64,000 bases of DNA from Halobellus sp. MBLA0158 (lineage in GTDB: Archaea; Halobacteriota; Halobacteria; Halobacteriales; Haloferacaceae): NCBI RefSeq assembly GCF_041477585.1, contig NZ_JBGNYA010000001.1, positions 1,054,001 through 1,118,000 on the forward strand. The letters are read 5' to 3'. The position numbers and the translations under genes were made by a program. The notes under the pieces were generated by a model that was not told where the DNA came from, searched no databases, and was given only the letters and a program-made list of their open reading frames with translations. Shown in pieces: positions 1 to 64,000 of this stretch (position 1 is the stretch's first letter; each line of letters opens with the position of its first letter).

Positions 1-2
1 TG

Positions 3-488
3 GAGGTGGTCCGGACGGTTTCCGAGCGCGCGCCCCGCGCGGACCTCCGGCCGCGCATCGTCGACGGCGAGCCGTTCGTCGAGCGCGTCGTCGAGGATAC
101 CACATCCACGCGGATGCTCTCGCTCCGGCGCGCGATGCTCGCCGCCGCCGAGGCCGTCGCCGACCGCGCGGACGCCCACAGCGTCGCGACCGGCGAGGCC
201 CTCGGCCAGAAGTCGAGCCAGACGGGCGCGAACCTCGCGGTCACCGACGCCGCCGTCTCGCTCCCCGTCCACCGCCCGCTTCTCACGGCCGACAAGCCGG
301 ACATCGTCGCCGAAGCGCGCGACCTCGGCACGTACACGGACGCGACGCTTCCCGTGGGCTGCGACCGGGTCGCGCCCTCCCACCCGGAGACGAACGCGAC
401 GCTCGACGCCGTCGTCGCCGCCGAGCCCGACGGGCTCCTCGATATCGCCCGCGAGGCGGGGCGCGACGCGGACGTTGGATCCCTGTGA
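3..488 (+). CDS. thiI: ThiI tRNA 4-thiouridine sulfurtransferase, C-terminal part
   Basis: Only the last ~161 codons lie in the window; the frame is open from base 3 and the gene begins upstream. The stretch ATGEALGQKSSQT followed by NLAVTDAAVSLPVHRPLL and the late GCDRVAPSHPET is the typical end of the ThiI PP-loop sulfurtransferase domain. ThiI activates U8 of tRNA by adenylation and inserts sulfur to give 4-thiouridine. No rhodanese domain follows, as in archaeal ThiI, so the sulfur must come from another carrier. The stop is followed by an AT-rich promoter region for the next gene. Confidence 0.88.
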   Translation, partial: EVVRTVSERAPRADLRPRIVDGEPFVERVVEDTTSTRMLSLRRAMLAAAEAVADRADAHSVATGEALGQKSSQTGANLAVTDAAVSLPVHRPLLTADKPDIVAEARDLGTYTDATLPVGCDRVAPSHPETNATLDAVVAAEPDGLLDIAREAGRDADVGSL

Positions 489-513
489 ACGCGCGGCACG
501 CCATATTGTGTGA

Positions 514-594
514 ATGTATGACGATAGCCGTATGAAAATTAATCACATACACCATTTGTATGAATAACCGGGCAAAAATGGATTTACATACGTA
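514..594 (+). promoter_or_regulatory. Promoter with five GTATG/CATAC half-sites
   Basis: This AT-rich stretch lies between thiI and the zinc-finger gene. It has GTATG at 516-520, 530-534 and 558-562, and CATAC at 546-550 and 587-591. The copies at 546 and 558 form an inverted repeat with a 7-base spacer. A TATA-like TTTACATA lies at 583-590, about 30 bases before the ATG at 614, which suggests a leaderless transcript. The half-sites may be operators; their regulator is unknown. Confidence 0.5.
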
Positions 595-613
595 GAGACC
601 GTACGATCTGTCG

Positions 614-874
614 ATGTCAAAGACGTGCCGGCCCTCCCCGTCGGCGTCCGACCCCGAGTGGACCGTCCGCCAGGTGGTCGAGCGCCGCGACTGGAACGAA
701 ACGACCGAGACGTGCCCGCTGTGCGGCGACGCCGTCGATCTGCTCGGCCCCCACTACCAGGTCGAACTCGACCGCGAACGCACCCCCGGCAACGGCTCGA
801 AACTCACGCGGGAGCGCCGCCTGCTCTCCTTCTGCGACGAGGCCTGTGCGACCGCGTGGCTCGGCGACGACTGA
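614..874 (+). CDS. Small zinc-finger protein (DUF7576-like)
   Basis: An 86-residue acidic protein. CPLC at about residues 34-37 and CDEAC near residues 74-78 form a plausible four-cysteine zinc site, with a charged linker between them. There is no signal peptide or membrane segment, so it should be cytosolic. It resembles small haloarchaeal zinc-finger proteins of unknown role that may bind nucleic acid or protein. The ATG fits the TATA box 30 bases upstream. It is probably monocistronic, because a T-run follows the stop. Function is not assignable from sequence. Confidence 0.7.
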   Translation: MSKTCRPSPSASDPEWTVRQVVERRDWNETTETCPLCGDAVDLLGPHYQVELDRERTPGNGSKLTRERRLLSFCDEACATAWLGDD

Positions 875-883
875 TCTGCACGC

Positions 884-889
884 TTTTTT
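884..889 (+). terminator. T6 tract after zinc-finger gene
   Basis: Six consecutive T residues lie 10 bases after the stop at 874, in otherwise GC-rich DNA. Archaeal RNA polymerase commonly terminates at such T tracts. Confidence 0.5.
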
Positions 890-971
890 GTCCGTCTCTC
901 GCACCGCAATCGATTTATGAGCCCCAGCGGAACCCGGAGACGACCCGCGCGCCGCCGCAGGACGACCGACT

Positions 972-1052
972 ATGACCGACGCCCCGTCGCCGCTCGCCCG
1001 TAGACCGCCCCGCGACCGCCCCCGTTCGAGCCGGGGGCGACCGGCCCGATGA
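972..1052 (+). CDS. Possible 26-residue upstream ORF
   Basis: An ATG at 972 opens a 26-codon, arginine/proline-rich frame. Its TGA (1050-1052) overlaps the ATG at 1049 of the next gene as ATGA. A TATA-like TTTATG lies at about 912-917, far enough upstream to include this ORF in the transcript. It could be a leader that couples translation to the DUF5804-like gene. The arginine-rich composition is also what chance reading of GC-rich DNA gives, so support is weak. Confidence 0.2.
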   Translation: MTDAPSPLARRPPRDRPRSSRGRPAR

Positions 1053-1507
1053 CCCGCGTCTGTCTCGTCGGCGCCGCCGACGTCGACGTCCAGTACGAAC
1101 TCCTCTCGCGGGAGACCGCCCGCGAGGCGCTCTCGACCTACGAGCGACACGCGCCCTTCGAGAACTCCCTGGCGGTCGACACCGTGAGCCTCGGCGCGGC
1201 GGTGTCGCTGTGCAACGACCTGAACTGGTATCTCGTCCGCTTCGTCGACCTCGCGCTCGTCCGCGAGCCGAGCGTCTCGACCGAGGAGTGGCTGAGCCGC
1301 TCGCTCGCGACGCAGGTCCGCGACGGCGACGCCGACCCCGCGGAGACGGGCGACCTGCTTGCGGTCTACGGCGTCGAGGACGGCGCGCTCGTCGAGCCGA
1401 TGTACGTCACCCGCCGGCCCGACGGGACCGTCCCCGAGTACGACCTCCGGCCCGCCTCGGAGACGGTCGTCGTCCGCGTCACAGAAGACGAGTTCGGCCG
1501 CGGGTAG
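1049..1507 (+). CDS. DUF5804 family haloarchaeal protein
   Basis: A 152-residue soluble protein beginning MTRVCLVGAADVDVQYELL. It matches the haloarchaeal family I know as DUF5804, whose function is unknown. The first strand (RVCLVGAA) suggests an alpha/beta fold, and the C-terminal part is strand-rich. No catalytic motif, signal peptide or membrane segment is visible. It lies alone between the zinc-finger gene and the PRC-barrel gene on the same strand, and may be preceded by a short overlapping ORF. Confidence 0.72.
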   Translation: MTRVCLVGAADVDVQYELLSRETAREALSTYERHAPFENSLAVDTVSLGAAVSLCNDLNWYLVRFVDLALVREPSVSTEEWLSRSLATQVRDGDADPAETGDLLAVYGVEDGALVEPMYVTRRPDGTVPEYDLRPASETVVVRVTEDEFGRG

Positions 1508-1616
1508 GCGCCGCGGTCGGGACGTCTGACGCGCGTCTGTCTCTTCGGCCGTCAGCGCCCGGTTCGGCGCGCCGCGCCTGCGAACTATTAAGACGAACGC
1601 TCCCGACTGCCGGCAT

Positions 1617-1931
1617 ATGGACGAGACACCCGAGAAGATCACGACGCTCGTCGGCCGCGAGGTGTACTCGAACGAAGGCGTCTTCGTGGGCGAGGTCGCC
1701 GACGTCCGCCTGGACCTCGAAGACCGGCAGGCGGTGACCGGGCTGGCCCTCACACAGCTCAACGACGAACTCTTCGCCGATCTCGTGAGCGGGCAGAAGG
1801 GCGTCATCCTCCCGTACCGCTGGGTCCGCGCCGTCGGCGACGTCATCCTCATCAACGACGTCACCCTCCACGACGTGATCGAGCAGATGACCCAACCGAA
1901 CAAGGACGACGCCGAAGACGCGCTGGCGTGA
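1617..1931 (+). CDS. PRC-barrel protein, CdpB-like
   Basis: A 104-residue protein that is essentially one PRC-barrel domain. LVGREVYSNEGVFVGEVADV leads into a VTGLAL strand and ends with VILINDVTLHDVIEQM. In haloarchaea, short stand-alone PRC-barrel proteins include CdpB1 and CdpB2, which bind SepF at the FtsZ division ring. This protein has the right size and architecture, but I cannot tell from sequence alone whether it is an orthologue or another PRC-barrel paralogue. ATTAAGACG at about 1587-1595 gives a TATA element about 27 bases before the start. Confidence 0.78.
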   Translation: MDETPEKITTLVGREVYSNEGVFVGEVADVRLDLEDRQAVTGLALTQLNDELFADLVSGQKGVILPYRWVRAVGDVILINDVTLHDVIEQMTQPNKDDAEDALA

Positions 1932-2060
1932 CCGCTTTTCGATAGCTCGCTCTCTCCTCCGGGTCGCGGCCGCGTCCCTCCGCCGCCCGCGCCCGGACGT
2001 CCGACCGCCGTCACGGCCCCGACCAACAGCCATTTGCGGGGCGAGGCTGTATCCCGGCGT

Positions 2061-2489
2061 ATGTCGGACGAACCAGACGATTCCGCTGTCGACAACGACA
2101 CCGACGAAGCGCCCGACGGCGACGACGCCGAGGAGAAGTCCTTCCGCGAGCGCGTCGAGGAGATCCGCGAGCGACGCGCCGAGGAGCGCGAGGAGGGCGA
2201 GCGCCCCGACCCCGAGGAGATGATGGGCGGTGGCGGCGGTCCCGGCGGCGCCGGCGGCAACCCCTTCGCGCAGATGATGAGCGGGATGATGGGCGGCGGC
2301 GGACCCGGCGGGATGGGCGGCGGCCCGCCCGGAATGGGCGGCGGCGGCCCCGGCGGCCGCGGCGAGGAGAGCGACTCCGCGGGCAACGAAGAGCTCGTCC
2401 GCGAGGTCCGTCAGCTCCGCGACGAGGTCCGCGATGCGACCCGCCAGCTCCAGCGGATCGCCCAGGCAGTCGAAGACCTCGACGACTGA
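2061..2489 (+). CDS. Gly/Met-rich linker protein with flanking helices
   Basis: A 142-residue protein in three parts: an acidic, charged N-terminal helix (about residues 1-55), a Gly/Met/Pro-rich segment (about 56-100) of repeated MMGGGGPGG-like units, and a C-terminal amphipathic helix (about 105-142) that looks like a short coiled coil. The start at MSDEPDD is preferred because upstream codons in the frame are arginine-rich and the acidic N-terminus is typical. It resembles a flexible scaffold with oligomerising ends. I do not recognise a function. Confidence 0.6.
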   Translation: MSDEPDDSAVDNDTDEAPDGDDAEEKSFRERVEEIRERRAEEREEGERPDPEEMMGGGGGPGGAGGNPFAQMMSGMMGGGGPGGMGGGPPGMGGGGPGGRGEESDSAGNEELVREVRQLRDEVRDATRQLQRIAQAVEDLDD

Positions 2490-2495
2490 GACCGA

Positions 2496-3653
2496 CTACG
2501 CCCGCGTCTCGCGCGCTCCGGGCGCCCCGCGATTTTCTCCGAGAAGCCGCTCGTAGAGGGCCGCGAGCTGATCGACCGCGTGTTCGACGCTCAGTTCGTC
2601 GCGTCGGGCGAGACACGACTCCGACAGCGACTCGCCCTCGTCGAGAACGCGCCCGATCGCGTCCCGACAGCCCGCGAGGTCGCCGTGGTCGTAGTGATAG
2701 CCCGTGACGCCGTCGTCGACGGTGTTCGAGAGCGCGCCGGCGTCGACGGCGACGACGGGCGTCCCACAGGCGTTCGCCTCCAGGGCGACGAGCCCCTGGG
2801 TCTCGACGGGGCTCGGGAAGACGAAGGCGTCCAGCGCCGAGTAGAACGTGGGAAGCTCCTCGCGCGGGAGGAATCCGAGGAACCGGGCGTCGACGTCGAG
2901 GTCGGCCGCGAGCGCCTCCCACTCCTCGCGCGCGGGCCCGTCGCCGCCGACGACGACGGTCGCGTCCAGGCCGTCGGCCGCGCGCAGGAACTCACCCACG
3001 TTCTTCTCGTGGCCGTGCCGGCCGGTGTAGCCGACGAGCGGCCCCGACGGGAGGTCGTAGCGCTCGCGGAACGCCTCGACTCCCGCCGGGTCGACCGGCG
3101 CGAAGAAGTCGGTGTCGACGCCGTTCGAGACCACCGCCGCGGGGACGTCGGCGTCGGCGTCGGCAAGGGCCCGCTCCTTCGCGGCCTCGCTCGGGAAGAC
3201 GACCGCGTCCGAGCGGGCGAGGAACCACCGCTCGTACCGCTGGGCGATCCGCTCGATGCCGCGCTCGACGCGCGGGCGGGAGGTGAGGTAGTCGGCGTAC
3301 TCCGCGGTCGGCGTGTGGTAGGAGGTCACGAGCGGGAGGTCGTTCCGGCGCGCGAGGCGGACCCCGCCGAGGCCGACCGCGAAGGGCGTGTGGGCGTGGA
3401 CGACGTCGACGTCGCCGACGGCCTTCGGGATCCGCGGCGACCCCAGGCGGAACCCCTCGTACATCGGGAACGGGAGGCTCCCCACGGGGTGTTCGCCGTC
3501 GTCGGGGTCGTACGCGTCGCTCCCCGGGTAGACGACCGGCATCCGGCCGCCGCGGTCCCGCCAGCGGTCGCGCCACGTCCGGATGGTGTAGGAGACGCCG
3601 TTCACCGTCGGCAGGTAGGTGTCGGTGAAGACGGCGACCGAGGGGGGACTCAT
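2496..3653 (-). CDS. GT4 glycosyltransferase (diacylglycerol glucosyltransferase-like)
   Basis: A 385-residue GT-B enzyme. The N-terminal half starts VAVFTDTYLPTVNGVSYTI and carries HAHTPFAVG and SYHTP, the pattern of glycolipid-forming GT4 enzymes. The C-terminal half has SNGVDTDFF, GYTGRHGHEKN and the retaining EX7E motif in PVETQGLVALEANACG. It probably transfers a sugar from a nucleotide donor to a lipid or glycolipid acceptor on the cytosolic membrane face. It lies 63 bases downstream of a second GT4 gene on the same strand, so both may act in the same glycolipid pathway. The acceptor is inferred. Confidence 0.85.
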   Translation of the reverse strand: MSPPSVAVFTDTYLPTVNGVSYTIRTWRDRWRDRGGRMPVVYPGSDAYDPDDGEHPVGSLPFPMYEGFRLGSPRIPKAVGDVDVVHAHTPFAVGLGGVRLARRNDLPLVTSYHTPTAEYADYLTSRPRVERGIERIAQRYERWFLARSDAVVFPSEAAKERALADADADVPAAVVSNGVDTDFFAPVDPAGVEAFRERYDLPSGPLVGYTGRHGHEKNVGEFLRAADGLDATVVVGGDGPAREEWEALAADLDVDARFLGFLPREELPTFYSALDAFVFPSPVETQGLVALEANACGTPVVAVDAGALSNTVDDGVTGYHYDHGDLAGCRDAIGRVLDEGESLSESCLARRDELSVEHAVDQLAALYERLLGENRGAPGARETRA

Positions 3654-3716
3654 CGGCGGCGATTCACGGACGCGGGGGTAAACAGTTGCGGATCCGTCCG
3701 CGAGCGGCCGAGCGGG

Positions 3717-4850
3717 CTACTCGCCGCTCTCGTTTTCGGGCTCGATTTCCGCCTCGCTTTCTACGTCGACCTCGACCGGTCGCCCCGCCCGCTTCGCGTC
3801 GACGACCTCCCGGTACGTCGCGGCCAACTGCTCGCCGACGCGGTCGAGGCTGTGCTCCCTCGCGGTCTCGCGGGCGTTCTCGCCGAGGCGTTCGCGGAGT
3901 TCGGGGTCCTCGGCGAGCCGCTCGACGGCCTCGCGGAACTCCGCTTCGGTCTCGCACTTCAGGCAGTCGTGGCCGTGGGTGTAGAACTCCTCGAACACCG
4001 GGATGTCCCGGAGGACGACCGCCTTCCCGCAGGCCATCGCTTCGAGGACGGCGATCCCCTGGTTCTCGTTCTTCGTCGGGAAGAGGTAGACGTCGCCCGC
4101 GCCGTACGCGCCGCGGACGTCGTCGATCCAGCCGGTGAAGGTGACGTTCTCCGGCGGATTCGACGTCCAGCGCTTGACCGCCTTCGAGGCGTGCGGGCCG
4201 GTGTCGTAGGGGCCGAACCACGCGAAGTCGTAGGGGGTCTCTTTGGCCACTTCGCAGAACGTCGAGAGGCCCTTCCGCTCGAAGACGTTGCCGACGAGGA
4301 AGACGACCGTCCCCTCCAGGTCGTAGCGCTCGCGGTACTCCGCGCGGAGGTCCTCGTACCCCTCCAGGGCGTCAACATCGACGCCGTTCGTGATGGGCCT
4401 GATCGGCGCGTCGACGGGGTACGATTCGAGGACGCGCTTCGTGTACGCGGAGGGACAGAGCACGAGGTCCGCCTGCGAGTAGAACCACTTCAGGTAGCGG
4501 CCGAGCGCGGGCGCGATCGTCGTCGACCCGCGGAACGACTCTGCGAAGTCCTCGCGCGTGACGTGCGTGTGGAGGATCAGCGGGATCCCGTTCCGCTTTG
4601 CGTGCCGCGCGACCGCGAGCGAGCCCGGGCCGACGAGGTTGCAGTGGGCGACGTCGTACTCGCGGAGGAGGCCGCGGCCCCGGACGGTCGACTGGAGCCC
4701 GGCGAGAGGGTCGCCGCCGCGCCACGGCGAGGTCACCACCTCGACGTCCGTGCGGGCGAGCGCGGCGCGCTGCTGGTCTGTGGCCGTCCCGATCCCGCTC
4801 CGGTCGAGGTGAGATTCGAGTTCGAGGTAGTTGAGCGCGCGGAGTGCCAC
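3717..4850 (-). CDS. GT4 glycosyltransferase
   Basis: A 377-residue GT-B fold protein. Recognisable parts are HTHVTREDF in the acceptor domain, PSAYTKRVLE, PITNGVDVDALEG, VGNVFERKG and the EX7E motif in NENQGIAVLEAMACGKAVV. The last ~25 residues form an acidic tail rich in Glu. It is transcribed toward the second GT4 gene. A TATA-like ATAAAT on the minus strand (about 4877-4886) lies near -30 of the start, preceded by an array of 10-base repeats. It probably acts in the same glycolipid or polysaccharide route as its neighbour. Confidence 0.85.
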   Translation of the reverse strand: MALRALNYLELESHLDRSGIGTATDQQRAALARTDVEVVTSPWRGGDPLAGLQSTVRGRGLLREYDVAHCNLVGPGSLAVARHAKRNGIPLILHTHVTREDFAESFRGSTTIAPALGRYLKWFYSQADLVLCPSAYTKRVLESYPVDAPIRPITNGVDVDALEGYEDLRAEYRERYDLEGTVVFLVGNVFERKGLSTFCEVAKETPYDFAWFGPYDTGPHASKAVKRWTSNPPENVTFTGWIDDVRGAYGAGDVYLFPTKNENQGIAVLEAMACGKAVVLRDIPVFEEFYTHGHDCLKCETEAEFREAVERLAEDPELRERLGENARETAREHSLDRVGEQLAATYREVVDAKRAGRPVEVDVESEAEIEPENESGE

Positions 4851-4876
4851 GTCTACCGTGACTTCGCCGCGGGGTC

Positions 4877-4886
4877 ATTTATACTG
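4877..4886 (-). promoter_or_regulatory. TATA element for GT4 gene
   Basis: The minus strand reads AGTATAAATG here, 27-36 bases before the start at 4850. This fits a leaderless haloarchaeal transcript. The decamer repeats lie just upstream of it. Confidence 0.55.
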
Positions 4887-4909
4887 TCTGTCCCGGCGGC
4901 GCGCTGGGT

Positions 4910-4969
4910 CGGATCGGCTCGGAACGATTCGGAACGGCTCGGAACGATTCGATTCGACTCGGAACCTCT
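4910..4969. repeat. Six phased 10-bp repeats
   Basis: Six consecutive decamers start at 4910, 4920, 4930, 4940, 4950 and 4960. CGGAACGATT appears exactly at 4920 and 4940, alternating with CGGAACGGCT-like units. The 10-base period places every unit on the same DNA face. The array lies in the divergent region between the GT4 gene and rnp4, immediately upstream of the GT4 TATA box. It could be an activator array or a slipped-strand expansion. Confidence 0.7.
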
Positions 4970-4995
4970 TTTTCCGCTCGCCCGCACGCCCGGAT

Positions 4996-5277
4996 ATGGG
5001 CATCCCGGCCGAGCGGATCGACCGACTCCACGACCTCGCGCGCGAGGCCACCGCCGACGGCGACGTCGACCGCGCGCGCGAGTACGTTCGGCTGGCCCGC
5101 CGGATCGCCGAGCGGCACCGGACCGGCCTGCCGCGGCGCTTCCGGCGGTTCGCCTGCGACGACTGCGACGCGTACCTCCGGCCCGGGGCGACCGCGCGCG
5201 TCCGCCTCCAGTCGGGCCGCGTCGTGGTCCGGTGTCTCGCCTGCGGCGCGACGAAGCGCTACCCGTACGAGGACTGA
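4996..5277 (+). CDS. rnp4: RNase P protein component 4 (Rpp21)
   Basis: A 93-residue protein. The N-terminal helices (ERIDRLHDLAREA, RAREYVRLARRIAERHR) pair with Rpp29 in known archaeal RNase P. The zinc ribbon follows with CDDC (about residues 54-57) and CLAC (about 79-82), ending in KRYPYED as in archaeal Rpp21. The complex matures the 5' ends of pre-tRNA. The start MGIPAERID was chosen over a longer open frame because the upstream codons run into the decamer repeats and are not conserved-looking. YhbY and MscS genes follow. Confidence 0.92.
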   Translation: MGIPAERIDRLHDLAREATADGDVDRAREYVRLARRIAERHRTGLPRRFRRFACDDCDAYLRPGATARVRLQSGRVVVRCLACGATKRYPYED

Positions 5278-5413
5278 GGCCGGTCGCGTTCGCTCCCCCG
5301 CCGAGCGTCGTCACAGGAATCGCCCGCGGCTGGAAGTGTGAGAGCCAGTAGGATTTTTTCAGCGGCGCTGGAAGCCTTAAGTTTCAAACCGAGCCCCCTC
5401 ATATGGAGGGAAT

Positions 5414-5662
5414 ATGGACGAACAGGAGTTACGGAAGGCGGCGCACGATCTGGACGTCACCGTCTGGGTCGGCAAGGGGGGCATCGATCCGGTCGTCGAC
5501 GAGGCCGCAGACCAGCTGGCCGACCGCGACCTGATCAAGGTGAAGTTCCTCCGGGCGGCCCGCGGCGGGACGACCGTCGAGGAGCTCGCCGCGGAGCTCG
5601 CAGACCGGACCGATGCGGAGGTCGTCGAGACGCGCGGTAACACGGGGGTGCTCCACAAATGA
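5414..5662 (+). CDS. YhbY/CRM-domain RNA-binding protein
   Basis: An 82-residue single CRM domain: helix ELRKAAHDL, then VWVGKGGIDPVV with the GKGG loop, KVKFLRA, and RGNTGVLHK at the end. Bacterial and archaeal YhbY proteins bind rRNA during ribosome assembly. A strong Shine-Dalgarno GGAGG at 5405-5409 sits 4 bases before the ATG, unusual in a region of mostly leaderless genes. The last codons overlap the MscS gene by 4 bases (ATGA), so the two are translationally coupled. It follows the RNase P gene, a plausible RNA-processing pairing. Confidence 0.9.
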   Translation: MDEQELRKAAHDLDVTVWVGKGGIDPVVDEAADQLADRDLIKVKFLRAARGGTTVEELAAELADRTDAEVVETRGNTGVLHK

Positions 5663-6570
5663 GCGGCGCCGTCCTCCAGGTCGGCGTCGGCCTGAGCGGG
5701 TCGATCGCGCGGTTCCTCGCCGACCTCGGGCTCCCGGACACGATCGCCGGGCTGGCCGGCCAGGCGATCGCCTTCCTGGCGGTCTTCCTCGTCCTGTTCT
5801 ACGTCGGCCGGAGCGTCCTGCTCCCGCTTGCGGACCGGGTGATGAACTCCCGCGACCTCGAATCCCACGCCAAGAAGCCGATCCGGCGGCTCGTGGTCGT
5901 CGTGCTCGGCTTCGTCGCGGTCACCATCGCCTTCGGCGCCGCGGGCTACGGCGACCTCCTGCAGTCGCTCGCGACCGTCGCGGCCGCGGCTACGCTCGCG
6001 ATCGGCTTCGCGATGCAGGACGTCCTCAAGAACTTCGTCGCGGGCATTTTCATCTACACCGACAAGCCGTTCAAGATCGGCGACTGGATCGAGTGGGACG
6101 GCCACTCCGGCATCGTCGAGGACATCAGCTTCCGCGTCTCCCGGGTCCGGACCTTCGACAACGAACTGCTCACCGTCCCGAACTCGGCGCTGACCGACGG
6201 CGTGATCAAAAACCCCGTCGCGAAGGACAAACTCCGCCTGCAGGTCCCCTTCGGGATCGGCTACGACGACGACGTCGAGCGGGCCACCGAGATCATCATC
6301 GAGGAGGCCGAAAACCACGAGGAGATCCTCGAAGACCCCGCCCCGACCGTCCGCCTGACCGAACTCGGCGACTCCTCTGTCACGCTCAAATCGCGCATCT
6401 GGATCGACAATCCGAGCCGTGCGGACTTCGTGAAGACCCGCGCGGAGTACGTCCAGACGGTGAAAGAGCGCTTCGACGAGGAGGGCATCGACATCCCCTA
6501 CCCGAACCGGACGCTCGGCGGCGAACTCACCGTCGCGGGCCTCGACGAGGTCGCGCCCGCGGACGACTGA
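5659..6570 (+). CDS. mscS: Small-conductance mechanosensitive channel (MscS family)
   Basis: A 303-residue membrane protein. Predicted membrane helices lie near residues 30-52, 72-95 and 100-125. The pore-lining helix is followed by GFAMQDVLKNFVAGIFIYTDKPFKIGDWIEW, here split as GFAMQDVLKNF and FKIGDWIEW, and the beta domain RVRTFDNELLTVPNS; both are hallmarks of MscS. The C-terminal part forms the cytosolic cage. It should release osmolytes on hypo-osmotic shock, important for a halophile. It starts inside the YhbY stop. Confidence 0.92.
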   Translation: MSGAVLQVGVGLSGSIARFLADLGLPDTIAGLAGQAIAFLAVFLVLFYVGRSVLLPLADRVMNSRDLESHAKKPIRRLVVVVLGFVAVTIAFGAAGYGDLLQSLATVAAAATLAIGFAMQDVLKNFVAGIFIYTDKPFKIGDWIEWDGHSGIVEDISFRVSRVRTFDNELLTVPNSALTDGVIKNPVAKDKLRLQVPFGIGYDDDVERATEIIIEEAENHEEILEDPAPTVRLTELGDSSVTLKSRIWIDNPSRADFVKTRAEYVQTVKERFDEEGIDIPYPNRTLGGELTVAGLDEVAPADD

Positions 6571-6621
6571 GCGCCCGCGGACGACTGGGCGCCCGCTTCC
6601 GATCTGGGACGGTTCTTCGAT

Positions 6622-7440
6622 CTACAGCTCGATCCGCTCGACGAGCTGGTCGTCGGCGTCGGCCTTCGTGTTGACCGCGACGATGCGGACGTGTTTCTCC
6701 AGCCCCGAGTTGTGGAGTTTCGCCTTCAGGAGGTTGTCGACCTGATACACGCCGGCGGCGTTTATCATCTCGATCTCGACCAGCACGGGCCGGCCGTCTC
6801 CGGGCTTGAGGGTGACGTTCTCGATCGCCTGGCTGGAGAGGGTGTTGATGCCCCGTCCGCCCTTCTCGTAGGGGATCCGCGAGCGGCCGCGCTCCATATC
6901 GAGGGCGTCGGCGACGCGGATGACGCCCGCCTCGGTCGTCAATGGGTCCTCTTCGGTGTGATGACAGAGGATCGCGTGGAGGACCTCCGATTTGACCCGG
7001 ACCGCGTCGCGGACGTCGTAGAAGTCGAAGCCGGCGAGGATCCGATCGAGGACGTCCGAGGCCAGCGGGATCGAGTAGTACGCGTGCTCGTCGCGGTGGA
7101 CGACGTGACCGATGTCGTGGAGCGTCGCCGCCAGCGCGACGATCACCGCCTCGTCGGCCTCGTCGAGGCCCTGATCCGCGGCGCCGTTGAACGCGACGTC
7201 GCCGCCCTTCAGCAGGTCATAGAGGTTCAGCGCGCGGTTGCGGACGATCTCGATGTGCTTCGGCCCGTGGTCGTTGTAGCCCTTCCTCGTGACCGCGTTG
7301 ACGTTCTGGGCCTCCAGGTACGTCTCGATCTCGGGGTCCGAGAGGAGCTCCGGAAGGATCGCGTTGAGCCGCTCGTCCGGGAAGTTGTGGTCTGCCTCGG
7401 GGTCGTACTCGTGTCCGACGCTCGGCGTCGATTCGGCCAT
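6622..7440 (-). CDS. HD-domain metal-dependent phosphohydrolase
   Basis: A 272-residue cytosolic protein. Metal ligands of the HD fold are visible: NDHGPKH at about 56-62, LHDIGH with the HD pair at 108-109, HRDEH just after, and an Asp in RVADALDMERGR. The C-terminal ~80 residues form an alpha/beta extension. Relatives hydrolyse phosphoesters or nucleotides, but the substrate is unknown. The start MAESTPSV is preferred over the in-frame ATG nine codons upstream because it gives the usual acidic N-terminus. Confidence 0.83.
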   Translation of the reverse strand: MAESTPSVGHEYDPEADHNFPDERLNAILPELLSDPEIETYLEAQNVNAVTRKGYNDHGPKHIEIVRNRALNLYDLLKGGDVAFNGAADQGLDEADEAVIVALAATLHDIGHVVHRDEHAYYSIPLASDVLDRILAGFDFYDVRDAVRVKSEVLHAILCHHTEEDPLTTEAGVIRVADALDMERGRSRIPYEKGGRGINTLSSQAIENVTLKPGDGRPVLVEIEMINAAGVYQVDNLLKAKLHNSGLEKHVRIVAVNTKADADDQLVERIEL

Positions 7441-7503
7441 ACCAGCGGGTAGCCGACCGATCGCCAAGTACCTGCGGGTCCGCCGACCGCGGCGGTCGTG
7501 CGC

Positions 7504-7983
7504 CTAAGCGCTCGCCTCTTCGGCCGCCGCGGCGACCGCGTCGTAGTCGGGTTCGACGCCGGGGTCGTCGCTGACCCACGCGTAGGTGACCGTTCCCGAG
7601 CCGTCGACGACGAACACGGCGCGCTTTGCGACGTCGCGGACGCCGAGGTCGGCGAAGTCCATCGAGACGTCGTAGGCGTCGATGATCTCGCGGTTGGTGT
7701 CGCTGACGAGCCCGAAGTTCAGGTCGTTCTGGTCGCGGAACTCGTTGAGCGTGAAGGGGGTGTCGATGCTGATCCCGTAGACCGTCGCGCCGACGTCCTC
7801 GAAGTTCGCCATCTGATCGCGGAACGTACACATCTCGGTCGTGCAGGTCCCCGTGAACGCCGCGGGGAAGAACGCGAGCACGACCGGCGCCTCGTCGAGG
7901 TGGTCCGAGAGCGTGAACGAGCCGACGTCGCCGTCTGCGAGCGGTGCGGTGAAATCCGGGGCCTCGTCGCCGACTGATACCAT
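7504..7983 (-). CDS. Peroxiredoxin (AhpC/TSA, PrxQ/Bcp-like)
   Basis: A 159-residue thioredoxin-fold peroxidase. PAAFTGTCTTEMC has the peroxidatic Cys47 in the PxxxT-x2-C pattern, and Cys52 five residues later is the PrxQ/Bcp-type resolving cysteine. The conserved Arg lies in VRDVAKRAVFVVD. It should reduce peroxides with electrons from a thioredoxin-like donor in the cytosol. It is transcribed toward the HD-domain gene, 63 bases away, and divergently from tatA. Confidence 0.9.
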   Translation of the reverse strand: MVSVGDEAPDFTAPLADGDVGSFTLSDHLDEAPVVLAFFPAAFTGTCTTEMCTFRDQMANFEDVGATVYGISIDTPFTLNEFRDQNDLNFGLVSDTNREIIDAYDVSMDFADLGVRDVAKRAVFVVDGSGTVTYAWVSDDPGVEPDYDAVAAAAEEASA

Positions 7984-8065
7984 ACCCCTCCTGCGGGCGC
8001 GCTCCGGTTGAATGTTGCTGTCGACGTCCGTGTGCGCCGCGTATTTACCAGAGCCAGGCGAGCAA

Positions 8066-8078
8066 AAAGCCTATAATT
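8066..8078 (+). promoter_or_regulatory. tatA promoter
   Basis: CTATAATT at about 8071-8078, preceded by an A-rich BRE-like stretch, ends about 26 bases before the tatA ATG. This gives a nearly leaderless mRNA. Confidence 0.5.
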
Positions 8079-8103
8079 ACCACCGGGTTAGGTCCGGGTA
8101 GCG

Positions 8104-8373
8104 ATGTACGGAACTATCACCCCTCTGTTCCCGGGGCTGCCGGGTGGGCCGGAGGTGCTCGTCGTCCTGCTCATACTGGTGTTGCTGTTCGGCGCGAACA
8201 AGATCCCGAAACTCGCCCGGTCGACGGGGCAGGCGATGGGGGAGTTCAAGCGCGGCCGCGAAGAGATCGAAGAGGAACTGCAACAGATGGACGAGGACGA
8301 AGACGAGGAGTCCGAGGCGACGACGTCGAGCGACTCCGAGACGTCGACCGAGACGTCGACGGAAACGAACTGA
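8104..8373 (+). CDS. tatA: Sec-independent protein translocase TatA
   Basis: An 89-residue protein. A single membrane helix (about residues 17-30, VLVVLLILVLLFGANKIP) leads into the conserved FG hinge, then an amphipathic helix (IPKLARSTGQAMGEFKRGREEI) and an acidic Ser/Thr-rich tail. TatA forms the pore for folded twin-arginine substrates, the dominant export route in haloarchaea. Both halocyanins in this window carry Tat signals and are likely clients. tatC is not in the window. Confidence 0.93.
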   Translation: MYGTITPLFPGLPGGPEVLVVLLILVLLFGANKIPKLARSTGQAMGEFKRGREEIEEELQQMDEDEDEESEATTSSDSETSTETSTETN

Positions 8374-8428
8374 CGCCCGACGCCCGTCCCCACCCGGTCT
8401 TTTCTCGGTCGGTGCGAAACCGTATCTG

Positions 8429-8434
8429 TTTAAG
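8429..8434 (+). promoter_or_regulatory. tRNA-Arg TATA element
   Basis: TTTAAG starts 30 bases before the tRNA 5' end at 8459, the expected TATA position for an archaeal tRNA gene. Confidence 0.5.
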
Positions 8435-8458
8435 CGATCGCTCCGCTATTCGATCGCG

Positions 8459-8532
8459 GGACGCGTGGCCTAGTGGACCAGGGCGAGGGGTTCCTAACCC
8501 CTAGAGCGCGGGTTCGAATCCCGCCGCGTCCG
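8459..8532 (+). tRNA. tRNA-Arg (anticodon CCT)
   Basis: The cloverleaf folds by eye. The acceptor stem GGACGCG (8459-8465) pairs with CGCGTCC (8525-8531), followed by discriminator G8532. The D stem is at 8468-8484. The anticodon stem AGGGG/CCCCT encloses loop TTCCTAA with anticodon CCT at 8493-8495. The T stem GCGGG/CCCGC encloses TTCGAAT. No intron is present and CCA is not encoded. It reads AGG arginine codons. Its 3' end is repeated downstream. Confidence 0.95.
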
Positions 8533-8775
8533 TTCGCTTCGCTCACGAACGCGGCGACCTGCCGCTCGCTATGCTCGCGGGAGTCCCGCCGCGCCCGTTT
8601 TCCGCCGAGCGATAGCGAGGCGTGAAAACGACACTGAGGGATTCGAATCAGGGAGGTCGCACGCAGCGGAGCGAGCACGTCCGACCGTGGTTCGAATCCC
8701 GCCGCGTCCGTTCGCTCCGCTCACGCACGCGGCGACCTCCCGCTCGCTGTGCTCGCGAGAGTCCCGCCGCGTCCG
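8511..8775. repeat. Duplicated tRNA-Arg 3' end with flanking repeat
   Basis: The last 22 bases of the tRNA plus 6 flanking bases (8511-8538) recur exactly at 8689-8716. The similarity continues with about six mismatches to about 8597 and 8775, so an ~86-bp repeat is offset by 178 bases. The core CCCGCCGCGYCCG occurs four times (8520, 8585, 8698, 8763). This resembles leftover attachment sites of an element that targets the tRNA. The 260-base gap 8533-8792 holds nothing else recognisable. Confidence 0.75.
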
Positions 8776-8792
8776 TTTCCTCCTTCGGTAAT

Positions 8793-9626
8793 TCAGAGGT
8801 CCACGCGATCGCCGATCTCGGCGATCTCCAGCGACTTCGGGTACTCGTAGCTCCGCGCGTGGTGATGGAGGGCCTTCGGGTCCGCGGTCAGCCCCTTCCA
8901 CATATCCCAGTGGCTCGGGAGGAGGCGGTCGAACCGGAGGTCCGAGGCGGCCTTCACGGCTTCGTTCTCCGTGGAGTACCACCGCGTGCGCTTCGGCTCG
9001 CCCGTCTGCTTGTCGTCGATGTTGCCGATCGCGCCGAACGCCAGCACCCCGAGGTCGACGTCGTAGCGCTCGCCCACCGCGTCGAAGTCCTCGTGGGGCT
9101 TCGTGTCGCCGCCGTGGAAGAACGTCCCCGAGTCGTGTTCGAAGACGTACGACACCGGATGGGTCGAGTCGGGGTCGTGGGAGATCTCGACGTGAACGGT
9201 GAACTCCCCGACGTCGAGGGTGTCGCCCTCGGCGACCTCGTGGAACTGCGCCTCGTCGAGGTCGTACTCGTCGAGCCACGCCTCGTCGTCGTAGGCGACC
9301 GAAAGGGAGTCGTCGGGGGCATAGAAGTCCGCGCCCGTGCGCTCCAGGATCGGGGCCTGACTCGGACCGTGGGTGTGGTCGGTGTGCTCGTGGGTCGCGA
9401 AGACGGCGTCCATCTCCGCGACGTCCGCGGGGTCGAACGGCACCGGGATCATCCGGACCGTCCGCGGCGGGTCGCCCGTGCCCAGGTAGGGATCGATCGC
9501 GACCGTCGTTCCGGCCGACCCCTTGAGGATGAATCCGTTGCACCCGAGATACCAGATCGCGACCGTCTCGGGGTCCGCCGATTCGACCGCACGCGGGAGC
9601 CAATCGCCCCAGTCGCTTTCGACCAT
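8793..9626 (-). CDS. UlaG-like metallo-beta-lactamase-fold hydrolase
   Basis: A 277-residue MBL-fold protein. The metal site is ATHEHTDHTHG (His79, His81, Asp83, His84). Further ligands are likely in HVEISHDPDSTHP and FFHGGDTKPH, and PSHWDMW near the C-terminus matches the UlaG/ascorbate-6-phosphate lactonase group. The substrate in archaea is unknown, so a general metal-dependent hydrolase is the safe call. It is probably monocistronic; AATTAG on the minus strand near 9652-9660 fits a TATA box about 30 bases before the start. Confidence 0.85.
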   Translation of the reverse strand: MVESDWGDWLPRAVESADPETVAIWYLGCNGFILKGSAGTTVAIDPYLGTGDPPRTVRMIPVPFDPADVAEMDAVFATHEHTDHTHGPSQAPILERTGADFYAPDDSLSVAYDDEAWLDEYDLDEAQFHEVAEGDTLDVGEFTVHVEISHDPDSTHPVSYVFEHDSGTFFHGGDTKPHEDFDAVGERYDVDLGVLAFGAIGNIDDKQTGEPKRTRWYSTENEAVKAASDLRFDRLLPSHWDMWKGLTADPKALHHHARSYEYPKSLEIAEIGDRVDL

Positions 9627-9820
9627 ACGCGTCGGTACAGCCGTCCGTGGACTAATTCTGTCGGTTCGACGAGCGCCGATAGCCGCCCGGCGGAGAACTC
9701 TGGAGACCAGCTAGCAGTCTGTGAAAGAAATTCAGACCTTGGCATAATACAGAAAATAAGAAAACGAATACGCATATAATGAATGTAATGATGGGGTACC
9801 ACATCAGATTGTATCGACAA

Positions 9821-9832
9821 AAAGTACTTATG
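9821..9832 (+). promoter_or_regulatory. TATA element before micro-ORF
   Basis: AAAGTACTTATG lies 26-37 bases before the ATG at 9858, and an A-rich BRE-like GACAAAAA precedes it. The spacing fits a leaderless transcript. Confidence 0.4.
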
Positions 9833-9857
9833 TCATACCCACTTTCGACAAATTGCT

Positions 9858-9956
9858 ATGTCAACGCATAACAGGGAGACGGCACACTTCTCGCAGATGG
9901 ACGCGGCGATGCGCCAGCTCGGGTCGCGGGACCGTCGGCCGAACGCCGATTCGTGA
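9858..9956 (+). CDS. Candidate 32-residue microprotein
   Basis: The ATG at 9858 opens a 32-codon frame beginning MSTHNRETAHFSQMDAAMRQ and ending RRPNADS. The composition is mixed, with Met, His and Gln, rather than the Arg/Pro/Ser-rich pattern of shadow frames in this DNA. A TATA-like element sits at the leaderless distance. There is no known domain. It could be a real small protein or the remnant of a truncated gene. Confidence 0.35.
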   Translation: MSTHNRETAHFSQMDAAMRQLGSRDRRPNADS

Positions 9957-10056
9957 GTCCGACGGCTTCTCCTGTGAGGCTCTCTGCCGGACGGCGATCC
10001 TGACTTGCAGACGTTACGATACTGTTTCTGTGCTGTCCGCGCGTGCGACCTGCTCT

Positions 10057-10746
10057 CTACAACGGCACCGGCAGCCATCGGAGCGCCGAGAGCACCGCCT
10101 CGGGCGGTATGACCGGATCGTGGAGCGTCAGCCAGTCTAAGAGCGTGAGCCCCAGCCCGTGGGCGACGATCGAGGGGAGCAGCGACTGGCTGTGGTAGTC
10201 GACCGCGCCGAAGAGGACGTCTGTCGGCCCCGACAGCAGCAGTTCGATCGGGGGCTTCCCGACGTGGTGGAGCGCGTAGACGACCGGGGAGATGAAGACG
10301 CTCTTGAAGCCGAACTCGTCGCTGACGCCGACACAGAGCAGTCCGCGATAATAGGTCTCGGCGGCGACGACGACGAGGAGCTGTTGGACCATATGCGGGA
10401 GGAACTCCCCGAGCGCGGTCGAGGTCTCCCACATCGGATAGTACGCGCGGATGCTGGGGAGCGACGCCCCCACGAGGTAGAAGGGAAAGACGAACGCCGC
10501 GAGCGCGAGCGTGTCGCGGAGGGCGCGCCGGTCGACGTGGAACCCCAGATCGCGGCCGTGTGTGGCCGCCAGCGTCGCGGGAATCAGGAGGAAGACGACC
10601 ACGTCGCGGACGGCCCGTGCGGTGAGGTCAGACGGCGGTACCGACCACGAACTCCACGCGATCGAGAGGGCGAGGCCGACGACGACCGACCGCTGGAGCC
10701 ACGTCGACTCGGCGGCGGCGTCGCGGAGGCGGGCGTGGACCGACAC
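10057..10746 (-). CDS. CPBP-family intramembrane protein
   Basis: A 229-residue polytopic protein with about six hydrophobic segments. The CPBP/Rce1 pattern is visible as AETYYRG, then VVYALHH, then VAHGLGL. Active members use EExxxR, FxxxH and HxxxN/D; here the first Glu of motif 1 is Ala, so protease activity is doubtful. Members cleave or bind membrane proteins; some are immunity-like. It lies 12 bases downstream of the DUF5789 gene on the same strand, so the two form a likely operon. Confidence 0.7.
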   Translation of the reverse strand: MSVHARLRDAAAESTWLQRSVVVGLALSIAWSSWSVPPSDLTARAVRDVVVFLLIPATLAATHGRDLGFHVDRRALRDTLALAAFVFPFYLVGASLPSIRAYYPMWETSTALGEFLPHMVQQLLVVVAAETYYRGLLCVGVSDEFGFKSVFISPVVYALHHVGKPPIELLLSGPTDVLFGAVDYHSQSLLPSIVAHGLGLTLLDWLTLHDPVIPPEAVLSALRWLPVPL

Positions 10747-10758
10747 CGTCTGAGGGCC

Positions 10759-11040
10759 CTACTCCGTCGGGATCGGACCGTCGCCGACAGCGTCTTTGAC
10801 GTGGTTCACGAACGACTGGCGGGAGTCGAAGTACGTCTCGTCGACCTCCGCCAAGACGTCCGAGAGCTGCTGTGGTCCCGACGGCGTCCGGATGACGCTG
10901 TCGCCCTCCTGGTCTTCGATCCGGCTCTTCTCGTGGGGCCAGGTGAGGCGCGCGGCGACCCGCGCGAGCGGCTGTCCTTCGACGGGCGTCTCCTCGCCCA
11001 ACTCGACGACGGGACCCTCGGATTCCTCCTCGTCTGCCAT
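10759..11040 (-). CDS. DUF5789 family protein
   Basis: A 93-residue acidic soluble protein. LTWPHEKSRIEDQEGDSVI and the later ELSDVL-like and YFDSRQSFVNHVKDAVG blocks match the haloarchaeal DUF5789 family, whose members are small and often present in several copies. The helical C-terminal half may mediate binding to a partner. It is the first gene of a likely pair with the CPBP-type membrane protein. Its start lies 167 bases from the divergently transcribed DUF7139 gene. Function unknown. Confidence 0.72.
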   Translation of the reverse strand: MADEEESEGPVVELGEETPVEGQPLARVAARLTWPHEKSRIEDQEGDSVIRTPSGPQQLSDVLAEVDETYFDSRQSFVNHVKDAVGDGPIPTE

Positions 11041-11188
11041 ACGCCGCGGTTCGCCACCCGCGACATTAATCCCTTCGACACGCCCGTTCGCCCCGGGCTC
11101 GGGGTCGCCGGCGGGCTCCGGCGCCCGCGGGGATATCCGTCCGATTCGGACGGCCGTCGTGCGTCCGTCTGACGCATCGTTTTGTGTG

Positions 11189-11206
11189 GTGGCCCCGAAT
11201 GGCCAC
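11189..11206. promoter_or_regulatory. 6-bp inverted repeat touching a start codon
   Basis: GTGGCC (11189-11194) and GGCCAC (11201-11206) form a perfect inverted repeat with a 6-base loop, ending one base before the ATG at 11208. It could be an operator or, if transcribed, a hairpin just before the start. Confidence 0.4.
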
Positions 11207-11207
11207 T

Positions 11208-12143
11208 ATGCCCAGTCTCTCGGAGGTCTACAGGGGGAAGCAGTCGGGGGCGAGCCTCCGGCGACTACTCTTCGGATTGGGGCTGTTCCTCGCCGGCGCG
11301 CTCCTGGTGGTGACCGGAATCGTCGTCGCGACCACGGACGTCCTCTACGGGTCCGACCTCGCCGCCCTGACGGCGAAGCGTCAGCTCGGGGGCGTGCTCG
11401 CGGGCGTCGGCGTCCCCGCGGTGTTCCTCGGCATCTTCGCCGTGCTCCCGTCCGGGCGGCTCACGAAGGCCGCGGCGGTCATCGGCGCCGGCATCGCCGT
11501 CGTCGGCGTCGCACTCTTCACGCACGCGTATCCGTGTATGTGGTCCGGATCGCTCTGCGGCGCGGGGAAGCCGGACCTGACGCTTATGACCGTCAGCGTC
11601 TACTTCCTCGGCGCGATCGTCACCTTCTGGTGTCTGTTCGTCGGCGTCGCCAACTTCAAGACGCGCAACGACCCCGGGGGCACCGCCACGGTGAACGTCA
11701 CCCGGAAGCGCGAGACGCGGTACGTCCCCGTCGAGCGCGACCGCGGCGGCTTCGGCGGCATCGGCTTCTTCGGCGGCACGCCCGACGGCGAGGTCGAGAC
11801 CCAGACCGGCGGCCGCAGCGGGTCCTCGGGGTCGGCCGGCACCGCCTCCGACGGCGGCACCGACGCGGAGTCGATCTCCTCGCCGATGGACGAACCGACG
11901 GCCGGAGGCGGCTCCGCGACGGACGCGTCGCTGACGGCGAACGGCCCCCGACCACCCGGCGGCTCGGAGAACGACGCGTCGGGACGCAGCCTCGACGCCA
12001 GCGACACCTACTGCGGCAACTGCGCGCACTTCGAGTACGTCCGGACCGACGAGGGGATCCGGCCCTACTGCGGGGCCACCGAGGAACTGATGGACGATAT
12101 GGACCCCTGCGAGGAGTGGACCTCGCGGTCGCGGCGACGATAG
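11208..12143 (+). CDS. DUF7139 membrane protein with C-terminal zinc motif
   Basis: A 311-residue protein. Four membrane helices lie in the first ~145 residues (LLFGLGLFLAGALLVVTGIVV, GVLAGVGVPAVFLGIFAVL, AAAVIGAGIAVVGVALF, VSVYFLGAIVTFWCLFVGVA). A long low-complexity Gly/Ser/Asp linker follows, then a C-terminal CGNCAHFEY...YCG...CEEW motif with four or more cysteines, probably zinc-binding. Haloarchaeal relatives share this layout. The start MPSLSEVYRG was chosen over upstream in-frame Met codons, as the SLSEVY opening looks family-typical. Function unknown. Confidence 0.72.
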   Translation: MPSLSEVYRGKQSGASLRRLLFGLGLFLAGALLVVTGIVVATTDVLYGSDLAALTAKRQLGGVLAGVGVPAVFLGIFAVLPSGRLTKAAAVIGAGIAVVGVALFTHAYPCMWSGSLCGAGKPDLTLMTVSVYFLGAIVTFWCLFVGVANFKTRNDPGGTATVNVTRKRETRYVPVERDRGGFGGIGFFGGTPDGEVETQTGGRSGSSGSAGTASDGGTDAESISSPMDEPTAGGGSATDASLTANGPRPPGGSENDASGRSLDASDTYCGNCAHFEYVRTDEGIRPYCGATEELMDDMDPCEEWTSRSRRR

Positions 12144-12147
12144 ACCC

Positions 12148-12669
12148 TCACAGCTCTCCTAATGTCTCCGCCACGTCGTCCCAGTGGCTACCCTTCCAGA
12201 ACGCCTGCCCGCAGTCCAGACACCGCCAGCAGTCGGTCTCGGCGGGATCGGGCGCGTACGAGGGAAGTGACTCGTCGGCGTCGACCGACCGAAGCTCGCC
12301 GTTGCAGGCCGCACACCGCTTCGGTGACTCGGATAGCGAGAGGTCGTAGCCCGCGTCGTCGACCTCACGGAGTTGCTGCCGGACGTCCTTGCTCTTGACG
12401 AGCACCGCGCCGTCGACGCGCGCTGCGAGATCCGAATCGCGGGTGAGGAGCGTCCGGTCCGAGGCGCGGGCCATCGCGGCGATCTCGTCGTCGCCCGGGT
12501 CGGAGTCCGGTCGCGCGCGCTCGCCGTCGCGTTCCAGCACGTACGCGGCGTCGTAGCCGCACATCCGCAGATAGGTGGTGAGCTTGCCGAGCATCGCGTC
12601 GAGGAGGAGCCGCGACGGATCCGTCCCCGCCCGGTCGTTCGCCGCCTCGTCCGTCGTCCGGTCCGTCAT
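12148..12669 (-). CDS. Mut7-C RNase-domain protein (PIN-like) with zinc ribbon
   Basis: A 173-residue protein. LLLDAMLGKLTTYLRMCGYDA and TLLTRDSDLA carry the acidic residues of the Mut7-C/PIN-like nuclease fold. The C-terminal zinc ribbon is CAAC...CWRCLDCGQAFWKGSHW. Relatives are predicted RNases; the targets are unknown. It lies immediately downstream of polX, with 7 bases between them on the same strand, so it probably belongs to the DUF5788-polX transcript. Confidence 0.88.
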   Translation of the reverse strand: MTDRTTDEAANDRAGTDPSRLLLDAMLGKLTTYLRMCGYDAAYVLERDGERARPDSDPGDDEIAAMARASDRTLLTRDSDLAARVDGAVLVKSKDVRQQLREVDDAGYDLSLSESPKRCAACNGELRSVDADESLPSYAPDPAETDCWRCLDCGQAFWKGSHWDDVAETLGEL

Positions 12670-12676
12670 CGTCGCC

Positions 12677-14431
12677 TCAGTGCAGGAACGATCGCAGATC
12701 GCCGACGGCCCACGCGTTCAGTACGTCGTCGGGCTCGCACCAGCCGCGACGGGCGGTGTGGACGCCGTACCGCGCGTAGTCCAGCGCGCCCGGGGCGTGG
12801 GCGTCGGTGTCGATCGCGATCGTCGCGCCGGCGTCGACGGCGACGCGGACGAGCTCGCCGCGCAGGTCCAGACGCGCGGGGTCGGCGTTGATCTCGATCG
12901 CGGTCCCGGCGTCGGAAGCGGCGGTCGCGACCCGCTCGACGTCGAACTCCAGTCCCTCGCGCTCGTTGATCAGCCGTCCCGTCGGGTGGCCCAGGACGTC
13001 GACGCTGGGGTGTTCGACCGCGCGGACGAGCCGCTCCGTGGCCGCCTCCCGGTCCTGGCCGAGCGCGGCGTGCGGGGAGGCGACGACGACGTCCAGTTCG
13101 TCGAGGACGTCGTCGCCGGTCGAGAGGTCGCCGTCGCTGTCGACGTTCGTCTCGACGCCGTGAAAGAGCGTCAGGTCCTCGCCGTACTCCTCGCGGGCGT
13201 CTTCGATCGCTCCCATCTGTTCCCGCAGGTCGTCGTCCGAGAGGCCGACGCCGCCGACCATCCCCGGTCCGGTCGCGTGGTCGGTCACGGCGTAGTAGTC
13301 GTAGCCGCGGTCGACGGCGGCTTCGACCATCTCGCTCACGCTACTGCGCCCGTCGGACCAGTCGGTGTGGGTGTGGAGGTCCCCGTGGAGGTCGTCCTCT
13401 CCCAGTAGCTCCGGGAGGGCTCCCTCGCTGGCGGCGTTGATCTCGCCGGTCCCCTCGCGGAGTTCGGGGGGTATCCACGGCAGGTCGAGCGCGGCGTACA
13501 TCGACTCCTCGGTTTCGCCGGCGACCCGCTCGCCGACGCGCTGGTCCGCGTCGGGATCGTCGACCTCCGAGACGTCGAAGACGCCGTACTCGTTCATCTT
13601 CAGGTCCCGCTCGATCGCGACGTTCCGGAGCCGGACGTTGTGGTCCTTGCTCCCGGTGAAGTACTGGAGCGCGGCGCCGAACTCGGATTCCGAGACGACT
13701 CGGAGGTCGATCCGGACGTCGCCGGCCCGGCCGCTGGCCTTGTGCTGGCCGGCCTCGATGACGTCGGTCAGCGTCGACCACTCGGTGAACGCGTCGACGA
13801 CGCGCTCGCCCGACTCGCTGGCGACGAGCACGTCCACGTCGCCGATGGTGTCGCGCCAGCGGCGGATCGACCCCGCGACTTCCGCCTCCGCGACGGCGTC
13901 GACCTCGCGGAGGTACGCGAGGGCGTCGTCGGCGAGCGGCCGCGCGTCGCCCAGGCGCTCGCGCTCTTGGGCCTGCCGGGCGAACCCGACGTTCTCGCGG
14001 ATGTTCGCCTCCGTCTTGGGGCCGAAGCCCTTCACCTCCTGAATCTCTCCGGCCTCGGCCGCCGCCGCGAGCTCGTCGAGCGTGGTGATCCCGAGCGCCT
14101 CGTAGAGCGTTCCGACGGTCTTCGGGCCGACGCCCTCGACGCGCGTGAGCGCCTCGATGTCGACCGGGAGCTCCTCGCGGAGTTCGCTCAGCTCTTCGAT
14201 TTCTCCCGTTTCGACGTACTCGACGACCTTCGCGGAGATGGCGTCGCCGACGCCGTCGATCTCCTCGACCGCCTCGGCGCCCTCGGCCGCCAGCGCCTCG
14301 ATCGGCTCGGGGTGCTCGCGGATGTTCTCGGCCGCCCGCCGGTAGACGTTCGGCTTGTACTCGACGCCGTCGGCTTCGAGGAGGTCGGCGAACTCCTCCA
14401 ACTGCGAGGCGACCTCCGCGTTCCGGCTCAC
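12677..14431 (-). CDS. polX: Family X DNA polymerase with PHP domain
   Basis: A 584-residue protein. HhH motifs lie near residues 57-67, 98-107 and 133-142. The nucleotidyltransferase signature GSIRRWRDTIGDVD is at 187-200, and the C-terminal PHP domain starts DLHTHTDWSDG at 351-361. PolX-PHP enzymes fill gaps in base-excision repair and carry a PHP 3'-5' exonuclease or phosphatase. The start is a GTG overlapping the upstream stop as GTGA. A much longer open frame upstream is arginine-rich and covers DUF5788 in another frame, so it was not used. Confidence 0.92.
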   Translation of the reverse strand: MSRNAEVASQLEEFADLLEADGVEYKPNVYRRAAENIREHPEPIEALAAEGAEAVEEIDGVGDAISAKVVEYVETGEIEELSELREELPVDIEALTRVEGVGPKTVGTLYEALGITTLDELAAAAEAGEIQEVKGFGPKTEANIRENVGFARQAQERERLGDARPLADDALAYLREVDAVAEAEVAGSIRRWRDTIGDVDVLVASESGERVVDAFTEWSTLTDVIEAGQHKASGRAGDVRIDLRVVSESEFGAALQYFTGSKDHNVRLRNVAIERDLKMNEYGVFDVSEVDDPDADQRVGERVAGETEESMYAALDLPWIPPELREGTGEINAASEGALPELLGEDDLHGDLHTHTDWSDGRSSVSEMVEAAVDRGYDYYAVTDHATGPGMVGGVGLSDDDLREQMGAIEDAREEYGEDLTLFHGVETNVDSDGDLSTGDDVLDELDVVVASPHAALGQDREAATERLVRAVEHPSVDVLGHPTGRLINEREGLEFDVERVATAASDAGTAIEINADPARLDLRGELVRVAVDAGATIAIDTDAHAPGALDYARYGVHTARRGWCEPDDVLNAWAVGDLRSFLH

Positions 14432-14868
14432 AGCCGCCTCCCGCTCCCGCCGGCGTCCTCGCGTCCGAGCGCCTGCTTCAGGAACTTCATCCAGCGCTTC
14501 CGGTCGGCGGCCTCCTGGACGTCTGCCTCCTGTTCGAGGTCGACCGGCCGGAGCTGTTCGAGGGCGTTCAGCGCCCGGTCGATTCCGACGATGCTCTCGG
14601 CGAGCTCCTCGCCCTTCTCGTAGCTGATCTCGCCGTCTTCGATCCGCTGGAGGCGCTGGAGGCGCTCCCGGCGGAGGTTCTTCTTCGCGCGCTCGACCCG
14701 TTCGCGCTCGCCCGAGGGGATCGTGTCGCGGCGCTTGATCTCGAAGACGAAGTCCCGGAGGTCGATCTCCTCGCCCTGGACGTCGATCGCGTCCGGGATG
14801 TCCGCACCGACGGTCGCGGCCTCGCGGTTGACCCGCTCCAGCAACTGTTTCCGTTCGAACTCCTTCAC
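14428..14868 (-). CDS. DUF5788 family protein
   Basis: A 146-residue, highly charged helical protein that starts at a GTG (KEFERKQLLERVNRE) and ends in KQALGREDAGGSGRRL. The middle section, ERVERAKKNLRRERLQRLQRI in parts, looks like a coiled coil. Haloarchaeal DUF5788 proteins have this length. It overlaps polX by 4 bases, so it is translationally coupled to a DNA-repair polymerase, which hints at a role in DNA metabolism. That is inference only. An open frame continues upstream to 16239 but is antisense shadow of the next gene. Confidence 0.75.
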   Translation of the reverse strand: MKEFERKQLLERVNREAATVGADIPDAIDVQGEEIDLRDFVFEIKRRDTIPSGERERVERAKKNLRRERLQRLQRIEDGEISYEKGEELAESIVGIDRALNALEQLRPVDLEQEADVQEAADRKRWMKFLKQALGREDAGGSGRRL

Positions 14869-15039
14869 GGCTCTTGTGGCCCCTAGCGCGGGCGCACACT
14901 TCGCTCCTTCGCCGATCGCACTCCCCCGGTCGTACCCCCGATCGCACTCGTTCGTCCGCCTCCCGTCGGTGTCGCAGACGGCGGCAGACGGCCGCCGAGA
15001 GACGAACATACTTATGACTACCGTCGGAATACGGTCGGT

Positions 15040-16389
15040 ATGGGACTGTTCGATCGACTGCGCGGGGAGGACCACCCGCGCGTCGCCTTCGTCGGTATCG
15101 ACGGCGTGCCGTTTAGTCTTCTCTCCGACAACCCGGACCGCTTTCCGAACTTCGCCGCCCTCGCCGAGGAGGGGAGCGCGGGCGCGATCGAGAGCATCGT
15201 TCCCCCCGAGTCCTCGGCGTGTTGGCCCTCCCTCACGACGGGCGTGAATCCCGGCGAGACGGGCGTCTACGGCTTCCAAGATAGGGAAAACGGCTCCTAC
15301 GACACCTACGTCCCGATGGGCCGGGACGTCCAGGCGACGCGGCTCTGGGACCGCGTCACCGACGCCGGCCGCCAGGCGAGCGTGCTGAACGTCCCCGTGA
15401 CGTTCCCGCCGCAGCGCAACGTCCAGCGGATGGTCTCGGGCTTCCTCTCGCCCGGCGTCGACAAGGCGGCCCTCCCCGACGAGTTCCGGGACGAACTCGA
15501 CGACCTGGGCTACCGGATCGACGTCAACGCCAAGCTCGGCCACGACGACGACAAGACGGAGTTCATCGAGAACGCCCACGAGACGCTCGACCGCCGCCAC
15601 GAGGCGTTCCAGAACGTCATCGGCGCCGACGACTGGGACCTCTTCTTCGGCGTGTTCATGACGACCGACCGGGTGAACCACTTCCTGTTCAAGGACTACG
15701 AGCGCGACGGCGAGAACAAGGAGGCGTTCCTGGAGTTCTACGAGAAGGTCGACGAGTACGTCGGCGAGATCCGCGCGTCGCTGCCGGACGACGTCACGCT
15801 CGTCGTCGCCTCCGACCACGGCTTCACCTCGCTCGACTACGAGGTCCACTGCAACGCCTGGCTCGAAGAGCAGGGCTGGCTCTCCTACGAGGACGACGAC
15901 CACGAGGAGCTCGGCGACATCGCCGACGACACCCGGGCGTACTCGCTGATCCCCGGCCGCTTCTACATCAACCTCGAAGGCCGCGAGCCCCGCGGGAGCG
16001 TCCCGCAGGACGACTACGAGGCGGTGCGCGCAGAACTCAAAGCCGAACTGGAGGAGCTTGAAGGCCCCGACGGCAAGAAGGTCGCAGACCGCGTCGTCGA
16101 GAAGGAAGACGCCTTCCGCGGCGACCACGACGACATCGCGCCGGACCTCGTCGTCGTCCCGAACCACGGCTTCGATCTCAAGTCCGGTTTCAAGGGCAGC
16201 GAGGAGGTCTTCGGCACCGGGCCACGGAACGGGATGCACAGCTTCGACAACGCGACGCTGTACGTCGACGACCCGGACGTCGAGATCAAGGACGCGGACC
16301 TCTACGACATCGCGCCGACGATCCTGGACCTGCTGGAGGTCGACTACGCCCGCACCGACCTCGACGGGGCGAGCCTCCTCAAGCAGTAA
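15040..16389 (+). CDS. Alkaline phosphatase-superfamily phosphodiesterase
   Basis: A 449-residue soluble enzyme of the type I phosphodiesterase/nucleotide pyrophosphatase group. Visible metal and nucleophile motifs are VGIDGVPFSLL, the Ser/Thr nucleophile region in SSACWPSLTTGVNPGETGVYGF, MTTDRVNHFLF, VASDHGF and NGMHSFDNA. Family members cleave phosphoesters of nucleotides, sugars or lipid head groups; the substrate is unknown. A TATA-like ACTTAT at about 15010-15015 lies near -28, so the message is probably leaderless. Confidence 0.87.
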   Translation: MGLFDRLRGEDHPRVAFVGIDGVPFSLLSDNPDRFPNFAALAEEGSAGAIESIVPPESSACWPSLTTGVNPGETGVYGFQDRENGSYDTYVPMGRDVQATRLWDRVTDAGRQASVLNVPVTFPPQRNVQRMVSGFLSPGVDKAALPDEFRDELDDLGYRIDVNAKLGHDDDKTEFIENAHETLDRRHEAFQNVIGADDWDLFFGVFMTTDRVNHFLFKDYERDGENKEAFLEFYEKVDEYVGEIRASLPDDVTLVVASDHGFTSLDYEVHCNAWLEEQGWLSYEDDDHEELGDIADDTRAYSLIPGRFYINLEGREPRGSVPQDDYEAVRAELKAELEELEGPDGKKVADRVVEKEDAFRGDHDDIAPDLVVVPNHGFDLKSGFKGSEEVFGTGPRNGMHSFDNATLYVDDPDVEIKDADLYDIAPTILDLLEVDYARTDLDGASLLKQ

Positions 16390-16431
16390 GTCGCCGTCGG
16401 ATCACCCGCAGAATACCCCGTTTTCCCGCGC

Positions 16432-17520
16432 TTACAGCAGGTCGTCCAGTTCGTCGTTCGTCCACTGCTCGGCCGGATCGGTCCGCTCGGCCGCCCCCTC
16501 GACGTCTTCCTCCTGGGCGTCTTTCGCCCGCTGGAGGAACGTCTCCAGGCGCTCGGAGCGCTCGACGCCGCCCAGGAGCACGAGCGTGGCGATCCGGTCG
16601 CTGGAGAGGGGGAAGTCCCCACCGCGGACCTGGAGGCTCCCCGTCTCCTCTTCGACCCACCGGCGCGCGCGCTCGACGCCCTTCCGCGGGATGGCGTCCT
16701 GGTCGCCGGCGACGATCAGGAGCGCGGCGTCGGCGTCGGTCGCGTCCGGCAGGCTCGATCCGGTGAGGAGGGCGCGCCGGGTCGTGCTCATCACGGCGTT
16801 GATGTTCTCCTCGGCGTCGGGGGCGGCCTCCGCCGAGGCGTAGCCGAGCGCGGCGATGCCGCCGGAGCGGAGCGTGTTGATGATCTCCGAGGAGTCGACG
16901 ACGCTCTCGGCGACGCCCTCGACGGCCTCGCCGGAGGCGAGAAGCAGGCCGACGCGCTGGGCGATCTCGTGATTGATCGAGTCGTAGCCCTCGGTGACGC
17001 TCTCGCCCACCGAGCGGAAGGCGTCGTTGTCGACGAGGAGGAGGGAGTCGGCCTCGCGCGCGAAGGTCTTCAGCGACCGGCCGGCGTTCACCTGGTACAT
17101 CGACCCCTCGTCCTTGCCGGGGAGGATGCCGAGGCCGTAGACGGGGACGTCGTAGATGCGCTTGAGTTCCCTCGTCAGGACCGGGGCGCCGCCGCTGCCG
17201 GTGCCGCCGCCGAGTCCCGCGACCACAAAGATGGACTCGGTCCCGGCGACCACGCGGCCGTCGAGCGCCGACAGCACCTCCTGTGTGTCGGACTGCATCA
17301 CCTCGGCGCCGAGTTCGTTGTCGCCGCCGACGCCGTGGCCCTTCACCCTGTCCTGGCCGATGAGGACGGTCTCGAAGGGCAGATCCTGGAGGTCGGTCTT
17401 GGCGGTGTTGACCGCGACCGCGCCGCGGACGGAGCCGAACCCCATCCGTTCGTCGTATTCGACCAGTTCGCGGGCGAGTTTCCCGCCGGCCTGGCCGACG
17501 CCGATCAGGACGGACTTCAT
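16432..17520 (-). CDS. cetZ: CetZ tubulin/FtsZ-like GTPase
   Basis: A 362-residue protein. It starts MKSVLIGVGQAGGKLARELVE, with NTAKTDLQDL after, and the tubulin GTP-binding signature GGGTGSG lies at 104-110. The CetZ family controls cell shape and motility-related morphology in haloarchaea rather than the division ring itself. The C-terminus ends in an acidic tail, WTNDELDDLL. Which paralogue it is cannot be decided here. It is divergent from the pilus-like cluster, with starts 124 bases apart, so regulatory DNA may be shared. Confidence 0.9.
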   Translation of the reverse strand: MKSVLIGVGQAGGKLARELVEYDERMGFGSVRGAVAVNTAKTDLQDLPFETVLIGQDRVKGHGVGGDNELGAEVMQSDTQEVLSALDGRVVAGTESIFVVAGLGGGTGSGGAPVLTRELKRIYDVPVYGLGILPGKDEGSMYQVNAGRSLKTFAREADSLLLVDNDAFRSVGESVTEGYDSINHEIAQRVGLLLASGEAVEGVAESVVDSSEIINTLRSGGIAALGYASAEAAPDAEENINAVMSTTRRALLTGSSLPDATDADAALLIVAGDQDAIPRKGVERARRWVEEETGSLQVRGGDFPLSSDRIATLVLLGGVERSERLETFLQRAKDAQEEDVEGAAERTDPAEQWTNDELDDLL

Positions 17521-17612
17521 ACTCGCCCCATCGGCGAGACGACCCTTCAACGTTCGCCTCCTGGAGCCGGTCGCCTCGTCAGCCGTCGCTCCCCCACGAC
17601 TCCCGCCCGACG

Positions 17613-17643
17613 GTTTATATCGGATACCGCACCCACCCGCGGT
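17613..17643 (+). promoter_or_regulatory. Pilus-like cluster promoter 1
   Basis: GTTTATAT begins exactly 31 bases before the ATG at 17644. The sequence next to the start is CCACCCGCGGT. The same TATA box, spacing and start-proximal block recur before 18649 and 22530. Confidence 0.65.
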
Positions 17644-18132
17644 ATGACGAGCGACTCCGACGGCGCGGACGACGGATCGACGCGGGACGCGAACGCGAAT
17701 AGCGGCACCGAAGACGCCCGAGAGCGAATCGACCGACTGGAACGCCGCGTCGCGTCTCTGGAGTCGGAACTCGACGCGGCCCGTGGGCTGCTCGGCGGCA
17801 TCGCGGCCGTCGACGAGTCGGTCGATCGCCGCGCGTCGATCGCGCTCGCCAAAGCCGAATCGCTCGAACGCGAGTTCGCCGCCGCCGAGCCCGGACTCGT
17901 CCGCGAGCGGCTTGCCGAGCCGTCGGACGGGGAGGCTCGGTCGGGTGGCGGGGCCTCGGAGAACGGGACGGCCCCGGCGGCGTCCACTCGCTCCGAGCGA
18001 CCGGTGGCCGACGAGGCTCGGCCGCCGGCGAACGCGAATCACTCGGCGGCATCGCCGTCCTCAGTGTCGGACGGACGTGACACCGACGCCGACGACGGCC
18101 TCGCGGCGAGGCTGCGCGGCGTGCTCCGGTGA
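17644..18132 (+). CDS. Coiled-coil protein of pilus-like cluster (DUF7310-like)
   Basis: A 162-residue protein with no signal or membrane segment. Residues ~25-60 form a coiled coil (RIDRLERRVASLESELDAA), continued by another helix with ALAKAESLEREF. The rest is disordered and Ser/Asp-rich, ending in a short basic helix LAARLRGVLR. It resembles the haloarchaeal family placed just before the secretion ATPase. It overlaps the next gene by 4 bases (GTGA). A cytosolic adaptor role is conceivable but unproven. Confidence 0.68.
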   Translation: MTSDSDGADDGSTRDANANSGTEDARERIDRLERRVASLESELDAARGLLGGIAAVDESVDRRASIALAKAESLEREFAAAEPGLVRERLAEPSDGEARSGGGASENGTAPAASTRSERPVADEARPPANANHSAASPSSVSDGRDTDADDGLAARLRGVLR

Positions 18133-18605
18133 TCCGGCTGGTCGTCGCCGCGGCGCTCGCGGTCGCGATGGTCGCGGCGGCAGCCCCGGCGGTCGAGGAC
18201 GCGCAGGCGACGCGGACGGCCGACACCGTCGAGGCGTTCGGCGATCGGCTGGACCGGGCCGGACGGTCGCTCGCGGCGACCAGCGATTCGGCCACCAGCG
18301 TCGATCTGGCGGCCACGCGCGGCGTCGCGTTCACGTACCCGGGGGCGTCGTGGACGACGGCGCGGCCCGCGTTCGTCGCCGTCGGCGGGCGCCCCGGCGG
18401 GTCCGGGAACCGCTCGGTGCTCGCCTACGCGCTGCCCTCGTCGCCGACGCGACTCCGCGCGCTCTCGCTACCGGTGCCCGTGCGGACGCCGACCGGCCCG
18501 GTCGTGTTCCGCGGACGCGGCCGGCAGACGGTCTCGCTCGCGCTCGTCGCCGGCGCAGACGGCGACGGGCCCGCGCTGGTGATCGGCCGCGGCGACGCCG
18601 CCTGA
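18129..18605 (+). CDS. Membrane-anchored protein of pilus-like cluster (DUF7311-like)
   Basis: A 158-residue protein with a GTG start inside the previous stop. The N-terminus, IRLVVAAALAVAMVAAAAPAVEDA, is a single hydrophobic helix followed by a probable extracytoplasmic domain rich in Ala, Thr and strand-forming residues. No prepilin peptidase site or cysteine is evident. Its position between the coiled-coil protein and the ATPase is the main clue to its role. Confidence 0.65.
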   Translation: MIRLVVAAALAVAMVAAAAPAVEDAQATRTADTVEAFGDRLDRAGRSLAATSDSATSVDLAATRGVAFTYPGASWTTARPAFVAVGGRPGGSGNRSVLAYALPSSPTRLRALSLPVPVRTPTGPVVFRGRGRQTVSLALVAGADGDGPALVIGRGDAA

Positions 18606-18617
18606 CGTCGCCCGACC

Positions 18618-18648
18618 GTTTATATACCGAGACGCGGCCACCCGCCGT
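18618..18648 (+). promoter_or_regulatory. Pilus-like cluster promoter 2
   Basis: GTTTATAT begins exactly 31 bases before the ATG at 18649. The stretch before the ATG reads GGCCACCCGCCGT, nearly the same as at promoters 1 and 3. Confidence 0.65.
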
Positions 18649-20703
18649 ATGTCGCGATACCTCGATTCGCTCCGCGCCGACGCCTTCGGTTCACTGCTCA
18701 CCGACGCCGCGGTCTCGGTCGGGCTGTCCGGTGGATCAGCAGAGGCCACATCTTCGGACGCCGACGCGGAGGCGGACTCGGAAGTCTGCCGGTGCTCGGT
18801 CGCCGTCGAGTCCCCCACCGGGCTGGGGCTCGCAGATCGGTGCGTGCTCGTCGTTGACGCCGACGACTGCCCCGGCCGCGGGCGACTCGAAGCCGGTCCC
18901 GCGTGTCGAGCCACCGTCGTCGACGCCCTCGTCGAGCGCGACGTCGACGCCGTTCGGACCCGACACGCAGGCCGCGAGCGCACGTACGTCGACGCGGCAC
19001 TGGCGCTGCTCGTCGCCGCCGGCCGCTTCGTCGAGCGCGCCGCCGTCCACGACGCCGACTTGGCCGACCGAGCCCGCCGTGATCCGCTCTCGGCGGCGCA
19101 CAGGGCCACCGGACGCGCGGGCGCAGTCGCCCGGATCGCCGCCGAGTGCGGCCTCGCCGAACTGGCCGCACGCGTCGGCGCCGAGGGAGCACCGCCGTCG
19201 GAGGCCGGCGAATCGGACGCCTACGAGCGGGCGCTGGATCCGTTCGTCGGCCCCACGATCTCCCGGACGCGGGTGTCTCGACGGCTCCTGCCGGGTGCGC
19301 GGGTCGTTTCGGAGCGATCGCTTCCGACCGGCGCGGTGGCACGTATCTGCGAAGCGCCTTCCGGGACGTACTACCATCTCACGCCCGCGACCGAGGGACT
19401 CGACGCCGACGCGACGGCGACACTTGCCACCGCCTACGACGTGCTCGCGAACGGCTCGGTCGGCGGCGGATCGCGGGCGCCGGGGCGGGCGGTCAGGCGC
19501 GTCGCGGGCGACGACGAGCCGATCGAGACGCTCTCGGCGGTGCTCGCGCGCCACACCCGCGGGCTCGGCGTCTTCGAGCACCTCTTCGCCGACGAGGCGG
19601 TCTCGGACGTCGTCGCCTCCGCGCCCGTGGTCGACGGCCCGGTCCGGGTCGTCGTCGACGGCGAGCGGTTCCCGACGAACGTCCACCTGACGCCCGGCGG
19701 CGCGGCCGCGCTCGCCTCGCGGTTCCGCCGGGAGAGCGGGCGGGCCTTCTCGCGGAGCTCGCCCGCGCTCGACGCCTCTGTCGTCGCCGAGACGGGGCGG
19801 CGGATACGCGTTGCCGGCGTGACCGCGCCAGCCAGCGACGGCGTCGGATTCGCGTTCCGCGTCCGCGACGACGAGCCCTGGACGCTCGGCCGACTCGTCG
19901 CCGCGGGATCGCTCTCTGCCCGCGCGGCGGCCTTCCTGTCGCTCGCAGTCGAGCGCGGCTCGGCGCTCATCGTCGCCGGCACCCGCGGCGCCGGGAAGAC
20001 GACCCTGCTCGGGGCGCTGCTGTGGGCGCTCCCGGCCGCGACGCGGCTCGTGACGATCGAGGATACGCCGGAGTTGCCGGTCGAATCCCTCCGCGAGCGC
20101 GGACGTGACGTGCAGGCGCTCCATACCGACGCGGTGCTGGGCGATGCGGCGAGCGAGGGGCGCTCCTCCGACGGATTCGCTCCGACGGACGCGCTCCGCG
20201 CGGCGCTCCGACTCGGCGACGGCGCGCTCGCCGTCGGCGAAGTCCGCGGCGAGGAGGCGGGCGCGCTCTACGAGGCGATGCGCGTCGGCGCTCAGGGCCA
20301 CGCGGTCTTAGGGACGATCCACGGCGACTCGGCGGCCGCCGTCCGCGAGCGCGTCGTCTCCGATCTGGGGGTGCCGCCCTCGTCGTTCGGCGCGACGGAC
20401 CTCGTCGTCACCTGCACCCGCGACGGCGACGCGCGACGGGTCTCCGCGATCGAGGCGGTCGAGACGCACGGCGGCGAGTCGTCGTTTCCCGCGCTCTTCG
20501 CGCGCGATGCGGGGCAACTCCGTCCCTCCGGTCGCATCGAGCGCGGCGAGAGCGCCGTCGTCGATCGGCTTCGATCACCGGGCGAGTCCTACGCCGAGTT
20601 CCTCGCGGCACTGGGGGCTCGGACGGCCCGGATCGATCGGCTCGCGACTACCGGGCTGACGCGGCCGGCGGATCTCGACGCCGAACGGAGCGAGACGCGA
20701 TGA
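18649..20703 (+). CDS. Type II/IV secretion-pilus ATPase
   Basis: A 684-residue protein. The N-terminal region holds five cysteines (47, 49, 65, 74, 86) that could bind zinc, then a helical domain. The motor domain starts near residue 290. Walker A is GTRGAGKTT (about 444-452), the Walker B region is ALAVGEVRGEEA, and the His box is GQGHAVLGTIHGDS in parts (about 550-560). Such ATPases power assembly of pilus or pseudopilus fibres. It overlaps the TadC-like gene by 4 bases. It is distinct from the archaellum FlaI and PilB3 contexts, as no archaellum genes are nearby. Confidence 0.88.
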   Translation: MSRYLDSLRADAFGSLLTDAAVSVGLSGGSAEATSSDADAEADSEVCRCSVAVESPTGLGLADRCVLVVDADDCPGRGRLEAGPACRATVVDALVERDVDAVRTRHAGRERTYVDAALALLVAAGRFVERAAVHDADLADRARRDPLSAAHRATGRAGAVARIAAECGLAELAARVGAEGAPPSEAGESDAYERALDPFVGPTISRTRVSRRLLPGARVVSERSLPTGAVARICEAPSGTYYHLTPATEGLDADATATLATAYDVLANGSVGGGSRAPGRAVRRVAGDDEPIETLSAVLARHTRGLGVFEHLFADEAVSDVVASAPVVDGPVRVVVDGERFPTNVHLTPGGAAALASRFRRESGRAFSRSSPALDASVVAETGRRIRVAGVTAPASDGVGFAFRVRDDEPWTLGRLVAAGSLSARAAAFLSLAVERGSALIVAGTRGAGKTTLLGALLWALPAATRLVTIEDTPELPVESLRERGRDVQALHTDAVLGDAASEGRSSDGFAPTDALRAALRLGDGALAVGEVRGEEAGALYEAMRVGAQGHAVLGTIHGDSAAAVRERVVSDLGVPPSSFGATDLVVTCTRDGDARRVSAIEAVETHGGESSFPALFARDAGQLRPSGRIERGESAVVDRLRSPGESYAEFLAALGARTARIDRLATTGLTRPADLDAERSETR

Positions 20704-22472
20704 CGAACGGCGCCGACGCGGTCGTCAGGGTGGCGCGGACGCTCGCCGGCTGGTATCCGGGCGACGTCGAGCCGACGCGGGAGCTGCACCGGTCCCTGGC
20801 ATTCGTCGAGAGCGACCTCGCCGGCGACACCGTCGTCCGCGCCGGCTACGTCCTCGCGCCCGTCGTCGTGGTCACCGTCTTCGCCGTCCTCGCGCTCGCG
20901 ATCCCCGGCCTGTCACTTCCCGCGGCGCTGCCGCTGGCGGCCGGGCTCGGACTGTGCGCTACCCACGTGGTCCATCGACTGCCCGTCGCGGCGGCGACGC
21001 TCCGCCGGACGCGCTCGCTCGGCGACGCGCCCGGCCTCGTCGCCCGCGCGGCGCTGCGGCTCCGGCTCGATCCGTCGCCCGAACGGGCCGCGCTGTTCGC
21101 CGCGCGGACGGGGGAGGGTCCGCTGGCGCGCAGCCTGGCCGCGCACGTCGAACGCACCCGCGCGGGGCCGACGTCGGGGCTCGGCGCGTTCGCGGCCGAG
21201 TGGCGGACGTGGTTCCCGGCGCTGGAGCGCTCGACGTCGCTGCTTTCGGCCGCGGTCGACGGTCCGACCGACGAGCGCGATCGCGCGCTCGACCGCGCGC
21301 TGGAGACGGTGCTCGACGGCACCCGCTCGGAGATGGCGGACTTCGCGGGCGCCGTTCGCGGGCCCGCGAGCGGCATCTACGCCTTCGGCGTCCTCCTGCC
21401 GCTCGCCCTGGTCGGCGTGCTTCCCGCCGCCAGCGCGGCCGGGATGTCGGTGCCGGCTGCCGCGTTCGTCCTCCTCTACGACGTCGCTCTCCCGGGCGGC
21501 CTGGTCGTCGCCGGCGCGTGGCTGCTCCTCCAGCGGCCGGTCGCGCTCGCGCCGGCGCGGGTGCTCGCGTCCCACCCCGACGTCCCCTCCGGTCCGATTC
21601 GCGGCGTGGCCGCGGGCGTCGCGTGCGCGGGAGCCGGCGCCGTCGTCGGTGGCTTCGTCGCCCCGTGGGCACCGCCGGTCGCGGCCGCCGGACTCGGCGT
21701 CGGCGGCGCGCTCGCCGTCCACTACCGACCTATGGCCGCGGTGAGAAAGCGGGTCCGACGGGCGGAAGCGGGGCTCGCGGACGCGACGGCGGTCGTCGGC
21801 CGGCGCGTCGGCGCCGGCGAGTCCGTCGAGACGGCCATCGAGTCGGCGGCGGAGGCGACCACCGGCCCGACGAGCGACCTCTTCGACGAGGCGGCCGGCG
21901 TGCAGCGACGGCTCCGCGTCGGCATCGACCGCGCGTTCCTGGGCGAACACGGCGCACTCGCGGACCTCCCGAGCCCGCGGGCCCGCGCGACGGCGACCCT
22001 GCTGGCCATCGCGGGGCGCGAGGGCCGTCCGGCCGGCCCGATGCTCGTGCGGCTCGCCGATCATCTCACCGAACTCCGGCGGGTCGAGGCCGATGCCCGC
22101 CGCGAGCTCGCGGCGATCACGGGGACGCTCACGCACACCGCGGCCCTCTTCGGCCCGCTCGTCGGCGGCGCGACCGTCGCGATGGCCGTCCAGATGGCCG
22201 CGGCGGAGACGGCCCGGCCCGTCGGATCGGCGGCCGCCGCGTCCTCCGCGTTCGGCGCCGCGTCGGAGTCCGCGACCGCGATCGCGCCCTCCCTCTTCGG
22301 GACGGCCGTCGGCGCGTACGTGCTCGTGCTCGCGGTCGTCCTGACCGTCGTCGCGACCGGGCTCGACCGCGGCCTCAATCGCTCGCTCGTCGGCTACCGC
22401 GTCGGTCTAGCGCTCTGCTCGGCGACCGCAGCGTACCTTGCGGCGTTCGTCGGCGCGTCCACGCTGTTCTGA
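20700..22472 (+). CDS. TadC/PilC-like platform membrane protein
   Basis: A 590-residue integral membrane protein. It has two T2SSF-type repeats: helical cytosolic segments at about residues 90-220 and 350-470, each followed by hydrophobic helices. Further membrane segments lie near 45-85, 225-280, 300-340 and 540-590. This is the usual layout of the inner-membrane platform on which the ATPase acts. Its ATG overlaps the ATPase stop (ATGA), giving a coupled pair, the core of any type IV pilus-like machine. Confidence 0.82.
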   Translation: MTNGADAVVRVARTLAGWYPGDVEPTRELHRSLAFVESDLAGDTVVRAGYVLAPVVVVTVFAVLALAIPGLSLPAALPLAAGLGLCATHVVHRLPVAAATLRRTRSLGDAPGLVARAALRLRLDPSPERAALFAARTGEGPLARSLAAHVERTRAGPTSGLGAFAAEWRTWFPALERSTSLLSAAVDGPTDERDRALDRALETVLDGTRSEMADFAGAVRGPASGIYAFGVLLPLALVGVLPAASAAGMSVPAAAFVLLYDVALPGGLVVAGAWLLLQRPVALAPARVLASHPDVPSGPIRGVAAGVACAGAGAVVGGFVAPWAPPVAAAGLGVGGALAVHYRPMAAVRKRVRRAEAGLADATAVVGRRVGAGESVETAIESAAEATTGPTSDLFDEAAGVQRRLRVGIDRAFLGEHGALADLPSPRARATATLLAIAGREGRPAGPMLVRLADHLTELRRVEADARRELAAITGTLTHTAALFGPLVGGATVAMAVQMAAAETARPVGSAAAASSAFGAASESATAIAPSLFGTAVGAYVLVLAVVLTVVATGLDRGLNRSLVGYRVGLALCSATAAYLAAFVGASTLF

Positions 22473-22498
22473 ATCCGCTTCCGAGTCCGGGCGTGAGG

Positions 22499-22529
22499 GT
22501 TTATATATCAAAACGGGGCCATCCGCGCT
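22499..22529 (+). promoter_or_regulatory. Pilus-like cluster promoter 3
   Basis: GTTTATAT begins exactly 31 bases before the ATG at 22530. GGCCATCCGCGCT precedes the ATG, matching promoters 1 and 2. It would start a third transcript covering the four small to large membrane proteins. Confidence 0.65.
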
Positions 22530-23009
22530 ATGTTCGACCTGACGCTGGACGCGTGGTACGGCTGGATCGGGCTGTCGCTGGCGAGCGTCGCGCTCTTCGG
22601 GGCGGTCGCCGGGCTCCCGACGGCGCCGCCGCCCGACGCGGGGGCCGTGGCGGCGACGATCGACCGGGTCGCGGGCGCGGAGTACGCCTCGACGGCCGAG
22701 CACCCACTCGACGCCGAGCAGATCCGGCTTGGTACACGCCGGATCGCGCTCCGTTCGGACGCCGGGACCGCGCACGCGACGCTCTCGTTCGGCCCGGTGA
22801 CGCCGGTCCCCGTGACCGATTCGCCGCTCCGGGACGTCCTCCACGGTATGCCCCCGGAGCGGGCGTTCGACTCGCCCGAGGCGTTCCGCCAGGCGGTCGT
22901 CGCCGCCCGTGCCAACGCGACCGACGCGCCGTGGCGCGAGGTCGACCGGACGCTGATCGCCCGCCGGACCACCTGGGAGGGAGTGGATGTCGTCCTCGTC
23001 GACGCGTGA
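22530..23009 (+). CDS. Pilus-like cluster membrane protein (DUF7283-like)
   Basis: A 159-residue protein. One membrane helix lies near the N-terminus (about residues 12-31, WIGLSLASVALFGAVAGL), followed by an extracytoplasmic domain of ~125 residues with paired strands. The layout resembles a pseudopilin or minor pilin, but no canonical charged prepilin cleavage site precedes the helix. It overlaps the next gene by 23 bases in another frame. Confidence 0.65.
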   Translation: MFDLTLDAWYGWIGLSLASVALFGAVAGLPTAPPPDAGAVAATIDRVAGAEYASTAEHPLDAEQIRLGTRRIALRSDAGTAHATLSFGPVTPVPVTDSPLRDVLHGMPPERAFDSPEAFRQAVVAARANATDAPWREVDRTLIARRTTWEGVDVVLVDA

Positions 23010-23406
23010 GGGCGGCGCGGACGCGCGGGCGCAGACGACGCCGATCGTCGCCCTGATAGCGCTCTTCGCGGTCTGTTCCGGCGTCTCGCTGTACGCGAGC
23101 GCGCTGACGGCAGCGACGCCCTCCGAGACGACCAACGCTTTGGCCGAGCCGACGCTGGACCGCGTCCACGACGCCGTGAGCACTGGCGGAGTCGTCGACC
23201 CGTTCGCGCTGCCGCGGGCCGCCGGCGTCGCTCCCGACGGCTACCGCGTCGCCGTCGAAGTGACGACCGACCGGGGCCGCTTCGGCTCCGGCAGCCCGCC
23301 GCCGCGGGGAGGAGTCGACGTCGACCGGGCGAGCCGTCCGGCGAGCGTCGATGTCGGGACCGGCGATGTCGTGTGGGGGCGGCTGACGGTCTGGGTGTGG
23401 CGATGA
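22987..23406 (+). CDS. Pilin-like protein (DUF7285-like)
   Basis: A 139-residue protein. The N-terminus has a short hydrophilic stretch, then RAQTTPIVALIALFAVCSGVSLYA in parts, a charged residue followed by a hydrophobic helix. This recalls archaeal pilins, where a short leader is cleaved before a Q-containing hydrophobic segment. The remaining ~100 residues form a small extracytoplasmic domain. It begins within the previous gene and its stop overlaps the next ATG (ATGA), so expression is tightly coupled. Confidence 0.65.
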   Translation: MSSSSTREGGADARAQTTPIVALIALFAVCSGVSLYASALTAATPSETTNALAEPTLDRVHDAVSTGGVVDPFALPRAAGVAPDGYRVAVEVTTDRGRFGSGSPPPRGGVDVDRASRPASVDVGTGDVVWGRLTVWVWR

Positions 23407-24317
23407 ACGCCGCGCTCGACGCCGGCGTCTGCCTCCTTCTCCTCTCCGCCGGCGTCGTCGGCCTCGTGACGGTCGACCAGGCGCCCCCGGCGACGCCCAG
23501 CCGCGCCGACGCCGTCGCCGACGCGCTCGCGACGACGACCGCGCAGGTCGACTACTCGCTGACGCCCGACGTCGACGCGCTGAACGCGTCAGGTGCGGCG
23601 GTCGCAGACGAGGAGACGTTCGCTCCCGACTCGCCCGAACTCGATCGGACGAGCCACGGAAGTCTCGCGGGGCTGCTGGCTCGCGCCGCGACCGCCAGCG
23701 GTGGGGTCGCGCTCGACGCGGTCGAGCCGAATGCGACGACGGAGCCCGAGATCCATCCGCTCACGCGAACGCGGTCCGGTTTCGCGCGCGCCGTGGGCGA
23801 CGCCGTCCTGGCGCGAACCGGCGCGAAAGTACGCGTGGACGCGACGTGGCGGCCGTATCCGGATGCACCCGTCGGTGGACAGTTTGGCGTCGGTCCCGAT
23901 CCGCCCGCCGGCCGCGTCCACGCGGCGTCGCTCGTGATCCCGACCGGCGTCGAGCCGCTCCCGCCGTCCGCTCGGACCGACTTCGACGCGCTGGGATCCG
24001 CCGTGGCCGACCGCACGGTCGCCGTCCTCGTCCCCGCGGGGCCGGCGCGCGTGACGCTCCGCGGCGACGATCCGACGGCCGCCCTGGTGCGCCACCGCTA
24101 CGCCCGTCTCGCGTCGGTGACGAACGCATCCCTCACGGAACCGCTCGCGACTGAGGACACCAGAGCGGCCAACGAGCGAGTCGCGCGACGCCTCGAAGCC
24201 CGGATCACCGGCGACCTGCGGGCGGCGCACGACACGCCGATGGAGGCCGTCGAGGCGGTCTCGGTGGACTCGGTCCGCATCGTCGTCAGGACGTGGCCCG
24301 CGTCGGAGGGGATCTGA
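23403..24317 (+). CDS. Pilus-like cluster membrane protein (DUF7284-like)
   Basis: A 304-residue protein with one N-terminal membrane helix (about residues 6-25, DAGVCLLLLSAGVVGLVTV) and a large extracytoplasmic domain. The start MNAALDAG was chosen because its ATG overlaps the previous stop; the longer open frame adds only codons that read the neighbour out of frame. No enzyme motif is visible. It directly abuts the 1020-residue gene. Confidence 0.65.
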   Translation: MNAALDAGVCLLLLSAGVVGLVTVDQAPPATPSRADAVADALATTTAQVDYSLTPDVDALNASGAAVADEETFAPDSPELDRTSHGSLAGLLARAATASGGVALDAVEPNATTEPEIHPLTRTRSGFARAVGDAVLARTGAKVRVDATWRPYPDAPVGGQFGVGPDPPAGRVHAASLVIPTGVEPLPPSARTDFDALGSAVADRTVAVLVPAGPARVTLRGDDPTAALVRHRYARLASVTNASLTEPLATEDTRAANERVARRLEARITGDLRAAHDTPMEAVEAVSVDSVRIVVRTWPASEGI

Positions 24318-27300
24318 ATGCGGCTCGCCGACGACGACCGCGCACGCGTGCCGTTCGCGCTCCTCGGCGTGTTGCTCCTCGTCGGGAGCTCGACGTTCGC
24401 TGCCTCGCTCGCGACGCCGGGCCCGGAACCGATCGATCGGGCCGCGGACGTCGCGGCCGACCGCGTCGAGGGCGAGGTGACGGCCGCGGTCCGCACTGCG
24501 GTTCGCGACGCCGCCCGCGCGGCCGCCCGCGACCCGGTCACGGTCGCGGCCGACACGCCCGCCGGCCGAGCACTCGGAACGGAGGACCCGTTCCGACGGT
24601 CCCTCCGGCTTCGGATCTTCGCCGCCGCCCGCGACGCGGTCGGGCCGATCGAACACCGCAGAGGCGAGAGCGTCGCCCACGCCTCGTTCGGTGCGGGTGT
24701 CGAGGACGTCGAGGGCGCGCTCTCTCGGGTCTCCGTCGCGGGGCGAGACGACGGAACGGAGCTCCGGGCGACGGTCCGCGGCATCGCGGTGACGGTCAAG
24801 CGGAACGGACGCGTCCTCGACTCTTACCGGACGAACCGCACCGTCACCGTCGCCGTTCCCGTGCTCGCGCTCCACGACCGGACCGAGGCCTTCCAGACGC
24901 GCCTCGACGCGGACCCGATCGCGGCGCCGGGGCTCGCCCGGCGGCTGACGGTCGGCGTCACGGCGATGGCGCAGGCCCGCGGACTCGGCCAGTACGGCGG
25001 GCTGCCGATCTCGAACGTCGTCGGCAACCGCCACGTCGCGCTCTCGACGAACGCAGGCTTACTCGACGCCCAGCGGGCGTCGTTCGGACACGCCGACCCC
25101 GAGGCCGCCGCTGGCGTCCGCGCGGCGACGCTTCAGACCGGCGTCACCGACGTCCTCGGGCCGCGGACCGACCCCCGCGTCCTCGCCGCGGTGACGGGAC
25201 AGCTCCCGGATCCGAACGACGCCGAACGCGTGGACGCCGCCTCGCGGCCGGGCGCGCTCCCGGCGACGCGCACGATCACGGTCGGCGTCAACGACACGGC
25301 GGACGAGGCCTTCGTCGCGCTCCTCCGGGGCACGGACGGTCCGAATCTCGATTCGATCCGTCGAGAGAGCTACCGCGCGAGCGTCAGCGTCGGCGCCGAT
25401 GCGCGGCTGGTGCGGAACGGCCGTCGGCCGTCGCCACGCGCTCCCGGCGAAAACTGGACGCTCGCGTACTCCGACGTCGATACGAGCGTTTCGGTCCGGG
25501 GCGGTGGCCGCTCTACCGCCGTCGTCTCCGCCGGCCATCGCGCGCGCCGGCTCTACGCGGCCACGCGCCGCGTGGTCGAACGTCACACCGTCCGGCGCAC
25601 CTGGGTCAAGATCAACGCCTCACCCAGAACAACCTCGGCATCCTGGCGCGACGCCCATCGCGTCCGCGTGACTGCGACCGGCCGCCTCGGCGACGCCCGC
25701 GGACCGGACCGCGCCGTCGACCCGCTCTTCCGGACGGGCGGCGCGATCGGCGGGCCGAACCTCCGAGGCGGTAGCTCCGTCGCCCGGGACCTCGTCGCCG
25801 AACTCGGCGGTCCCGACGCGATCGCTCGACGGGCGGTGACCGGCGGCCGGACGAACGCCCGAACGCGGTTCACCGGCGACCGCCCCGACGACCTCTCGGC
25901 GTGGGTGTACGCCGACGTCGCGGCGCTCCGGGAACGGGTCCGACGTCTCTCCGTGGAGGTATCAGCCAGCGACGCCGCGACGGGACAGCGCAACGGCGCC
26001 GCCCGGCTGGCCGATCGGGTCAGGAGCCGCCGCGCGGCCCTCCTCGATGCGCCGCGGCGCTACGACGGCGCCGCCGACCGCGCTCGGGTCGCCGCGCGCG
26101 CCGCGTACCTCGATCTCGTGCTCGCTCGCCTGGACGAGCGCGCGGGGCAGACGGGGAAGCAGAACGCCGGCATCGGCCGAGCGCTCGCGGCGAAGGGTAT
26201 CTCGGCGACCAGAGCGAACGACCTCGCCGACCTGACGCCCGAAGCCCCGTCCCGTCGGTTCGCCCTCGGGAGCGACTCCGGGGCCCGCGGACGGACCGCC
26301 TTCGTCCCCGACGGCGACCCGGCGTACCTCGCGCCCGCGCCGGTCGAGGGGTCGCTCGTCGACGGCATCGCCGACGACGAGCGGTACGTCGGCCTCGCGG
26401 TCAGGAACCTCAACGTCTTCGCGGTCCCGTACGGCGACGCCGCGGACCTGGTCACGCGGACGCTCTTCGGCGATCCCGGTCGCGTGTCGCTCCACACCGC
26501 CGGCCAGTCGCTCGTCGCCGCCGACCGAACGCTCGCGGCGCATCCGAACGCGACGCTCCGGGCGCGGACCGACCACCTGAGATCGAGAGTCGCCCAGTCG
26601 ATGGATCACATCCGGGAGCGAGCGACGCGGACGCTCGCCCGCGAGTCGTCGCTGTCGCGTCCCGAGAGCGAGACCGTCGTCCGACGGGCGTTCGCGCGAT
26701 GGGACAGCCCCGGTGAGCGCGCGGTCGCCGCGACGGACGGATCGCTGGCGGCCGCGGTCGCGTCGGCCGCGATCGAGGAGGGAGCGGCACGCGAAAGCGA
26801 CGGCTCCCGAACGGTGACCGAAGACCGCATCCGAACGGCGCTCCGCGTCGATCTCCGGGACACCGCGACGAGCGCGGACGTCCGCGTCTCGCAGGCCGCC
26901 GTCGAGGACGCGGTCTCGACGACCCGAGGGCTCCTCCGCGAGGAGGCACGGGCGAGGGCGGGAGCCGCGACCGAGCGGGCGATCGCGCGGGCGTCGAACG
27001 GGACCGTCGGCGGTATCCCGGCGGGCCTGCCGATCCTCCCGACGCTCAACCCCTGGGTCGCGACCGCGAACGTCTGGGTCGTCGAGTCCCGCGGCGCCTA
27101 CGGGCGCTTCGCCGTCACGACCGACTCGGGCGCCACGACGTACGTTCGCGACGGCTCGTCGGTCGCTTTCGACGTGGACGGCGACGGCGAACCCGAGGTC
27201 CTCGGTCGGAACGAACGGATCGGCTTCCGGGTCCGGACGGTCGCCGTCGTGGCCGTCCCGGCGGGGAAGCTCGGCGTCGGCGACACGGACGGCAATGTCG

Positions 27301-27380
27301 ACGAGCGATCGGTGGCGTGGGCCGGTCCCGAACCCGGCCCGCGCTGTGTCACGCCGACCGGGCGGTGTCCGCGGGAGTAG
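24318..27380 (+). CDS. Giant membrane-anchored protein of pilus-like cluster (DUF7286-like)
   Basis: A 1020-residue protein starting immediately after the previous stop. One membrane helix lies near the N-terminus (about residues 13-32, VPFALLGVLLLVGSSTFAASL). The long extracytoplasmic part is rich in Ala, Arg and helices, with NGT/NAT-type sequons. The end has a strand-rich region containing AFDVDGDGEPEV, a possible Ca-binding-like DxDGD loop, and two cysteines. It is the largest gene in the cluster, perhaps an adhesin-like or structural component. That is inference from anchor plus length. Confidence 0.68.
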   Translation: MRLADDDRARVPFALLGVLLLVGSSTFAASLATPGPEPIDRAADVAADRVEGEVTAAVRTAVRDAARAAARDPVTVAADTPAGRALGTEDPFRRSLRLRIFAAARDAVGPIEHRRGESVAHASFGAGVEDVEGALSRVSVAGRDDGTELRATVRGIAVTVKRNGRVLDSYRTNRTVTVAVPVLALHDRTEAFQTRLDADPIAAPGLARRLTVGVTAMAQARGLGQYGGLPISNVVGNRHVALSTNAGLLDAQRASFGHADPEAAAGVRAATLQTGVTDVLGPRTDPRVLAAVTGQLPDPNDAERVDAASRPGALPATRTITVGVNDTADEAFVALLRGTDGPNLDSIRRESYRASVSVGADARLVRNGRRPSPRAPGENWTLAYSDVDTSVSVRGGGRSTAVVSAGHRARRLYAATRRVVERHTVRRTWVKINASPRTTSASWRDAHRVRVTATGRLGDARGPDRAVDPLFRTGGAIGGPNLRGGSSVARDLVAELGGPDAIARRAVTGGRTNARTRFTGDRPDDLSAWVYADVAALRERVRRLSVEVSASDAATGQRNGAARLADRVRSRRAALLDAPRRYDGAADRARVAARAAYLDLVLARLDERAGQTGKQNAGIGRALAAKGISATRANDLADLTPEAPSRRFALGSDSGARGRTAFVPDGDPAYLAPAPVEGSLVDGIADDERYVGLAVRNLNVFAVPYGDAADLVTRTLFGDPGRVSLHTAGQSLVAADRTLAAHPNATLRARTDHLRSRVAQSMDHIRERATRTLARESSLSRPESETVVRRAFARWDSPGERAVAATDGSLAAAVASAAIEEGAARESDGSRTVTEDRIRTALRVDLRDTATSADVRVSQAAVEDAVSTTRGLLREEARARAGAATERAIARASNGTVGGIPAGLPILPTLNPWVATANVWVVESRGAYGRFAVTTDSGATTYVRDGSSVAFDVDGDGEPEVLGRNERIGFRVRTVAVVAVPAGKLGVGDTDGNVDERSVAWAGPEPGPRCVTPTGRCPRE

Positions 27381-27415
27381 TCGGCGGCGTCGCTGTCGGT
27401 CGAGCGTCGAGAGGG

Positions 27416-27420
27416 AAAAA
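27416..27420 (-). terminator. T5 tract after sufD
   Basis: The minus strand has five T residues about 24 bases after the sufD stop, in the short gap between two convergent genes. Confidence 0.4.
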
Positions 27421-27443
27421 CGGATCCGCGCGTCAGTCCGAGA

Positions 27444-28658
27444 TCAGCGGAGCCGCGCGGCGATCAGCCCTTCGAGGTCGTCGCGGAACTCGTCGACTGC
27501 GATCTCTTCGAGGACGGGCACGAAGAAGCCCTCGACGAGCATATTCCGCGCCTGTCCGTCGGGGATCGCCCGCGACACCATGTAGAACAGGTCCTCCTTG
27601 TCGACCTGGCCGACCGTCGCGGAGTGGGAGGCCTCGGTGTCGTGATTGTGGATGATCAGCTTCGGCGACGCGTCGGCCTCGCTGTCGTCCGACAGCATCA
27701 GCGTGTTCTCGCGCTGGTACGAGGAGGTGTTCCACGCCTCGCGGCCGACGTCCTGGACGCCCTCGTACACCGAGCGGGCCTCGTCGTCGAGGACGCCGCG
27801 GGTCACGAGGTCGGCGGTCGTGTTCTCGGCGTTGTGCCAGACGCGCGCGTTGACGTCGAAGTGCTGGTCGCCGTGACCGAAGAACGCGCCGACGATCTTC
27901 GTCTCCGAGGAGTCGCCGTTGAGTTCGGACTCGACGTCAGAGCGGGTCAGTCGGGAGCCGAGGTTGCCCTCGATCCAGTTGACCGTCGCGTAGGTGCCGA
28001 CGTCCGCGCGCTTCAGCGAGTACGTGTAGGTGTCCTCGTCGAGGTCCTGCAGCGAGCCGTACTGGACGTAGGAGTTCTCGCCGGCGTCGATCTCGACGAG
28101 GTTCGAGAAGTACCGCGCGTCGGCGTCGACGTCCTCGCCGGACTCGATGCTCTCCAGAATCGTCACCGACGACGACTCCTCGGTGACGACGAGCGTGTGG
28201 CTGAACAGCGAGCGGGAGTTCATCTCCGCGCGGACGGTCACGTCCTCGGCGTCGACGCCCTCAGGGACGTAGACGACCGTGCCGGTGGTGAAGAGCGCCG
28301 CCGACAGCGCGGTCAGGTAGTTCTCTTCGGGGTCGACCGTCGAGCCGAACGCGGACTCGACCAGGTCGGGGTGCTCGTCGAGCGCCTCGGTGAAGGTGAG
28401 GACCTCGACGCCCTCGGCCGAGGTCCGCTCGGTCTCGTCGCCCTGATCGAGCGGGTCGACGAGCGACTCGAAGTCGAGCGCTTCGAGGTTCGTCCAGCGC
28501 CGGCCGGGCGTTTGGATGACGTCTGGCAGCTCCAGTTCGTCGAGCGCGTCGAGCGCCGAGAGCCGCCGTTCGAGCAGCCACTCGGGCTCGTCGCGCGCGT
28601 CCGAAATTTCGCGAACCGTCTCTTCGGAGAGGTTCGCCGGGAGTTGTACGCCGCTCAT
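27444..28658 (-). CDS. sufD: Fe-S cluster assembly protein SufD
   Basis: A 404-residue member of the SufB/SufD beta-helix family. VYVPEGVDAEDV, the HTLVV strands and the C-terminal NHDTEASHSATVGQ with RAIPDGQARNMLVEGF are typical. In the SufBC2D scaffold, SufD pairs with SufB and supplies a His ligand for cluster building. It lies one base downstream of sufB, so it is co-transcribed. The cysteine-poor sequence (none seen near the end) distinguishes it from a sulfur-accepting subunit. Confidence 0.92.
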   Translation of the reverse strand: MSGVQLPANLSEETVREISDARDEPEWLLERRLSALDALDELELPDVIQTPGRRWTNLEALDFESLVDPLDQGDETERTSAEGVEVLTFTEALDEHPDLVESAFGSTVDPEENYLTALSAALFTTGTVVYVPEGVDAEDVTVRAEMNSRSLFSHTLVVTEESSSVTILESIESGEDVDADARYFSNLVEIDAGENSYVQYGSLQDLDEDTYTYSLKRADVGTYATVNWIEGNLGSRLTRSDVESELNGDSSETKIVGAFFGHGDQHFDVNARVWHNAENTTADLVTRGVLDDEARSVYEGVQDVGREAWNTSSYQRENTLMLSDDSEADASPKLIIHNHDTEASHSATVGQVDKEDLFYMVSRAIPDGQARNMLVEGFFVPVLEEIAVDEFRDDLEGLIAARLR

Positions 28659-28659
28659 A

Positions 28660-30090
28660 CTATCCGAGGCTCCCCTCCATTTCGAGTTCGACGAGGCGGT
28701 TGAGTTCGACCGCGTACTCGATCGGCAGCTCTTCGGTAATGGGCTCGATGAAGCCCGAGACGATCATCTGCTTGGCGTCGTCGTCGTCGAGGCCGCGCGA
28801 CTGGAGGTAGAACACGTCCTCGTCGCCGATCTTCCCCACTGTGGCCTCGTGGGCGACGTCGACCTTCGACTCGTTGATCTCCATATACGGCATCGTGTCC
28901 GACGTGGACTCGTTGTCGAACATCAGCGCGTCGCACTCGACCGAGGTCGAGGAGTCCGAGGCGCCGTCGGCGATGTGGACCAGTCCTCGGTAGTTGGTCC
29001 GGCCGCCGTCCTTCGAGATCGACTTCGACTCGATGGTCGACTTCGTGTTCGGCGCGTTGTGGTAGACCTTCGCGCCGGTGTCGATGTTCTGGCCCTCGCC
29101 CGCGAAGGCGATGGTGATGTGGTTGTCGGAGGCGCCCGGGCCCTTCAGGACGGTCGAGGGGTACAGCATCGTCGCCTTCGAGCCCATCGAGCCGGAGATC
29201 CACTCCATCCGGCCGTTCTTCTCGACGATGGCGCGCTTGGTGTTGAGGTTGTAGGTGTTCTTCGACCAGTTCTGGACGGTCGAGTACTGGACGTGGGCGT
29301 CCTCGCCGACGAAGACCTCGACGCCGCCGGAGTGCAGATTGAACGCGGAGTACTTCGGGGCCGAACAGCCCTCGATGTAGTGGACCTCCGCGCCGTCCTC
29401 GGCGACGATGAGGGTGTGCTCGAACTGGCCCATCCCCTCGGAGTTCATCCGGAAGTACGCCTGGACGGGCATCTCGACGGTGACGTCCTCGGGGACGTAC
29501 ACGAACGAGCCGCCGGACCAGACCGCGCCGTGGAGCGCCGCAAACTTGTTGTCCGACGGGGGAACGCACTTCGTCATGAAGTGCTCCTTGACGATCTCGG
29601 GGTGCTCCTGCACCGCCTTGTCCATATTCATGAAGATGACGCCCTTCTCCTCCCAGCGCTCCTGCATATTCTGGTAGACGACCTCGGACTCGTACTGAGC
29701 GCCGACGCCGGAGAGCGCGTTCTTCTCGGCTTCCGGGATACCGAGCTTGTCGAAGGTGTCCTTGATCTCGTCGGGGAGCTCCGTCCAGTCGTCGACGCCC
29801 GCGCGGACGTCGACGTCGGGGCGGATGTATGGGACGATCTCCGCGACGTCCACTTCCGAGAGGTCAGGCTGACCGGGCCAGTCGGTGGGCATCGGCATCT
29901 CCTGGAACTGCTCAAGCGCGCGGAGGCGCCGCTGCAGCATCCACTCGGGCTCGTCCTTGTCTTCGGAGATGACGCGGACCGTCTCCTCGGTCAGGCCCTT
30001 CTCGGTCTGGAACGCCGAGGACTCCTCCTTCTTGAAGTCGAAGCGGGCCTCGGTGTCCGTCTCTTTGAGGTGATCTTGTTCGGAACTCAT
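28660..30090 (-). CDS. sufB: Fe-S cluster assembly protein SufB
   Basis: A 476-residue protein. HYIEGCSAPKYS carries a conserved cysteine of the SufB core. KEHFMTKCVPPSDNKFAALHGAVWSGGSF, in parts, and VAHEATVGKIGDEDVFYLQSRG are family landmarks. SufB takes sulfane sulfur and builds the cluster in a complex with SufC ATPase and SufD. It has its own promoter in the 58-base gap after sufC. Its stop is one base from the sufD start. No SufS, SufE or SufU gene is in the window. Confidence 0.95.
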   Translation of the reverse strand: MSSEQDHLKETDTEARFDFKKEESSAFQTEKGLTEETVRVISEDKDEPEWMLQRRLRALEQFQEMPMPTDWPGQPDLSEVDVAEIVPYIRPDVDVRAGVDDWTELPDEIKDTFDKLGIPEAEKNALSGVGAQYESEVVYQNMQERWEEKGVIFMNMDKAVQEHPEIVKEHFMTKCVPPSDNKFAALHGAVWSGGSFVYVPEDVTVEMPVQAYFRMNSEGMGQFEHTLIVAEDGAEVHYIEGCSAPKYSAFNLHSGGVEVFVGEDAHVQYSTVQNWSKNTYNLNTKRAIVEKNGRMEWISGSMGSKATMLYPSTVLKGPGASDNHITIAFAGEGQNIDTGAKVYHNAPNTKSTIESKSISKDGGRTNYRGLVHIADGASDSSTSVECDALMFDNESTSDTMPYMEINESKVDVAHEATVGKIGDEDVFYLQSRGLDDDDAKQMIVSGFIEPITEELPIEYAVELNRLVELEMEGSLG

Positions 30091-30115
30091 TGTGTGTAGT
30101 GTGTGTTTACGGTTC

Positions 30116-30154
30116 CTTTCTTATGAGCCTGTGCGTAACTGAACATAGTTACGC
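30116..30154 (-). promoter_or_regulatory. sufB promoter with upstream 8-bp inverted repeat
   Basis: On the minus strand CATAAG (about 30120-30125) sits 30-35 bases before the sufB ATG. Just upstream, GCGTAACT (30133-30140) and AGTTACGC (30147-30154) form a perfect inverted repeat with a 6-base spacer that covers the sufC stop. It could be an operator or an mRNA processing hairpin. Confidence 0.55.
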
Positions 30155-31072
30155 GGTCTCGTAGACTTCCTCGCGGACCCAGTCGTAGCCGTGGTCTTCG
30201 AGCTGCTCGGCCAGTTCGGCGTCGCCGCTCTTGACGACCTTGCCGTCCAGCATAATGTGGACGTGATCGGGCTCGACGTACTCGAGAATCCGCTGGTAGT
30301 GGGTGATCTGCAGAATGCCGGTGCCCTGCTCGTCGCGGAGGGCGTTGATGCCCTTCGAGACGTCCTGGAGGCGGTCGATGTCCAGCCCGGAGTCGATCTC
30401 GTCGAGGACGGCGATCGCGGGCTCGAGGATGGCCGCCTGCAGGACCTCGTTCTGCTTCTTCTCGCCGCCGGAGAAGCCGGCGTTGAGGTAGCGCTGCATG
30501 AACTTCTCGTCCATGTCCAGCACCTCCATCTTCTCCTTGAGGAGCTGCTGGAACTCGGCGACGCCGATCTCGCCCTCGTCGGCGGGGCCCTCCATCGGCG
30601 AGGTCTCGTAGCCCGCCTCTTCGTCTTCGTCGTCCGCCTCGGCCTCGTCTTCGTCCTCCTCTTCGAAGAGCTCCTCGCGCTCTTCGAGCTTGGCGTTGAG
30701 CGCCGTCCGGAGGAAGTTCGTCATCGTGACGCCTTCGATCTCCGCGGGGTACTGGAAGCCGAGGAAGATACCGAGCGCCGCGCGCTCGTTCGGCTCTAGA
30801 TCGAGTAGATTCCAGGTGCGTTTGTCCTCGGGGATCTCGAGGTCCTGATCGAAGTCGTCTTCGTCGAGGTGGAGCAGGATCTCGCCCTCGGTCACCTCGT
30901 AGGCCGGGTGGCCGGCGATCACTTTCGCCGTCGTCGACTTCCCGGACCCGTTCGGTCCCATCAGGGCGTGGATCTCCCCGGAGTTGACCTCCAGGTCGAC
31001 GCCGCGAAGAATCTGTTCGCCGCCTTCCTCCGCCACGTTCGCGTGGAGGTTCTTGATTTCGAGTGTAGCCAT
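30149..31072 (-). CDS. sufC: Fe-S cluster assembly ATPase SufC
   Basis: A 307-residue ABC-type ATPase. Walker A GPNGSGKST lies at 39-47, signature FSGGEKKQNE from about 200, Walker B AVLDEIDSGLD at 221-231, and the H-loop in LQITHYQRIL. SufC drives conformational change of SufBD. It is longer than typical ~250-residue SufC because of an acidic insertion at about 129-168 (EEDEDEAEADDEDEEAG in it) and a longer acidic loop at 66-88. It is the promoter-proximal gene of sufCBD. Confidence 0.94.
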   Translation of the reverse strand: MATLEIKNLHANVAEEGGEQILRGVDLEVNSGEIHALMGPNGSGKSTTAKVIAGHPAYEVTEGEILLHLDEDDFDQDLEIPEDKRTWNLLDLEPNERAALGIFLGFQYPAEIEGVTMTNFLRTALNAKLEEREELFEEEDEDEAEADDEDEEAGYETSPMEGPADEGEIGVAEFQQLLKEKMEVLDMDEKFMQRYLNAGFSGGEKKQNEVLQAAILEPAIAVLDEIDSGLDIDRLQDVSKGINALRDEQGTGILQITHYQRILEYVEPDHVHIMLDGKVVKSGDAELAEQLEDHGYDWVREEVYETA

Positions 31073-31121
31073 CGTGTTTCGTTGCCTCGTGTCTCAGAAG
31101 TGGGCTGTGGCGCTCATAATG

Positions 31122-31170
31122 GTTACGCATTCGCCATTCGGAACTTTACTGTCGATAAAATTTATTTGCG
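31122..31170 (-). promoter_or_regulatory. sufC promoter with shared GTTACGC element
   Basis: On the minus strand CGCAAATAAATTTTATCG (31153-31170) is an AT-rich TATA region 80-100 bases before the sufC ATG, giving a ~60-base leader. GTTACGC at 31122-31128, near the likely transcript start, repeats the arm of the sufC-sufB inverted repeat. Confidence 0.5.
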
Positions 31171-31241
31171 TTTTGCGAAAACCCCGGCCCGGTTCCGTGA
31201 CGCGCCGCGCGGGTGGCGACGAACCGACGGTCCGGCGCCGC

Positions 31242-33989
31242 TCAGACGAAACTGCCGAGCCCGGTCTGTTCCTGCCCGGACTTCACCTCGTCCCACGACA
31301 TCCCCAGCGCCTCGATAATCCGCGATATCGGTCCCTTCAGCGTCTTCTCCAGCATCTTGTCCCAGTCGACCTCGAAGGCCTCGGGGAGCTGGTCGTCGTA
31401 CTCGACGCAGATCACGTCGGGGTCGCGCTTGAACTCCCCGTAGAGCGCGTCGCGCTGGGGGTCGTAGCCCTCCTCTTCTTCCATCCGCCGGAACCACGAG
31501 GGGTGGACCTTCCGGAGGTAGAGCCGCTTCGGCTTCGATCCCCGCCCGAAGTTCGTTCCCAGGAACTCGTTGGCGTACTTCGCGCCCCGGACCTGCGCGG
31601 TCGCGGTGTCGTAGGCGTCCAGCCGCTTGCCGATCCCGCCCGGGATCCCGATCTTCTCGACGGGGATCTCGCCGGTCTCGAAGTCCTCGATGACGCCGTT
31701 GAGGTAGTCGGCGATCTCCTCGTTCGCCGTCCCGTAGACGATCATCTCGATGACGCGCTTTTGGACCTCCTTCGTGATCGGCGCGATGTCCGAGCGCTTA
31801 TACTCGAAGCCCGTGATGTCGATGTCGTCGACGTCCTTCCCCTCCTTCCAGACGATGTGGCCCGCGTAGCGCTTCTTTTTCCCCGCCTGGAAGAATCGCC
31901 GGTAGAGCTTCTCGAACTCGATCTGGAAGCGGTGCTCTTCTGCGTCGAGTTCCTCGCGGGCGAACTCGTCGTAGGAGCCGTTGATGTACTCCTCCAGCTC
32001 GAAGGACTGCTCGATGGCTTCTTTTTTACTGACGTCGCCGCCGAGCTCCAACATCACGGAGTCGGTGTCTCCGTAGATGACACTTTTGCCGAGGTCGTTC
32101 GCCGCCGAGGCGGTGTGCTCGATGACGTCGCGCCCCGTCGCAGTGACGGCGGCGCCCATCTCCTTGTCGTATAGCCTAAATCGATCCCAGCCCAGGACGC
32201 CGTAGAGCGAATTCATAATGACCTTGACAGCCGCCTGCTGACGATCGTACTGCTCGTAGGCGGACGTGTCGGGGTCGTGGTCGTTCCGGAGCGACTTCTT
32301 CTCCTCGCGCTCTGCGAGGAGGTCGTCGATCATCTCGCGGATGATGCCGTCGGGCTCGCGGCGGAAGTGCGTCCCGTTGGGGGCTTGGAAGGTCTCGCCG
32401 TCGTACGTCTCGGGGTCCACCTTGGTCTCCGGCGATGCGTTGATCGTCACCATACACATCGGGTAGAGGGACTTCAGGTCCAGCACGGTGACGTTCTCCT
32501 TGACGCCGGTGATCGGATCGAAGACCGCGCCGCCCTCGTACTCCTCGGCGTCGGCCTGGCCCTTCGAGGGGAGCGCGAAGCGGCCGTGGGCCTCGTGGAG
32601 GATGTAGATGTCGACGGTGTCGCCCGGCGTGGGGGCGTCTTCCAGCTTGCAGCCGACGAACGTCCGCACCTCGTCCCAGAAGGCGACGACGTCCTGTTTG
32701 CGGTCGATCTCGACGCAGAGCTCCACGTCCCGGACGTTGTACTCCAAGAGGCGCTCGGGGTCCTGCTCCCAGAGGTCGCCGATGTCGCCCGGGTAGCGCT
32801 CCTTGCCGACGTCGAGTTCGAGCTCGCCGACGGCGTCCAGGCGGTAGGACTCCAGTTCGGTGAACTGCGTGCGCTTGTACGCGTACAGCAGGTCGAAGAC
32901 GACCCGGCCCTTCACGTTCGGGCCGCCCCAGCCGCTGCGCCAGACCTCGTCGATCCGGGAGAACCGTTCGGGATCGAGGTCGCGCTCCGAGGTCGGATCG
33001 AGGATCTCCATCCGATCGAGGAGATAGGGCATGTCGAAGTCCTCGAAGTTCCAGCCCGTCAGCACGTCCGGGTCCGTCTCCTCGATGTAGGAGACGAACG
33101 CGTCGAGCATCGCGTCCTCCTCGGCGAACGTCCGCACCTGGATCTCGGTGTCGTCGCGGAGCGGCTCATAGGTCTTCAGATCCTCGGGCGAGCCCACGCC
33201 CTCGCCGGCCTCGGGGGCGTCGTAGAGCCACGCGACGTACTCGTCGCGGCGGGAGTCGTGAGAGGTGAGACAGACGATCGGCTCTTCGCCCTCCTCGGGG
33301 AAGCCCGAGCGGTCGTCGACCTCGATGTCGAAGGTGTTCACCCGGAGGTCGGCGTCGACGTCGACGGCCTCGATCTCGTCGTGGGGGATCTGGATCGGAG
33401 GGTTCGCGGCGTCGTCGGAGCCGCCGGGCGCGTCGTCGTCCCCTTCCAGCCGCCGCGCGGGCACCCGGATCCCGCTCTTTACGTCCTTGTCGATCAGGAG
33501 GCGGTTCGGAAAGAGGATGTCCGCCTCGTAGTGTTCGAACTCGTCGCGGATCTCCCCGACGTCCCGCGGGGTCTGCGTGCAGATCTTCGTCAGGTCCTCG
33601 CCGCGGATGCTCTCGTAGCCCTCGTCGGTCCGGGTGATCACGTCCTTATCGAGTTTGTCGTCGTCGAGGTTCTCCGTCGGCGCGAAGAAGTACGGCTCGA
33701 ACCCCAGGACGCGGACGTGCTCGCGGTCCCCCGCCGCCGTCCGGCCGAACACGTGCAGGACGGGATACTCGCGGCGGCCGCTCCCCTCGATGGAGTAGTT
33801 CACCTGGGTCACCATCAGCTCGACCGTCCCGTCGGCGTCGGGAAAGCGGATCTCCTCGCTGTCGACGACCTCCGAGACGTGCTGTGTGCCGTTGCCGGCG
33901 ACCGCGACCGCCTCCGCGTCGGGCCGGGCACCCTCGTCGGCGGCCTCGTCGCCGCCGCTCCAGTCGTCAGTGAGCCCTGCCTGTTTCAT
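31242..33989 (-). CDS. polB: Family B replicative DNA polymerase
   Basis: A 915-residue enzyme. Exonuclease motifs FDIEV and GWNFEDFDMPYLL lie in the first half. Polymerase motif A is DLKSLYPMCM, motif B KVIMNSLYG, and motif C YGDTDSVML. Many haloarchaeal polB genes carry inteins at motif C or B; here all motifs are uninterrupted. Two further in-frame Met codons lie upstream (34028, 34073); the MKQAGLTDDW start is favoured because upstream residues are not acidic. Likely a replication and repair polymerase beside PolD. Monocistronic. Confidence 0.95.
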   Translation of the reverse strand: MKQAGLTDDWSGGDEAADEGARPDAEAVAVAGNGTQHVSEVVDSEEIRFPDADGTVELMVTQVNYSIEGSGRREYPVLHVFGRTAAGDREHVRVLGFEPYFFAPTENLDDDKLDKDVITRTDEGYESIRGEDLTKICTQTPRDVGEIRDEFEHYEADILFPNRLLIDKDVKSGIRVPARRLEGDDDAPGGSDDAANPPIQIPHDEIEAVDVDADLRVNTFDIEVDDRSGFPEEGEEPIVCLTSHDSRRDEYVAWLYDAPEAGEGVGSPEDLKTYEPLRDDTEIQVRTFAEEDAMLDAFVSYIEETDPDVLTGWNFEDFDMPYLLDRMEILDPTSERDLDPERFSRIDEVWRSGWGGPNVKGRVVFDLLYAYKRTQFTELESYRLDAVGELELDVGKERYPGDIGDLWEQDPERLLEYNVRDVELCVEIDRKQDVVAFWDEVRTFVGCKLEDAPTPGDTVDIYILHEAHGRFALPSKGQADAEEYEGGAVFDPITGVKENVTVLDLKSLYPMCMVTINASPETKVDPETYDGETFQAPNGTHFRREPDGIIREMIDDLLAEREEKKSLRNDHDPDTSAYEQYDRQQAAVKVIMNSLYGVLGWDRFRLYDKEMGAAVTATGRDVIEHTASAANDLGKSVIYGDTDSVMLELGGDVSKKEAIEQSFELEEYINGSYDEFAREELDAEEHRFQIEFEKLYRRFFQAGKKKRYAGHIVWKEGKDVDDIDITGFEYKRSDIAPITKEVQKRVIEMIVYGTANEEIADYLNGVIEDFETGEIPVEKIGIPGGIGKRLDAYDTATAQVRGAKYANEFLGTNFGRGSKPKRLYLRKVHPSWFRRMEEEEGYDPQRDALYGEFKRDPDVICVEYDDQLPEAFEVDWDKMLEKTLKGPISRIIEALGMSWDEVKSGQEQTGLGSFV

Positions 33990-34070
33990 AGCACTCCGTT
34001 CGTGAGTCCCGAGTAAAAGCTTCGGCATTGCGCCCAGCCCGCTATCGCCTCCGAGAATTTGGGCGCAAGA

Positions 34071-34092
34071 CATTTAGTATGGTACACCATAC
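34071..34092 (+). promoter_or_regulatory. TATA box and 7-bp palindrome before DUF7331 gene
   Basis: ATTTAGTA (34072-34079) lies about 25-32 bases before the ATG at 34104. Overlapping it, GTATGGT (34077-34083) and ACCATAC (34086-34092) form a perfect inverted repeat with a 2-base spacer. A protein bound here would block initiation, so a repressor site is likely. Confidence 0.55.
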
Positions 34093-34103
34093 CAAAGACC
34101 GAG

Positions 34104-34292
34104 ATGGTCGACCCTGCAGACTCCGAGCGGACGGATCGGTCGCCAGCCGCGCCGGCGCGGTTGGGTGAGGCTCGCGGACTCGACGGCGTCGAGTCCTACG
34201 AGGTCGACGAGGGAATCGTGTTCTACGATCCGCAGAACCCGCTCGCGTGGGTCGAAGCGGCCCGAACGGTGACGCTCACAGACCACTGCTGA
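34104..34292 (+). CDS. Small DUF7331-like protein
   Basis: A 62-residue acidic protein. The C-terminal half (YEVDEGIVFYDPQNPLAWVEAARTV) matches a small haloarchaeal family with the phrase YD..NPLAWV. There is no signal peptide, membrane segment or cysteine site apart from one near the C-terminus. The start MVDPADSER is favoured by the promoter at the leaderless distance. It is divergent from polB and carries a palindromic operator-like site at its promoter. Function unknown. Confidence 0.68.
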   Translation: MVDPADSERTDRSPAAPARLGEARGLDGVESYEVDEGIVFYDPQNPLAWVEAARTVTLTDHC

Positions 34293-34365
34293 GCGGACGT
34301 CTTCTTCGGTTCTTCACCCCTGGAGCGAACCGCTTTTGCGACTGCCGGGCCTCGGTAGAGGCACC

Positions 34366-34758
34366 GTGCTGGACTCCGACGAGTGGCCCGACGAGCCGGA
34401 CGAACCCGATCCCGAGGCCCGGTGGGGCAGCCCTGAAGACGACCTCGTCTCGGTCCCCGGGATCGACCTCCCCGGCGAGGATGCCGAGGACGCCGGCACC
34501 GAGGTCGACAGCGACCTCGCGAAGTTCTTCTGGGTGACGGTGATCTACGCCAACGTCGCCCTCGCGGGCGTGAGCATCGGGCTGATGCTCGTCGGCTTCC
34601 GCGGGCAGGCCGTCTGGGGCGGCGGCGCCGTCGCCGTCGGGCTGTTCGCCCTCTACCGGACCTACGATCTCTATCGGACGTATCAGGACCACGTCGCCGC
34701 CGAGGAGTCGGAGGAAGCAGAAGACGCAGATTCGGAGCCGAGTGAGCATAACGGATAA
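34366..34758 (+). CDS. Two-helix membrane protein (DUF7322-like)
   Basis: A 130-residue protein with a GTG start. The N-terminal ~60 residues are acidic (LDSDEWPDEPDEPDPEARWG) and cytosolic. Two membrane helices lie near 62-82 and 86-104 (VIYANVALAGVSIGLMLV, WGGGAVAVGLFALYRTYDLY in parts). The C-terminus is an acidic tail. In related genomes it lies in the same stretch between polB and pan. Its 3' end abuts the next gene. Function unknown. Confidence 0.68.
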   Translation: MLDSDEWPDEPDEPDPEARWGSPEDDLVSVPGIDLPGEDAEDAGTEVDSDLAKFFWVTVIYANVALAGVSIGLMLVGFRGQAVWGGGAVAVGLFALYRTYDLYRTYQDHVAAEESEEAEDADSEPSEHNG

Positions 34759-34783
34759 GCGCCCGCCGCGACTCCTCCGACGT

Positions 34784-35323
34784 ATGCAGACCGTCCGCGA
34801 CGCGTCGGGCGACCGTTACCTCCTCGTGAAGCGCTCCGCGGAGTCGAGTCGGGTCCGCGATCCGAACACGGGAGAAGAGCGGTACCTCCCGAACGCCGAA
34901 CTCTCCTTCGAGGACGGCGAGGCGCCGCTTTCGGTCGCCGCGGCGGCCGTCTCCGAGCCGGTCCGACGCGTCGTTTCCGCCGCCCACGACGACCGCTCGC
35001 TCGGCCTGCTCGTCGAGCTCGCGGACCGCGGGCCGCTCCCCGTCGTCGAACTGCTCGGCGGCTACGACCTCTGCGAGTCGGACCTACACGGCCTCCTCTC
35101 GGAGTTCCGCGCCGCGGGGCTCGTCGCGGAGACGACCGTCCACGGCGAGCGCGGCTACGACGCGACCGAGACGACTCGCCGCGCCGTCGCGTCGCTCCGC
35201 GGGGGGAGCGAAGACGACGAGCGTACCGGAAGCGACGAGGACAGCGCGGTAAACGGAGACGGACGCGAGAACGCAGACGGGGACGAAAGCGGAAACAGAA
35301 ACGGAAACGAGAACGAAAACTGA
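34784..35323 (+). CDS. Winged-helix-type regulator-like protein (DUF7346-like)
   Basis: A 179-residue protein. Residues 1-45 (MQTVRDASGDRYLLVKRS...RDPNTGEERYLPN) form a small beta domain. Residues ~60-130 resemble a winged helix (LLVELADRGPLPVVELLGGY, LHGLLSEFRAAGLVAETTV in parts). The C-terminal 45 residues are disordered and Asn/Glu/Asp/Gly-rich. The start at MQTVRD is preferred; an upstream Met in frame overlaps the previous gene. A DNA-binding role is plausible but not shown. Confidence 0.65.
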   Translation: MQTVRDASGDRYLLVKRSAESSRVRDPNTGEERYLPNAELSFEDGEAPLSVAAAAVSEPVRRVVSAAHDDRSLGLLVELADRGPLPVVELLGGYDLCESDLHGLLSEFRAAGLVAETTVHGERGYDATETTRRAVASLRGGSEDDERTGSDEDSAVNGDGRENADGDESGNRNGNENEN

Positions 35324-35330
35324 GTGCCGA

Positions 35331-36551
35331 TCAGGCGAACGCGCGGCTCGCCTCGCCGTCGGCGCTCGCGTCGGCCTGGATCTTCTCCCAGGCCTCGACG
35401 AAGTCGCCCATCCGGATCTCGGTCCTGTCGTCGCGGATGGCGAACATCCCCGCCTCGGTGCAGATCGCCTTGATGTCGGCCCCGGAGGCGTCGTCGGCCA
35501 GCTCGGCCAGCTGCTCGAAGTCGACGTCGTCGGCGACGTTCATGTCGCGGGTGTGGATCTGGAAGATGATCTCCCGGCCCTCCTGCTCGGGCTTGGGGAC
35601 CTCGATGAGGCGGTCGAAGCGCCCCGGCCGGAGGATCGCCTCGTCCAGCATATCGAAGCGGTTCGTCGCGGCGATGATGCGGATGTCGCCCCGCTCGTCG
35701 AAGCCGTCCATCTCCGAGAGCAGTTGCATCATCGTGCGCTGGACCTCGGCGTCCCCAGACGTCTTCGAGTCCGTCCGCTTGGAGGCGATCGCGTCGATCT
35801 CGTCGATGAAGAGGACGGCGGGCTCGTTCTCGCGGGCGACCTCGAAGAGGTCCCGGACGAGCTTCGCGCCCTCGCCGATGAATTTGTGGACGAGCTCGGA
35901 GCCGGCCATCTTGATGAACGTCGCGTCCGTCTGGTTCGCGACGGCCTTCGCGAGCATCGTCTTGCCCGTGCCCGGCGGGCCATAGAGGAGCACGCCGGAG
36001 GGCGGCTGGATGCCGACCTGCTCGAACATCTCCGGCGATTCGAGCGGCATCTCGACGGTCTCGCGTACCTCCTGCATCTGCTCTTCGAGGCCGCCGATGT
36101 CGCCGTAGGTGACCTCGGGGCTGTGGTCGACCTGCATCACGCGGGCGCGGACGTCGGTCTCGTTGTCGAGGCGCTTGACCACCGAGAGGGAGTTGTTGAC
36201 CGCGACGCGCGCGTCGGGTTCGAGGTCCTCGCGCATCTCGTCTGTGACCTCGGTGAGGGCCTCCTGATTGTTGCCGTGCTGCTTGATCACGACGCCGTCC
36301 TCGGTGATCTCCTGGACCGTCGCGACGAACAGCGGCGACTGCTTGAGCTTCTTGTTCTCGTGGGTGAGCCGTTCGAGCTTCTGCTGGTACTTGTTGTTCT
36401 CCGCGTTCGCGTCCAGCAGTTTGTCCCGCATCTCCTCGTTCTGGGACTCGAGGACGTCCAGCCGCTCTCTGAGCGCCTGGATCTTCTCCTGCTGCGACGC
36501 CGCCTCCTCGTCGTAGGGGAGTTCGACGTCGTCCACAGTATCAGTCATCAT
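35331..36551 (-). CDS. pan: Proteasome-activating nucleotidase (PAN)
   Basis: A 406-residue AAA ATPase. An N-terminal coiled coil (about residues 15-70) is followed by an OB domain (VQEITEDGVVIKQHGNNQE in parts). Walker A GPPGTGKT, Walker B FIDEIDAIA, and ATNRFDMLDEAILRPGRFDR follow. PAN unfolds substrates, including SAMPylated ones, and feeds them to the 20S proteasome. Canonical PAN ends in HbYX; here the chain ends SRAFA, so the gate-opening tail is altered. Starts MMTD or MTD are both possible. Confidence 0.94.
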   Translation of the reverse strand: MMTDTVDDVELPYDEEAASQQEKIQALRERLDVLESQNEEMRDKLLDANAENNKYQQKLERLTHENKKLKQSPLFVATVQEITEDGVVIKQHGNNQEALTEVTDEMREDLEPDARVAVNNSLSVVKRLDNETDVRARVMQVDHSPEVTYGDIGGLEEQMQEVRETVEMPLESPEMFEQVGIQPPSGVLLYGPPGTGKTMLAKAVANQTDATFIKMAGSELVHKFIGEGAKLVRDLFEVARENEPAVLFIDEIDAIASKRTDSKTSGDAEVQRTMMQLLSEMDGFDERGDIRIIAATNRFDMLDEAILRPGRFDRLIEVPKPEQEGREIIFQIHTRDMNVADDVDFEQLAELADDASGADIKAICTEAGMFAIRDDRTEIRMGDFVEAWEKIQADASADGEASRAFA

Positions 36552-36628
36552 CCTCCGTAGGTCACGGCTTCATAAGAGACTTCGGGTGAGAGAAGCCCTT
36601 TCACACCGTCCGAGGGCGCCCTCGCGGC

Positions 36629-37558
36629 TCACTCCAGGAACTCACAGAGCAGATCGTTCACCCGCTCGTCGGCCTCGTGTTGCACCCAGTGGGTCGCGTC
36701 CGAAATCGGCTCGAACCGCCCGTTCGCACACCTCTCGGCGCTGGCTTCGGCCATCTCGGGATGGAGGTACGGGTCCTCCAGTCCCCAGATCAGCATCGTC
36801 TCCGGCTCGACAGTCCAGGTCGGCGGCTCGGGGGCGTCCTCGCGGACGAGCGCCCGGTACCAGTTCACCATTCCGGTGAAGGCGCCCGGCCGGGACCACG
36901 CGCGTTTGTACCGATCGAGTGCCCGCTCGCCGAAGGTCTCGGGGCTGGTCGAGGTGTCGACGAACCACCGCAGCCCCCGCCAGTCGTCGACGCGCCAGGC
37001 CCACTCGGGCACGCGCGGCAGCTGGAAGAAGAAGATGTACCAGCTCTTCAGCAGCTGGCTCGGCCGGCCGGGGAGGAACTCCTGGAAGACCGCGGGGTGC
37101 GGGACGTTCATCGTGACGGCCCGGTCGACCCGCTCGGGGTACCGAAGCAGGGTCTGCCAGACGACCGCGGCGCCCCAGTCGTGGCCGACGATCCGGGCGC
37201 GGTCGTACCCGAAGGCGTCGAGCAGTCCGACCGCGTCCGCGGCCAGTTCGTCGATCGCGTACGCGGCGATCGCCCCCGGCTTGTCGCTGCGGTTGTAGCC
37301 GCGCTGGTCCGGCGCGATCACGCGGTAGCCGGCGTCGACGAGGGGCTCGATCTGCGCGCGCCAGCCGTACCAGAACTCCGGGAAGCCGTGGAACAGGAAG
37401 ACCGGCGGCGCGTCGTCGTCGCCGGCGACGAGCGCGTGCAGTTCGATCCCGTTGGTCTCGACGCGCTCGAACGTCGCCGACGGCGGGAGGGCCTCCGGCG
37501 CCACCTCCCGCGAGTCGGTGCCGCGGCCCCGCGTGATCGCGCCGTCGGTCTCAGACAT
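36629..37558 (-). CDS. Alpha/beta hydrolase, epoxide hydrolase-like
   Basis: A 309-residue alpha/beta-fold enzyme. The oxyanion motif is FLFHGFPEFWYGWRAQIEPL. The nucleophile elbow is GHDWGAAVVWQ, with Asp as nucleophile as in epoxide hydrolases and haloalkane dehalogenases. The acid lies in LEDPYLHPEM and the catalytic His in DATHWVQHE. The cap has tyrosines that could activate an epoxide. It overlaps the flavin oxidoreductase gene by 8 bases, which suggests a two-step oxidation and hydrolysis pathway. The substrate is unknown. Confidence 0.87.
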   Translation of the reverse strand: MSETDGAITRGRGTDSREVAPEALPPSATFERVETNGIELHALVAGDDDAPPVFLFHGFPEFWYGWRAQIEPLVDAGYRVIAPDQRGYNRSDKPGAIAAYAIDELAADAVGLLDAFGYDRARIVGHDWGAAVVWQTLLRYPERVDRAVTMNVPHPAVFQEFLPGRPSQLLKSWYIFFFQLPRVPEWAWRVDDWRGLRWFVDTSTSPETFGERALDRYKRAWSRPGAFTGMVNWYRALVREDAPEPPTWTVEPETMLIWGLEDPYLHPEMAEASAERCANGRFEPISDATHWVQHEADERVNDLLCEFLE

Positions 37559-38912
37559 ACTCCCTCACCTTCGCGCCGGCGACCCGGCCAACGACGCTCG
37601 GGCGCATCAGCGAGATCGGCGTCGTCTCCAGCCGCAGGACGCGCGTGAACGCCTCCGAGACGTGACCGTCCGTGTGCGCGGCGTCGACGACCCACGAGAG
37701 GTAGCGGTTGAGGAGGTCCGTGCCGGGCGGCTTCTCGCCCTCGGTCTCGGCGTACTCGAAGTCGGCGCCGACGGTCATCCGCCAGACGACGTTGACGGTA
37801 TCGGCGACGCGGTCGAAGAAGCGCGACTGGAGGTCCGACCGCCCGTTCGCGAGCGCGTGGTGTAGCTGGAGCGCGTCGAGCGCGGCCACCGACATCCCCT
37901 GGCCGTAGATCGGATTGAAGCTCGCGACCGCGTCGCCGGTGACCAAGAGCCCGTCGGGGAACCGATCGAGGTCCTCGTAGTACCGGCGCTTGCTGGCGGG
38001 GAACGGGTACTGGTGGATCTCCTCGCCGTCCCACTCGTGTTCGTCCAGGAGCTCGCGGATCTCCGCCGTCGGCAGCGACGCCGCGAACTCCCGGAAGCCC
38101 TCGGGGTCGGTCGGCGGGTGGTCGCCGTGCCGGCCGAACACCGTCACGATCCACCGCTCGTCCTCTACGGGCACGGCTGTCCCGCCGCGGGTCGTCGGCG
38201 GCGAGGGGACGACCAGATACCCGCGGTCGTCGTCCGCCGGCCGCTCGACGGCGACCGTGCTGTACGCGAGGTCGACGCCGACGTCTTCGGTCTCCGGCGT
38301 CGGGTAGCCGTTCCGTTCGAGCCACGTCGGCGTCCGCGAGGTCCGGCCGGTCGCGTCGACCACGAGGTCGGCGGCCAGGGCGTCCTTTTCGTCGGCCGCG
38401 TCGACGAGCGTGACGCCGGTGACGGTCGACGCCTCGCCGTCGGAGCGGTAGCCCGTGACGTGGCACTCGCCCCGGAGCGTGACGTCGTCGCGCTCACGCA
38501 TCCGCCGCCGCACGAGCAGTTCGAAGAGCGGCCGGCTCGCGCAGTAGAACGGCAGTTCGTGCGGCGACTCCGCGAGGAAGTCGCCCTGCTGGTAGAGATC
38601 GAGCTTCTTCGAGGCGTCCATTATGACGCCGCCCTCCGCGAGCAGGTCGTCGCCGTAGCCGGGGAAGAGGTCTTCGAGCATCACCCGGCCGGGCTCCAAG
38701 AGCGCGTGGACGTGGTTCGCCTGCGGGACGCCCCGCCGCGCGACCCGCTCGTCGGGCAGCGGGTCCCGATCTAAGACCGTCACCGACTCGAAGGCGTCCG
38801 CCAGGACGCGCCCCGCCAGGAGGCCGGCCATACTCGCGCCCACGACGACGGCGTGTCCGTCCCGCTCGGTCACGCGGTCGGCGTCGTAGCGCGCGACGTC
38901 GTCGAGCGTCAT
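37551..38912 (-). CDS. FAD-dependent monooxygenase/oxidoreductase
   Basis: A 453-residue flavoprotein. The dinucleotide motif GASMAGLLAGRVLAD begins near residue 24, DLVVDATGRTSRTPTWL matches the second FAD region, and LLVTGDAVASFNPIYGQGMSVA is the GD motif of group A flavin hydroxylases. It probably hydroxylates or epoxidises a lipid or aromatic substrate. It precedes and overlaps the epoxide hydrolase-like gene. The start MTLDDVARYD was preferred because the 49 codons further upstream cross the AT-rich divergent promoter. Confidence 0.85.
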   Translation of the reverse strand: MTLDDVARYDADRVTERDGHAVVVGASMAGLLAGRVLADAFESVTVLDRDPLPDERVARRGVPQANHVHALLEPGRVMLEDLFPGYGDDLLAEGGVIMDASKKLDLYQQGDFLAESPHELPFYCASRPLFELLVRRRMRERDDVTLRGECHVTGYRSDGEASTVTGVTLVDAADEKDALAADLVVDATGRTSRTPTWLERNGYPTPETEDVGVDLAYSTVAVERPADDDRGYLVVPSPPTTRGGTAVPVEDERWIVTVFGRHGDHPPTDPEGFREFAASLPTAEIRELLDEHEWDGEEIHQYPFPASKRRYYEDLDRFPDGLLVTGDAVASFNPIYGQGMSVAALDALQLHHALANGRSDLQSRFFDRVADTVNVVWRMTVGADFEYAETEGEKPPGTDLLNRYLSWVVDAAHTDGHVSEAFTRVLRLETTPISLMRPSVVGRVAGAKVREYV

Positions 38913-39047
38913 CGCCGCCCCCCGACGGGTCCGTCTCCCAGGTCCGTTCTCCCGTACGCCCCGCCCGCTCTGCGCTGTGTTCCGAACATCGAGTGTGCCC
39001 CCGTTCGTGTTCGAAACTGTCGGGGGCGCGACCTTATGGATTGCCGT

Positions 39048-39100
39048 CAGTATATGCAATTCAGTAATATATTTATACAGTAAATATTATTACTCTACAT
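39048..39100. promoter_or_regulatory. Divergent promoter with three CAGTA repeats
   Basis: CAGTA starts at 39048, 39062 and 39078, each followed by an AT-rich run (TAT, ATAT, AATATT). Spacing is 14 and 16 bases. The block includes TATA elements such as TTTATA (39072-39077) for the wHTH gene at 39120 and lies upstream of the oxidoreductase on the other strand. It could be the operator of the adjacent regulator. Confidence 0.5.
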
Positions 39101-39119
39101 CCCGGAGTGGTGAACACGA

Positions 39120-39383
39120 ATGAGCACGACAGAGGTACTCGCCCCCGAAGAGGAGTCGACCGACCGCTGGGAACCGGTCCGCGAGATGCCGCCGAGCGCG
39201 AAACTGGTCGCGAAGGTACTGGACTACAACGACACGCTGACGCAGACGCAGCTCGCCGAGGAGACGCTCCTGCCGCCGCGGACCGTCCGCTACGCCCTCA
39301 CCCGGCTGGAGGACGCCGACGTCGTCGACTCGCGCTTTTCGTTCACCGACGCGCGAAAGCGGCTCTACACGCTGGAGATCTGA
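39120..39383 (+). CDS. Winged-helix transcription regulator (MarR-like)
   Basis: An 87-residue protein. KLVAKVLDYNDTLTQTQLAEETLLPPRTVRYAL is the helix-turn-helix, split here as KLVAKVLDYN and TQTQLAEETLLPPRTVRYAL, followed by the wing LEDADVVDSRFSFTDARKRLYTL. The first ~25 residues are acidic and flexible. It is a compact one-domain DNA-binding protein. GGAG at 39104-39107 gives a weak Shine-Dalgarno. It is divergent from the oxidoreductase/hydrolase pair and may regulate that pair or itself through the CAGTA repeats. Confidence 0.85.
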   Translation: MSTTEVLAPEEESTDRWEPVREMPPSAKLVAKVLDYNDTLTQTQLAEETLLPPRTVRYALTRLEDADVVDSRFSFTDARKRLYTLEI

Positions 39384-39478
39384 TCCGTCGGGGACACGTC
39401 CACCGCCCGGTCCGTTCCGCTCTCGCTCGGACTCTCGACGACGCGAAGCTTCATACGTGATCCCGCGCCAGCCACGGC

Positions 39479-39943
39479 GTGACTCACCGTTCGCCGGCCA
39501 CGTCCGCGTCTGCTCCTGATCCCACTCTCGACCCCACCTATGCTTCTCCTCCACCCGCCCGAACCGTCCGCCGGTCGCTCCGCGCGCTCGCTGACGGCTC
39601 CGCCTCCGAGACGTCCGTTTCGGACCCCGAGAGCGTCGTCGCCGACGCCGAAGCGGCCGTCGATTGCGCCCGCGAGGCGGCGTCGTACGTCGCGGGCGGT
39701 CGGCTCCGGCGACTCGATGCAGCCGTCGGGGCGGCCGAATCGCGCGGCGCCAGCGATCTGGCGCGTCGCGGTCGGCGGGCTCGGCGGATCCTCTGCCGAC
39801 TCCGCGCCGCGATGGTCGGCTCCTCCGACGGAACCGGTGCTGGCGACGCCGCCGCTGACGCCGACGCGAATCCCGACCGCGACCACTTCCGCCCCGCTCG
39901 CGGAACCGTTTTAGGCCACAGCGGTCAACGTCCGCCCAGATGA
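39479..39943 (+). CDS. Hypothetical helical protein upstream of mre11
   Basis: A 154-residue protein with a GTG start. The first 45 residues are disordered and Pro/Ser-rich; residues ~50-115 are Ala/Arg-rich helices (VVADAEAAVDCAREAASYVAG). The tail is Asp/Pro-rich. Its TGA overlaps the mre11 ATG (ATGA), so the frame is either a real coupled gene or partly a shadow. Codon use looks coding in the middle, and a gene at this place is known in relatives by my recollection. Function unknown. Confidence 0.55.
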   Translation: MTHRSPATSASAPDPTLDPTYASPPPARTVRRSLRALADGSASETSVSDPESVVADAEAAVDCAREAASYVAGGRLRRLDAAVGAAESRGASDLARRGRRARRILCRLRAAMVGSSDGTGAGDAAADADANPDRDHFRPARGTVLGHSGQRPPR

Positions 39944-41214
39944 CACGGGTGATCCACACCGGCGACACCCACCTGGGGTACCAGCAGTACCACTCCCCCG
40001 AGCGCCGGCGGGACTTCCTCGACGCGTTCGAGCAGGTGATCGACGACGCCGTCGCGGGCGACGTCGACGCCGTGGTCCACGCCGGCGACCTGTTCCACGA
40101 CCGCCGGCCGGAGCTGCGGGACCTGCTGGGGACGATCCGCGTGCTGCGTCGCCTCCGCGACGCGGGCGTCCCGTTCCTCGCGGTCGTCGGCAACCACGAG
40201 GCGACGCGCGGCGGCCAGTGGCTCGACCTCTTCGAGAGCCTCGACCTCGCCGAGCGCCTCGGCGCCGAGCCGCGGACCGTCGGCGACACGGCCTTCTACG
40301 GCCTCGATCACGTCCCCGAGTCCCGGCGCGAGGACCTCGACTACGACTTCGAGTCCCACGAGGCCGCCCGCGCCGCCCTCGTGAGCCACGGCCTGTTCAC
40401 CCCCTTCGCGCACGCCAACTGGGAGACCCAGACCGTCCTCGACCGCTCGAACGTCGACTTCGACGCGGTCCTCCTGGGCGACAACCACGCGCCGGGCACC
40501 GAGATCGTCGACGGCACGTGGGTCACCTACTGCGGATCGACCGAGCGCACGAGCGCCGCCGAGGAGGAAGCGCGCGGGTACAACCTCGTGACGTTCGGCG
40601 CGGACGACACCGACGGCGCCGAGGCGGCCGATTCCGAGACCGCAGACGGCGCGAGCGCCGCGGTCGACATCCGCCGTCGGACGCTCGATACGCGCCCCTT
40701 CGTCTTCGTCAGCGTCGAACTGCGCGAGGGGGAGAGGAGCGACCGCGTCCACGAGCAGCTCCGCCAGCGCGACGTCGAGGACGCGGTCGTCGTCGTCGAG
40801 GTGACCGGCGAGGGCGACCCGGTGACGCCCGCCTCGATCGAGGAGTCGCTGGCCGACCGGGGCGCGCTCGTCGCCCGCGTCACCGACCGCCGCGAGGGGG
40901 AAATCGAGGCCTCGATCGACGTCTCCTTCGCCGACCCCGACGCCGCCGTCGACGAGCGCGTCCGCGACCTGGGTCTCTCGCCGGCCGCCCTCGACGTCGA
41001 GGAGACCATCCGCGCGGACGCGGTCGCGGACTCGAACGTCCGCGAGGCCGTGGAGTCGCGGGTGGCGGACCTCCTCGACGAGGGGAGCGAGGCGTTCGCG
41101 CCCGCCGAGCGCGACGGCGACGAAGCGGCCGCGGATGAGGCCGAGAGTCCCGACGACGGGGACACCGACGAACCGACGCCGGCCGACACCCAGGTCACGA
41201 TGGAGGACTTCTAG
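39940..41214 (+). CDS. mre11: DNA double-strand break repair nuclease Mre11
   Basis: A 424-residue protein. Phosphoesterase motifs are in order: GDTH at 8-11, AGDLFHD at 48-54, GNHE at 84-87, then SHGLFTPFAHAN and GDNHAPG. With Mn it acts as 3'-5' exonuclease and endonuclease at DNA ends, bound to Rad50. The C-terminal ~170 residues are acidic and less conserved, including a region for Rad50 binding. The stop directly abuts the rad50 ATG. Confidence 0.95.
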   Translation: MTRVIHTGDTHLGYQQYHSPERRRDFLDAFEQVIDDAVAGDVDAVVHAGDLFHDRRPELRDLLGTIRVLRRLRDAGVPFLAVVGNHEATRGGQWLDLFESLDLAERLGAEPRTVGDTAFYGLDHVPESRREDLDYDFESHEAARAALVSHGLFTPFAHANWETQTVLDRSNVDFDAVLLGDNHAPGTEIVDGTWVTYCGSTERTSAAEEEARGYNLVTFGADDTDGAEAADSETADGASAAVDIRRRTLDTRPFVFVSVELREGERSDRVHEQLRQRDVEDAVVVVEVTGEGDPVTPASIEESLADRGALVARVTDRREGEIEASIDVSFADPDAAVDERVRDLGLSPAALDVEETIRADAVADSNVREAVESRVADLLDEGSEAFAPAERDGDEAAADEAESPDDGDTDEPTPADTQVTMEDF

Positions 41215-43914
41215 ATGCGCTTCGAGCACATCTCCTTACAGAACTTCAAGCCCTACGCCGACGCCGACCTCGACCTCCGGGACGGCGTCACGGTCATCCA
41301 CGGCCTGAACGGCAGCGGCAAGTCCTCCCTGCTTGAGGCGTGCTTCTTCGCGCTCTACGGCGCCCGCGCGCTCGACGAGACCCTCGACGACGTCGTGACG
41401 ACCGGCGAGGACGAGGCCGCGGTGACACTGTCGTTCGTCCACGAGGGCGCGTCCTACCGGGTCGAACGGCGGCTTCGCCGTTCGGGCGAGCGGATGCAGA
41501 CCGCGTCGTGTACGCTCTCGGGGCCGGACGTCGAGATCGACGGCGCCACAGACGTCCGGGCGTTCGTTACGGACCTCCTCCGGATGGACGCCGAGGCGTT
41601 CGTCAACTGCGCGTACGTCCGTCAGGGCGAGGTGAACAAGCTCATCAACGCCACGCCCGCACAGCGCCAGGACACCATCGACGACCTCCTCCAACTCGGG
41701 AAACTGGAGGAGTACCGCGAGCGCGCCGGCCAGGCGCGGCTCGGCGTCGAGGACGTCCTCTCCGAAAAGCGCGGCGCGCTCTCGAAGCTCGACTCCCAGA
41801 TTGAGGAGAAGGAAGACGCCGGGCTCCACGAGCGGCTGAACGAGCTCGAAACCGAACTCGGCGAGGTGGACGACGAGATCGAGCGCTTTGAGGAGAACGA
41901 GGCCCGCGCGGAGGAGACGCTCGCGGAGGCCGAAGACGTCCTCGACTCCTACGAGGAGACGAAGGCGAAGATCGACGACGTCGAGGCCGACATCAGGGAG
42001 TTAGAAGAGACGATCCGCGAGGACGAGTCGACGCGCGAGGAGCTCCGCGAGGCCGTCGTCGAGCGTCGCGAGCGGATCGACGACCTCGAAGCGACGCTCG
42101 AATCGGCCGTCGACGCGACCGATCTCGACGCGAGCGGCCCCGCGGCCGTCGACGACGACGCCCTCGAAGCGCGTCGCGAGGAGCTCGACTCGGCCGAAGA
42201 GGAGGTCCGCGAGGACCTCCAGGAGGCCCGCCAGCGCGAGACGATGCTGTCGAACCAGGCCGAGAAACTGCGCGAACGCGCCGACGAGTTCGAATCGCGG
42301 GCCGAAGAGTCCCGCGAGCGCGCCGCGGAGGCCGATTCGAGCGCCGCGGACGCGGAGGAGCGCGCCGAAGCGTGGCGAGAGGAGCGCGCCGACGTCGACG
42401 ACGAGATCGAATCGATCCGCGAGCGGTTCGAGAATGCGCCGGTGGAACCGGGCGACGCGGCCGAGCACCGTGAGTCGGTGCAGGCCGACCTCCGGGAGGT
42501 GCGCGACGAGGTCGCCGACGCGCGCGCGGAGATAGAATCCTTCCGCGAGCGCCTCGACGAGGCGACGGCCCTGCGCGAGGAGGGCAAGTGCCCCGAGTGC
42601 GGCCAGCCGGTCGAGGGATCACCCCACGTCGACGCCATCGGCGAGTACGAGGCGCGGATCGAGGAGTTAGAGGCCGACCTCGACGACCTCCGCGAGCGGC
42701 GCGACGAGCTCGAATCGCGGCTGGAGACCGCCGAGGCGCTCGTCGAGGCGGGGACGCGACTGGGGAACCTCCGGGAGAAGCGCTCGCTGCTCGAAGACAG
42801 CGTCGCCGACGCTGAGTCGACGGCCGAAGAGCGCCGCGAGGAGGCCGCGTCCCTGCGCGAAGACGCCGCGGAGTTCGAGTCGCAGGCCGAAGAGAAGCGC
42901 GAGGCCGCCGAGTCGCAGGCGGAGGCGGCCGCGGACGCCGCCGAGCGAGTCGCGGACCTGGAGGAGCAGCTCGACGGCGTCGAGGCCGCCCGCGAGCGAC
43001 TCGACCGCGTCGAGACGCTCCGGGAGCAGATCGCGGAGCTGGAATCCGAGATCGAAACGCGCCGCGAGCGCCGCGAGACGATCGCGGACCGGAACGACGA
43101 GCGCCGGGAGTACCTCCAGGAAAAGCGCGAGCGCCGCGACGAGCTCGCCGAGGCCGTCGACGAGTCGCGCGTCGAGACGGCGAGAGAGAACAAGGAGGAG
43201 GCCGAGACCTACCTGGAGAACGTCGAGGTGAAGCTCGAGGAACTCCGCGAGCGGCGCGACGAACTCCAGAACGACATCGGGAGCGTGAAGGGCGAGCTCT
43301 CCCAGCTCGAATCCCTGCGCGAGGACCGCGAGCGGGTCCGCGAGCGCGTCGCCGACTTGGAGTCGCTCCACGAGGAGGTGTCGACGCTCGAATCGACCTA
43401 CAGCGACCTCCGCGCCGAGCTGCGGAAGCGGAACGTCGAGACCCTCGAACGGATGCTCAACGAGACGTTCGACCTCGTCTACGGCAACGACGCCTACTCG
43501 CGGATCCGCCTCGACGACGAGTACGACCTCACGGTCTTCCAGAAGGACGGGACGGCGCTGGAGCCCGAACAGCTCTCCGGCGGTGAGCGAGCGCTGTTCA
43601 ATCTCTCGCTCCGGTGTGCGATCTACCGCCTGCTCGCCGAGGGCATCGAGGGCGCGGCGCCGATGCCGCCGCTGATCCTCGACGAGCCGACGGTCTTCCT
43701 CGACTCGGGGCACGTCTCGCGGCTGGTCGACCTCGTCGAGGAGATGCGCAGCCTCGGGGTGAAGCAGATCCTGATCGTGAGCCACGACGACGAGCTCGTC
43801 GCGGCCGCCGACGACCTCGTCACCGTCGAGAAGGACCCCACGAGCAACCGCTCGTCCGTCGACCGCGTCGACGACGCGTCGCTCGCGGCGGTGGCCGCCG
43901 AGTCCGACGACTGA
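41215..43914 (+). CDS. rad50: DNA double-strand break repair ATPase Rad50
   Basis: An 899-residue SMC-like protein. Walker [11 protein letters not shown] lies near residue 30, and the Q-loop region [10 protein letters not shown] follows. Two long, highly charged coiled coils flank the zinc hook CPECGQP (Cys459 and Cys462). Signature [16 protein letters not shown] is near residue 785, Walker [12 protein letters not shown] follows, and the D-loop and H-switch VSHDDE come last. Rad50 tethers DNA ends and gates Mre11. No spacer separates it from mre11. Confidence 0.96.
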
Positions 43915-43997
43915 GGGCGTCGGCCGGACGGTTCCGTCGCCTCTCTCTGCCCGCCCGAAGCCGAACCACTCAACACCGACGGCTCCGAGGGTCGCGT

Positions 43998-44684
43998 ATG
44001 GGCACGCCGCTCGACGACCGCGAGGAACAGGCCGCCGCGGTGCTCGACCGCCTCTACGAGGAGTACCCGGACTCGACGATCTCGCTGAACTTCGCCGATC
44101 GACTGGAGCTGCTCGTCGCCGTCGTGCTCTCGGCGCAGTGTACCGACGAGCGCGTGAACGAGGTCACCGAAGACCTCTTCGAGAAGTACCGGTCGCCCGA
44201 GGACTACGCCGCGGCCGACGAGGAGAAACTCGCCGAGGACATCTACGGGATCACTTTCCACAACAACAAGGCCGGCTACCTCAAGTCGATCGGCGAGACG
44301 CTCGTCGAGGAACACGACGGCGAGGTGCCCGATACGATGAGCGACCTCACCGACCTCTCGGGCGTCGGCCGCAAGACCGCCAACGTCGTCCTCCAGCACG
44401 GCCACGACGTCGTCGAGGGGATCGTCGTCGACACGCACGTCCAGCGGATCGCGCGGCGGCTCGGCCTCGCCGACGAGGAGCGTCCCGAGAAGATCGAACA
44501 GGAGCTGATGGAGTTGGTCCCGGAATCCGACTGGCAGCAGTTCACGCACCTGTTCATCAGCCACGGTCGCGCGGTCTGTACGGCCCGGAACCCTGACTGC
44601 GAGGAGTGCGTGCTCGAAGACGTCTGCCCCTCCTCGAAGCTCGACAGCGACGTCGACCTCGCGTCCGGCGAGGCGTGGGGGTAG
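43998..44684 (+). CDS. nth: Endonuclease III (Nth)
   Basis: A 228-residue DNA glycosylase/AP lyase. The HhH motif is LSGVGRKTANVV, with catalytic Lys in RKTAN and catalytic Asp in VDTHVQR. The C-terminal cluster motif is C-x6-C-x2-C-x5-C (CTARNPDCEECVLEDVC), binding [4Fe-4S]. It removes oxidised pyrimidines. The start MGTPLDDREEQ is downstream of a long open frame that overlaps rad50 and was rejected. It lies 83 bases after rad50, making a repair gene group. Confidence 0.95.
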   Translation: MGTPLDDREEQAAAVLDRLYEEYPDSTISLNFADRLELLVAVVLSAQCTDERVNEVTEDLFEKYRSPEDYAAADEEKLAEDIYGITFHNNKAGYLKSIGETLVEEHDGEVPDTMSDLTDLSGVGRKTANVVLQHGHDVVEGIVVDTHVQRIARRLGLADEERPEKIEQELMELVPESDWQQFTHLFISHGRAVCTARNPDCEECVLEDVCPSSKLDSDVDLASGEAWG

Positions 44685-44734
44685 GGTAGGCCGCGTTTCC
44701 CCGCCGCGTCCCCGCCCCGGCGGCCGCGCGCCGC

Positions 44735-45217
44735 TCACCCGAGCACGTAGCGGATCCCGAACCGATACAGCCCGAGGAGCCACGCGAGGAGCCAAAAGAG
44801 CACGTAGCCGAAGACGCCGGCGCGGAGCCGGCCGCGCCAGGCGCTCATATTCGGGTGGAGCTCGTCGATGTCGATCTCCTGGTCGGGGTCGTCGTAGAGG
44901 TCCGCCTCGCGCTTCACCTGGAGGATCCGCACGATGCCCGTCAGCGCGAACACGAGCAGGGCGTACGCCTGCAGTCCCAAGAGCGCGTGCAGGACCGCCA
45001 CCCCGGTCAGCTGATCGAGCAGCCGCGGCACCATCCACGACGCCACCGGAACGGTGGTGAGGACGAGCCCCGGCACGATGATCTTCAGGTGGTAGACGAG
45101 GAGGTCCCAGGTCACCGTCTCGGCGTCGATCATCACCCACGCGCCGTAGAGGTAAAACGGGAGACTCGCCGTGACCATCAGCGCGGCGACCGTCGCGATG
45201 GCCGAGTCGGATACCAT
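44735..45217 (-). CDS. Four-helix membrane protein (DUF7321-like)
   Basis: A 160-residue protein with membrane helices near 7-27, 42-62, 68-95 and 130-155. Histidines lie in helices (VYHLKIIVPG and VLHALLGLQAY), which could bind heme. The loop at 100-120 is acidic. Such proteins sit beside halocyanin/cytochrome b genes in haloarchaea. It is divergent from the DUF7319-like gene and convergent with nth. A role in quinone or heme handling is possible but unproven. Confidence 0.7.
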   Translation of the reverse strand: MVSDSAIATVAALMVTASLPFYLYGAWVMIDAETVTWDLLVYHLKIIVPGLVLTTVPVASWMVPRLLDQLTGVAVLHALLGLQAYALLVFALTGIVRILQVKREADLYDDPDQEIDIDELHPNMSAWRGRLRAGVFGYVLFWLLAWLLGLYRFGIRYVLG

Positions 45218-45319
45218 CGACCGCGCTACGGACCGGCGGCGGGTAAAGTGCCCGACTCGCGTGCGGTCGCACTCCGGTGAACCGTTACCCTAAGGAGCCT
45301 GCCGCGCCAACTTCCGACG

Positions 45320-46213
45320 ATGACGGAGCCCTCAGAGGAGTCGTACGCGACGGACCGCCGCGCCGACGCGGCGGCCGCCGGCGACTCCGACGCCGACACC
45401 GACGGTTCAGATGCTGGCCCGTCCGCCCCCGAGTCAGACGACCTCGAGGCGCTCCGGAGGGAGGTCGAAGAGACCTACGACTTCGACGACTTCGGCCCCG
45501 CCGATATGGCCGAGATGAGCCTCGAAGAGTGGGAGGCGGCGTTCGATCCCGACACCTGGATCGTCGGCGAGGAGCTCCTCGACCGGGTCGAACAGGAGCT
45601 CGAAGCGCGGGTCGCGATCCGCGAGATCTTCGCGGTCGTAGAGCGCATCACCGAGGGCGAAGACCGCGTCGTCGCCTACTCCGACGAGGGGTACGCGGTC
45701 ATCTACGACGACGGCAGCGTCGAGGGCGAGGGCACGGTCCTCCGGGACGTCAAGCCCACCGTCGCGCTCTGTTCGATGTCCGACTACGAGCTGATGGACG
45801 CGCCCGAGGACGCCTCGCTTCCCGAGCCCGAGGAGGTCGTCGAGGGAAGCGGCGAGTTCGGCAATCTGATGCTCCAGATCGTCGCGGGCGTCCAGATCCT
45901 CGTCGGCGTCGGAATCCTGATCGCGTGGCTGGCCCTCCCGTCCCTGTCGACGGTCGTCGCACCGATCGCCTCGTTCGGCTTCCTCGTGATCGGCGCCTTC
46001 CTCTTTTTCGTCGTCGCGAACGCCCGGCTCTCCGATCGCTTCCGGACCGAGGAGTTCCGGGCCCGGCTTCGCGCGCTCGACGCCGCGGACGACGAGCCGC
46101 CGGAGGCCGTCGCCGAGGTGATGCCAGACGCCGACACCGAAACCGATGTCGACGGCGACTCCGCGGCGAACGAGAACGAGAACGGAACCGAGACCGACCG
46201 AACTGACGGGTGA
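45320..46213 (+). CDS. Membrane protein of respiratory cluster (DUF7319-like)
   Basis: A 297-residue protein. Residues 1-60 are acidic and disordered, 60-170 form a soluble domain (WEAAFDPDTWIVGEELLDRVE and YAVIYDDGSVEGEGTVL in parts), membrane helices lie at about 184-206 and 212-234, and an Asp/Glu/Asn-rich tail follows. It precedes the halocyanin and cytochrome b genes on the same strand. No cofactor motif is visible. Perhaps an accessory or assembly factor; this rests on position only. Confidence 0.68.
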   Translation: MTEPSEESYATDRRADAAAAGDSDADTDGSDAGPSAPESDDLEALRREVEETYDFDDFGPADMAEMSLEEWEAAFDPDTWIVGEELLDRVEQELEARVAIREIFAVVERITEGEDRVVAYSDEGYAVIYDDGSVEGEGTVLRDVKPTVALCSMSDYELMDAPEDASLPEPEEVVEGSGEFGNLMLQIVAGVQILVGVGILIAWLALPSLSTVVAPIASFGFLVIGAFLFFVVANARLSDRFRTEEFRARLRALDAADDEPPEAVAEVMPDADTETDVDGDSAANENENGTETDRTDG

Positions 46214-46313
46214 CGACGCCCAGGCGCGTCTCCGACCGCCCCGGCGCCAAACCGCCGGGAGGACGCCCGACGACCCCGCTGCGGGGATCGCGGCCTCACG
46301 GGGGAGTCGGTGG

Positions 46314-46346
46314 GTTTAAGCGCGTTCCATCCTGAGACCGACGTGT
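46314..46346 (+). promoter_or_regulatory. Promoter of halocyanin/cytochrome b operon
   Basis: GTTTAAG starts 33 bases before the halocyanin ATG at 46347, the usual distance for a leaderless start in this window. Confidence 0.5.
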
Positions 46347-47012
46347 ATGAAGAGGCGGGACTTTCTGCGAGCAGCAAGCGTCCCTGCTGCCGCCGCGACG
46401 GCCTCTGCCGCCACCGGTACCGGCGCTGCCCAGGAGACGGAGGGCGGCACCGCGACCGGGACGGCAACCGGGACCAGCACCGGGACTGGCACGAGCACCG
46501 GAACCGGCACTGGCACCGCCACCTCCGGCGGCGGTGGCGGCGGCCCGACCGCCACGGTGACGGTCGGCCCCGGCGGCTCCCTGGTGTTCGAACCGGGGAC
46601 GAGCGAGCCGCTCCAGATCGCGCCGGGCACGACGGTGGAGTTCGTCTGGGAGTCGGACAACCACAACATCGTCGTCGACAGCCAGCCCGATGGCGCGAAC
46701 TGGCAGGGCCACGAACCGCTTGAAAACACCGGCTTCACCTACACGCACACCTTCGAGACGCTCGGCACCTACGAGTACTACTGCGCGCCGCACCAGAGCG
46801 CGGGGATGGTCGGCACCATCGAGGTCGTCGAGAACCCCAACGCGGGCGGCGGCGGTGGCGGCGAGAAGGAGCTCCACTCGTTCGGCGTCCCGATCCACGC
46901 CCACTGGGTCGGCGCCGCGACGATCCTGGGGATCCTCGTGACCGTGATCTTCACGTTCTACGTCCTGAAGTACGGTGAGTCGGCCCACACCGGCACCGGG
47001 AGGAACGGATAA
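46347..47012 (+). CDS. Halocyanin-type blue copper protein, membrane-anchored
   Basis: A 221-residue protein. The Tat signal RRDFLRAASV has likely cleavage near residue 28. A Thr-Gly repeat linker at about 33-66 follows, perhaps glycosylated. The plastocyanin domain (about 68-162) has copper ligands His106, Cys146, His149 and Met154. A C-terminal membrane helix lies at about 186-208. There is no lipobox Cys. It should carry electrons on the outer face. Its stop overlaps the next ATG by one base, and it heads the cytochrome b operon. Confidence 0.93.
   Translation: MKRRDFLRAASVPAAAATASAATGTGAAQETEGGTATGTATGTSTGTGTSTGTGTGTATSGGGGGGPTATVTVGPGGSLVFEPGTSEPLQIAPGTTVEFVWESDNHNIVVDSQPDGANWQGHEPLENTGFTYTHTFETLGTYEYYCAPHQSAGMVGTIEVVENPNAGGGGGGEKELHSFGVPIHAHWVGAATILGILVTVIFTFYVLKYGESAHTGTGRNG
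46734..46812. repeat. 79-bp block identical to second halocyanin gene
   Basis: These 79 bases, encoding the C-terminal copper-site part of the halocyanin, are identical to 58808-58886, including third codon positions. After one mismatch the match continues for about 20 more bases. Confidence 0.85.
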
Positions 47013-47398
47013 TGTCATCGAGCGGCAGCACCTACGGCGACATCCATCGGTACGAACCGGCCCGCGAGAGTACGGCGGCCGCGATCGCGATCGTCCTGCT
47101 CACGATCATCGAGGTCGTCTTCGTGTTCCTGTTCACCTACGGCCTGCTGTCCGGCTGGGGCCTGAGCGAGACCGGGAATATGTATCTCGGCGCCGTCCTG
47201 GCCGTTATCTTCATCGACCTGGCGTTCATACTGGCGCTGTACCGCAAGGAGTTCCTGCCGGACGTCGTGATCGTGAAGAAGCGGCGCCGTAAGTACGAAG
47301 ACCTCTACATTCGGGAGGAAGACGTCGACGGAACGCCGTTCGCCGACGGCGCGTGGGACCAAGTCAAGCGCGCGATCTACCCGTACTACAAGCGATAA
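47012..47398 (+). CDS. Small membrane protein of cytochrome b operon (DUF7318-like)
   Basis: A 128-residue protein with two membrane helices near 24-46 and 57-77. The cytosolic C-terminal half is basic then aromatic (VVIVKKRRRKYEDLYIREED, YPYYKR at the end). It lies between halocyanin and cytochrome b with 1-base overlap upstream and 3 bases downstream, so it is surely part of this complex's operon. It holds no Rieske or heme motif. Possibly a small structural subunit. Confidence 0.72.
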   Translation: MSSSGSTYGDIHRYEPARESTAAAIAIVLLTIIEVVFVFLFTYGLLSGWGLSETGNMYLGAVLAVIFIDLAFILALYRKEFLPDVVIVKKRRRKYEDLYIREEDVDGTPFADGAWDQVKRAIYPYYKR

Positions 47399-47401
47399 CC
47401 A

Positions 47402-48208
47402 ATGAGCCTCGAAAAGAAAGACGAATACGACCACAAAGGCTGGATGAAGGAGAAGGATCTGACTCCTGTGGAGTCGACCTTCCTCACTACCCTCATCTGG
47501 CTGGACAAGCGGTTCCGCATCGTCGACTACCTGGAGCTCTTAGAGACCCTCTACTACCGGGTCAACCTCCAGATGCCGAAGAGCCACACCGAGCAGTACA
47601 ACCTCGACAACAAGTTCTGGTACTGGTACCCGCTGTACACGCTGGGCCTGTTCTCGACCTTGGCGTACGTCGTCGCCGCCATCTCCGGCGCGCTGTTGGG
47701 CTTCTACTACAGCCCCTCGGCCGCCGCGGGATCGGAAGCGGCGGGGACCGTCGCCTACGAGAGCATCGCGTTCATTATGCGCGACCTCCAGTTCGGGTTT
47801 ATGCTCCGCTCCATCCACCGGTGGGCGGCGCAGGTGATGGTCGCCGCGGTGTTCCTCCATATGCTCCGCGTGTACTTCACCGGCGCGTACAAGGAGCCCC
47901 GCGAGCTCAACTGGCTGATCGGCATCGTCCTGATCAGCCTGACGATGGTGTTCGGGTACACCGGCTACCTGCTCCCGTGGGACCAGCTCGCCTTCTGGGC
48001 GGGCCAGATCGGCGTCGAGATGTCGCTGTCGATCCCGCTCGCCGGCGAGTGGGTCGCCCAGCTGCTCTTCGGCGGCTTCTCGCTGAGCCAGGCGACGTTG
48101 CAACGGATGTACATCCTCCACGTGTTCCTGCTCCCGTTCGTGGTGACGACGCTCATCGCCATCCACATCGGCATCGTCTGGGTGCAGGGCATCGCAGAAC
48201 CCCACTAG
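47402..48208 (+). CDS. petB: Cytochrome b, N-terminal (b6-like) subunit
   Basis: A 268-residue four-helix diheme protein. Heme ligands are His139 and His153 in one helix (14 apart) and His240 and His255 in another (15 apart); the latter spacing is b6-type rather than mitochondrial. GFYYSP and YTGYLLPWDQLAFWA are family blocks. The Cys that binds heme ci in cytochrome b6 is not seen in the matching region (NKFWYWYPLYTLGLF). It forms the quinol-oxidising core with the next gene. Confidence 0.93.
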   Translation: MSLEKKDEYDHKGWMKEKDLTPVESTFLTTLIWLDKRFRIVDYLELLETLYYRVNLQMPKSHTEQYNLDNKFWYWYPLYTLGLFSTLAYVVAAISGALLGFYYSPSAAAGSEAAGTVAYESIAFIMRDLQFGFMLRSIHRWAAQVMVAAVFLHMLRVYFTGAYKEPRELNWLIGIVLISLTMVFGYTGYLLPWDQLAFWAGQIGVEMSLSIPLAGEWVAQLLFGGFSLSQATLQRMYILHVFLLPFVVTTLIAIHIGIVWVQGIAEPH

Positions 48209-48212
48209 ACCA

Positions 48213-48998
48213 ATGACCGACGACAACACCTCCGAGACCGACTCCGACTCCGACTCCGACGACGTCCGCACAGACGGCAGCGGTATCGTCGCGCCCGACG
48301 ACGAGACGCCGACGTGGCGCGAGCGCAAGACCCGCGCCCAGGGGCTCTCCCGGCTCACTTACGAGTACTTCGAGCGCGCTCGTCGAGAGGACCAGGACCT
48401 CCGCCAGGAGTCCGACTACGTCGAGCGCGACGTGCTCGCGTTCCCGACGTGGCCCCACGAAGTCATCCGAAACCTCTCCATCGCGAGCTTCTTCGTGGGG
48501 ATGCTGCTGTTCCTGTCGGCGACGATGCCGCCGCACATCGGCTCGCCGGCGAACCCCTCCAGCACGCCCGCGATCATCCTGCCGGACTGGTACCTCTACT
48601 GGTCGTTCGGCCTGCTCAAGCTGGGCCCGCTGAACCCCGAACTGGCGATCCTGGGCGGCCAGAAGCTGATGGCCGACCGGACCTACGGCGTCCTCGCGAA
48701 CCTCGTCGTCGTCGGGATCGTCGCCATCGTGCCCTTCCTCAACAAGGGGAGCGCGCGCCGGCCGGTCGAACAGCCGTTCTGGGCGGCCGTCGGCGTCGGC
48801 GGCGTCATCTTCGCGTTCACGATCAGCGTCTACTCCGCGAAGAATCTGCTCCCGATGAACGTCCACCTGGCGTTCGACCTGACGTTCCTGCTTCCGATCG
48901 TCGGCGGCTTCGTCACCTGGGCGGTCCTGAAGACGATGCGCGAGGGGTATATGTACGACCTCAACCGCCGGTACTACCGGCTCCGGCCACCGAAGTAA
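48213..48998 (+). CDS. petD: Cytochrome b, C-terminal (subunit IV-like) subunit
   Basis: A 261-residue protein. The first ~70 residues are an acidic Asp/Ser-rich extension, then three to four membrane helices. The quinol-site motif is PDWY (124-127, in ILPDWYLYW); PEWY is the high-potential form and PDWY is linked to menaquinone-type low-potential chains, fitting haloarchaeal menaquinone. It starts 5 bases after the b6-like gene. Together they form a split cytochrome b like that of b6f and some bacteria. Confidence 0.91.
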   Translation: MTDDNTSETDSDSDSDDVRTDGSGIVAPDDETPTWRERKTRAQGLSRLTYEYFERARREDQDLRQESDYVERDVLAFPTWPHEVIRNLSIASFFVGMLLFLSATMPPHIGSPANPSSTPAIILPDWYLYWSFGLLKLGPLNPELAILGGQKLMADRTYGVLANLVVVGIVAIVPFLNKGSARRPVEQPFWAAVGVGGVIFAFTISVYSAKNLLPMNVHLAFDLTFLLPIVGGFVTWAVLKTMREGYMYDLNRRYYRLRPPK

Positions 48999-49176
48999 CC
49001 GGACTTCGGCAGTCGTCTCCGACTCTGCTCCGGCTCCGCTCCGGCCTCCGATCCGAGGCCGACGCTGACGGTCCCGCCGATTCGTTTCGGTCGTTCTGTC
49101 TGTTTCTTCCGATCGTACTTGCGCTCCGACGACGCACACGGAAAGGTCCATTTCGCTTCCGTCCGTAGCGCCCACA

Positions 49177-49650
49177 ATGACTGATGGAGACGCGGCCGGC
49201 GCGGGCACGGGCGCAGTCGACCGCCCCGACGCCGCGGCGGCCGAGACGGAGTCGGGGGCGGACGCGGGCAGCACAGAGCCGAGCGGAGCGGACGCCGAGG
49301 GAGCGACGGGGACCGGCGTTCGCGGCCGCGACGTCGTCGTTCCGATGCCGCTGTACAAGGTCGTGACCGTGTTCTCGACGCTCATCGCGGTCGTGAGCGT
49401 CGTGTTCGGGTTTATGCTCCTCGACGCCGCGACGCTGAACGTGAGCTTCCTCGGCAACGCGATCCGCGGGCTGCTCGCGTTTGTCGGCCTCGCCGTCGCC
49501 GACGGCATCCTGAGCACGGTCCTGGCGGCGCTCGGGCTCGGCATCATCGGGTTCGGCGCCGGGGTGTACGTCCTCGGGACGCGGTTCCGCGCCCGCGGAA
49601 TGGGAAAGTCTCAAGAGGACTCCGGCGAAGCTTCGAACAACGATGGCTGA
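49177..49650 (+). CDS. Membrane protein (DUF7315-like)
   Basis: A 157-residue protein. The first ~50 residues are Ala/Asp/Glu/Gly-rich and disordered. Three membrane helices follow near 58-80, 88-110 and 112-135 (VVTVFSTLIAVVSVVFGFML, GLLAFVGLAVADGILSTVL, LGLGIIGFGAGVYVLG). The C-terminal tail is charged. It overlaps the next gene by 8 bases. Position downstream of cytochrome b suggests a role with this respiratory complex; no cofactor motif is visible. Confidence 0.7.
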   Translation: MTDGDAAGAGTGAVDRPDAAAAETESGADAGSTEPSGADAEGATGTGVRGRDVVVPMPLYKVVTVFSTLIAVVSVVFGFMLLDAATLNVSFLGNAIRGLLAFVGLAVADGILSTVLAALGLGIIGFGAGVYVLGTRFRARGMGKSQEDSGEASNNDG

Positions 49651-49918
49651 CGAGTTCGTCAAGGGTCTGGGGATCTTCACCAGCGCGGGACTCGCGTGGA
49701 TGGTCCTCGCTGGGTGGTACCGTACGCCGAGTTTCGAGAGCAGTCAACAGCTCGTCGCCCCCCTGTCGCTCGGCGACTCCGCGACGATGTTCGACACGCT
49801 GGGGGTGTTGCTGATGGACGTGTTCTTCTGGTTCGCGATCATCGGCGCGCTGACCTTCTGGGTCGGCATCCCGGCCGTCCGGCAGGCCCGCGAAGCGATC
49901 GAAGACCGCGCGCAGTAG
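49643..49918 (+). CDS. Small membrane protein (DUF7314-like)
   Basis: A 91-residue protein with two membrane helices near 8-26 and 50-76 (GIFTSAGLAWMVLAGWY, LMDVFFWFAIIGALTFWVGI). The loop between them would lie outside. It is translationally coupled to the preceding DUF7315-like gene by an 8-base overlap, so the two proteins probably work together. No catalytic or binding motif is seen. Confidence 0.68.
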   Translation: MADEFVKGLGIFTSAGLAWMVLAGWYRTPSFESSQQLVAPLSLGDSATMFDTLGVLLMDVFFWFAIIGALTFWVGIPAVRQAREAIEDRAQ

Positions 49919-50022
49919 TCCGCGGTCCGACCCCACCTCCCGACTGCCGACGCGCCGTCAGTCGCCGCGATTCCCGCGCCGGATTGGAAAAACTCTAATG
50001 ACTCCTGTACCCACGTTCTGAT

Positions 50023-50472
50023 ATGCAACCGCTACAGTTCCTCGTCCCGATCGACGCACTGGAGTCGATCGACGGGATCCTTCCGATCGTCGTCTTCGCG
50101 CTGGTGGTTCTCAACATCCTCACGCGGCTGCTCCAGCACAACCGCCACGAGCGGCAGGCCGAGGAGGGCGACGACGACGAGGCGATCTCTCGGTGGCTCC
50201 CGCATACGGCAACCACGCTGGCGATGGTGTTCGCGTCGCTCCTCTATATGATCGTCGCGCCCCACGGCGGAATGGTGATGTCGGTGCTGGTGCTCGGGGT
50301 GTTCGTCACGGACTTCTTCGAGTTCGAGTCCCGCAAGGTCGAAGCCCGCTCGAAGAGCAAGGACCTCGAAAAGCCGACGGCGGCGATCGGCGCGTCGGCC
50401 TTCGCGCTCCTGTACGCCAGCTATCAGAGCTTCTTCTTCCTGATCGCGCCGATCTGGAACTCGATCGTCTGA
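50023..50472 (+). CDS. Four-helix membrane protein (DUF7313-like)
   Basis: A 149-residue protein with membrane helices near 18-36, 63-80, 83-100 and 123-145. It has a charged loop (HNRHERQAEEGDDDEA) after helix 1 and a basic loop (ESRKVEARSKSKD) after helix 3. TATA-like CTCTAATG near 49991-49998 sits about 28 bases before the ATG, so it has its own leaderless promoter although it closes the respiratory cluster. Function unknown. Confidence 0.68.
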   Translation: MQPLQFLVPIDALESIDGILPIVVFALVVLNILTRLLQHNRHERQAEEGDDDEAISRWLPHTATTLAMVFASLLYMIVAPHGGMVMSVLVLGVFVTDFFEFESRKVEARSKSKDLEKPTAAIGASAFALLYASYQSFFFLIAPIWNSIV

Positions 50473-50478
50473 GCGGTC

Positions 50479-50515
50479 ACACGGCCGTGGGCCGTCGCTC
50501 TCTCGGCTGATTTTT
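50479..50515 (+). terminator. Palindrome plus T5 after DUF7313-like gene
   Basis: CACGGCCGTG (50479-50488) is a perfect 10-base palindrome, and TTTTT lies at 50511-50515, in the gap between two convergent genes. The T run is probably the working terminator. Confidence 0.4.
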
Positions 50516-50553
50516 CTCCCGCCGAGCGTGTCTCACAGTGAGAGGAATCACTA

Positions 50554-51357
50554 TCACTCCGCGTTCGCGCCGGAGTCGCTCTCTGTGGCCGTACCGAACG
50601 TCTGCGGCGCGGCGATCGACAGCGTCTCCGCGACGGTGATCGAGATCGGGACCGCGGCCGGGACCGTCCGCGCGACCGCGTCGTCGAGCAGGAGCGACAC
50701 CGCCGCCTCGTCGCGCTCGACAGACAGCGAGACCGGAGGCTGGAGCACCCACGTGTCGGCGTGCATCGCGTACGGGGAGATCGGCACGGCCGCCAGCCCC
50801 GTCTCGGGCGCGAGCAGCGGCCCGTCCACGGCGTGCGCGTAGCCTTCGCTCCCGAGCGGCGTGGCGACGACGATCCCGTCGGCCCTGACGGTCTCGCTCC
50901 AGCCGTCCGACGCGACGCCGTACTCGGAGATGCGCGCGGGCTCTGCGGTCACGAGGGACACGTCCGCGAGCGCCGCGCCGACCGGCTCGCCGTCGACCGC
51001 GACGCCGAGGACGGGGTGAGGCGCGGTCTCGTACGCACCCGTCGCGACGGCGTCGATCGCGGCGTCCACCCCGGCCGTCGACGCGTCGTAGCGTCCCGCC
51101 CCGGCGTCGACGACGAAGACGGGACAGGCCGGCGGATCCGCCGCCAGCGCGAAAAGCGACGCCTCGCCGACGGCGAAGACGGCGTCGACGTCGGCGGTAT
51201 CGACGCCGGCAGTGTCGGTGCCCGCGTCCCGGCTCGGGACCGACACCCGTTCGACGTCGACGCCGTCGCGCTCCGTCGCCCGCGCTTCGACGGCCTCGGC
51301 GGTCGCGTCGGACCCGTCGGCGTCAACGACGAGCACGGACCGGGACGCGCCGCTCAC
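50554..51357 (-). CDS. NAD kinase-like protein with degraded GGDG motif
   Basis: A 267-residue protein. The C-terminal half resembles NAD kinase: RADGIVVATPLGSEGYAHAV (about 158-177) and AVPISPYAMHADTWVL. But the N-terminal half lacks GGDGT; AVGEASL stands at about 62-68 where it is expected. The ATP-binding and phosphoryl-transfer site is therefore probably lost. It may bind NAD or serve as a regulator, or use a variant mechanism. A canonical NAD kinase would be expected elsewhere in the genome. Confidence 0.72.
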   Translation of the reverse strand: MSGASRSVLVVDADGSDATAEAVEARATERDGVDVERVSVPSRDAGTDTAGVDTADVDAVFAVGEASLFALAADPPACPVFVVDAGAGRYDASTAGVDAAIDAVATGAYETAPHPVLGVAVDGEPVGAALADVSLVTAEPARISEYGVASDGWSETVRADGIVVATPLGSEGYAHAVDGPLLAPETGLAAVPISPYAMHADTWVLQPPVSLSVERDEAAVSLLLDDAVARTVPAAVPISITVAETLSIAAPQTFGTATESDSGANAE

Positions 51358-51478
51358 GGCTCTGCCTCCGTTCGCGGTCGCGGGCGCGCCGGCTCGGCTT
51401 CGGGCATACCCGCCGATAGACCGCTCCCGGAAAAAGACCCAGCGGTTCGCGTCGCCCCGCGCGGTCGACTCTCGGCGC

Positions 51479-52402
51479 TCACTGCCCGACGGCGTCGCGG
51501 ACGACGTCGAGCGACGCCGCGGGGAACTCCACGTGCGGGAGGAGCTTGGCGTCGTCGACGACGACCAGCCGGCAGTCCGCCGCCGCCGCCAAGTCTCGGC
51601 CGCGCTTCAGCGGCGTGATCTCCGCCTCGCGGCCCCACAGCAGCGTCACGGGGGCGTCGACGTCGGCGAGGGCCTCTCCGAGGTCGAACTCGGCGTTGAG
51701 GAAGCCGCTGACGAACGACGCCGGCGCGTACCGCGCGTTCGGCTGGTGGGCGGTCCGCCACTCGTAGTCCATCCACTCCTCGCTCACCTTCCCCATATCG
51801 TAGTAGCCGTGGTCGGCGTTGAAATAGCGGATCGAGGGCTTCGAGCCGAGCAGATTGAACAGCCCCTCGCCGAGGACCGGCGAGCGGAGGAGCTCGCGGG
51901 CGAGGAGGTTCCGATCCGGGCCGCCGCGCTCCGTCGGACAGATCAGGACGACGGACGCGAAATCGAGGTCGTCCGCGGCATCGACGAGGTACGCGCCCGT
52001 CAGCGACGAGGCGACGACCGCGGGCGTATCGAACTCGGCGACGAAGTCGCGGACGAACTCCCGGTACAGCGTCGCCGAGTAGCGGAGCGGCGGCCGCTCG
52101 GAGGTCCCGAAGCCCGGGAGGTCCGGCGCGACGACGTGGTAGTCCTCGGACAGGTCGTCGAAAATTTCGCGGAACTCCCCGTTCGAGCCGGCGGCGTTGA
52201 TCCCGTGGAGCAACACGAGGTCGGGGGCCTCGGGGTCGCCCGCCTCCGCGTACTGCACGTCGAAGCCGTTCCACTCGAACGTCCGCTGGGACCCGGAGAG
52301 CGCCGGCTCCAGCGGCGGGGCCCGATTCCGAATCGCGGCGTTGGCGAGCGCGATCGCGCCGGTCCCGGCGATCGCGGCGCCGACGACCGATCTGAGTTTC
52401 AT
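51479..52402 (-). CDS. Alpha/beta-fold hydrolase
   Basis: A 307-residue protein. A hydrophobic N-terminal helix (LRSVVGAAIAGTGAIALANAA) suggests membrane anchoring or export. The oxyanion motif is VLLHGINAAGSNGEF, the nucleophile elbow VVASSLTGAYL with Ser, the acid TLLWGREAEITP, and the catalytic His in LLPHVEFPAA. It resembles esterases and lipases of the Abhydrolase_1 group. The substrate is unknown. It lies 47 bases upstream of nothing coupled; the next gene on this strand, meaB, ends 48 bases before its start side. Confidence 0.82.
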   Translation of the reverse strand: MKLRSVVGAAIAGTGAIALANAAIRNRAPPLEPALSGSQRTFEWNGFDVQYAEAGDPEAPDLVLLHGINAAGSNGEFREIFDDLSEDYHVVAPDLPGFGTSERPPLRYSATLYREFVRDFVAEFDTPAVVASSLTGAYLVDAADDLDFASVVLICPTERGGPDRNLLARELLRSPVLGEGLFNLLGSKPSIRYFNADHGYYDMGKVSEEWMDYEWRTAHQPNARYAPASFVSGFLNAEFDLGEALADVDAPVTLLWGREAEITPLKRGRDLAAAADCRLVVVDDAKLLPHVEFPAASLDVVRDAVGQ

Positions 52403-52449
52403 ACCGGATCACAGTGTCGCGAGACGCTTGAGGCTGCTGGCGCCGTCCC

Positions 52450-53601
52450 TCACTCGTTTTCGGGGTCGCCGCCGTCGCCCGATCCGTCCTCGTCCGATTT
52501 CACGCACTCCCGGATCGGCTCGACGACCCCGTCGGCGACGGTGTAGGGGTCGGTCTCGCGGGCCTGGACCCGCTCGGCGAGGGCGTCGAGGCCTCCCCGT
52601 CGCGCCAGTTCGGCCTCCGCGAGCTCCGTGAGGTCGCTCCGGACGAGCCGGCGGATCTCCGCGCCGTGTCGCTGCCGCGCCTTCGCCTCGCGCGCGCCGG
52701 ACTCGCGGAGCCAGGCGTCGTGTCCGTCGAGCGCGTCGAGGAGGTCGTCGACGCCCTCGCCGGTCGTCGCGACCGTCTCGACGATCCGCGGGTCCCACTC
52801 GGCCGTCGCGTCGGAACCGTCTTCGCGGGTCGCCGCGTCGGCACCGCTCGCCATCCCGGGGCCGTGGTGGCCGCTCTGCGCGGACTCGGCCTCGCCCGCC
52901 GAGCGCTGGCGGTGAAGCATCTCCTCCAGTTCGGCGACGGTGCGGGCGGCCCCGTCCATATCGGCCTTGTTGACGACGAAGACGTCGCCGATCTCCAGGA
53001 TCCCGGCCTTCAGCATCTGGACGTCGTCGCCGCTGCCGGGCTGGACGAGCACCGCGACGGTGTCGGCGGTCCGGACGATGTCGACCTCGCTCTGGCCGGC
53101 GCCGACGGTCTCGACGACGACGACATCCTTGCCGAAGGCGTCGAGCGCGGTGATCGCTTCCGTCGTCGCGGTCGAGAGCCCGCCGAGCCGCCCCCGCGCG
53201 CTCATCGACCGGACGAAGACGTCCATATCGCCGCTCGACGCGCCCATCCGGATCCGGTCGCCGAGGACCGAGCCGCCCGAGTACGGCGAGGAGGGGTCGA
53301 CGGCGACGATTCCCACGGTCTGGCCCCGGTCGCGGTACGCCCGCGCGAGCTTGTCGACGAGCGTCGACTTCCCCGCGCCGGGGCTGCCGGTGACGCCGAC
53401 GACGGCGGCGTCGCCCGCGTGGCCGTGGAGCCGGGCGACGAGGTCGCGGTGGCCCGGCGCGCGGTTCTCGATCAGGGTGATCGCTCGCGCCAGCGCGCGG
53501 TGCTCGCCGGCGAGCAGCCGCTCTACGAGGCGCTCGATGCGCGCCTCGGTGGCGTCTGGATCCGCGACGTCCTCGCCTTCGGGGTCGTCTCCGCCCATCA
53601 C
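52450..53601 (-). CDS. meaB: Methylmalonyl-CoA mutase-associated GTPase MeaB
   Basis: A 383-residue G3E-type GTPase. The P-loop is GSPGAGKSTLVDKL, then VDPSSPYSGGSVLGDR, VVVETVGAGQSEVDI and VNKADMDGA (NKxD). It protects and reloads adenosylcobalamin in methylmalonyl-CoA mutase. A low-complexity insertion of roughly 35 residues (about 240-275, with SGHHGPGMASGADAA) interrupts the C-terminal half. It overlaps the B12-binding subunit gene by 4 bases. Starts MMGG or MGG are possible. Confidence 0.92.
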   Translation of the reverse strand: MMGGDDPEGEDVADPDATEARIERLVERLLAGEHRALARAITLIENRAPGHRDLVARLHGHAGDAAVVGVTGSPGAGKSTLVDKLARAYRDRGQTVGIVAVDPSSPYSGGSVLGDRIRMGASSGDMDVFVRSMSARGRLGGLSTATTEAITALDAFGKDVVVVETVGAGQSEVDIVRTADTVAVLVQPGSGDDVQMLKAGILEIGDVFVVNKADMDGAARTVAELEEMLHRQRSAGEAESAQSGHHGPGMASGADAATREDGSDATAEWDPRIVETVATTGEGVDDLLDALDGHDAWLRESGAREAKARQRHGAEIRRLVRSDLTELAEAELARRGGLDALAERVQARETDPYTVADGVVEPIRECVKSDEDGSGDGGDPENE

Positions 53602-54029
53602 TCGCGCTCGGGGGCGTGCTCGCGCACGAACTCGATCGTCTCTTCCATCGGCGTCCCGGGGCCGAAGATCGCGGCGACGCCCATCTCCCGGAGCCCCTCG
53701 CGGTCCTCCTCGGGAATGATGCCGCCGACGATCAACAGCGTGTCCGCGAAGGCGCCGTACTCCTCCAGCCCGTCGACGACCTTCGGCACGAGGGTGTTGT
53801 GCGCGCCCGAGAGGATCGAGATCCCGAGCACGTCGACGTCCTCCTGGACGGCGGCCTGGACGATCTCCTCGGGCGAGCGGTGCAGGCCGGAGTACACCAC
53901 CTCGAACCCGGCGTCCCGGAACGCGCGGGCGATGACGTGAGCCCCCCGGTCGTGCCCGTCGAGACCGACCTTCGCGATGAGACAGCGGATCGGACGGCTC
54001 CGCCCGCCGTGTTCGGCGTCGGCGCTCAT
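53598..54029 (-). CDS. Methylmalonyl-CoA mutase B12-binding subunit
   Basis: A 143-residue stand-alone cobalamin-binding domain. DxHxxG appears as DGHDRG (24-29), whose His is the lower cobalt ligand. GISILSGAHNTLVP and IVGGIIPEED are the other conserved blocks. It pairs with a separate catalytic subunit, not in the window, to interconvert methylmalonyl-CoA and succinyl-CoA. Coupled to meaB by a 4-base overlap, it puts the enzyme and its chaperone in one transcript. Confidence 0.92.
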   Translation of the reverse strand: MSADAEHGGRSRPIRCLIAKVGLDGHDRGAHVIARAFRDAGFEVVYSGLHRSPEEIVQAAVQEDVDVLGISILSGAHNTLVPKVVDGLEEYGAFADTLLIVGGIIPEEDREGLREMGVAAIFGPGTPMEETIEFVREHAPERE

Positions 54030-54078
54030 ACCTCGCCGTTCGGCCGCCCCGGGTTTGGATCTACCGGCGCGGCCGCTC

Positions 54079-55392
54079 TCAGCCGAAGTACCCCGGCACG
54101 GAGCCGTCGTCGGCGGGATCGACGTAGATCCCGTAGGCGCACTCGTCGCTGCCGGGCGGCGAGACGGCGACGACGTGCAGCGCGAACGTCCCCACGCCGC
54201 CGGCCGCGGTCGGGCGTTCGACGACGCCCGTCGAGACGCCCGCGGTCCCGAGCGCGGCCTCGAACTGTTCTGTCTCCGGCACGTCGGCGACGTCGGCGAG
54301 CGGCCGTCCGCTCCGGACCGTGCCGAACTGCTCGTCGTAGGCGCCGTTTACCTCCTCGATCCGAAGCTCGCCGTCGCGTCGCTCCACGTAGATCGCCGGC
54401 GCGGGCAGGCCGTCGAAGAAGGCGTGGAGCCGGTCGCGCTCGCGCCGCAGCGTCACCTCCCGTTCGATCCGTTCGAGCGCCTCGCGGGCGTAGCCGGCGA
54501 GGATCTCGACGAACTCCAGGTCGCTCTCGTCGAAGGCGGCGCGCGCCCCGCTCGCGACCTGGATCACGCCGCGGCCGTCGATCGGGACGCTGATGCCGGC
54601 GTGGAGTTCGTCGATCTGCGGTCGGGCGTCCTCGACGGACTGGAGGTCCGAGACGATCTCCGACTCGCCGGTGCGGAGCGTCCGCCCGGCGATCCCCTCG
54701 TCGACGTGGAGGGGCCGCACCGACGCGTCCGGGAGCGACGTCGCCCGCGGGAGCAGGCGGTCTCCCTCCAACAGATAGATGACCGCGTAGTCGTACGCCA
54801 GCGCCTGGGTCGTCGCGTCGAGGGTCCGCTCGACCACGGCGCCGACGGTCTCGCAGGCGGTGATGTCCTCGGCGAAGTGACTCAGCGCCGTCAGCCGCGC
54901 GTTCGACTCCCGGAGGTGGCTCGTCCGCTTCGCGGCCGCGACCTCGGCGCGGACGCGCTCTACGAGCCCCGTGATTGTCGATTCGGTCGGGTCGCTCATC
55001 TCGACGGTCTCGACGAACGGCGGCTCGTAGACCACCGTCGGCACCGCGTCGTCCTCGATGAGCGAGCGGATCAGCGCCCGATCGTCGCCGAGGACGACGA
55101 TGCAGTCGAGGGTCGGCCCCAGTTCCTCGACGTACTCGACGGCGGTGTCGCGGCAGCGGACGACGACGTCGACCGAGAGCTCCTCCTCCAGCGTCTCGAC
55201 CACCACCTCCGTGTTGGCGTCTATCTCGCCGTCCCCGTCGAACTGCCGGCTGTCGCCTCCCGGTTCGACGTCTGTGCCCCCCCTCGTCCATTCCCCTCCG
55301 GAGTCGCGTTCGACCTCGTCGGATCCACCGTCGGTCGCATCGCCGGTGGGCCTGACGAGAAGCACGCGTCCGTCCGCGGGGTCCCCCGACAT
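54079..55392 (-). CDS. GAF-PAS sensor-like protein
   Basis: A 437-residue soluble protein. An N-terminal region (about 60-135) resembles a degenerate receiver domain (DCIVVLGDDRALIRSLIEDD). A linker helix follows, then a GAF domain (about 160-310; IYLLEGDRLLPRATSL, GISVPIDGRGVIQVAS) and a PAS-like domain (about 320-435; FFDGLPAPAIYVERRDGELRI). No histidine kinase or output HTH domain is present, so it may act by protein contact. CTTAAA on the minus strand at 55418-55424 fits a leaderless promoter. Confidence 0.78.
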   Translation of the reverse strand: MSGDPADGRVLLVRPTGDATDGGSDEVERDSGGEWTRGGTDVEPGGDSRQFDGDGEIDANTEVVVETLEEELSVDVVVRCRDTAVEYVEELGPTLDCIVVLGDDRALIRSLIEDDAVPTVVYEPPFVETVEMSDPTESTITGLVERVRAEVAAAKRTSHLRESNARLTALSHFAEDITACETVGAVVERTLDATTQALAYDYAVIYLLEGDRLLPRATSLPDASVRPLHVDEGIAGRTLRTGESEIVSDLQSVEDARPQIDELHAGISVPIDGRGVIQVASGARAAFDESDLEFVEILAGYAREALERIEREVTLRRERDRLHAFFDGLPAPAIYVERRDGELRIEEVNGAYDEQFGTVRSGRPLADVADVPETEQFEAALGTAGVSTGVVERPTAAGGVGTFALHVVAVSPPGSDECAYGIYVDPADDGSVPGYFG

Positions 55393-55417
55393 ACACTCGA
55401 AGGTCGAACGTCAACGC

Positions 55418-55424
55418 TTTAAGA
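55418..55424 (-). promoter_or_regulatory. TATA element for GAF-PAS gene
   Basis: The minus strand reads CTCTTAAAG across these bases, 26-32 bases before the start at 55392. The remaining 200 bases up to 55627 hold no recognised feature. Confidence 0.45.
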
Positions 55425-55627
55425 GGTTCGGTCGGCTGACTGTTCCTCCGGAACGAGACGCGTTCCTACGGCACACCTGCCGTCCCTCGGTCCGAGGCGC
55501 CGCTTCGCACGGTCCGAGGTGAAGCGGGCGATTCGTCTGATTTCCGGGAAGTTCCGCGGATCGGACCGTGCTCGTCGCGGGGTTCGATGGCCGTCGTGTG
55601 TGCGGGCGCCGGCACTCGACGCCGTCG

Positions 55628-57481
55628 TCACACGTGCTCGTCGAGGAAGTCGACGACCGCGCCGTAGGCCTCGATGCGGTTCTCCAGTTTCGAGATGCCG
55701 TGGCCCTCGTCCTCGAAGATGAGCTCCCGGACGGGGACGTGCTCGCGGGCGGCCTCGACGAGCTGGTGGGCCTCCGAGACCGGCACCCGCGGGTCGTTCG
55801 CGCCGTGGAGCACGAACAGCGGCGCGCGGATCTCCTCGATCCGGTTGAGCGGCGAGATGGATTCGAGGAACTCCCGGTCCTCTTCGAGGGAGCCGTACTC
55901 GGCCTCGCGGAGCTCGCGCCGCCACTCGCCGGTGTTCTCCAGAAACGTCACGAAGTTCGCGATGCCGACGACGTCGACGCCGGCCGCCCACAGGTCCGGG
56001 TACTCGGTCATCGACGCGAGCACCATGAAGCCGCCGTAGGAGCCGCCCATCGCGACGACGCGGTCGGGGTCGATCGCGGGGTGATCCACGAGCCACTCGA
56101 CGCCCGCCTCGATGTCCCGCACCGAGTCCATCCGCTTTTCGACGTCGTCCAGGTGGCCGTAGGCCTTCCCGTAGCCCGCCGAGCCGCGGACGTTCGGCTC
56201 GAAGACGGCGTAGCCGTTGGCGAGGAAATACTGCGTGACCGCGCTGAACGAGGGGCGGCGCTGGGACTCGGGGCCGCCGTGGATGTCGACGATCACCGGC
56301 GTCTCGCCCGCGCTCGTGTCGGACTCGGGGAGGGAGAAGAACGCCGGGATGTCGCGGCCGTCGAACGTCGGGTAGTGGACGAGTTCGGGCTCGACGAAGG
56401 TGTCCCGCGGGATGCCCGCGGTGGCGGCCCGGGTCCAGCGCTCGGCCGGGAGCCGGGACCCGTCGGCCGCTTCGATCGCCGTTTCCGCCCCCGCGTCGAT
56501 CACGTAGACGTTCGCCGGATCGCCCCGACGGGTCACCGTCACGGCGAATCGCTCGCCGCCCTCGTCGAAAGCGACGCCGCCCACGACGCCCTCGGGGAGG
56601 TCCGGCGCCGGGCGCTCGTCGATCTCGGGGGCCGGCTCCGATCCCGCGGGCGCGACGAGGTCGCCGACGGTGAGTTCGGTGTAGCCGTCGACGTTCGTCG
56701 AGTAGACGACTCTTCCAGTCCGGTCGTCGACGGCGACGCCGTCGATCTCCCAGTCGGGGTCGCTCGCGACGAGCGCGAACTCGCCCGTCTCGACGTCGAC
56801 GGACCACAGATCGAGGGTGTCGCTGTCGCGGTCGGAGACGAGGTAGAGCCGCTCGCCGTCGGGGCCCCACTCGGCGCTCTGAAAGCGGACGGTCCCCTCG
56901 TGGGGCGTCAGGTGGGTCAGCTCGCCCGTCCGGAGATCACAGACGGAGACGTCCTGATCGAAGTTCGAGTACGCCTCCGCGACGATGAGCCGCGAGTCGT
57001 CGGGCGAGAAGCCGCCGACGGTCAGCCAGCCGTCGCCCTCGGCGACCAGTTCGGCGCCGTCGCCGACCTCGTCGCGGCCCTGCACGTAGACGTCGAAGAC
57101 GGACTCGTCGCGGCGGTTCGACGCGAACGCGAAGCGCTCGCCGTCGTGGCTCCACCCGCCCCAGCGGTGCTTCGCGTCCGGGTGGGCGGTGAGGTTCGTG
57201 ATCGACCCGTCGTGGAGGTCGTACCGGAACAGCTGCGCCCGTTCGTTGCCGCCCTCGTCCATCCCGAAGACGAACTCCTCGCGCGTGGGCGACCACGAGA
57301 CGAAGGTGACGCGCTCGTCGAAGAACGTCCGCTGTTCGGGCCAGCCGCCGGGCTCGGTCGTCGTCCAGACCTGCGGGACGCCCGTCGTGTCCATCAGGAA
57401 CGCTAAGCGCTCGCCGTCGGGGGCGAACGAGGCGCCGTAGGCGCTCCGGACGTTGAGATACCGCTCGATGTCGTGGGCCAT
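55628..57481 (-). CDS. S9 family prolyl oligopeptidase-like peptidase
   Basis: A 617-residue protein. The N-terminal ~370 residues form a beta-propeller with WSPTREEFVF, WSHDGERFAF and similar blades. The C-terminal alpha/beta-hydrolase domain has the nucleophile in GGSYGGF (Ser about 480), Asp in GANDPRVP (about 561) and His in DEGHGIS (about 593). Such enzymes clip short peptides or acylated N-termini, usually in the cytosol; no signal peptide is seen. The start MAHDIERY was chosen over an upstream Met because the MAHDIERYLN opening is family-like. Confidence 0.92.
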   Translation of the reverse strand: MAHDIERYLNVRSAYGASFAPDGERLAFLMDTTGVPQVWTTTEPGGWPEQRTFFDERVTFVSWSPTREEFVFGMDEGGNERAQLFRYDLHDGSITNLTAHPDAKHRWGGWSHDGERFAFASNRRDESVFDVYVQGRDEVGDGAELVAEGDGWLTVGGFSPDDSRLIVAEAYSNFDQDVSVCDLRTGELTHLTPHEGTVRFQSAEWGPDGERLYLVSDRDSDTLDLWSVDVETGEFALVASDPDWEIDGVAVDDRTGRVVYSTNVDGYTELTVGDLVAPAGSEPAPEIDERPAPDLPEGVVGGVAFDEGGERFAVTVTRRGDPANVYVIDAGAETAIEAADGSRLPAERWTRAATAGIPRDTFVEPELVHYPTFDGRDIPAFFSLPESDTSAGETPVIVDIHGGPESQRRPSFSAVTQYFLANGYAVFEPNVRGSAGYGKAYGHLDDVEKRMDSVRDIEAGVEWLVDHPAIDPDRVVAMGGSYGGFMVLASMTEYPDLWAAGVDVVGIANFVTFLENTGEWRRELREAEYGSLEEDREFLESISPLNRIEEIRAPLFVLHGANDPRVPVSEAHQLVEAAREHVPVRELIFEDEGHGISKLENRIEAYGAVVDFLDEHV

Positions 57482-57565
57482 ACCGCCGGCTACGCCCCGG
57501 GAGACCAAAGCGTTCGGGTCCGCCCTCGACCCGCGCGACGGGTCGGTCGCCGTCGGGCGGTCGGC

Positions 57566-57823
57566 TCAGATCATCCCTTCGGCCTTGAGCCCCTCGATGA
57601 CGTCGTCGACGAGCGACTCGACGTCGTTGTAGGGGAAGTCCTGGTGCGAGCCGAGCTTCGCCGCCATCTCCATCGCGGTGAGGGTCACGTCGCCGGCCTC
57701 GAACTTCGTCCCGGGGCCGTCCGGGAGCGTCGGGACGAGGTCCATCTGACTGCTGACGGGGAAGTCGGCGCCACTGAACGCGTCTGTGAACTGCTGGCGG
57801 AGTTCCGCCTCGACGTCTGCCAT
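57566..57823 (-). CDS. MTH865-like family protein
   Basis: An 85-residue helical protein. MADVEAELRQQFTDAF, FPVSSQMDLVPTLPDGP and DVESLVDDVIEGLKAEGMI match the small archaeal MTH865 EF-hand-like family of unknown function. The start MADVEAEL is chosen; the long frame upstream is shadow of the divergent gene. An AT-leaning stretch near 57850 on the minus strand may be the promoter. It is cytosolic by composition. Confidence 0.78.
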   Translation of the reverse strand: MADVEAELRQQFTDAFSGADFPVSSQMDLVPTLPDGPGTKFEAGDVTLTAMEMAAKLGSHQDFPYNDVESLVDDVIEGLKAEGMI

Positions 57824-57947
57824 AGCCGTGAGGTGCCACAGGACCCGCAAAAACGTTCCGGAACCACCGCAAACGCGTTGAGAGTTGCTTCCCAAATCGG
57901 GACAGTCGGCCGTGGTATTCATTTCGGTCGCGGTCCAACGGCGATCG

Positions 57948-58421
57948 ATGCCAGAGGCCGAAGTCGGCGTCGAGATGACAGACGAGGAGATCGCGGCGTT
58001 CCTCACGCGGCAGGGACACGGTGTGCTCTCGTTCGCCGGCGAGGAGCCGTACAGCCTCCCGATCTCCTTCGGCTACGACGTCTTAGAGCACCGCTGTATC
58101 TTCCAGCTCGTCTTCCACGACGAGAGCACGAAGCGCGAACGGATCGCGTCCTCGTCCCGCGTCACCCTCGTCTCCTACGAGTGGCGCGGCCCCGACGACT
58201 GGCGGAGCGTCATCATCGACGGCGACCTCCGCTGGATCGACGACGAGTCGCCGGAGGTCCTCGACGCCTCGGAGGTGTTCGCGGAGTACGCCTCGCTGGC
58301 GGGCCTCGCCGTCTTCGACCGCCCGACGCCCGACCTCGACCCCGAGTGGTACGAACTGGAGATCGAATCGATGAGCGGCCGGCACGCGCCGGCGGTGGCG
58401 TCGATCGACGCGATCGAGTGA
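57948..58421 (+). CDS. Pyridoxamine 5'-phosphate oxidase-fold flavin protein
   Basis: A 157-residue split-barrel protein. MTDEEIAAFLTRQGHGVLSF, YSLPISFGYD and IFQLVFHDESTKRERI are characteristic of the haloarchaeal PNPOx-like family that binds FMN or F420. The second half continues with VSYEWRGPDDWRSVIIDG and ends in a helix. A redox role, perhaps with heme or flavin, is plausible; PNP oxidation itself is doubtful. It lies divergent from the MTH865-like gene and 77 bases before halocyanin 2. Confidence 0.85.
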   Translation: MPEAEVGVEMTDEEIAAFLTRQGHGVLSFAGEEPYSLPISFGYDVLEHRCIFQLVFHDESTKRERIASSSRVTLVSYEWRGPDDWRSVIIDGDLRWIDDESPEVLDASEVFAEYASLAGLAVFDRPTPDLDPEWYELEIESMSGRHAPAVASIDAIE

Positions 58422-58460
58422 CCGCTCGCGGCCGCTGTGGCCGCCGCGCGGGGAGACAAA

Positions 58461-58470
58461 CCAAAGTATT
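58461..58470 (+). promoter_or_regulatory. Halocyanin 2 promoter
   Basis: CCAAAGTATT lies 29-38 bases before the ATG at 58499 in a GC-rich surround, fitting a leaderless TATA element. Confidence 0.4.
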
Positions 58471-58498
58471 CACTACAGGCGACTCCCAACGCCCGAGT

Positions 58499-59059
58499 AT
58501 GACTGACGGCAACGCGGAGATGTCCCGTCGCGCCTTCCTCACGACGGCGGCCGGTACCGCCGCGACAGCCGGCGCCGCGGGGACCGCGGCGGCACAGGAG
58601 AGCGGCGGCGGTGGGGGCAGCACGACCACCGTGACGGTCGGGCCGGGAGGCGATCTCGTGTACGAGCCCGGGACGAACGAGCCGCTCCAGATCACGCCGG
58701 GGACGACGGTGGAGTTCGTCTGGGACTCGGACAACCACAACATCGTCGTCGACAGCCAGCCCGACGGCGCGAACTGGCAGGGCCACGAGACGATCGAGAA
58801 TACCGGATTCACCTACACGCACACCTTCGAGACGCTCGGCACCTACGAGTACTACTGCGCGCCGCACCAGAGCGCGGGGATGGTCGCCACCATCGAGGTC
58901 GTCGAGTCGATCTCGACGCCCGCGCCGTCGAACGTCCCCGAAGTGCCCGACTCCGCGAAGACCCTCGGCGTCGCGACGACGTTCGCGATGGTCGCCACGC
59001 TGGGGCTCGCGTTCTTCTTCCTCAAGTACGGCGGCGACTACGAACTCGACGAGGAGTAG
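58499..59059 (+). CDS. Halocyanin-type blue copper protein, second copy
   Basis: A 186-residue protein. The Tat signal SRRAFLTTAAG has cleavage near residue 32 (AAA-QES). A short Gly-rich linker is followed by a plastocyanin domain at about 43-136 with ligands His80, Cys120, His123 and Met128, and a C-terminal membrane helix at about 155-176. It is nearly identical to the halocyanin at 46347 in the copper domain but lacks the Thr-Gly linker. It is convergent with the next membrane-protein gene, overlapping by 22 bases. Confidence 0.93.
   Translation: MTDGNAEMSRRAFLTTAAGTAATAGAAGTAAAQESGGGGGSTTTVTVGPGGDLVYEPGTNEPLQITPGTTVEFVWDSDNHNIVVDSQPDGANWQGHETIENTGFTYTHTFETLGTYEYYCAPHQSAGMVATIEVVESISTPAPSNVPEVPDSAKTLGVATTFAMVATLGLAFFFLKYGGDYELDEE
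58808..58886. repeat. 79-bp block identical to first halocyanin gene
   Basis: Identical to 46734-46812. The flanking coding DNA is also highly similar, so the identity reflects recent duplication or gene conversion rather than protein constraint alone. Confidence 0.85.
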
Positions 59060-59580
59060 TCGTCCGGTCCCGGGCCGCCAGCGGCCGGGACGATCCGCTC
59101 GCTCGCCCGCGCGACCGCGACGTTGCAGCCGGCGGCAATCGCGCCGACCACCGCGCCGACGACGGCGGCGACCACCGAGCCGACGACGCCGACGATCGCG
59201 ACCGTGATCAGGAACTCCGGATCCCGAAGCGCGGCGACCGCGCCGGCGACGAGCGCGCTCCCCGCCACGAGTCCGACGCCGACGCCCGCGCCCCCGATGC
59301 CGCCTCGCCGGAGGAGCGCCCGACGGGAGCCGTCGCGGTCCCGGAGGCTCCGCTCGGCCAGGACCCACCGGACCGCGGCGACGACGAGCGCCCACAGATA
59401 GCCGAACGCGGCCAGTCCGGGGACGGTGCCGGCCCCCGCGAGCGCGCCGGCCAGCCCGCCGGAGAGGTGTGCGGCCAGGACGACGACGAGCGAGAGCGCC
59501 GCCAAATCGAAGGTCGCCACGGTCCACGCCTCGAACCGACTGGCGCCGTCGGCCCCGGCCCGCTCGTCCCGGTCACCCAT
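59038..59580 (-). CDS. Hypothetical multi-helix membrane protein
   Basis: A 180-residue protein with about four hydrophobic segments: DLAALSLVVVLAAHLSGG, AAFGYLWALVVAAVRWVL, VGLVAGSALVAGAVAAL and a long VAIVGVVGSVVAAVVGAVVG. It has no cysteines or motif. The C-terminal SSSSS comes from DNA antisense to the halocyanin 2 acidic tail, so the last few residues are unconstrained. It overlaps the CopD-like gene by 8 bases upstream and is probably co-transcribed with it. Function unknown. Confidence 0.62.
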   Translation of the reverse strand: MGDRDERAGADGASRFEAWTVATFDLAALSLVVVLAAHLSGGLAGALAGAGTVPGLAAFGYLWALVVAAVRWVLAERSLRDRDGSRRALLRRGGIGGAGVGVGLVAGSALVAGAVAALRDPEFLITVAIVGVVGSVVAAVVGAVVGAIAAGCNVAVARASERIVPAAGGPGPDDYSSSSS

Positions 59581-60004
59581 GGGCGAGCACCTCCGCGAGT
59601 GCGACCGTAAGCCCGAGGCCCCAGCCGGTGACGGCGTACAGGGCGCGGAGCCGATCGCGGGCGGGCGAGGCGAGCCCCGAGGGGGCCGCTTCGAGCCGTT
59701 CCACCGCGAGGGAGCGAACCGCGGAGACGACGACGAGGCCAGTCACGACCGCGAGCTTGACGGTCAGGACCGTCCCCCATCGGGTCTCGGGCCCCGGCGG
59801 CCCGAGCGCGCCGAGGTTGCCGACGCCGGTGGCGATCATCACGCCGAGGGCGCCCCAGAAGAGCCGTTCGTACCGACGGAGCGCCGGCAGGGGGTCGGCG
59901 TCGTCGCCGCGGAGCAGCAGCCACGCGACGCCGACGCCCCCGAGCAGGGCGGCCATCCCGAGGACGTGCGCGAGTCGGACGAGGAGGTGGAGGGCACTCG
60001 CCAT
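59573..60004 (-). CDS. CopD-like copper/heme membrane protein
   Basis: A 143-residue four-helix protein. LLVRLAHVLGMAALLGGVGVAWLL, FWGALGVMIATGVGNLG and VLTVKLAVVTGLVVVSAV resemble the CopD family, whose histidines may bind copper or heme. It lies next to the second halocyanin gene, so a role in copper supply to blue copper proteins fits. It is coupled to the downstream membrane-protein gene by an 8-base overlap. The family match is moderate. Confidence 0.72.
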   Translation of the reverse strand: MASALHLLVRLAHVLGMAALLGGVGVAWLLLRGDDADPLPALRRYERLFWGALGVMIATGVGNLGALGPPGPETRWGTVLTVKLAVVTGLVVVSAVRSLAVERLEAAPSGLASPARDRLRALYAVTGWGLGLTVALAEVLAHG

Positions 60005-60102
60005 ACCCCGCCGTACACCGACGGGGACCGTAACTCCCCGGGACGGTCACGCCATCGGACTTCCGTCCCTTCGTCTCGGAACTTTCAGAAGTCTCAGAAG
60101 TC

Positions 60103-61161
60103 TCAGAAGAACCCGTAGTCGTCGATCTCGTCCTCGTAGACGCTCTCGTAGCCGTCCAGCACGGTCTCGTGGTCGTACCGCGCGAACGCCTCGTTCACCG
60201 TCCGGCGGTCCTGCCCGGCGGCGGCGACGACCTCGTCGGCCAGCTCCTGGGGGCTCGTCACGAGCGCGCCCCGCTCGCGGCTCTCGACCAGTTCGTGGGC
60301 GCTTGAGCGCGCCTGGTACTCGACGATGCCGACACAGCCGCAGGCGAGACCCCAGAGCAGTCCCCTGGGGAACGGATCGACGGTCGCGGTCTGGGCGAAG
60401 ACGTGCGCGCCCTTGAGGATCGGGACGAACTCCTCGGGGTCGAGCGCGCCCAGGAAGGAGACGCGGTCGTCGATCCGGAGTTCCGCGGCGGTCTCCTCGG
60501 CGGTCCCGCGCTCGGGGCCGTCGCCGACGACGACCGCGCGCCAGTCGCGGTCCCTGAGCTCTGCGAGCGCCAGCAGGAACGACTCGACGTTCGCGTGCTC
60601 GTCGAGGCGGCGCGCGTACACGAGGTCCGCGCGCGTGTCGACCTCGGCGTCGCGGACGAGGTCGAAGTCGATCGACTCGGGCACGATCTCCACCTCGTCG
60701 GCGGTCGCGCCGTACTCGCGGACGTCCGTCTTCACGAGCCGGGAGGGCGCCAGTACCCGACTGGCGCTCTTCACCGCGCGCCGGCACATCCGCTCTGTGT
60801 CGTCGTCGCGTCGCGCCCACCAGTCGACGACGACCGGGACGCGGAGGACGCGCGCGGCCGTCCGCGCGGCGGCGACCTGCGAGGGCGGGCTGTTGGCAGC
60901 GTGGATCACGTCCGGGTCGGCCCGCCGGAGGGCGAACGGCAGTTTCGACGCGAACGCCCGCGCGGAGGGGGTCTCCGTGACCGCGACGTACTGGACGTCG
61001 TGCTGTTCGAAGGCGTCGAGCGGTCCCTCCCACCACTGGGCACAGAGGAAGACGACGTCGTGGCCGCGCGCCGCGAGGCGCTCTGCGACCCGCCGCGCCC
61101 GCCGCGTCGCGCCGTCCGAGCGGCGTTGATCGGGATACAGCGAGACGAACGCGACGCGCAT
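60103..61161 (-). CDS. GT4-like glycosyltransferase, variant active site
   Basis: A 352-residue GT-B protein. MRVAFVSLYPDQRRSDGATRRARR opens the acceptor domain; the donor domain has PSRLVKTDVREYG, VPESIDFDLV and VVGDGPERG. In the region of the EX7E motif it reads DPFPRGLLWGLACG, so the second Glu is Gly and the first is Asp. Catalysis by the usual retaining mechanism is therefore uncertain. It may be a divergent enzyme or a binding partner. The start was set where the codon pattern becomes typical. Confidence 0.78.
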   Translation of the reverse strand: MRVAFVSLYPDQRRSDGATRRARRVAERLAARGHDVVFLCAQWWEGPLDAFEQHDVQYVAVTETPSARAFASKLPFALRRADPDVIHAANSPPSQVAAARTAARVLRVPVVVDWWARRDDDTERMCRRAVKSASRVLAPSRLVKTDVREYGATADEVEIVPESIDFDLVRDAEVDTRADLVYARRLDEHANVESFLLALAELRDRDWRAVVVGDGPERGTAEETAAELRIDDRVSFLGALDPEEFVPILKGAHVFAQTATVDPFPRGLLWGLACGCVGIVEYQARSSAHELVESRERGALVTSPQELADEVVAAAGQDRRTVNEAFARYDHETVLDGYESVYEDEIDDYGFF

Positions 61162-61258
61162 ACCCGAGGGTTTCGTCCGGGCGATAAAAATCCTCGACAT
61201 TCGGTCGGTCCGTCGCGCGCTAGCCACCGTCGCCGCCGTGCGCCAGCGGACTGGACGC

Positions 61259-61756
61259 TCACTCGTCCATATAGATCGGCGCGGGCTCTTCGCCCGGTCC
61301 CGGCGGGGCGATGTCGGTCCGCTCGACGACGTTGCGGACGACCGAGTCGTCGAGGTCGTCGGCGTCGGGGTAGTTCACTTCGATCATATTGCCTGCGGGG
61401 TCGCGGATGTAGAACTGGACCGCGCCGGAGGGGACGACGTAGACCGGCGGCTCGCCGTCGACGAACCCCCGGTCGATCTGCGGCAGGGGCTCGACCGCGG
61501 CGCGGCCGTGGTCGCGGACGGCCCGGTAGACGGCCTCGAAGTCGTCGACGTGGAGGGCGTGGTGATTGAACGCCGGGGGCTCGGCGTCGCTCTCGACGAT
61601 GTGGAGCTGGAGGTCGCCGACCGCGAACCACTGCACCCGCTCTTCGAAATCAGGCGTCGGGATGCGTTCCAGGCCGAAGACCGACTCGTAGAACTCGACT
61701 GACTCTTCGAGGTCGTCCGCGACGATGCTGACGTGCGTGTAGCGTGCTTCGACCAC
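61259..61756 (-). CDS. VOC-superfamily (glyoxalase/dioxygenase) protein
   Basis: A 165-residue protein with two beta-alpha-beta-beta-beta modules. THVSIVADDLEESVEFY, FNHHALHVDDFEAVYRAV and FYIRDPAGNMIEVNYPD carry possible metal ligands His8, His near 66 and Glu near 125. Members include glyoxalases, dioxygenases and resistance proteins; the substrate cannot be read off. It is preceded by the DUF420 gene on the same strand, 88 bases away. It is cytosolic. Confidence 0.85.
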   Translation of the reverse strand: MVEARYTHVSIVADDLEESVEFYESVFGLERIPTPDFEERVQWFAVGDLQLHIVESDAEPPAFNHHALHVDDFEAVYRAVRDHGRAAVEPLPQIDRGFVDGEPPVYVVPSGAVQFYIRDPAGNMIEVNYPDADDLDDSVVRNVVERTDIAPPGPGEEPAPIYMDE

Positions 61757-61843
61757 GGTGGGGGAGAGACGACAGGGGGGACCAAAACGGTTCGGTCGGT
61801 GTCGGAGGCGGGGGACCGGCTGTGGGGATCCGGCCCGCGTCGA

Positions 61844-62467
61844 TCAGCCCACCAGGAGCACGGCCGCGGCGGCGGACTCGACGTACTCCCAGGAGAACGC
61901 GTGGTTCAGGAGGAGGTACGTGACGACGCCGAGCGAGAGCGACAGGAGCCACGCGCCGGCGGCGATGCGTCCGACGCGGCGGTGCGGCGTCTCCGCGCGG
62001 AGCTCTTCGGGGGTGTGGGTCGCCCCGAGCACGATGGCGTACAGCACCACCGGCACCGAGATGATCGAGAGGACGATGTGGATCGCGAGCATCGCCAGAT
62101 ACGGGTAGTAGACGAAGGCCGGGCCGACGAACTCCTTGGTCCCGCCGCCGCCGATCTTGGTGAGGTACAGCACCAGGAAGACGAGGATCAGGACGAACGA
62201 CGTCACCATCGCGGCCGCGTGTTTTTGCACCTCGTTCCGACGGATCCACCGCCACCCCGCGGCGATCACGAGGACGTTCACGGCGTTGACGAGGGCGATC
62301 GCGTCCGAGAGCGTGTTCACCGCCGAGAGCGACAGGTCGGGGAAGACGCTCTGGGGGACGGCCCCGAGGAACGTCCCGACGACGGCGGCGTATCCGACGA
62401 TCGAGAGGACGACCGTGACCGCCAGCGGGTGCCGCTTGACCGCGTTGTCGGCGCTCGCAGTTGCCAT
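61844..62467 (-). CDS. DUF420 membrane protein
   Basis: A 207-residue protein with six membrane helices. HKHAA-like EVQKHAAAMVTSFVLILVFLV, LAMLAIHIVLSIISVPVVLYA and RRVGRIAAGAWLLSLSLGVVTYL carry conserved histidines. DUF420 proteins are often encoded near cytochrome oxidase and copper genes, where they may aid heme-copper assembly. Its location near the CopD-like and halocyanin genes fits. The start MATASADNAV is taken as the first credible Met. Confidence 0.88.
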   Translation of the reverse strand: MATASADNAVKRHPLAVTVVLSIVGYAAVVGTFLGAVPQSVFPDLSLSAVNTLSDAIALVNAVNVLVIAAGWRWIRRNEVQKHAAAMVTSFVLILVFLVLYLTKIGGGGTKEFVGPAFVYYPYLAMLAIHIVLSIISVPVVLYAIVLGATHTPEELRAETPHRRVGRIAAGAWLLSLSLGVVTYLLLNHAFSWEYVESAAAAVLLVG

Positions 62468-62603
62468 ACTGGAACGTCCGGACTCGGCACTATTCCGTCT
62501 TCGGATCCGACTCTGACTGGGGAGTGGTTTCTGAGACAGACAGCGCCGACAAGACCTCGCAACCATCACGGGCTGTGGAGGTCCGGCCGCTGTCGTTCCC
62601 GCC

Positions 62604-63650
62604 TCAGATCACGCCGGTGAACGCCGCGGCCTCGCGCGCGGCGGCGTCGCTGACGCCGTCGCCGAGGATCGTGTACCGGTCGCGGATCGTGTGCGCGGTC
62701 GTCACCGCCTCCAGGAAGGTCTCGTCGTCGATGCCGAGTTCGGCGGCCGTCGTCGGCGCGCCGACGTCCTTCAGGGCGTCGCGGATGTCGGCCCACTCCC
62801 CGCGCTCGCCGGAGTGGAGGTACTCGGTCACGACGGCGGCGACGCCGACCTGGTGGCCGTGGAGCGCGCGCCCCGGGACCAGGCGGTCGAGCTGGTGGGA
62901 GATCAGGTGCTCGGCGCCCGAGGCGGGTCGCGAAGAGCCCGCGATCGACATCGCGACGCCCGAGGAGACGAGCGCCTTCGCGACGAGCCACGCCGACTCC
63001 TCGAACTCGGGCTTGATCGCGTCGGAGGACTCGACGAGCATCTCCGCGGTCATCTGCGAGAGTGCGCCGGCGTACTCGCTGTACTCGACGTTCTTGAGCC
63101 GGTGGGCGAGCTGCCAGTCCTTTACCGCAGTATAGTTCGAGATGATGTCCGCACAGCCCGCGGTGGTGAGGTCCCAGGGCGCCTCCGCGAGGATCTCGGT
63201 GTCGGCGACGACCGCGAGCGGCGGGTCCGCGGCGACCGAGTGCCGGGTGTCGCCCTCCGGGATCGACGACCGCCCCGAGACGATGCCGTCGTGGCTGGCG
63301 GCGGTCGGCACGGAGACGAAGCCGCAGCCCAGCCGGTCGGAGGCCATCTTCGCCGTGTCGATCGGCTTGCCGCCGCCGAGCCCGACGAGGTAGCCCGCGT
63401 CTTCGGCCTCCGCGACGTCGATGACGCGCTCGACGGCGTCGAAGCTCGCCTGGTCGACGGTGACCGTCGCGGAGTCGTCGAACTGGGCCCGGACCCGGTC
63501 GCCGGCCAGCTCGTTCGGCGTCGGGCTCGTCACGACGAGCGGCCGACCCGAGAGATACAGCTCCGCCAGCGCAGCCGAGAGGTCGTCGAGGACGCCGTGT
63601 CCGACGAGCACGTTCCGCGGGAGCTTGATCCACGTCGTCTTCTCGAACAT
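62604..63650 (-). CDS. egsA: Glycerol-1-phosphate dehydrogenase
   Basis: A 348-residue enzyme. NAD(P) binding is by GLGGGKPIDTAK, and the metal-site blocks are TAASHDGIVSGRSS, AEHLISHQLDRL and LHGHQVG (Asp and two His for Zn). It reduces dihydroxyacetone phosphate to sn-glycerol-1-phosphate, the backbone of archaeal ether lipids. With the glycosyltransferases in this window it belongs to membrane lipid building. It is separated by 92 bases from the gene upstream. Confidence 0.94.
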   Translation of the reverse strand: MFEKTTWIKLPRNVLVGHGVLDDLSAALAELYLSGRPLVVTSPTPNELAGDRVRAQFDDSATVTVDQASFDAVERVIDVAEAEDAGYLVGLGGGKPIDTAKMASDRLGCGFVSVPTAASHDGIVSGRSSIPEGDTRHSVAADPPLAVVADTEILAEAPWDLTTAGCADIISNYTAVKDWQLAHRLKNVEYSEYAGALSQMTAEMLVESSDAIKPEFEESAWLVAKALVSSGVAMSIAGSSRPASGAEHLISHQLDRLVPGRALHGHQVGVAAVVTEYLHSGERGEWADIRDALKDVGAPTTAAELGIDDETFLEAVTTAHTIRDRYTILGDGVSDAAAREAAAFTGVI

Positions 63651-63742
63651 AGCTCACGTATTCTGCGGCGCGGCTTAGAAGATACTGGTCCGCGCTCGAA
63701 ATTCATCCGCCGCTCAGTGAATCTCCGAGCGCCGGCGGCCGA

Positions 63743-64000
63743 TCAGAGGAACGTCCCGGCGCTCTCGGCTAAGAACAGCAGGCCGAATCCGGCGAGGACG
63801 ACCGCGCTCAGCCCCGCGACGATCGGCGCGAACGCCTCAACGCGCCGCTCGGCGCCGACGAGCGCCGCCGGGAAGCCGGTGATCCAGAGGACGATCCCGC
63901 CGAAGAAGCCCGCGATGAGCGCGGGCGAGCCCGTACTGACCACGAGAGTCCCCGCCAGCGCGTCCCCGACGTAGGGGGTCTGCGCCAGCACGTCGACCGT
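63743..64000 (-). CDS. Membrane protein, partial
   Basis: The frame is open to the window edge. The visible C-terminal ~85 residues have two or three hydrophobic helices (LIAGFFGGIVLWITGFPAALVG, IVAGLSAVVLAGFGLLFLA) and a short loop ERRVEAF between them. An in-frame Met lies at 63991, but the gene may start beyond the window. It is not recognised. Confidence 0.5.
   Translation of the reverse strand, partial: TVDVLAQTPYVGDALAGTLVVSTGSPALIAGFFGGIVLWITGFPAALVGAERRVEAFAPIVAGLSAVVLAGFGLLFLAESAGTFL

Follow-up and report, generated by a model that had tools for sequence, protein, structure and literature searches.

What machine do eight consecutive genes of Halobellus sp. MBLA0158 encode, and how are its subunits matured? 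The genes fill positions 17644-27380 of the forward strand of the window (the whole stretch of 64,000 nucleotides that we analysed) as open reading frames of 162, 158, 684, 590, 159, 139, 304 and 1020 aa. We estimate a probability of about 70% that they make up a complete Halobellus version of the type IV pilus locus published for haloarchaea as pil-2 (PilB2-PilC2, 'subclade 4F'), which lies beside cetZ2. This locus is already described, its function being putative; the Halobellus one is of a known kind with an unreported twist in its maturation. The new finding is that DUF7284, a pilin-like subunit, appears from its sequence to have retained its prepilin leader in one half of the haloarchaea and to have lost it in the other.

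Gene content, conservation and relation to pil-2

All eight genes proved to be real, at the coordinates first given for them (Table 1), and their Pfam matches are far beyond chance. The six proteins that a preliminary description had left without a named function do have only DUF labels, but all belong to existing families (DUF7310, DUF7311, DUF7283, DUF7285, DUF7284 and DUF7286). Two of its other elements held: a 4-base overlap (ATGA) couples the ATPase and TadC-like genes, and the reading as a type IV pilus-like machine, which combines a single ATPase and a single platform protein with several pilin-like partners, is borne out. A TATA-like box lies 28-31 nt upstream of DUF7283 in 46 of 78 loci, and upstream of none of three control genes.

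Table 1. Features of the locus and its surroundings, in positions of the window.
Feature	Position	Strand	Evidence
CetZ2 tubulin-like GTPase, divergent neighbour (frequent, not obligatory)	16432..17520	-	phmmer vs PDB
TATA-like box (TTTATATC), 30 nt upstream of DUF7310 ATG	17614..17621	+	sequence
DUF7310 coiled-coil protein, no membrane helix, probably cytoplasmic	17644..18132	+	PF23991 4.7e-15
DUF7311, without prepilin leader, one membrane helix at the N-terminus; overlaps DUF7310 by GTGA	18129..18605	+	PF23993 1e-37
TATA-like box (TTTATATA), 30 nt upstream of ATPase ATG	18619..18626	+	sequence
PilB2-type assembly ATPase (T2SSE), N-terminal four-cysteine motif C47xC49...C74...C86	18649..20703	+	PF00437 1.9e-20
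PilC2/TadC-like multispanning platform protein (T2SSF); ATGA overlap (4 nt) with ATPase	20700..22472	+	PF00482 4e-6
TATA-like box (TTTATATAT), 30 nt upstream of DUF7283 ATG; pilin module begins	22500..22508	+	sequence
DUF7283, single N-terminal membrane helix, no leader	22530..23009	+	PF23954 5e-56
DUF7285, pilin-like, class III site DARA/QTTPIVALIALF (cut after DARA)	22987..23406	+	PF23956 8e-35
ATGA overlap fixing DUF7284 start codon at mature position +1	23403..23406	+	sequence
DUF7284, pilin-like subunit, prepilin leader apparently lost in Halobellus lineage (MNAALDA)	23403..24317	+	PF23955 2e-78
DUF7286, predicted giant pilin-like protein, class III site DDRA/RVPFALLGVLLLV (cut after DDRA), ~1000-residue exterior	24318..27380	+	PF23957 1113 bits, whole length

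Gene order was compared after sorting genes by stop codon, with HMM matches for DUF7310, DUF7285 and TadC filtered by position and strand, which removed spurious high-GC ORFs. The order DUF7311-ATPase-TadC-DUF7283-DUF7285-DUF7284-DUF7286 is kept in 69 of the 81 loci fetched, and five more have all but DUF7311. Gene order is strongly conserved, in about 75 of 81 loci, and the small proteins are neither absent nor scattered in other genomes. The ATPase and the giant DUF7286 are both present or both absent in 58 of 60 relatives, the two exceptions being fragmentary DUF7286 matches on short contigs, and a PilB2 orthologue occurs in 39 of the 41 relatives with DUF7286 and in none of the 19 without it. 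Haloarchaea commonly carry the pil-2 locus and keep it together as a unit. The motor is separable from the five pilin-like genes, since three genomes hold the pilin module away from the motor genes.

The four N-terminal cysteines of the ATPase (C47, C49, C74 and C86) are each 95% conserved among 74 orthologues, as are its Walker A (GxxxAGKT), DTPELP and GExRG motifs. Scores are 256-262 bits for the orthologues from Methanocella-like and M. acetivorans-like genomes and about 80-100 bits for paralogues; those of the same genome are 29-34% identical to the Halobellus protein. The enzyme shares its superfamily with TadA of Tad pili (TIGR03819, 113 bits) and ArlI of the archaellum (FlaI model, 87 bits), but falls far below the cut-offs of 373 bits, curated for the TadA equivalog, and 550 bits, and the locus holds no archaellum or tad partner genes. 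As the preliminary description had stated, archaellum components are missing, here among the ten proteins scanned.

The four-cysteine N-terminus of the ATPase, the coiled-coil partner and the CetZ2 neighbour match the published description of subclade 4F and pilB2-C2 (Brown and Duggin, 2023, PMC9856176; Makarova et al., 2016, PMC4858521). The term 'uncharacterised cluster' has to be dropped, as the same kind of locus appears as pil-2 (PMC4292770), as subclade 4F (PMC4858521) and as the pilB2/C2 regulon by cetZ2 (PMC9856176). For subclade 4F, the accessible part of Makarova et al. gives a VirB11-type ATPase with a Cys-rich N-terminus and TadC, as here, together with a coiled-coil protein (arCOG07564; compare DUF7310), an ftsZ-like neighbour and a Methanocella link, a likeness by description; in that part no giant pilin is named and leader loss is not mentioned. 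In Halobacterium salinarum R1, pil-2 consists of seven co-transcribed ORFs (OE1347R-OE1332R) and is found across haloarchaea (Losensky et al., 2015, PMC4292770). As in Halobellus, again by description, pilB2 (arCOG01818) and pilC2 are followed by FlaFind-positive prepilin genes. R1 pilC2 contains an in-frame stop whereas that of Halobellus is intact, and three R1 prepilins score with FlaFind whereas Halobellus DUF7284 has no leader. The pilB2/C2 regulon by cetZ2 has the same genomic setting in Haloferacales and Halobacteriales; it is described with about seven pilins and one surface protein, while class III sites point to only DUF7285 and DUF7286 as prepilins in Halobellus (PMC9856176). The PilB3-PilC3 adhesion pili of Haloferax volcanii likewise combine an ATPase, a platform protein and PibD-processed pilins, but are encoded without pilins, PilA1-6 standing alone. 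We found no mention in the open-access papers searched of DUF7283-7286, DUF7310 or DUF7311, nor of leaderless pilins.

Prepilin-peptidase sites and the giant DUF7286

The initial claim that known pilins with a standard signal are missing does not hold: DUF7285 (DARA/QTTP) and DUF7286 (DDRA/RVPF) each have an archaeal class III site for the prepilin peptidase, which is conserved in 39 of 40 and 40 of 40 loci, respectively. In DUF7286 the site reads R[AG]/xxPFA, with R8, R10, P12, F13 and A14 invariant in 41 homologues. Because of this invariant site, the 1020-residue protein is predicted to be a giant pilin-like protein, which makes it a concrete one to tag and image. A FlaFind-like regular expression run over the whole window gave no further pilin, a result that proves little, as the same expression also missed DUF7285. 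There is no prepilin peptidase in the locus, as first noted, but one Peptidase_A24 is encoded elsewhere in the genome (G000:C1:359400-359780), as are five Pilin_N (PilA-type) genes.

AlphaFold2 models of DUF7286 (pLDDT 80.5, with an N-terminal helix of low confidence) and DUF7284 (pLDDT 89, also with an N-terminal helix) show large exterior domains. Extracellular-type domains are modelled with confidence for these two, but neither resembles a known pilin fold: Foldseek returned no relative in the PDB at E<=0.001, and a pilin head fold is therefore hypothetical for both.

Loss of the prepilin leader

The supposed restriction of the system to haloarchaea does not hold. Losensky et al. (PMC4292770), using blastn, found pil-2 only in haloarchaea, whereas our profile searches also reach methanogens. 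Methanocella-like genomes carry a syntenic five-gene operon in the same order, with diagonal hhalign matches between DUF7311 and M1 (E 1.2e-5), DUF7285 and M3, and DUF7284 and M4; DUF7286 matches its counterpart at 1e-61 to 1e-49, and DUF7283 matches its positional counterpart weakly (p 0.035). Homologues of DUF7286 and DUF7284 extend to Methanosarcina acetivorans. These relatives show that the system is older than haloarchaea. Each of the matched Methanocella-like proteins (M1, M3, M4 and the DUF7286 relative) has a short leader ending in G/A. All haloarchaea examined have DUF7311 and DUF7283 without a leader; for DUF7283, [RK][AG] is absent from the first 30 residues in 40 of 40 loci. By comparison with M1, DUF7311 seems to have lost its leader.

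DUF7284 differs between clades. Its leader is present in 31 loci, nearly all of Halobacteriales, and in 31/31 position -2 is R and position -1 is A/G; it is missing from 47 loci, all of Haloferacales type, and the leader state has changed twice on the tree. In all 47, a 4-nt overlap fixes the start at mature position -1 (37 loci) or +1 (10 loci), so the start codon now appears to stand where the peptidase used to cut. We rejected an upstream start that would restore the leader, since positions -2/-1 are not R-[AG] whatever the start, and the overlap fixes it in 47/47. The threonine at +1 of the M-T class (37/37) could point to selection for cleaving off methionine. As the second codon must in any case begin with A because of the ATGA/GTGA overlap, this is only suggestive.

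A tentative reading, to which we give somewhat less than an even chance, is that the filament or tip complex of Haloferacales takes in DUF7284, and perhaps DUF7311 and DUF7283, without prepilin-peptidase processing. Translation would then start at the mature N-terminus, either as M-TSTVLD, from which methionine aminopeptidase could expose Thr+1, or as MNAALD. Alternatively, the three proteins may no longer be pilin subunits, leader loss marking their conversion to components of the assembly base that span the membrane once and stay fixed in it. We give this, too, somewhat less than an even chance: type IV pilus assembly is generally taken to require PibD processing (PMC4858521), and DUF7311 and DUF7283 are leaderless throughout the haloarchaea examined. 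However, the mature N-terminus of DUF7284 (xSTVLD, with Asp+6 invariant in 78/78) is still conserved after leader loss, and its start has moved exactly to -1 or +1 and not at random, as if the N-terminus still mattered.

If leaderless subunits are indeed incorporated, prepilin cleavage is not an absolute requirement for a pilin-like subunit. The clade-wide loss of the DUF7284 leader amounts to a natural experiment on the reason for making pilins as precursors. This subunit occurs with a leader in Haloarcula and Haladaptatus and without it in Haloferax and Halorubrum, all culturable, so that the need for cleavage is directly testable.

A probable mechanism and the CetZ2 neighbour

The computations establish the gene families, their synteny and co-occurrence, the conserved cleavage sites, the distribution of leaders among clades and the homology with the methanogen operon; filament formation, the placement of subunits, the incorporation of leaderless ones and the biological role are what we infer from these data. 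In the most likely mechanism, hexameric PilB2 would turn the TadC-like PilC2 and build a short surface filament from single-helix pilin-like subunits pulled out of the membrane. DUF7285 and DUF7286 would be made with a class III leader, removed by PibD encoded elsewhere, and DUF7286, large and exposed, would serve as the tip or as an adhesin-like subunit. A minor-pilin or priming complex of five subunits would be completed by DUF7283, DUF7284 and DUF7311; it would go back to a methanogen-type ancestor with a leader on each of the five. With the DUF7284 leader dropped in the Halobellus lineage, the ribosome and not the peptidase would set the mature N-terminus. A stand-alone PilA-type gene from another part of the genome probably supplies the major pilin, and DUF7310 and CetZ2 are likely to be partners of an accessory or positional kind. 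By analogy, the most likely role of the locus is adhesion. In Hbt. salinarum, whose pil-2 genes are co-transcribed, adherent cells show an 8.5-fold rise in pilB2 (PMC4292770). Pili depended there on pil-1, pil-2 being of doubtful function because of the stop in pilC2 (PMC4292770). A point against the pilus reading is that so far no filament of a pil-2 system has been seen.

The locus might instead serve secretion or display, a short endopilus-like piston of the five single-helix proteins pushing or displaying DUF7286 or other exports, as in type II secretion. None of its genes looks like an abundant major pilin, the five pilin-like proteins being single-copy, one of 1020 aa and one of 304 aa, and with PilA-type genes elsewhere it resembles a minor-pseudopilin set with a large partner. 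We nevertheless regard this as unlikely: haloarchaea lack an outer membrane that would have to be crossed, the locus has no linked substrate gene, the N-terminus of DUF7286 is pilin-type rather than secretory, and in Hbt. salinarum pilB2 reacts to attachment to a surface (PMC4292770).

The divergent neighbour at 16432-17520 (-) was absent from the preliminary description. Its product matches 4b45 (551 bits) and 4b46 (340 bits) in the PDB by phmmer, structures that we take to be Haloferax CetZ2 and CetZ1, respectively. As in the window, the gene lies divergent and upstream of the locus in 50 of 81 loci, and in two genomes (G024 and G056) the motor genes stay beside it although the pilin module has moved. 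This would fit a cytoskeleton-coupled machine dependent on CetZ2 as an essential scaffold, as suggested by Brown and Duggin (2023), but about nine genomes have the locus and no CetZ2 orthologue (e.g. G011, G013, G044 and G059; several are incomplete assemblies) and six keep CetZ2 without the locus, which makes such a dependence very improbable. A phosphodiesterase gene lies near cetZ2 at 15040-16389, as does that of arCOG01377 in the published regulon (PMC9856176).

Gene content and identity of the locus

Eight genes make up the locus, and both their number and their coordinates are as given in the preliminary description. All belong to established families; they encode DUF7310 (a coiled coil protein), DUF7311, a T2SSE ATPase, a T2SSF/TadC-like platform protein, DUF7283, DUF7285, DUF7284 and the giant DUF7286 (1020 aa), whose family match spans its full length (1113 bits). 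Neighboring genes overlap by GTGA (DUF7310/DUF7311), ATGA (ATPase/TadC and DUF7285/DUF7284) or 23 nt (DUF7283/DUF7285), and DUF7284/DUF7286 meet at TGAATG. TATA-like boxes lie exactly 30 nt 5' of three ATG codons, those of DUF7310, the ATPase and DUF7283. Their placement suggests three transcription units whose 5' UTRs are very short or absent: DUF7310-7311, ATPase-TadC and the pilin module (DUF7283, DUF7285, DUF7284 and DUF7286).

Coordinates of the locus and its neighbors in the window
Feature	Position	Strand	Remarks
Pilus locus	17644-27380	+	eight genes
CetZ2	16432-17520	-	divergent upstream neighbor; 551 bits to PDB 4b45 vs 340 to 4b46, which we take to be Haloferax CetZ2 and CetZ1, respectively
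Type I phosphodiesterase/nucleotide pyrophosphatase (PF01663)	15040-16389	+	adjoins CetZ2
suf genes: sufD, sufB, ABC-type ATPase (probably sufC)	27444-31072	-	downstream of pilus locus

The Cys-rich N-terminus of the ATPase (four Cys, each 95% conserved), its coiled-coil partner, the cetZ2 neighbor and the prepilins match this locus to the published haloarchaeal pil-2 (PilB2-PilC2, subclade 4F) locus; the window holds another copy of a locus of a known kind. In Hbt. salinarum seven ORFs of pil-2 are co-transcribed and the pilB2 transcript is up 8.5-fold in adherent cells, although a stop in pilC2 makes the function of pil-2 doubtful there (PMC4292770). The PF01663 gene corresponds to the cetZ2-linked arCOG01377 (Brown & Duggin 2023). 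The closest named genomes are Halobellus species, and the succession of pilus locus and suf genes is common to Halobellus loci only.

A giant pilin-like protein

Archaeal class III prepilin sites have a small residue (A/G) at -1 and usually a charged residue at -2, counted from the prepilin peptidase cut, ahead of a hydrophobic stretch of about 20 residues; RAQI, KGQV, RAVS and DAVS are among the known examples (PMC4371748). DUF7286 carries R[AG]|[RH][VIM][PA]FA in 40/40 loci, and across a second sample (41 homologues) R8, R10, P12, F13 and A14 never vary. This conserved site marks the protein initially described as a membrane-anchored giant as a giant pilin-like protein. DUF7285 shows R[AG]|xxxP in 39/40 loci. 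The single A24 peptidase of the genome and its five Pilin_N genes lie outside the locus.

AlphaFold2 models support predicted exterior domains in both DUF7284 and DUF7286. In DUF7284 (pLDDT 89), helix 2-22 leads through a hinge of low confidence (23-26) into an alpha/beta domain. DUF7286 (pLDDT 80.5) has a helix at 14-29, predicted with low confidence, ahead of several alpha/beta domains and a C-terminal beta domain (915-997); this last region belongs to the best preserved parts of the protein in methanogens. At E<=0.001 the PDB holds no neighbor of either model. In our working model DUF7286 would be the exposed giant subunit of a short type IV filament or tip complex; the main rival is a secretion-like piston.

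Conservation, loss and age of the system

Among 81 loci (80 from named genomes plus the window), the order DUF7311-ATPase-TadC-DUF7283-DUF7285-DUF7284-DUF7286 is kept in 69, and another five lack only DUF7311; the remainder appear mostly truncated or rearranged. DUF7286 was found in 41 of 60 relatives, 39 of which have a PilB2 (ATPase) orthologue, while PilB2 is found in 0/19 relatives without DUF7286. Both exceptions come from short contigs on which DUF7286 is matched only in fragments. In G009, a close relative from the Halobellus group without DUF7286, the ATPase persists only as several broken pieces (G009:C1:2656361-2657560; 44-58% identical, one with a TAG), a decayed remnant of a system that is being lost there. 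Three genomes (G024, G030 and G056) have no motor genes beside the pilin module and carry PilB2 elsewhere, the split falling between TadC and DUF7283, at the third promoter; in G024 and G056 the separated gene adjoins CetZ2. The locus does not require CetZ2, nor does CetZ2 guarantee its presence: about nine genomes, several incomplete, have the locus but lack CetZ2, and six have CetZ2 but lack the locus.

Two records deserve a separate mention. In L061 (G033:C4:46488-49540) DUF7286 lies in two frames with an internal stop in each while the rest of the cluster is kept, the result of either a pseudogene or an assembly error. The DUF7286 of L149, titled Halobellus captivus strain ZY8, falls firmly within Halorubrum, whereas that of H. 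captivus ZY21 (L080) groups with Halobellus; L149 is probably mislabelled or contaminated.

DUF7286 and DUF7284 also occur outside haloarchaea, including in Methanosarcina acetivorans, one of our named controls. Four Methanocella-like genomes of one family share an operon, M1-M2-M3-M4-giant, whose profiles match the haloarchaeal ones along a clean diagonal: DUF7311 with M1 (81% probability, E 1.2e-5), DUF7285 with M3 (94%), DUF7284 with M4 (96%), and DUF7283 with M2, a weak match yet the best in its row. DUF7286 matches the giants of three of the four at 1e-61 to 1e-49, and in all five operon proteins the hydrophobic stretch is preceded by a short polar leader whose last residue is G or A. This homology shows that the system is older than haloarchaea, which contradicts the 2015 blastn result for pil-2 (PMC4292770) and agrees with the Methanocella link of PMC4858521. 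Adjoining two of these pilin operons is a divergent gene whose coiled-coil product has a C-terminal membrane helix (L158:8082-8582 and L159:8611-9024, both minus strand), in a position that recalls DUF7310.

Leader loss in DUF7284

The most interesting part of the locus, and a directly testable one, is the pattern of leader loss in DUF7284, which appears unreported in the literature searched. Among 78 genes with a readable N-terminus, 31 bear a leader, with R at -2 and A/G at -1 in 31/31 and xS[TA][VAL]xD directly after the site. The other 47 are without R and A/G at -2/-1, and in 47/47 the start codon is set by a 4-nt overlap with the DUF7285 stop, at -1 in 37 (always M/V-T) and at +1 in 10. 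Asp+6 is invariant (78/78). Only two changes of leader state are needed on the DUF7286 tree (FastTree only, rooted on the methanogen giants): the leader is present in Halobacteriales-type loci and Salinigranum, and absent from other Haloferacales, including all sampled Haloferax and Halorubrum and the window. Since the deep forks are poorly settled, either two losses or a loss and a regain would fit. L148 and L152, near-identical MAG loci, are ambiguous: RG stands ahead of the mature N-terminus, yet the start codon in the 4-nt overlap is at +1; they are possible intermediates between both states.

No haloarchaeon examined has a leader on DUF7311, in contrast to the methanogen homologue, which bears one. 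DUF7283 is leaderless too; a TATA-like box anchors its start, lying 28-31 nt upstream in 46/78 loci, versus none in three control genes.
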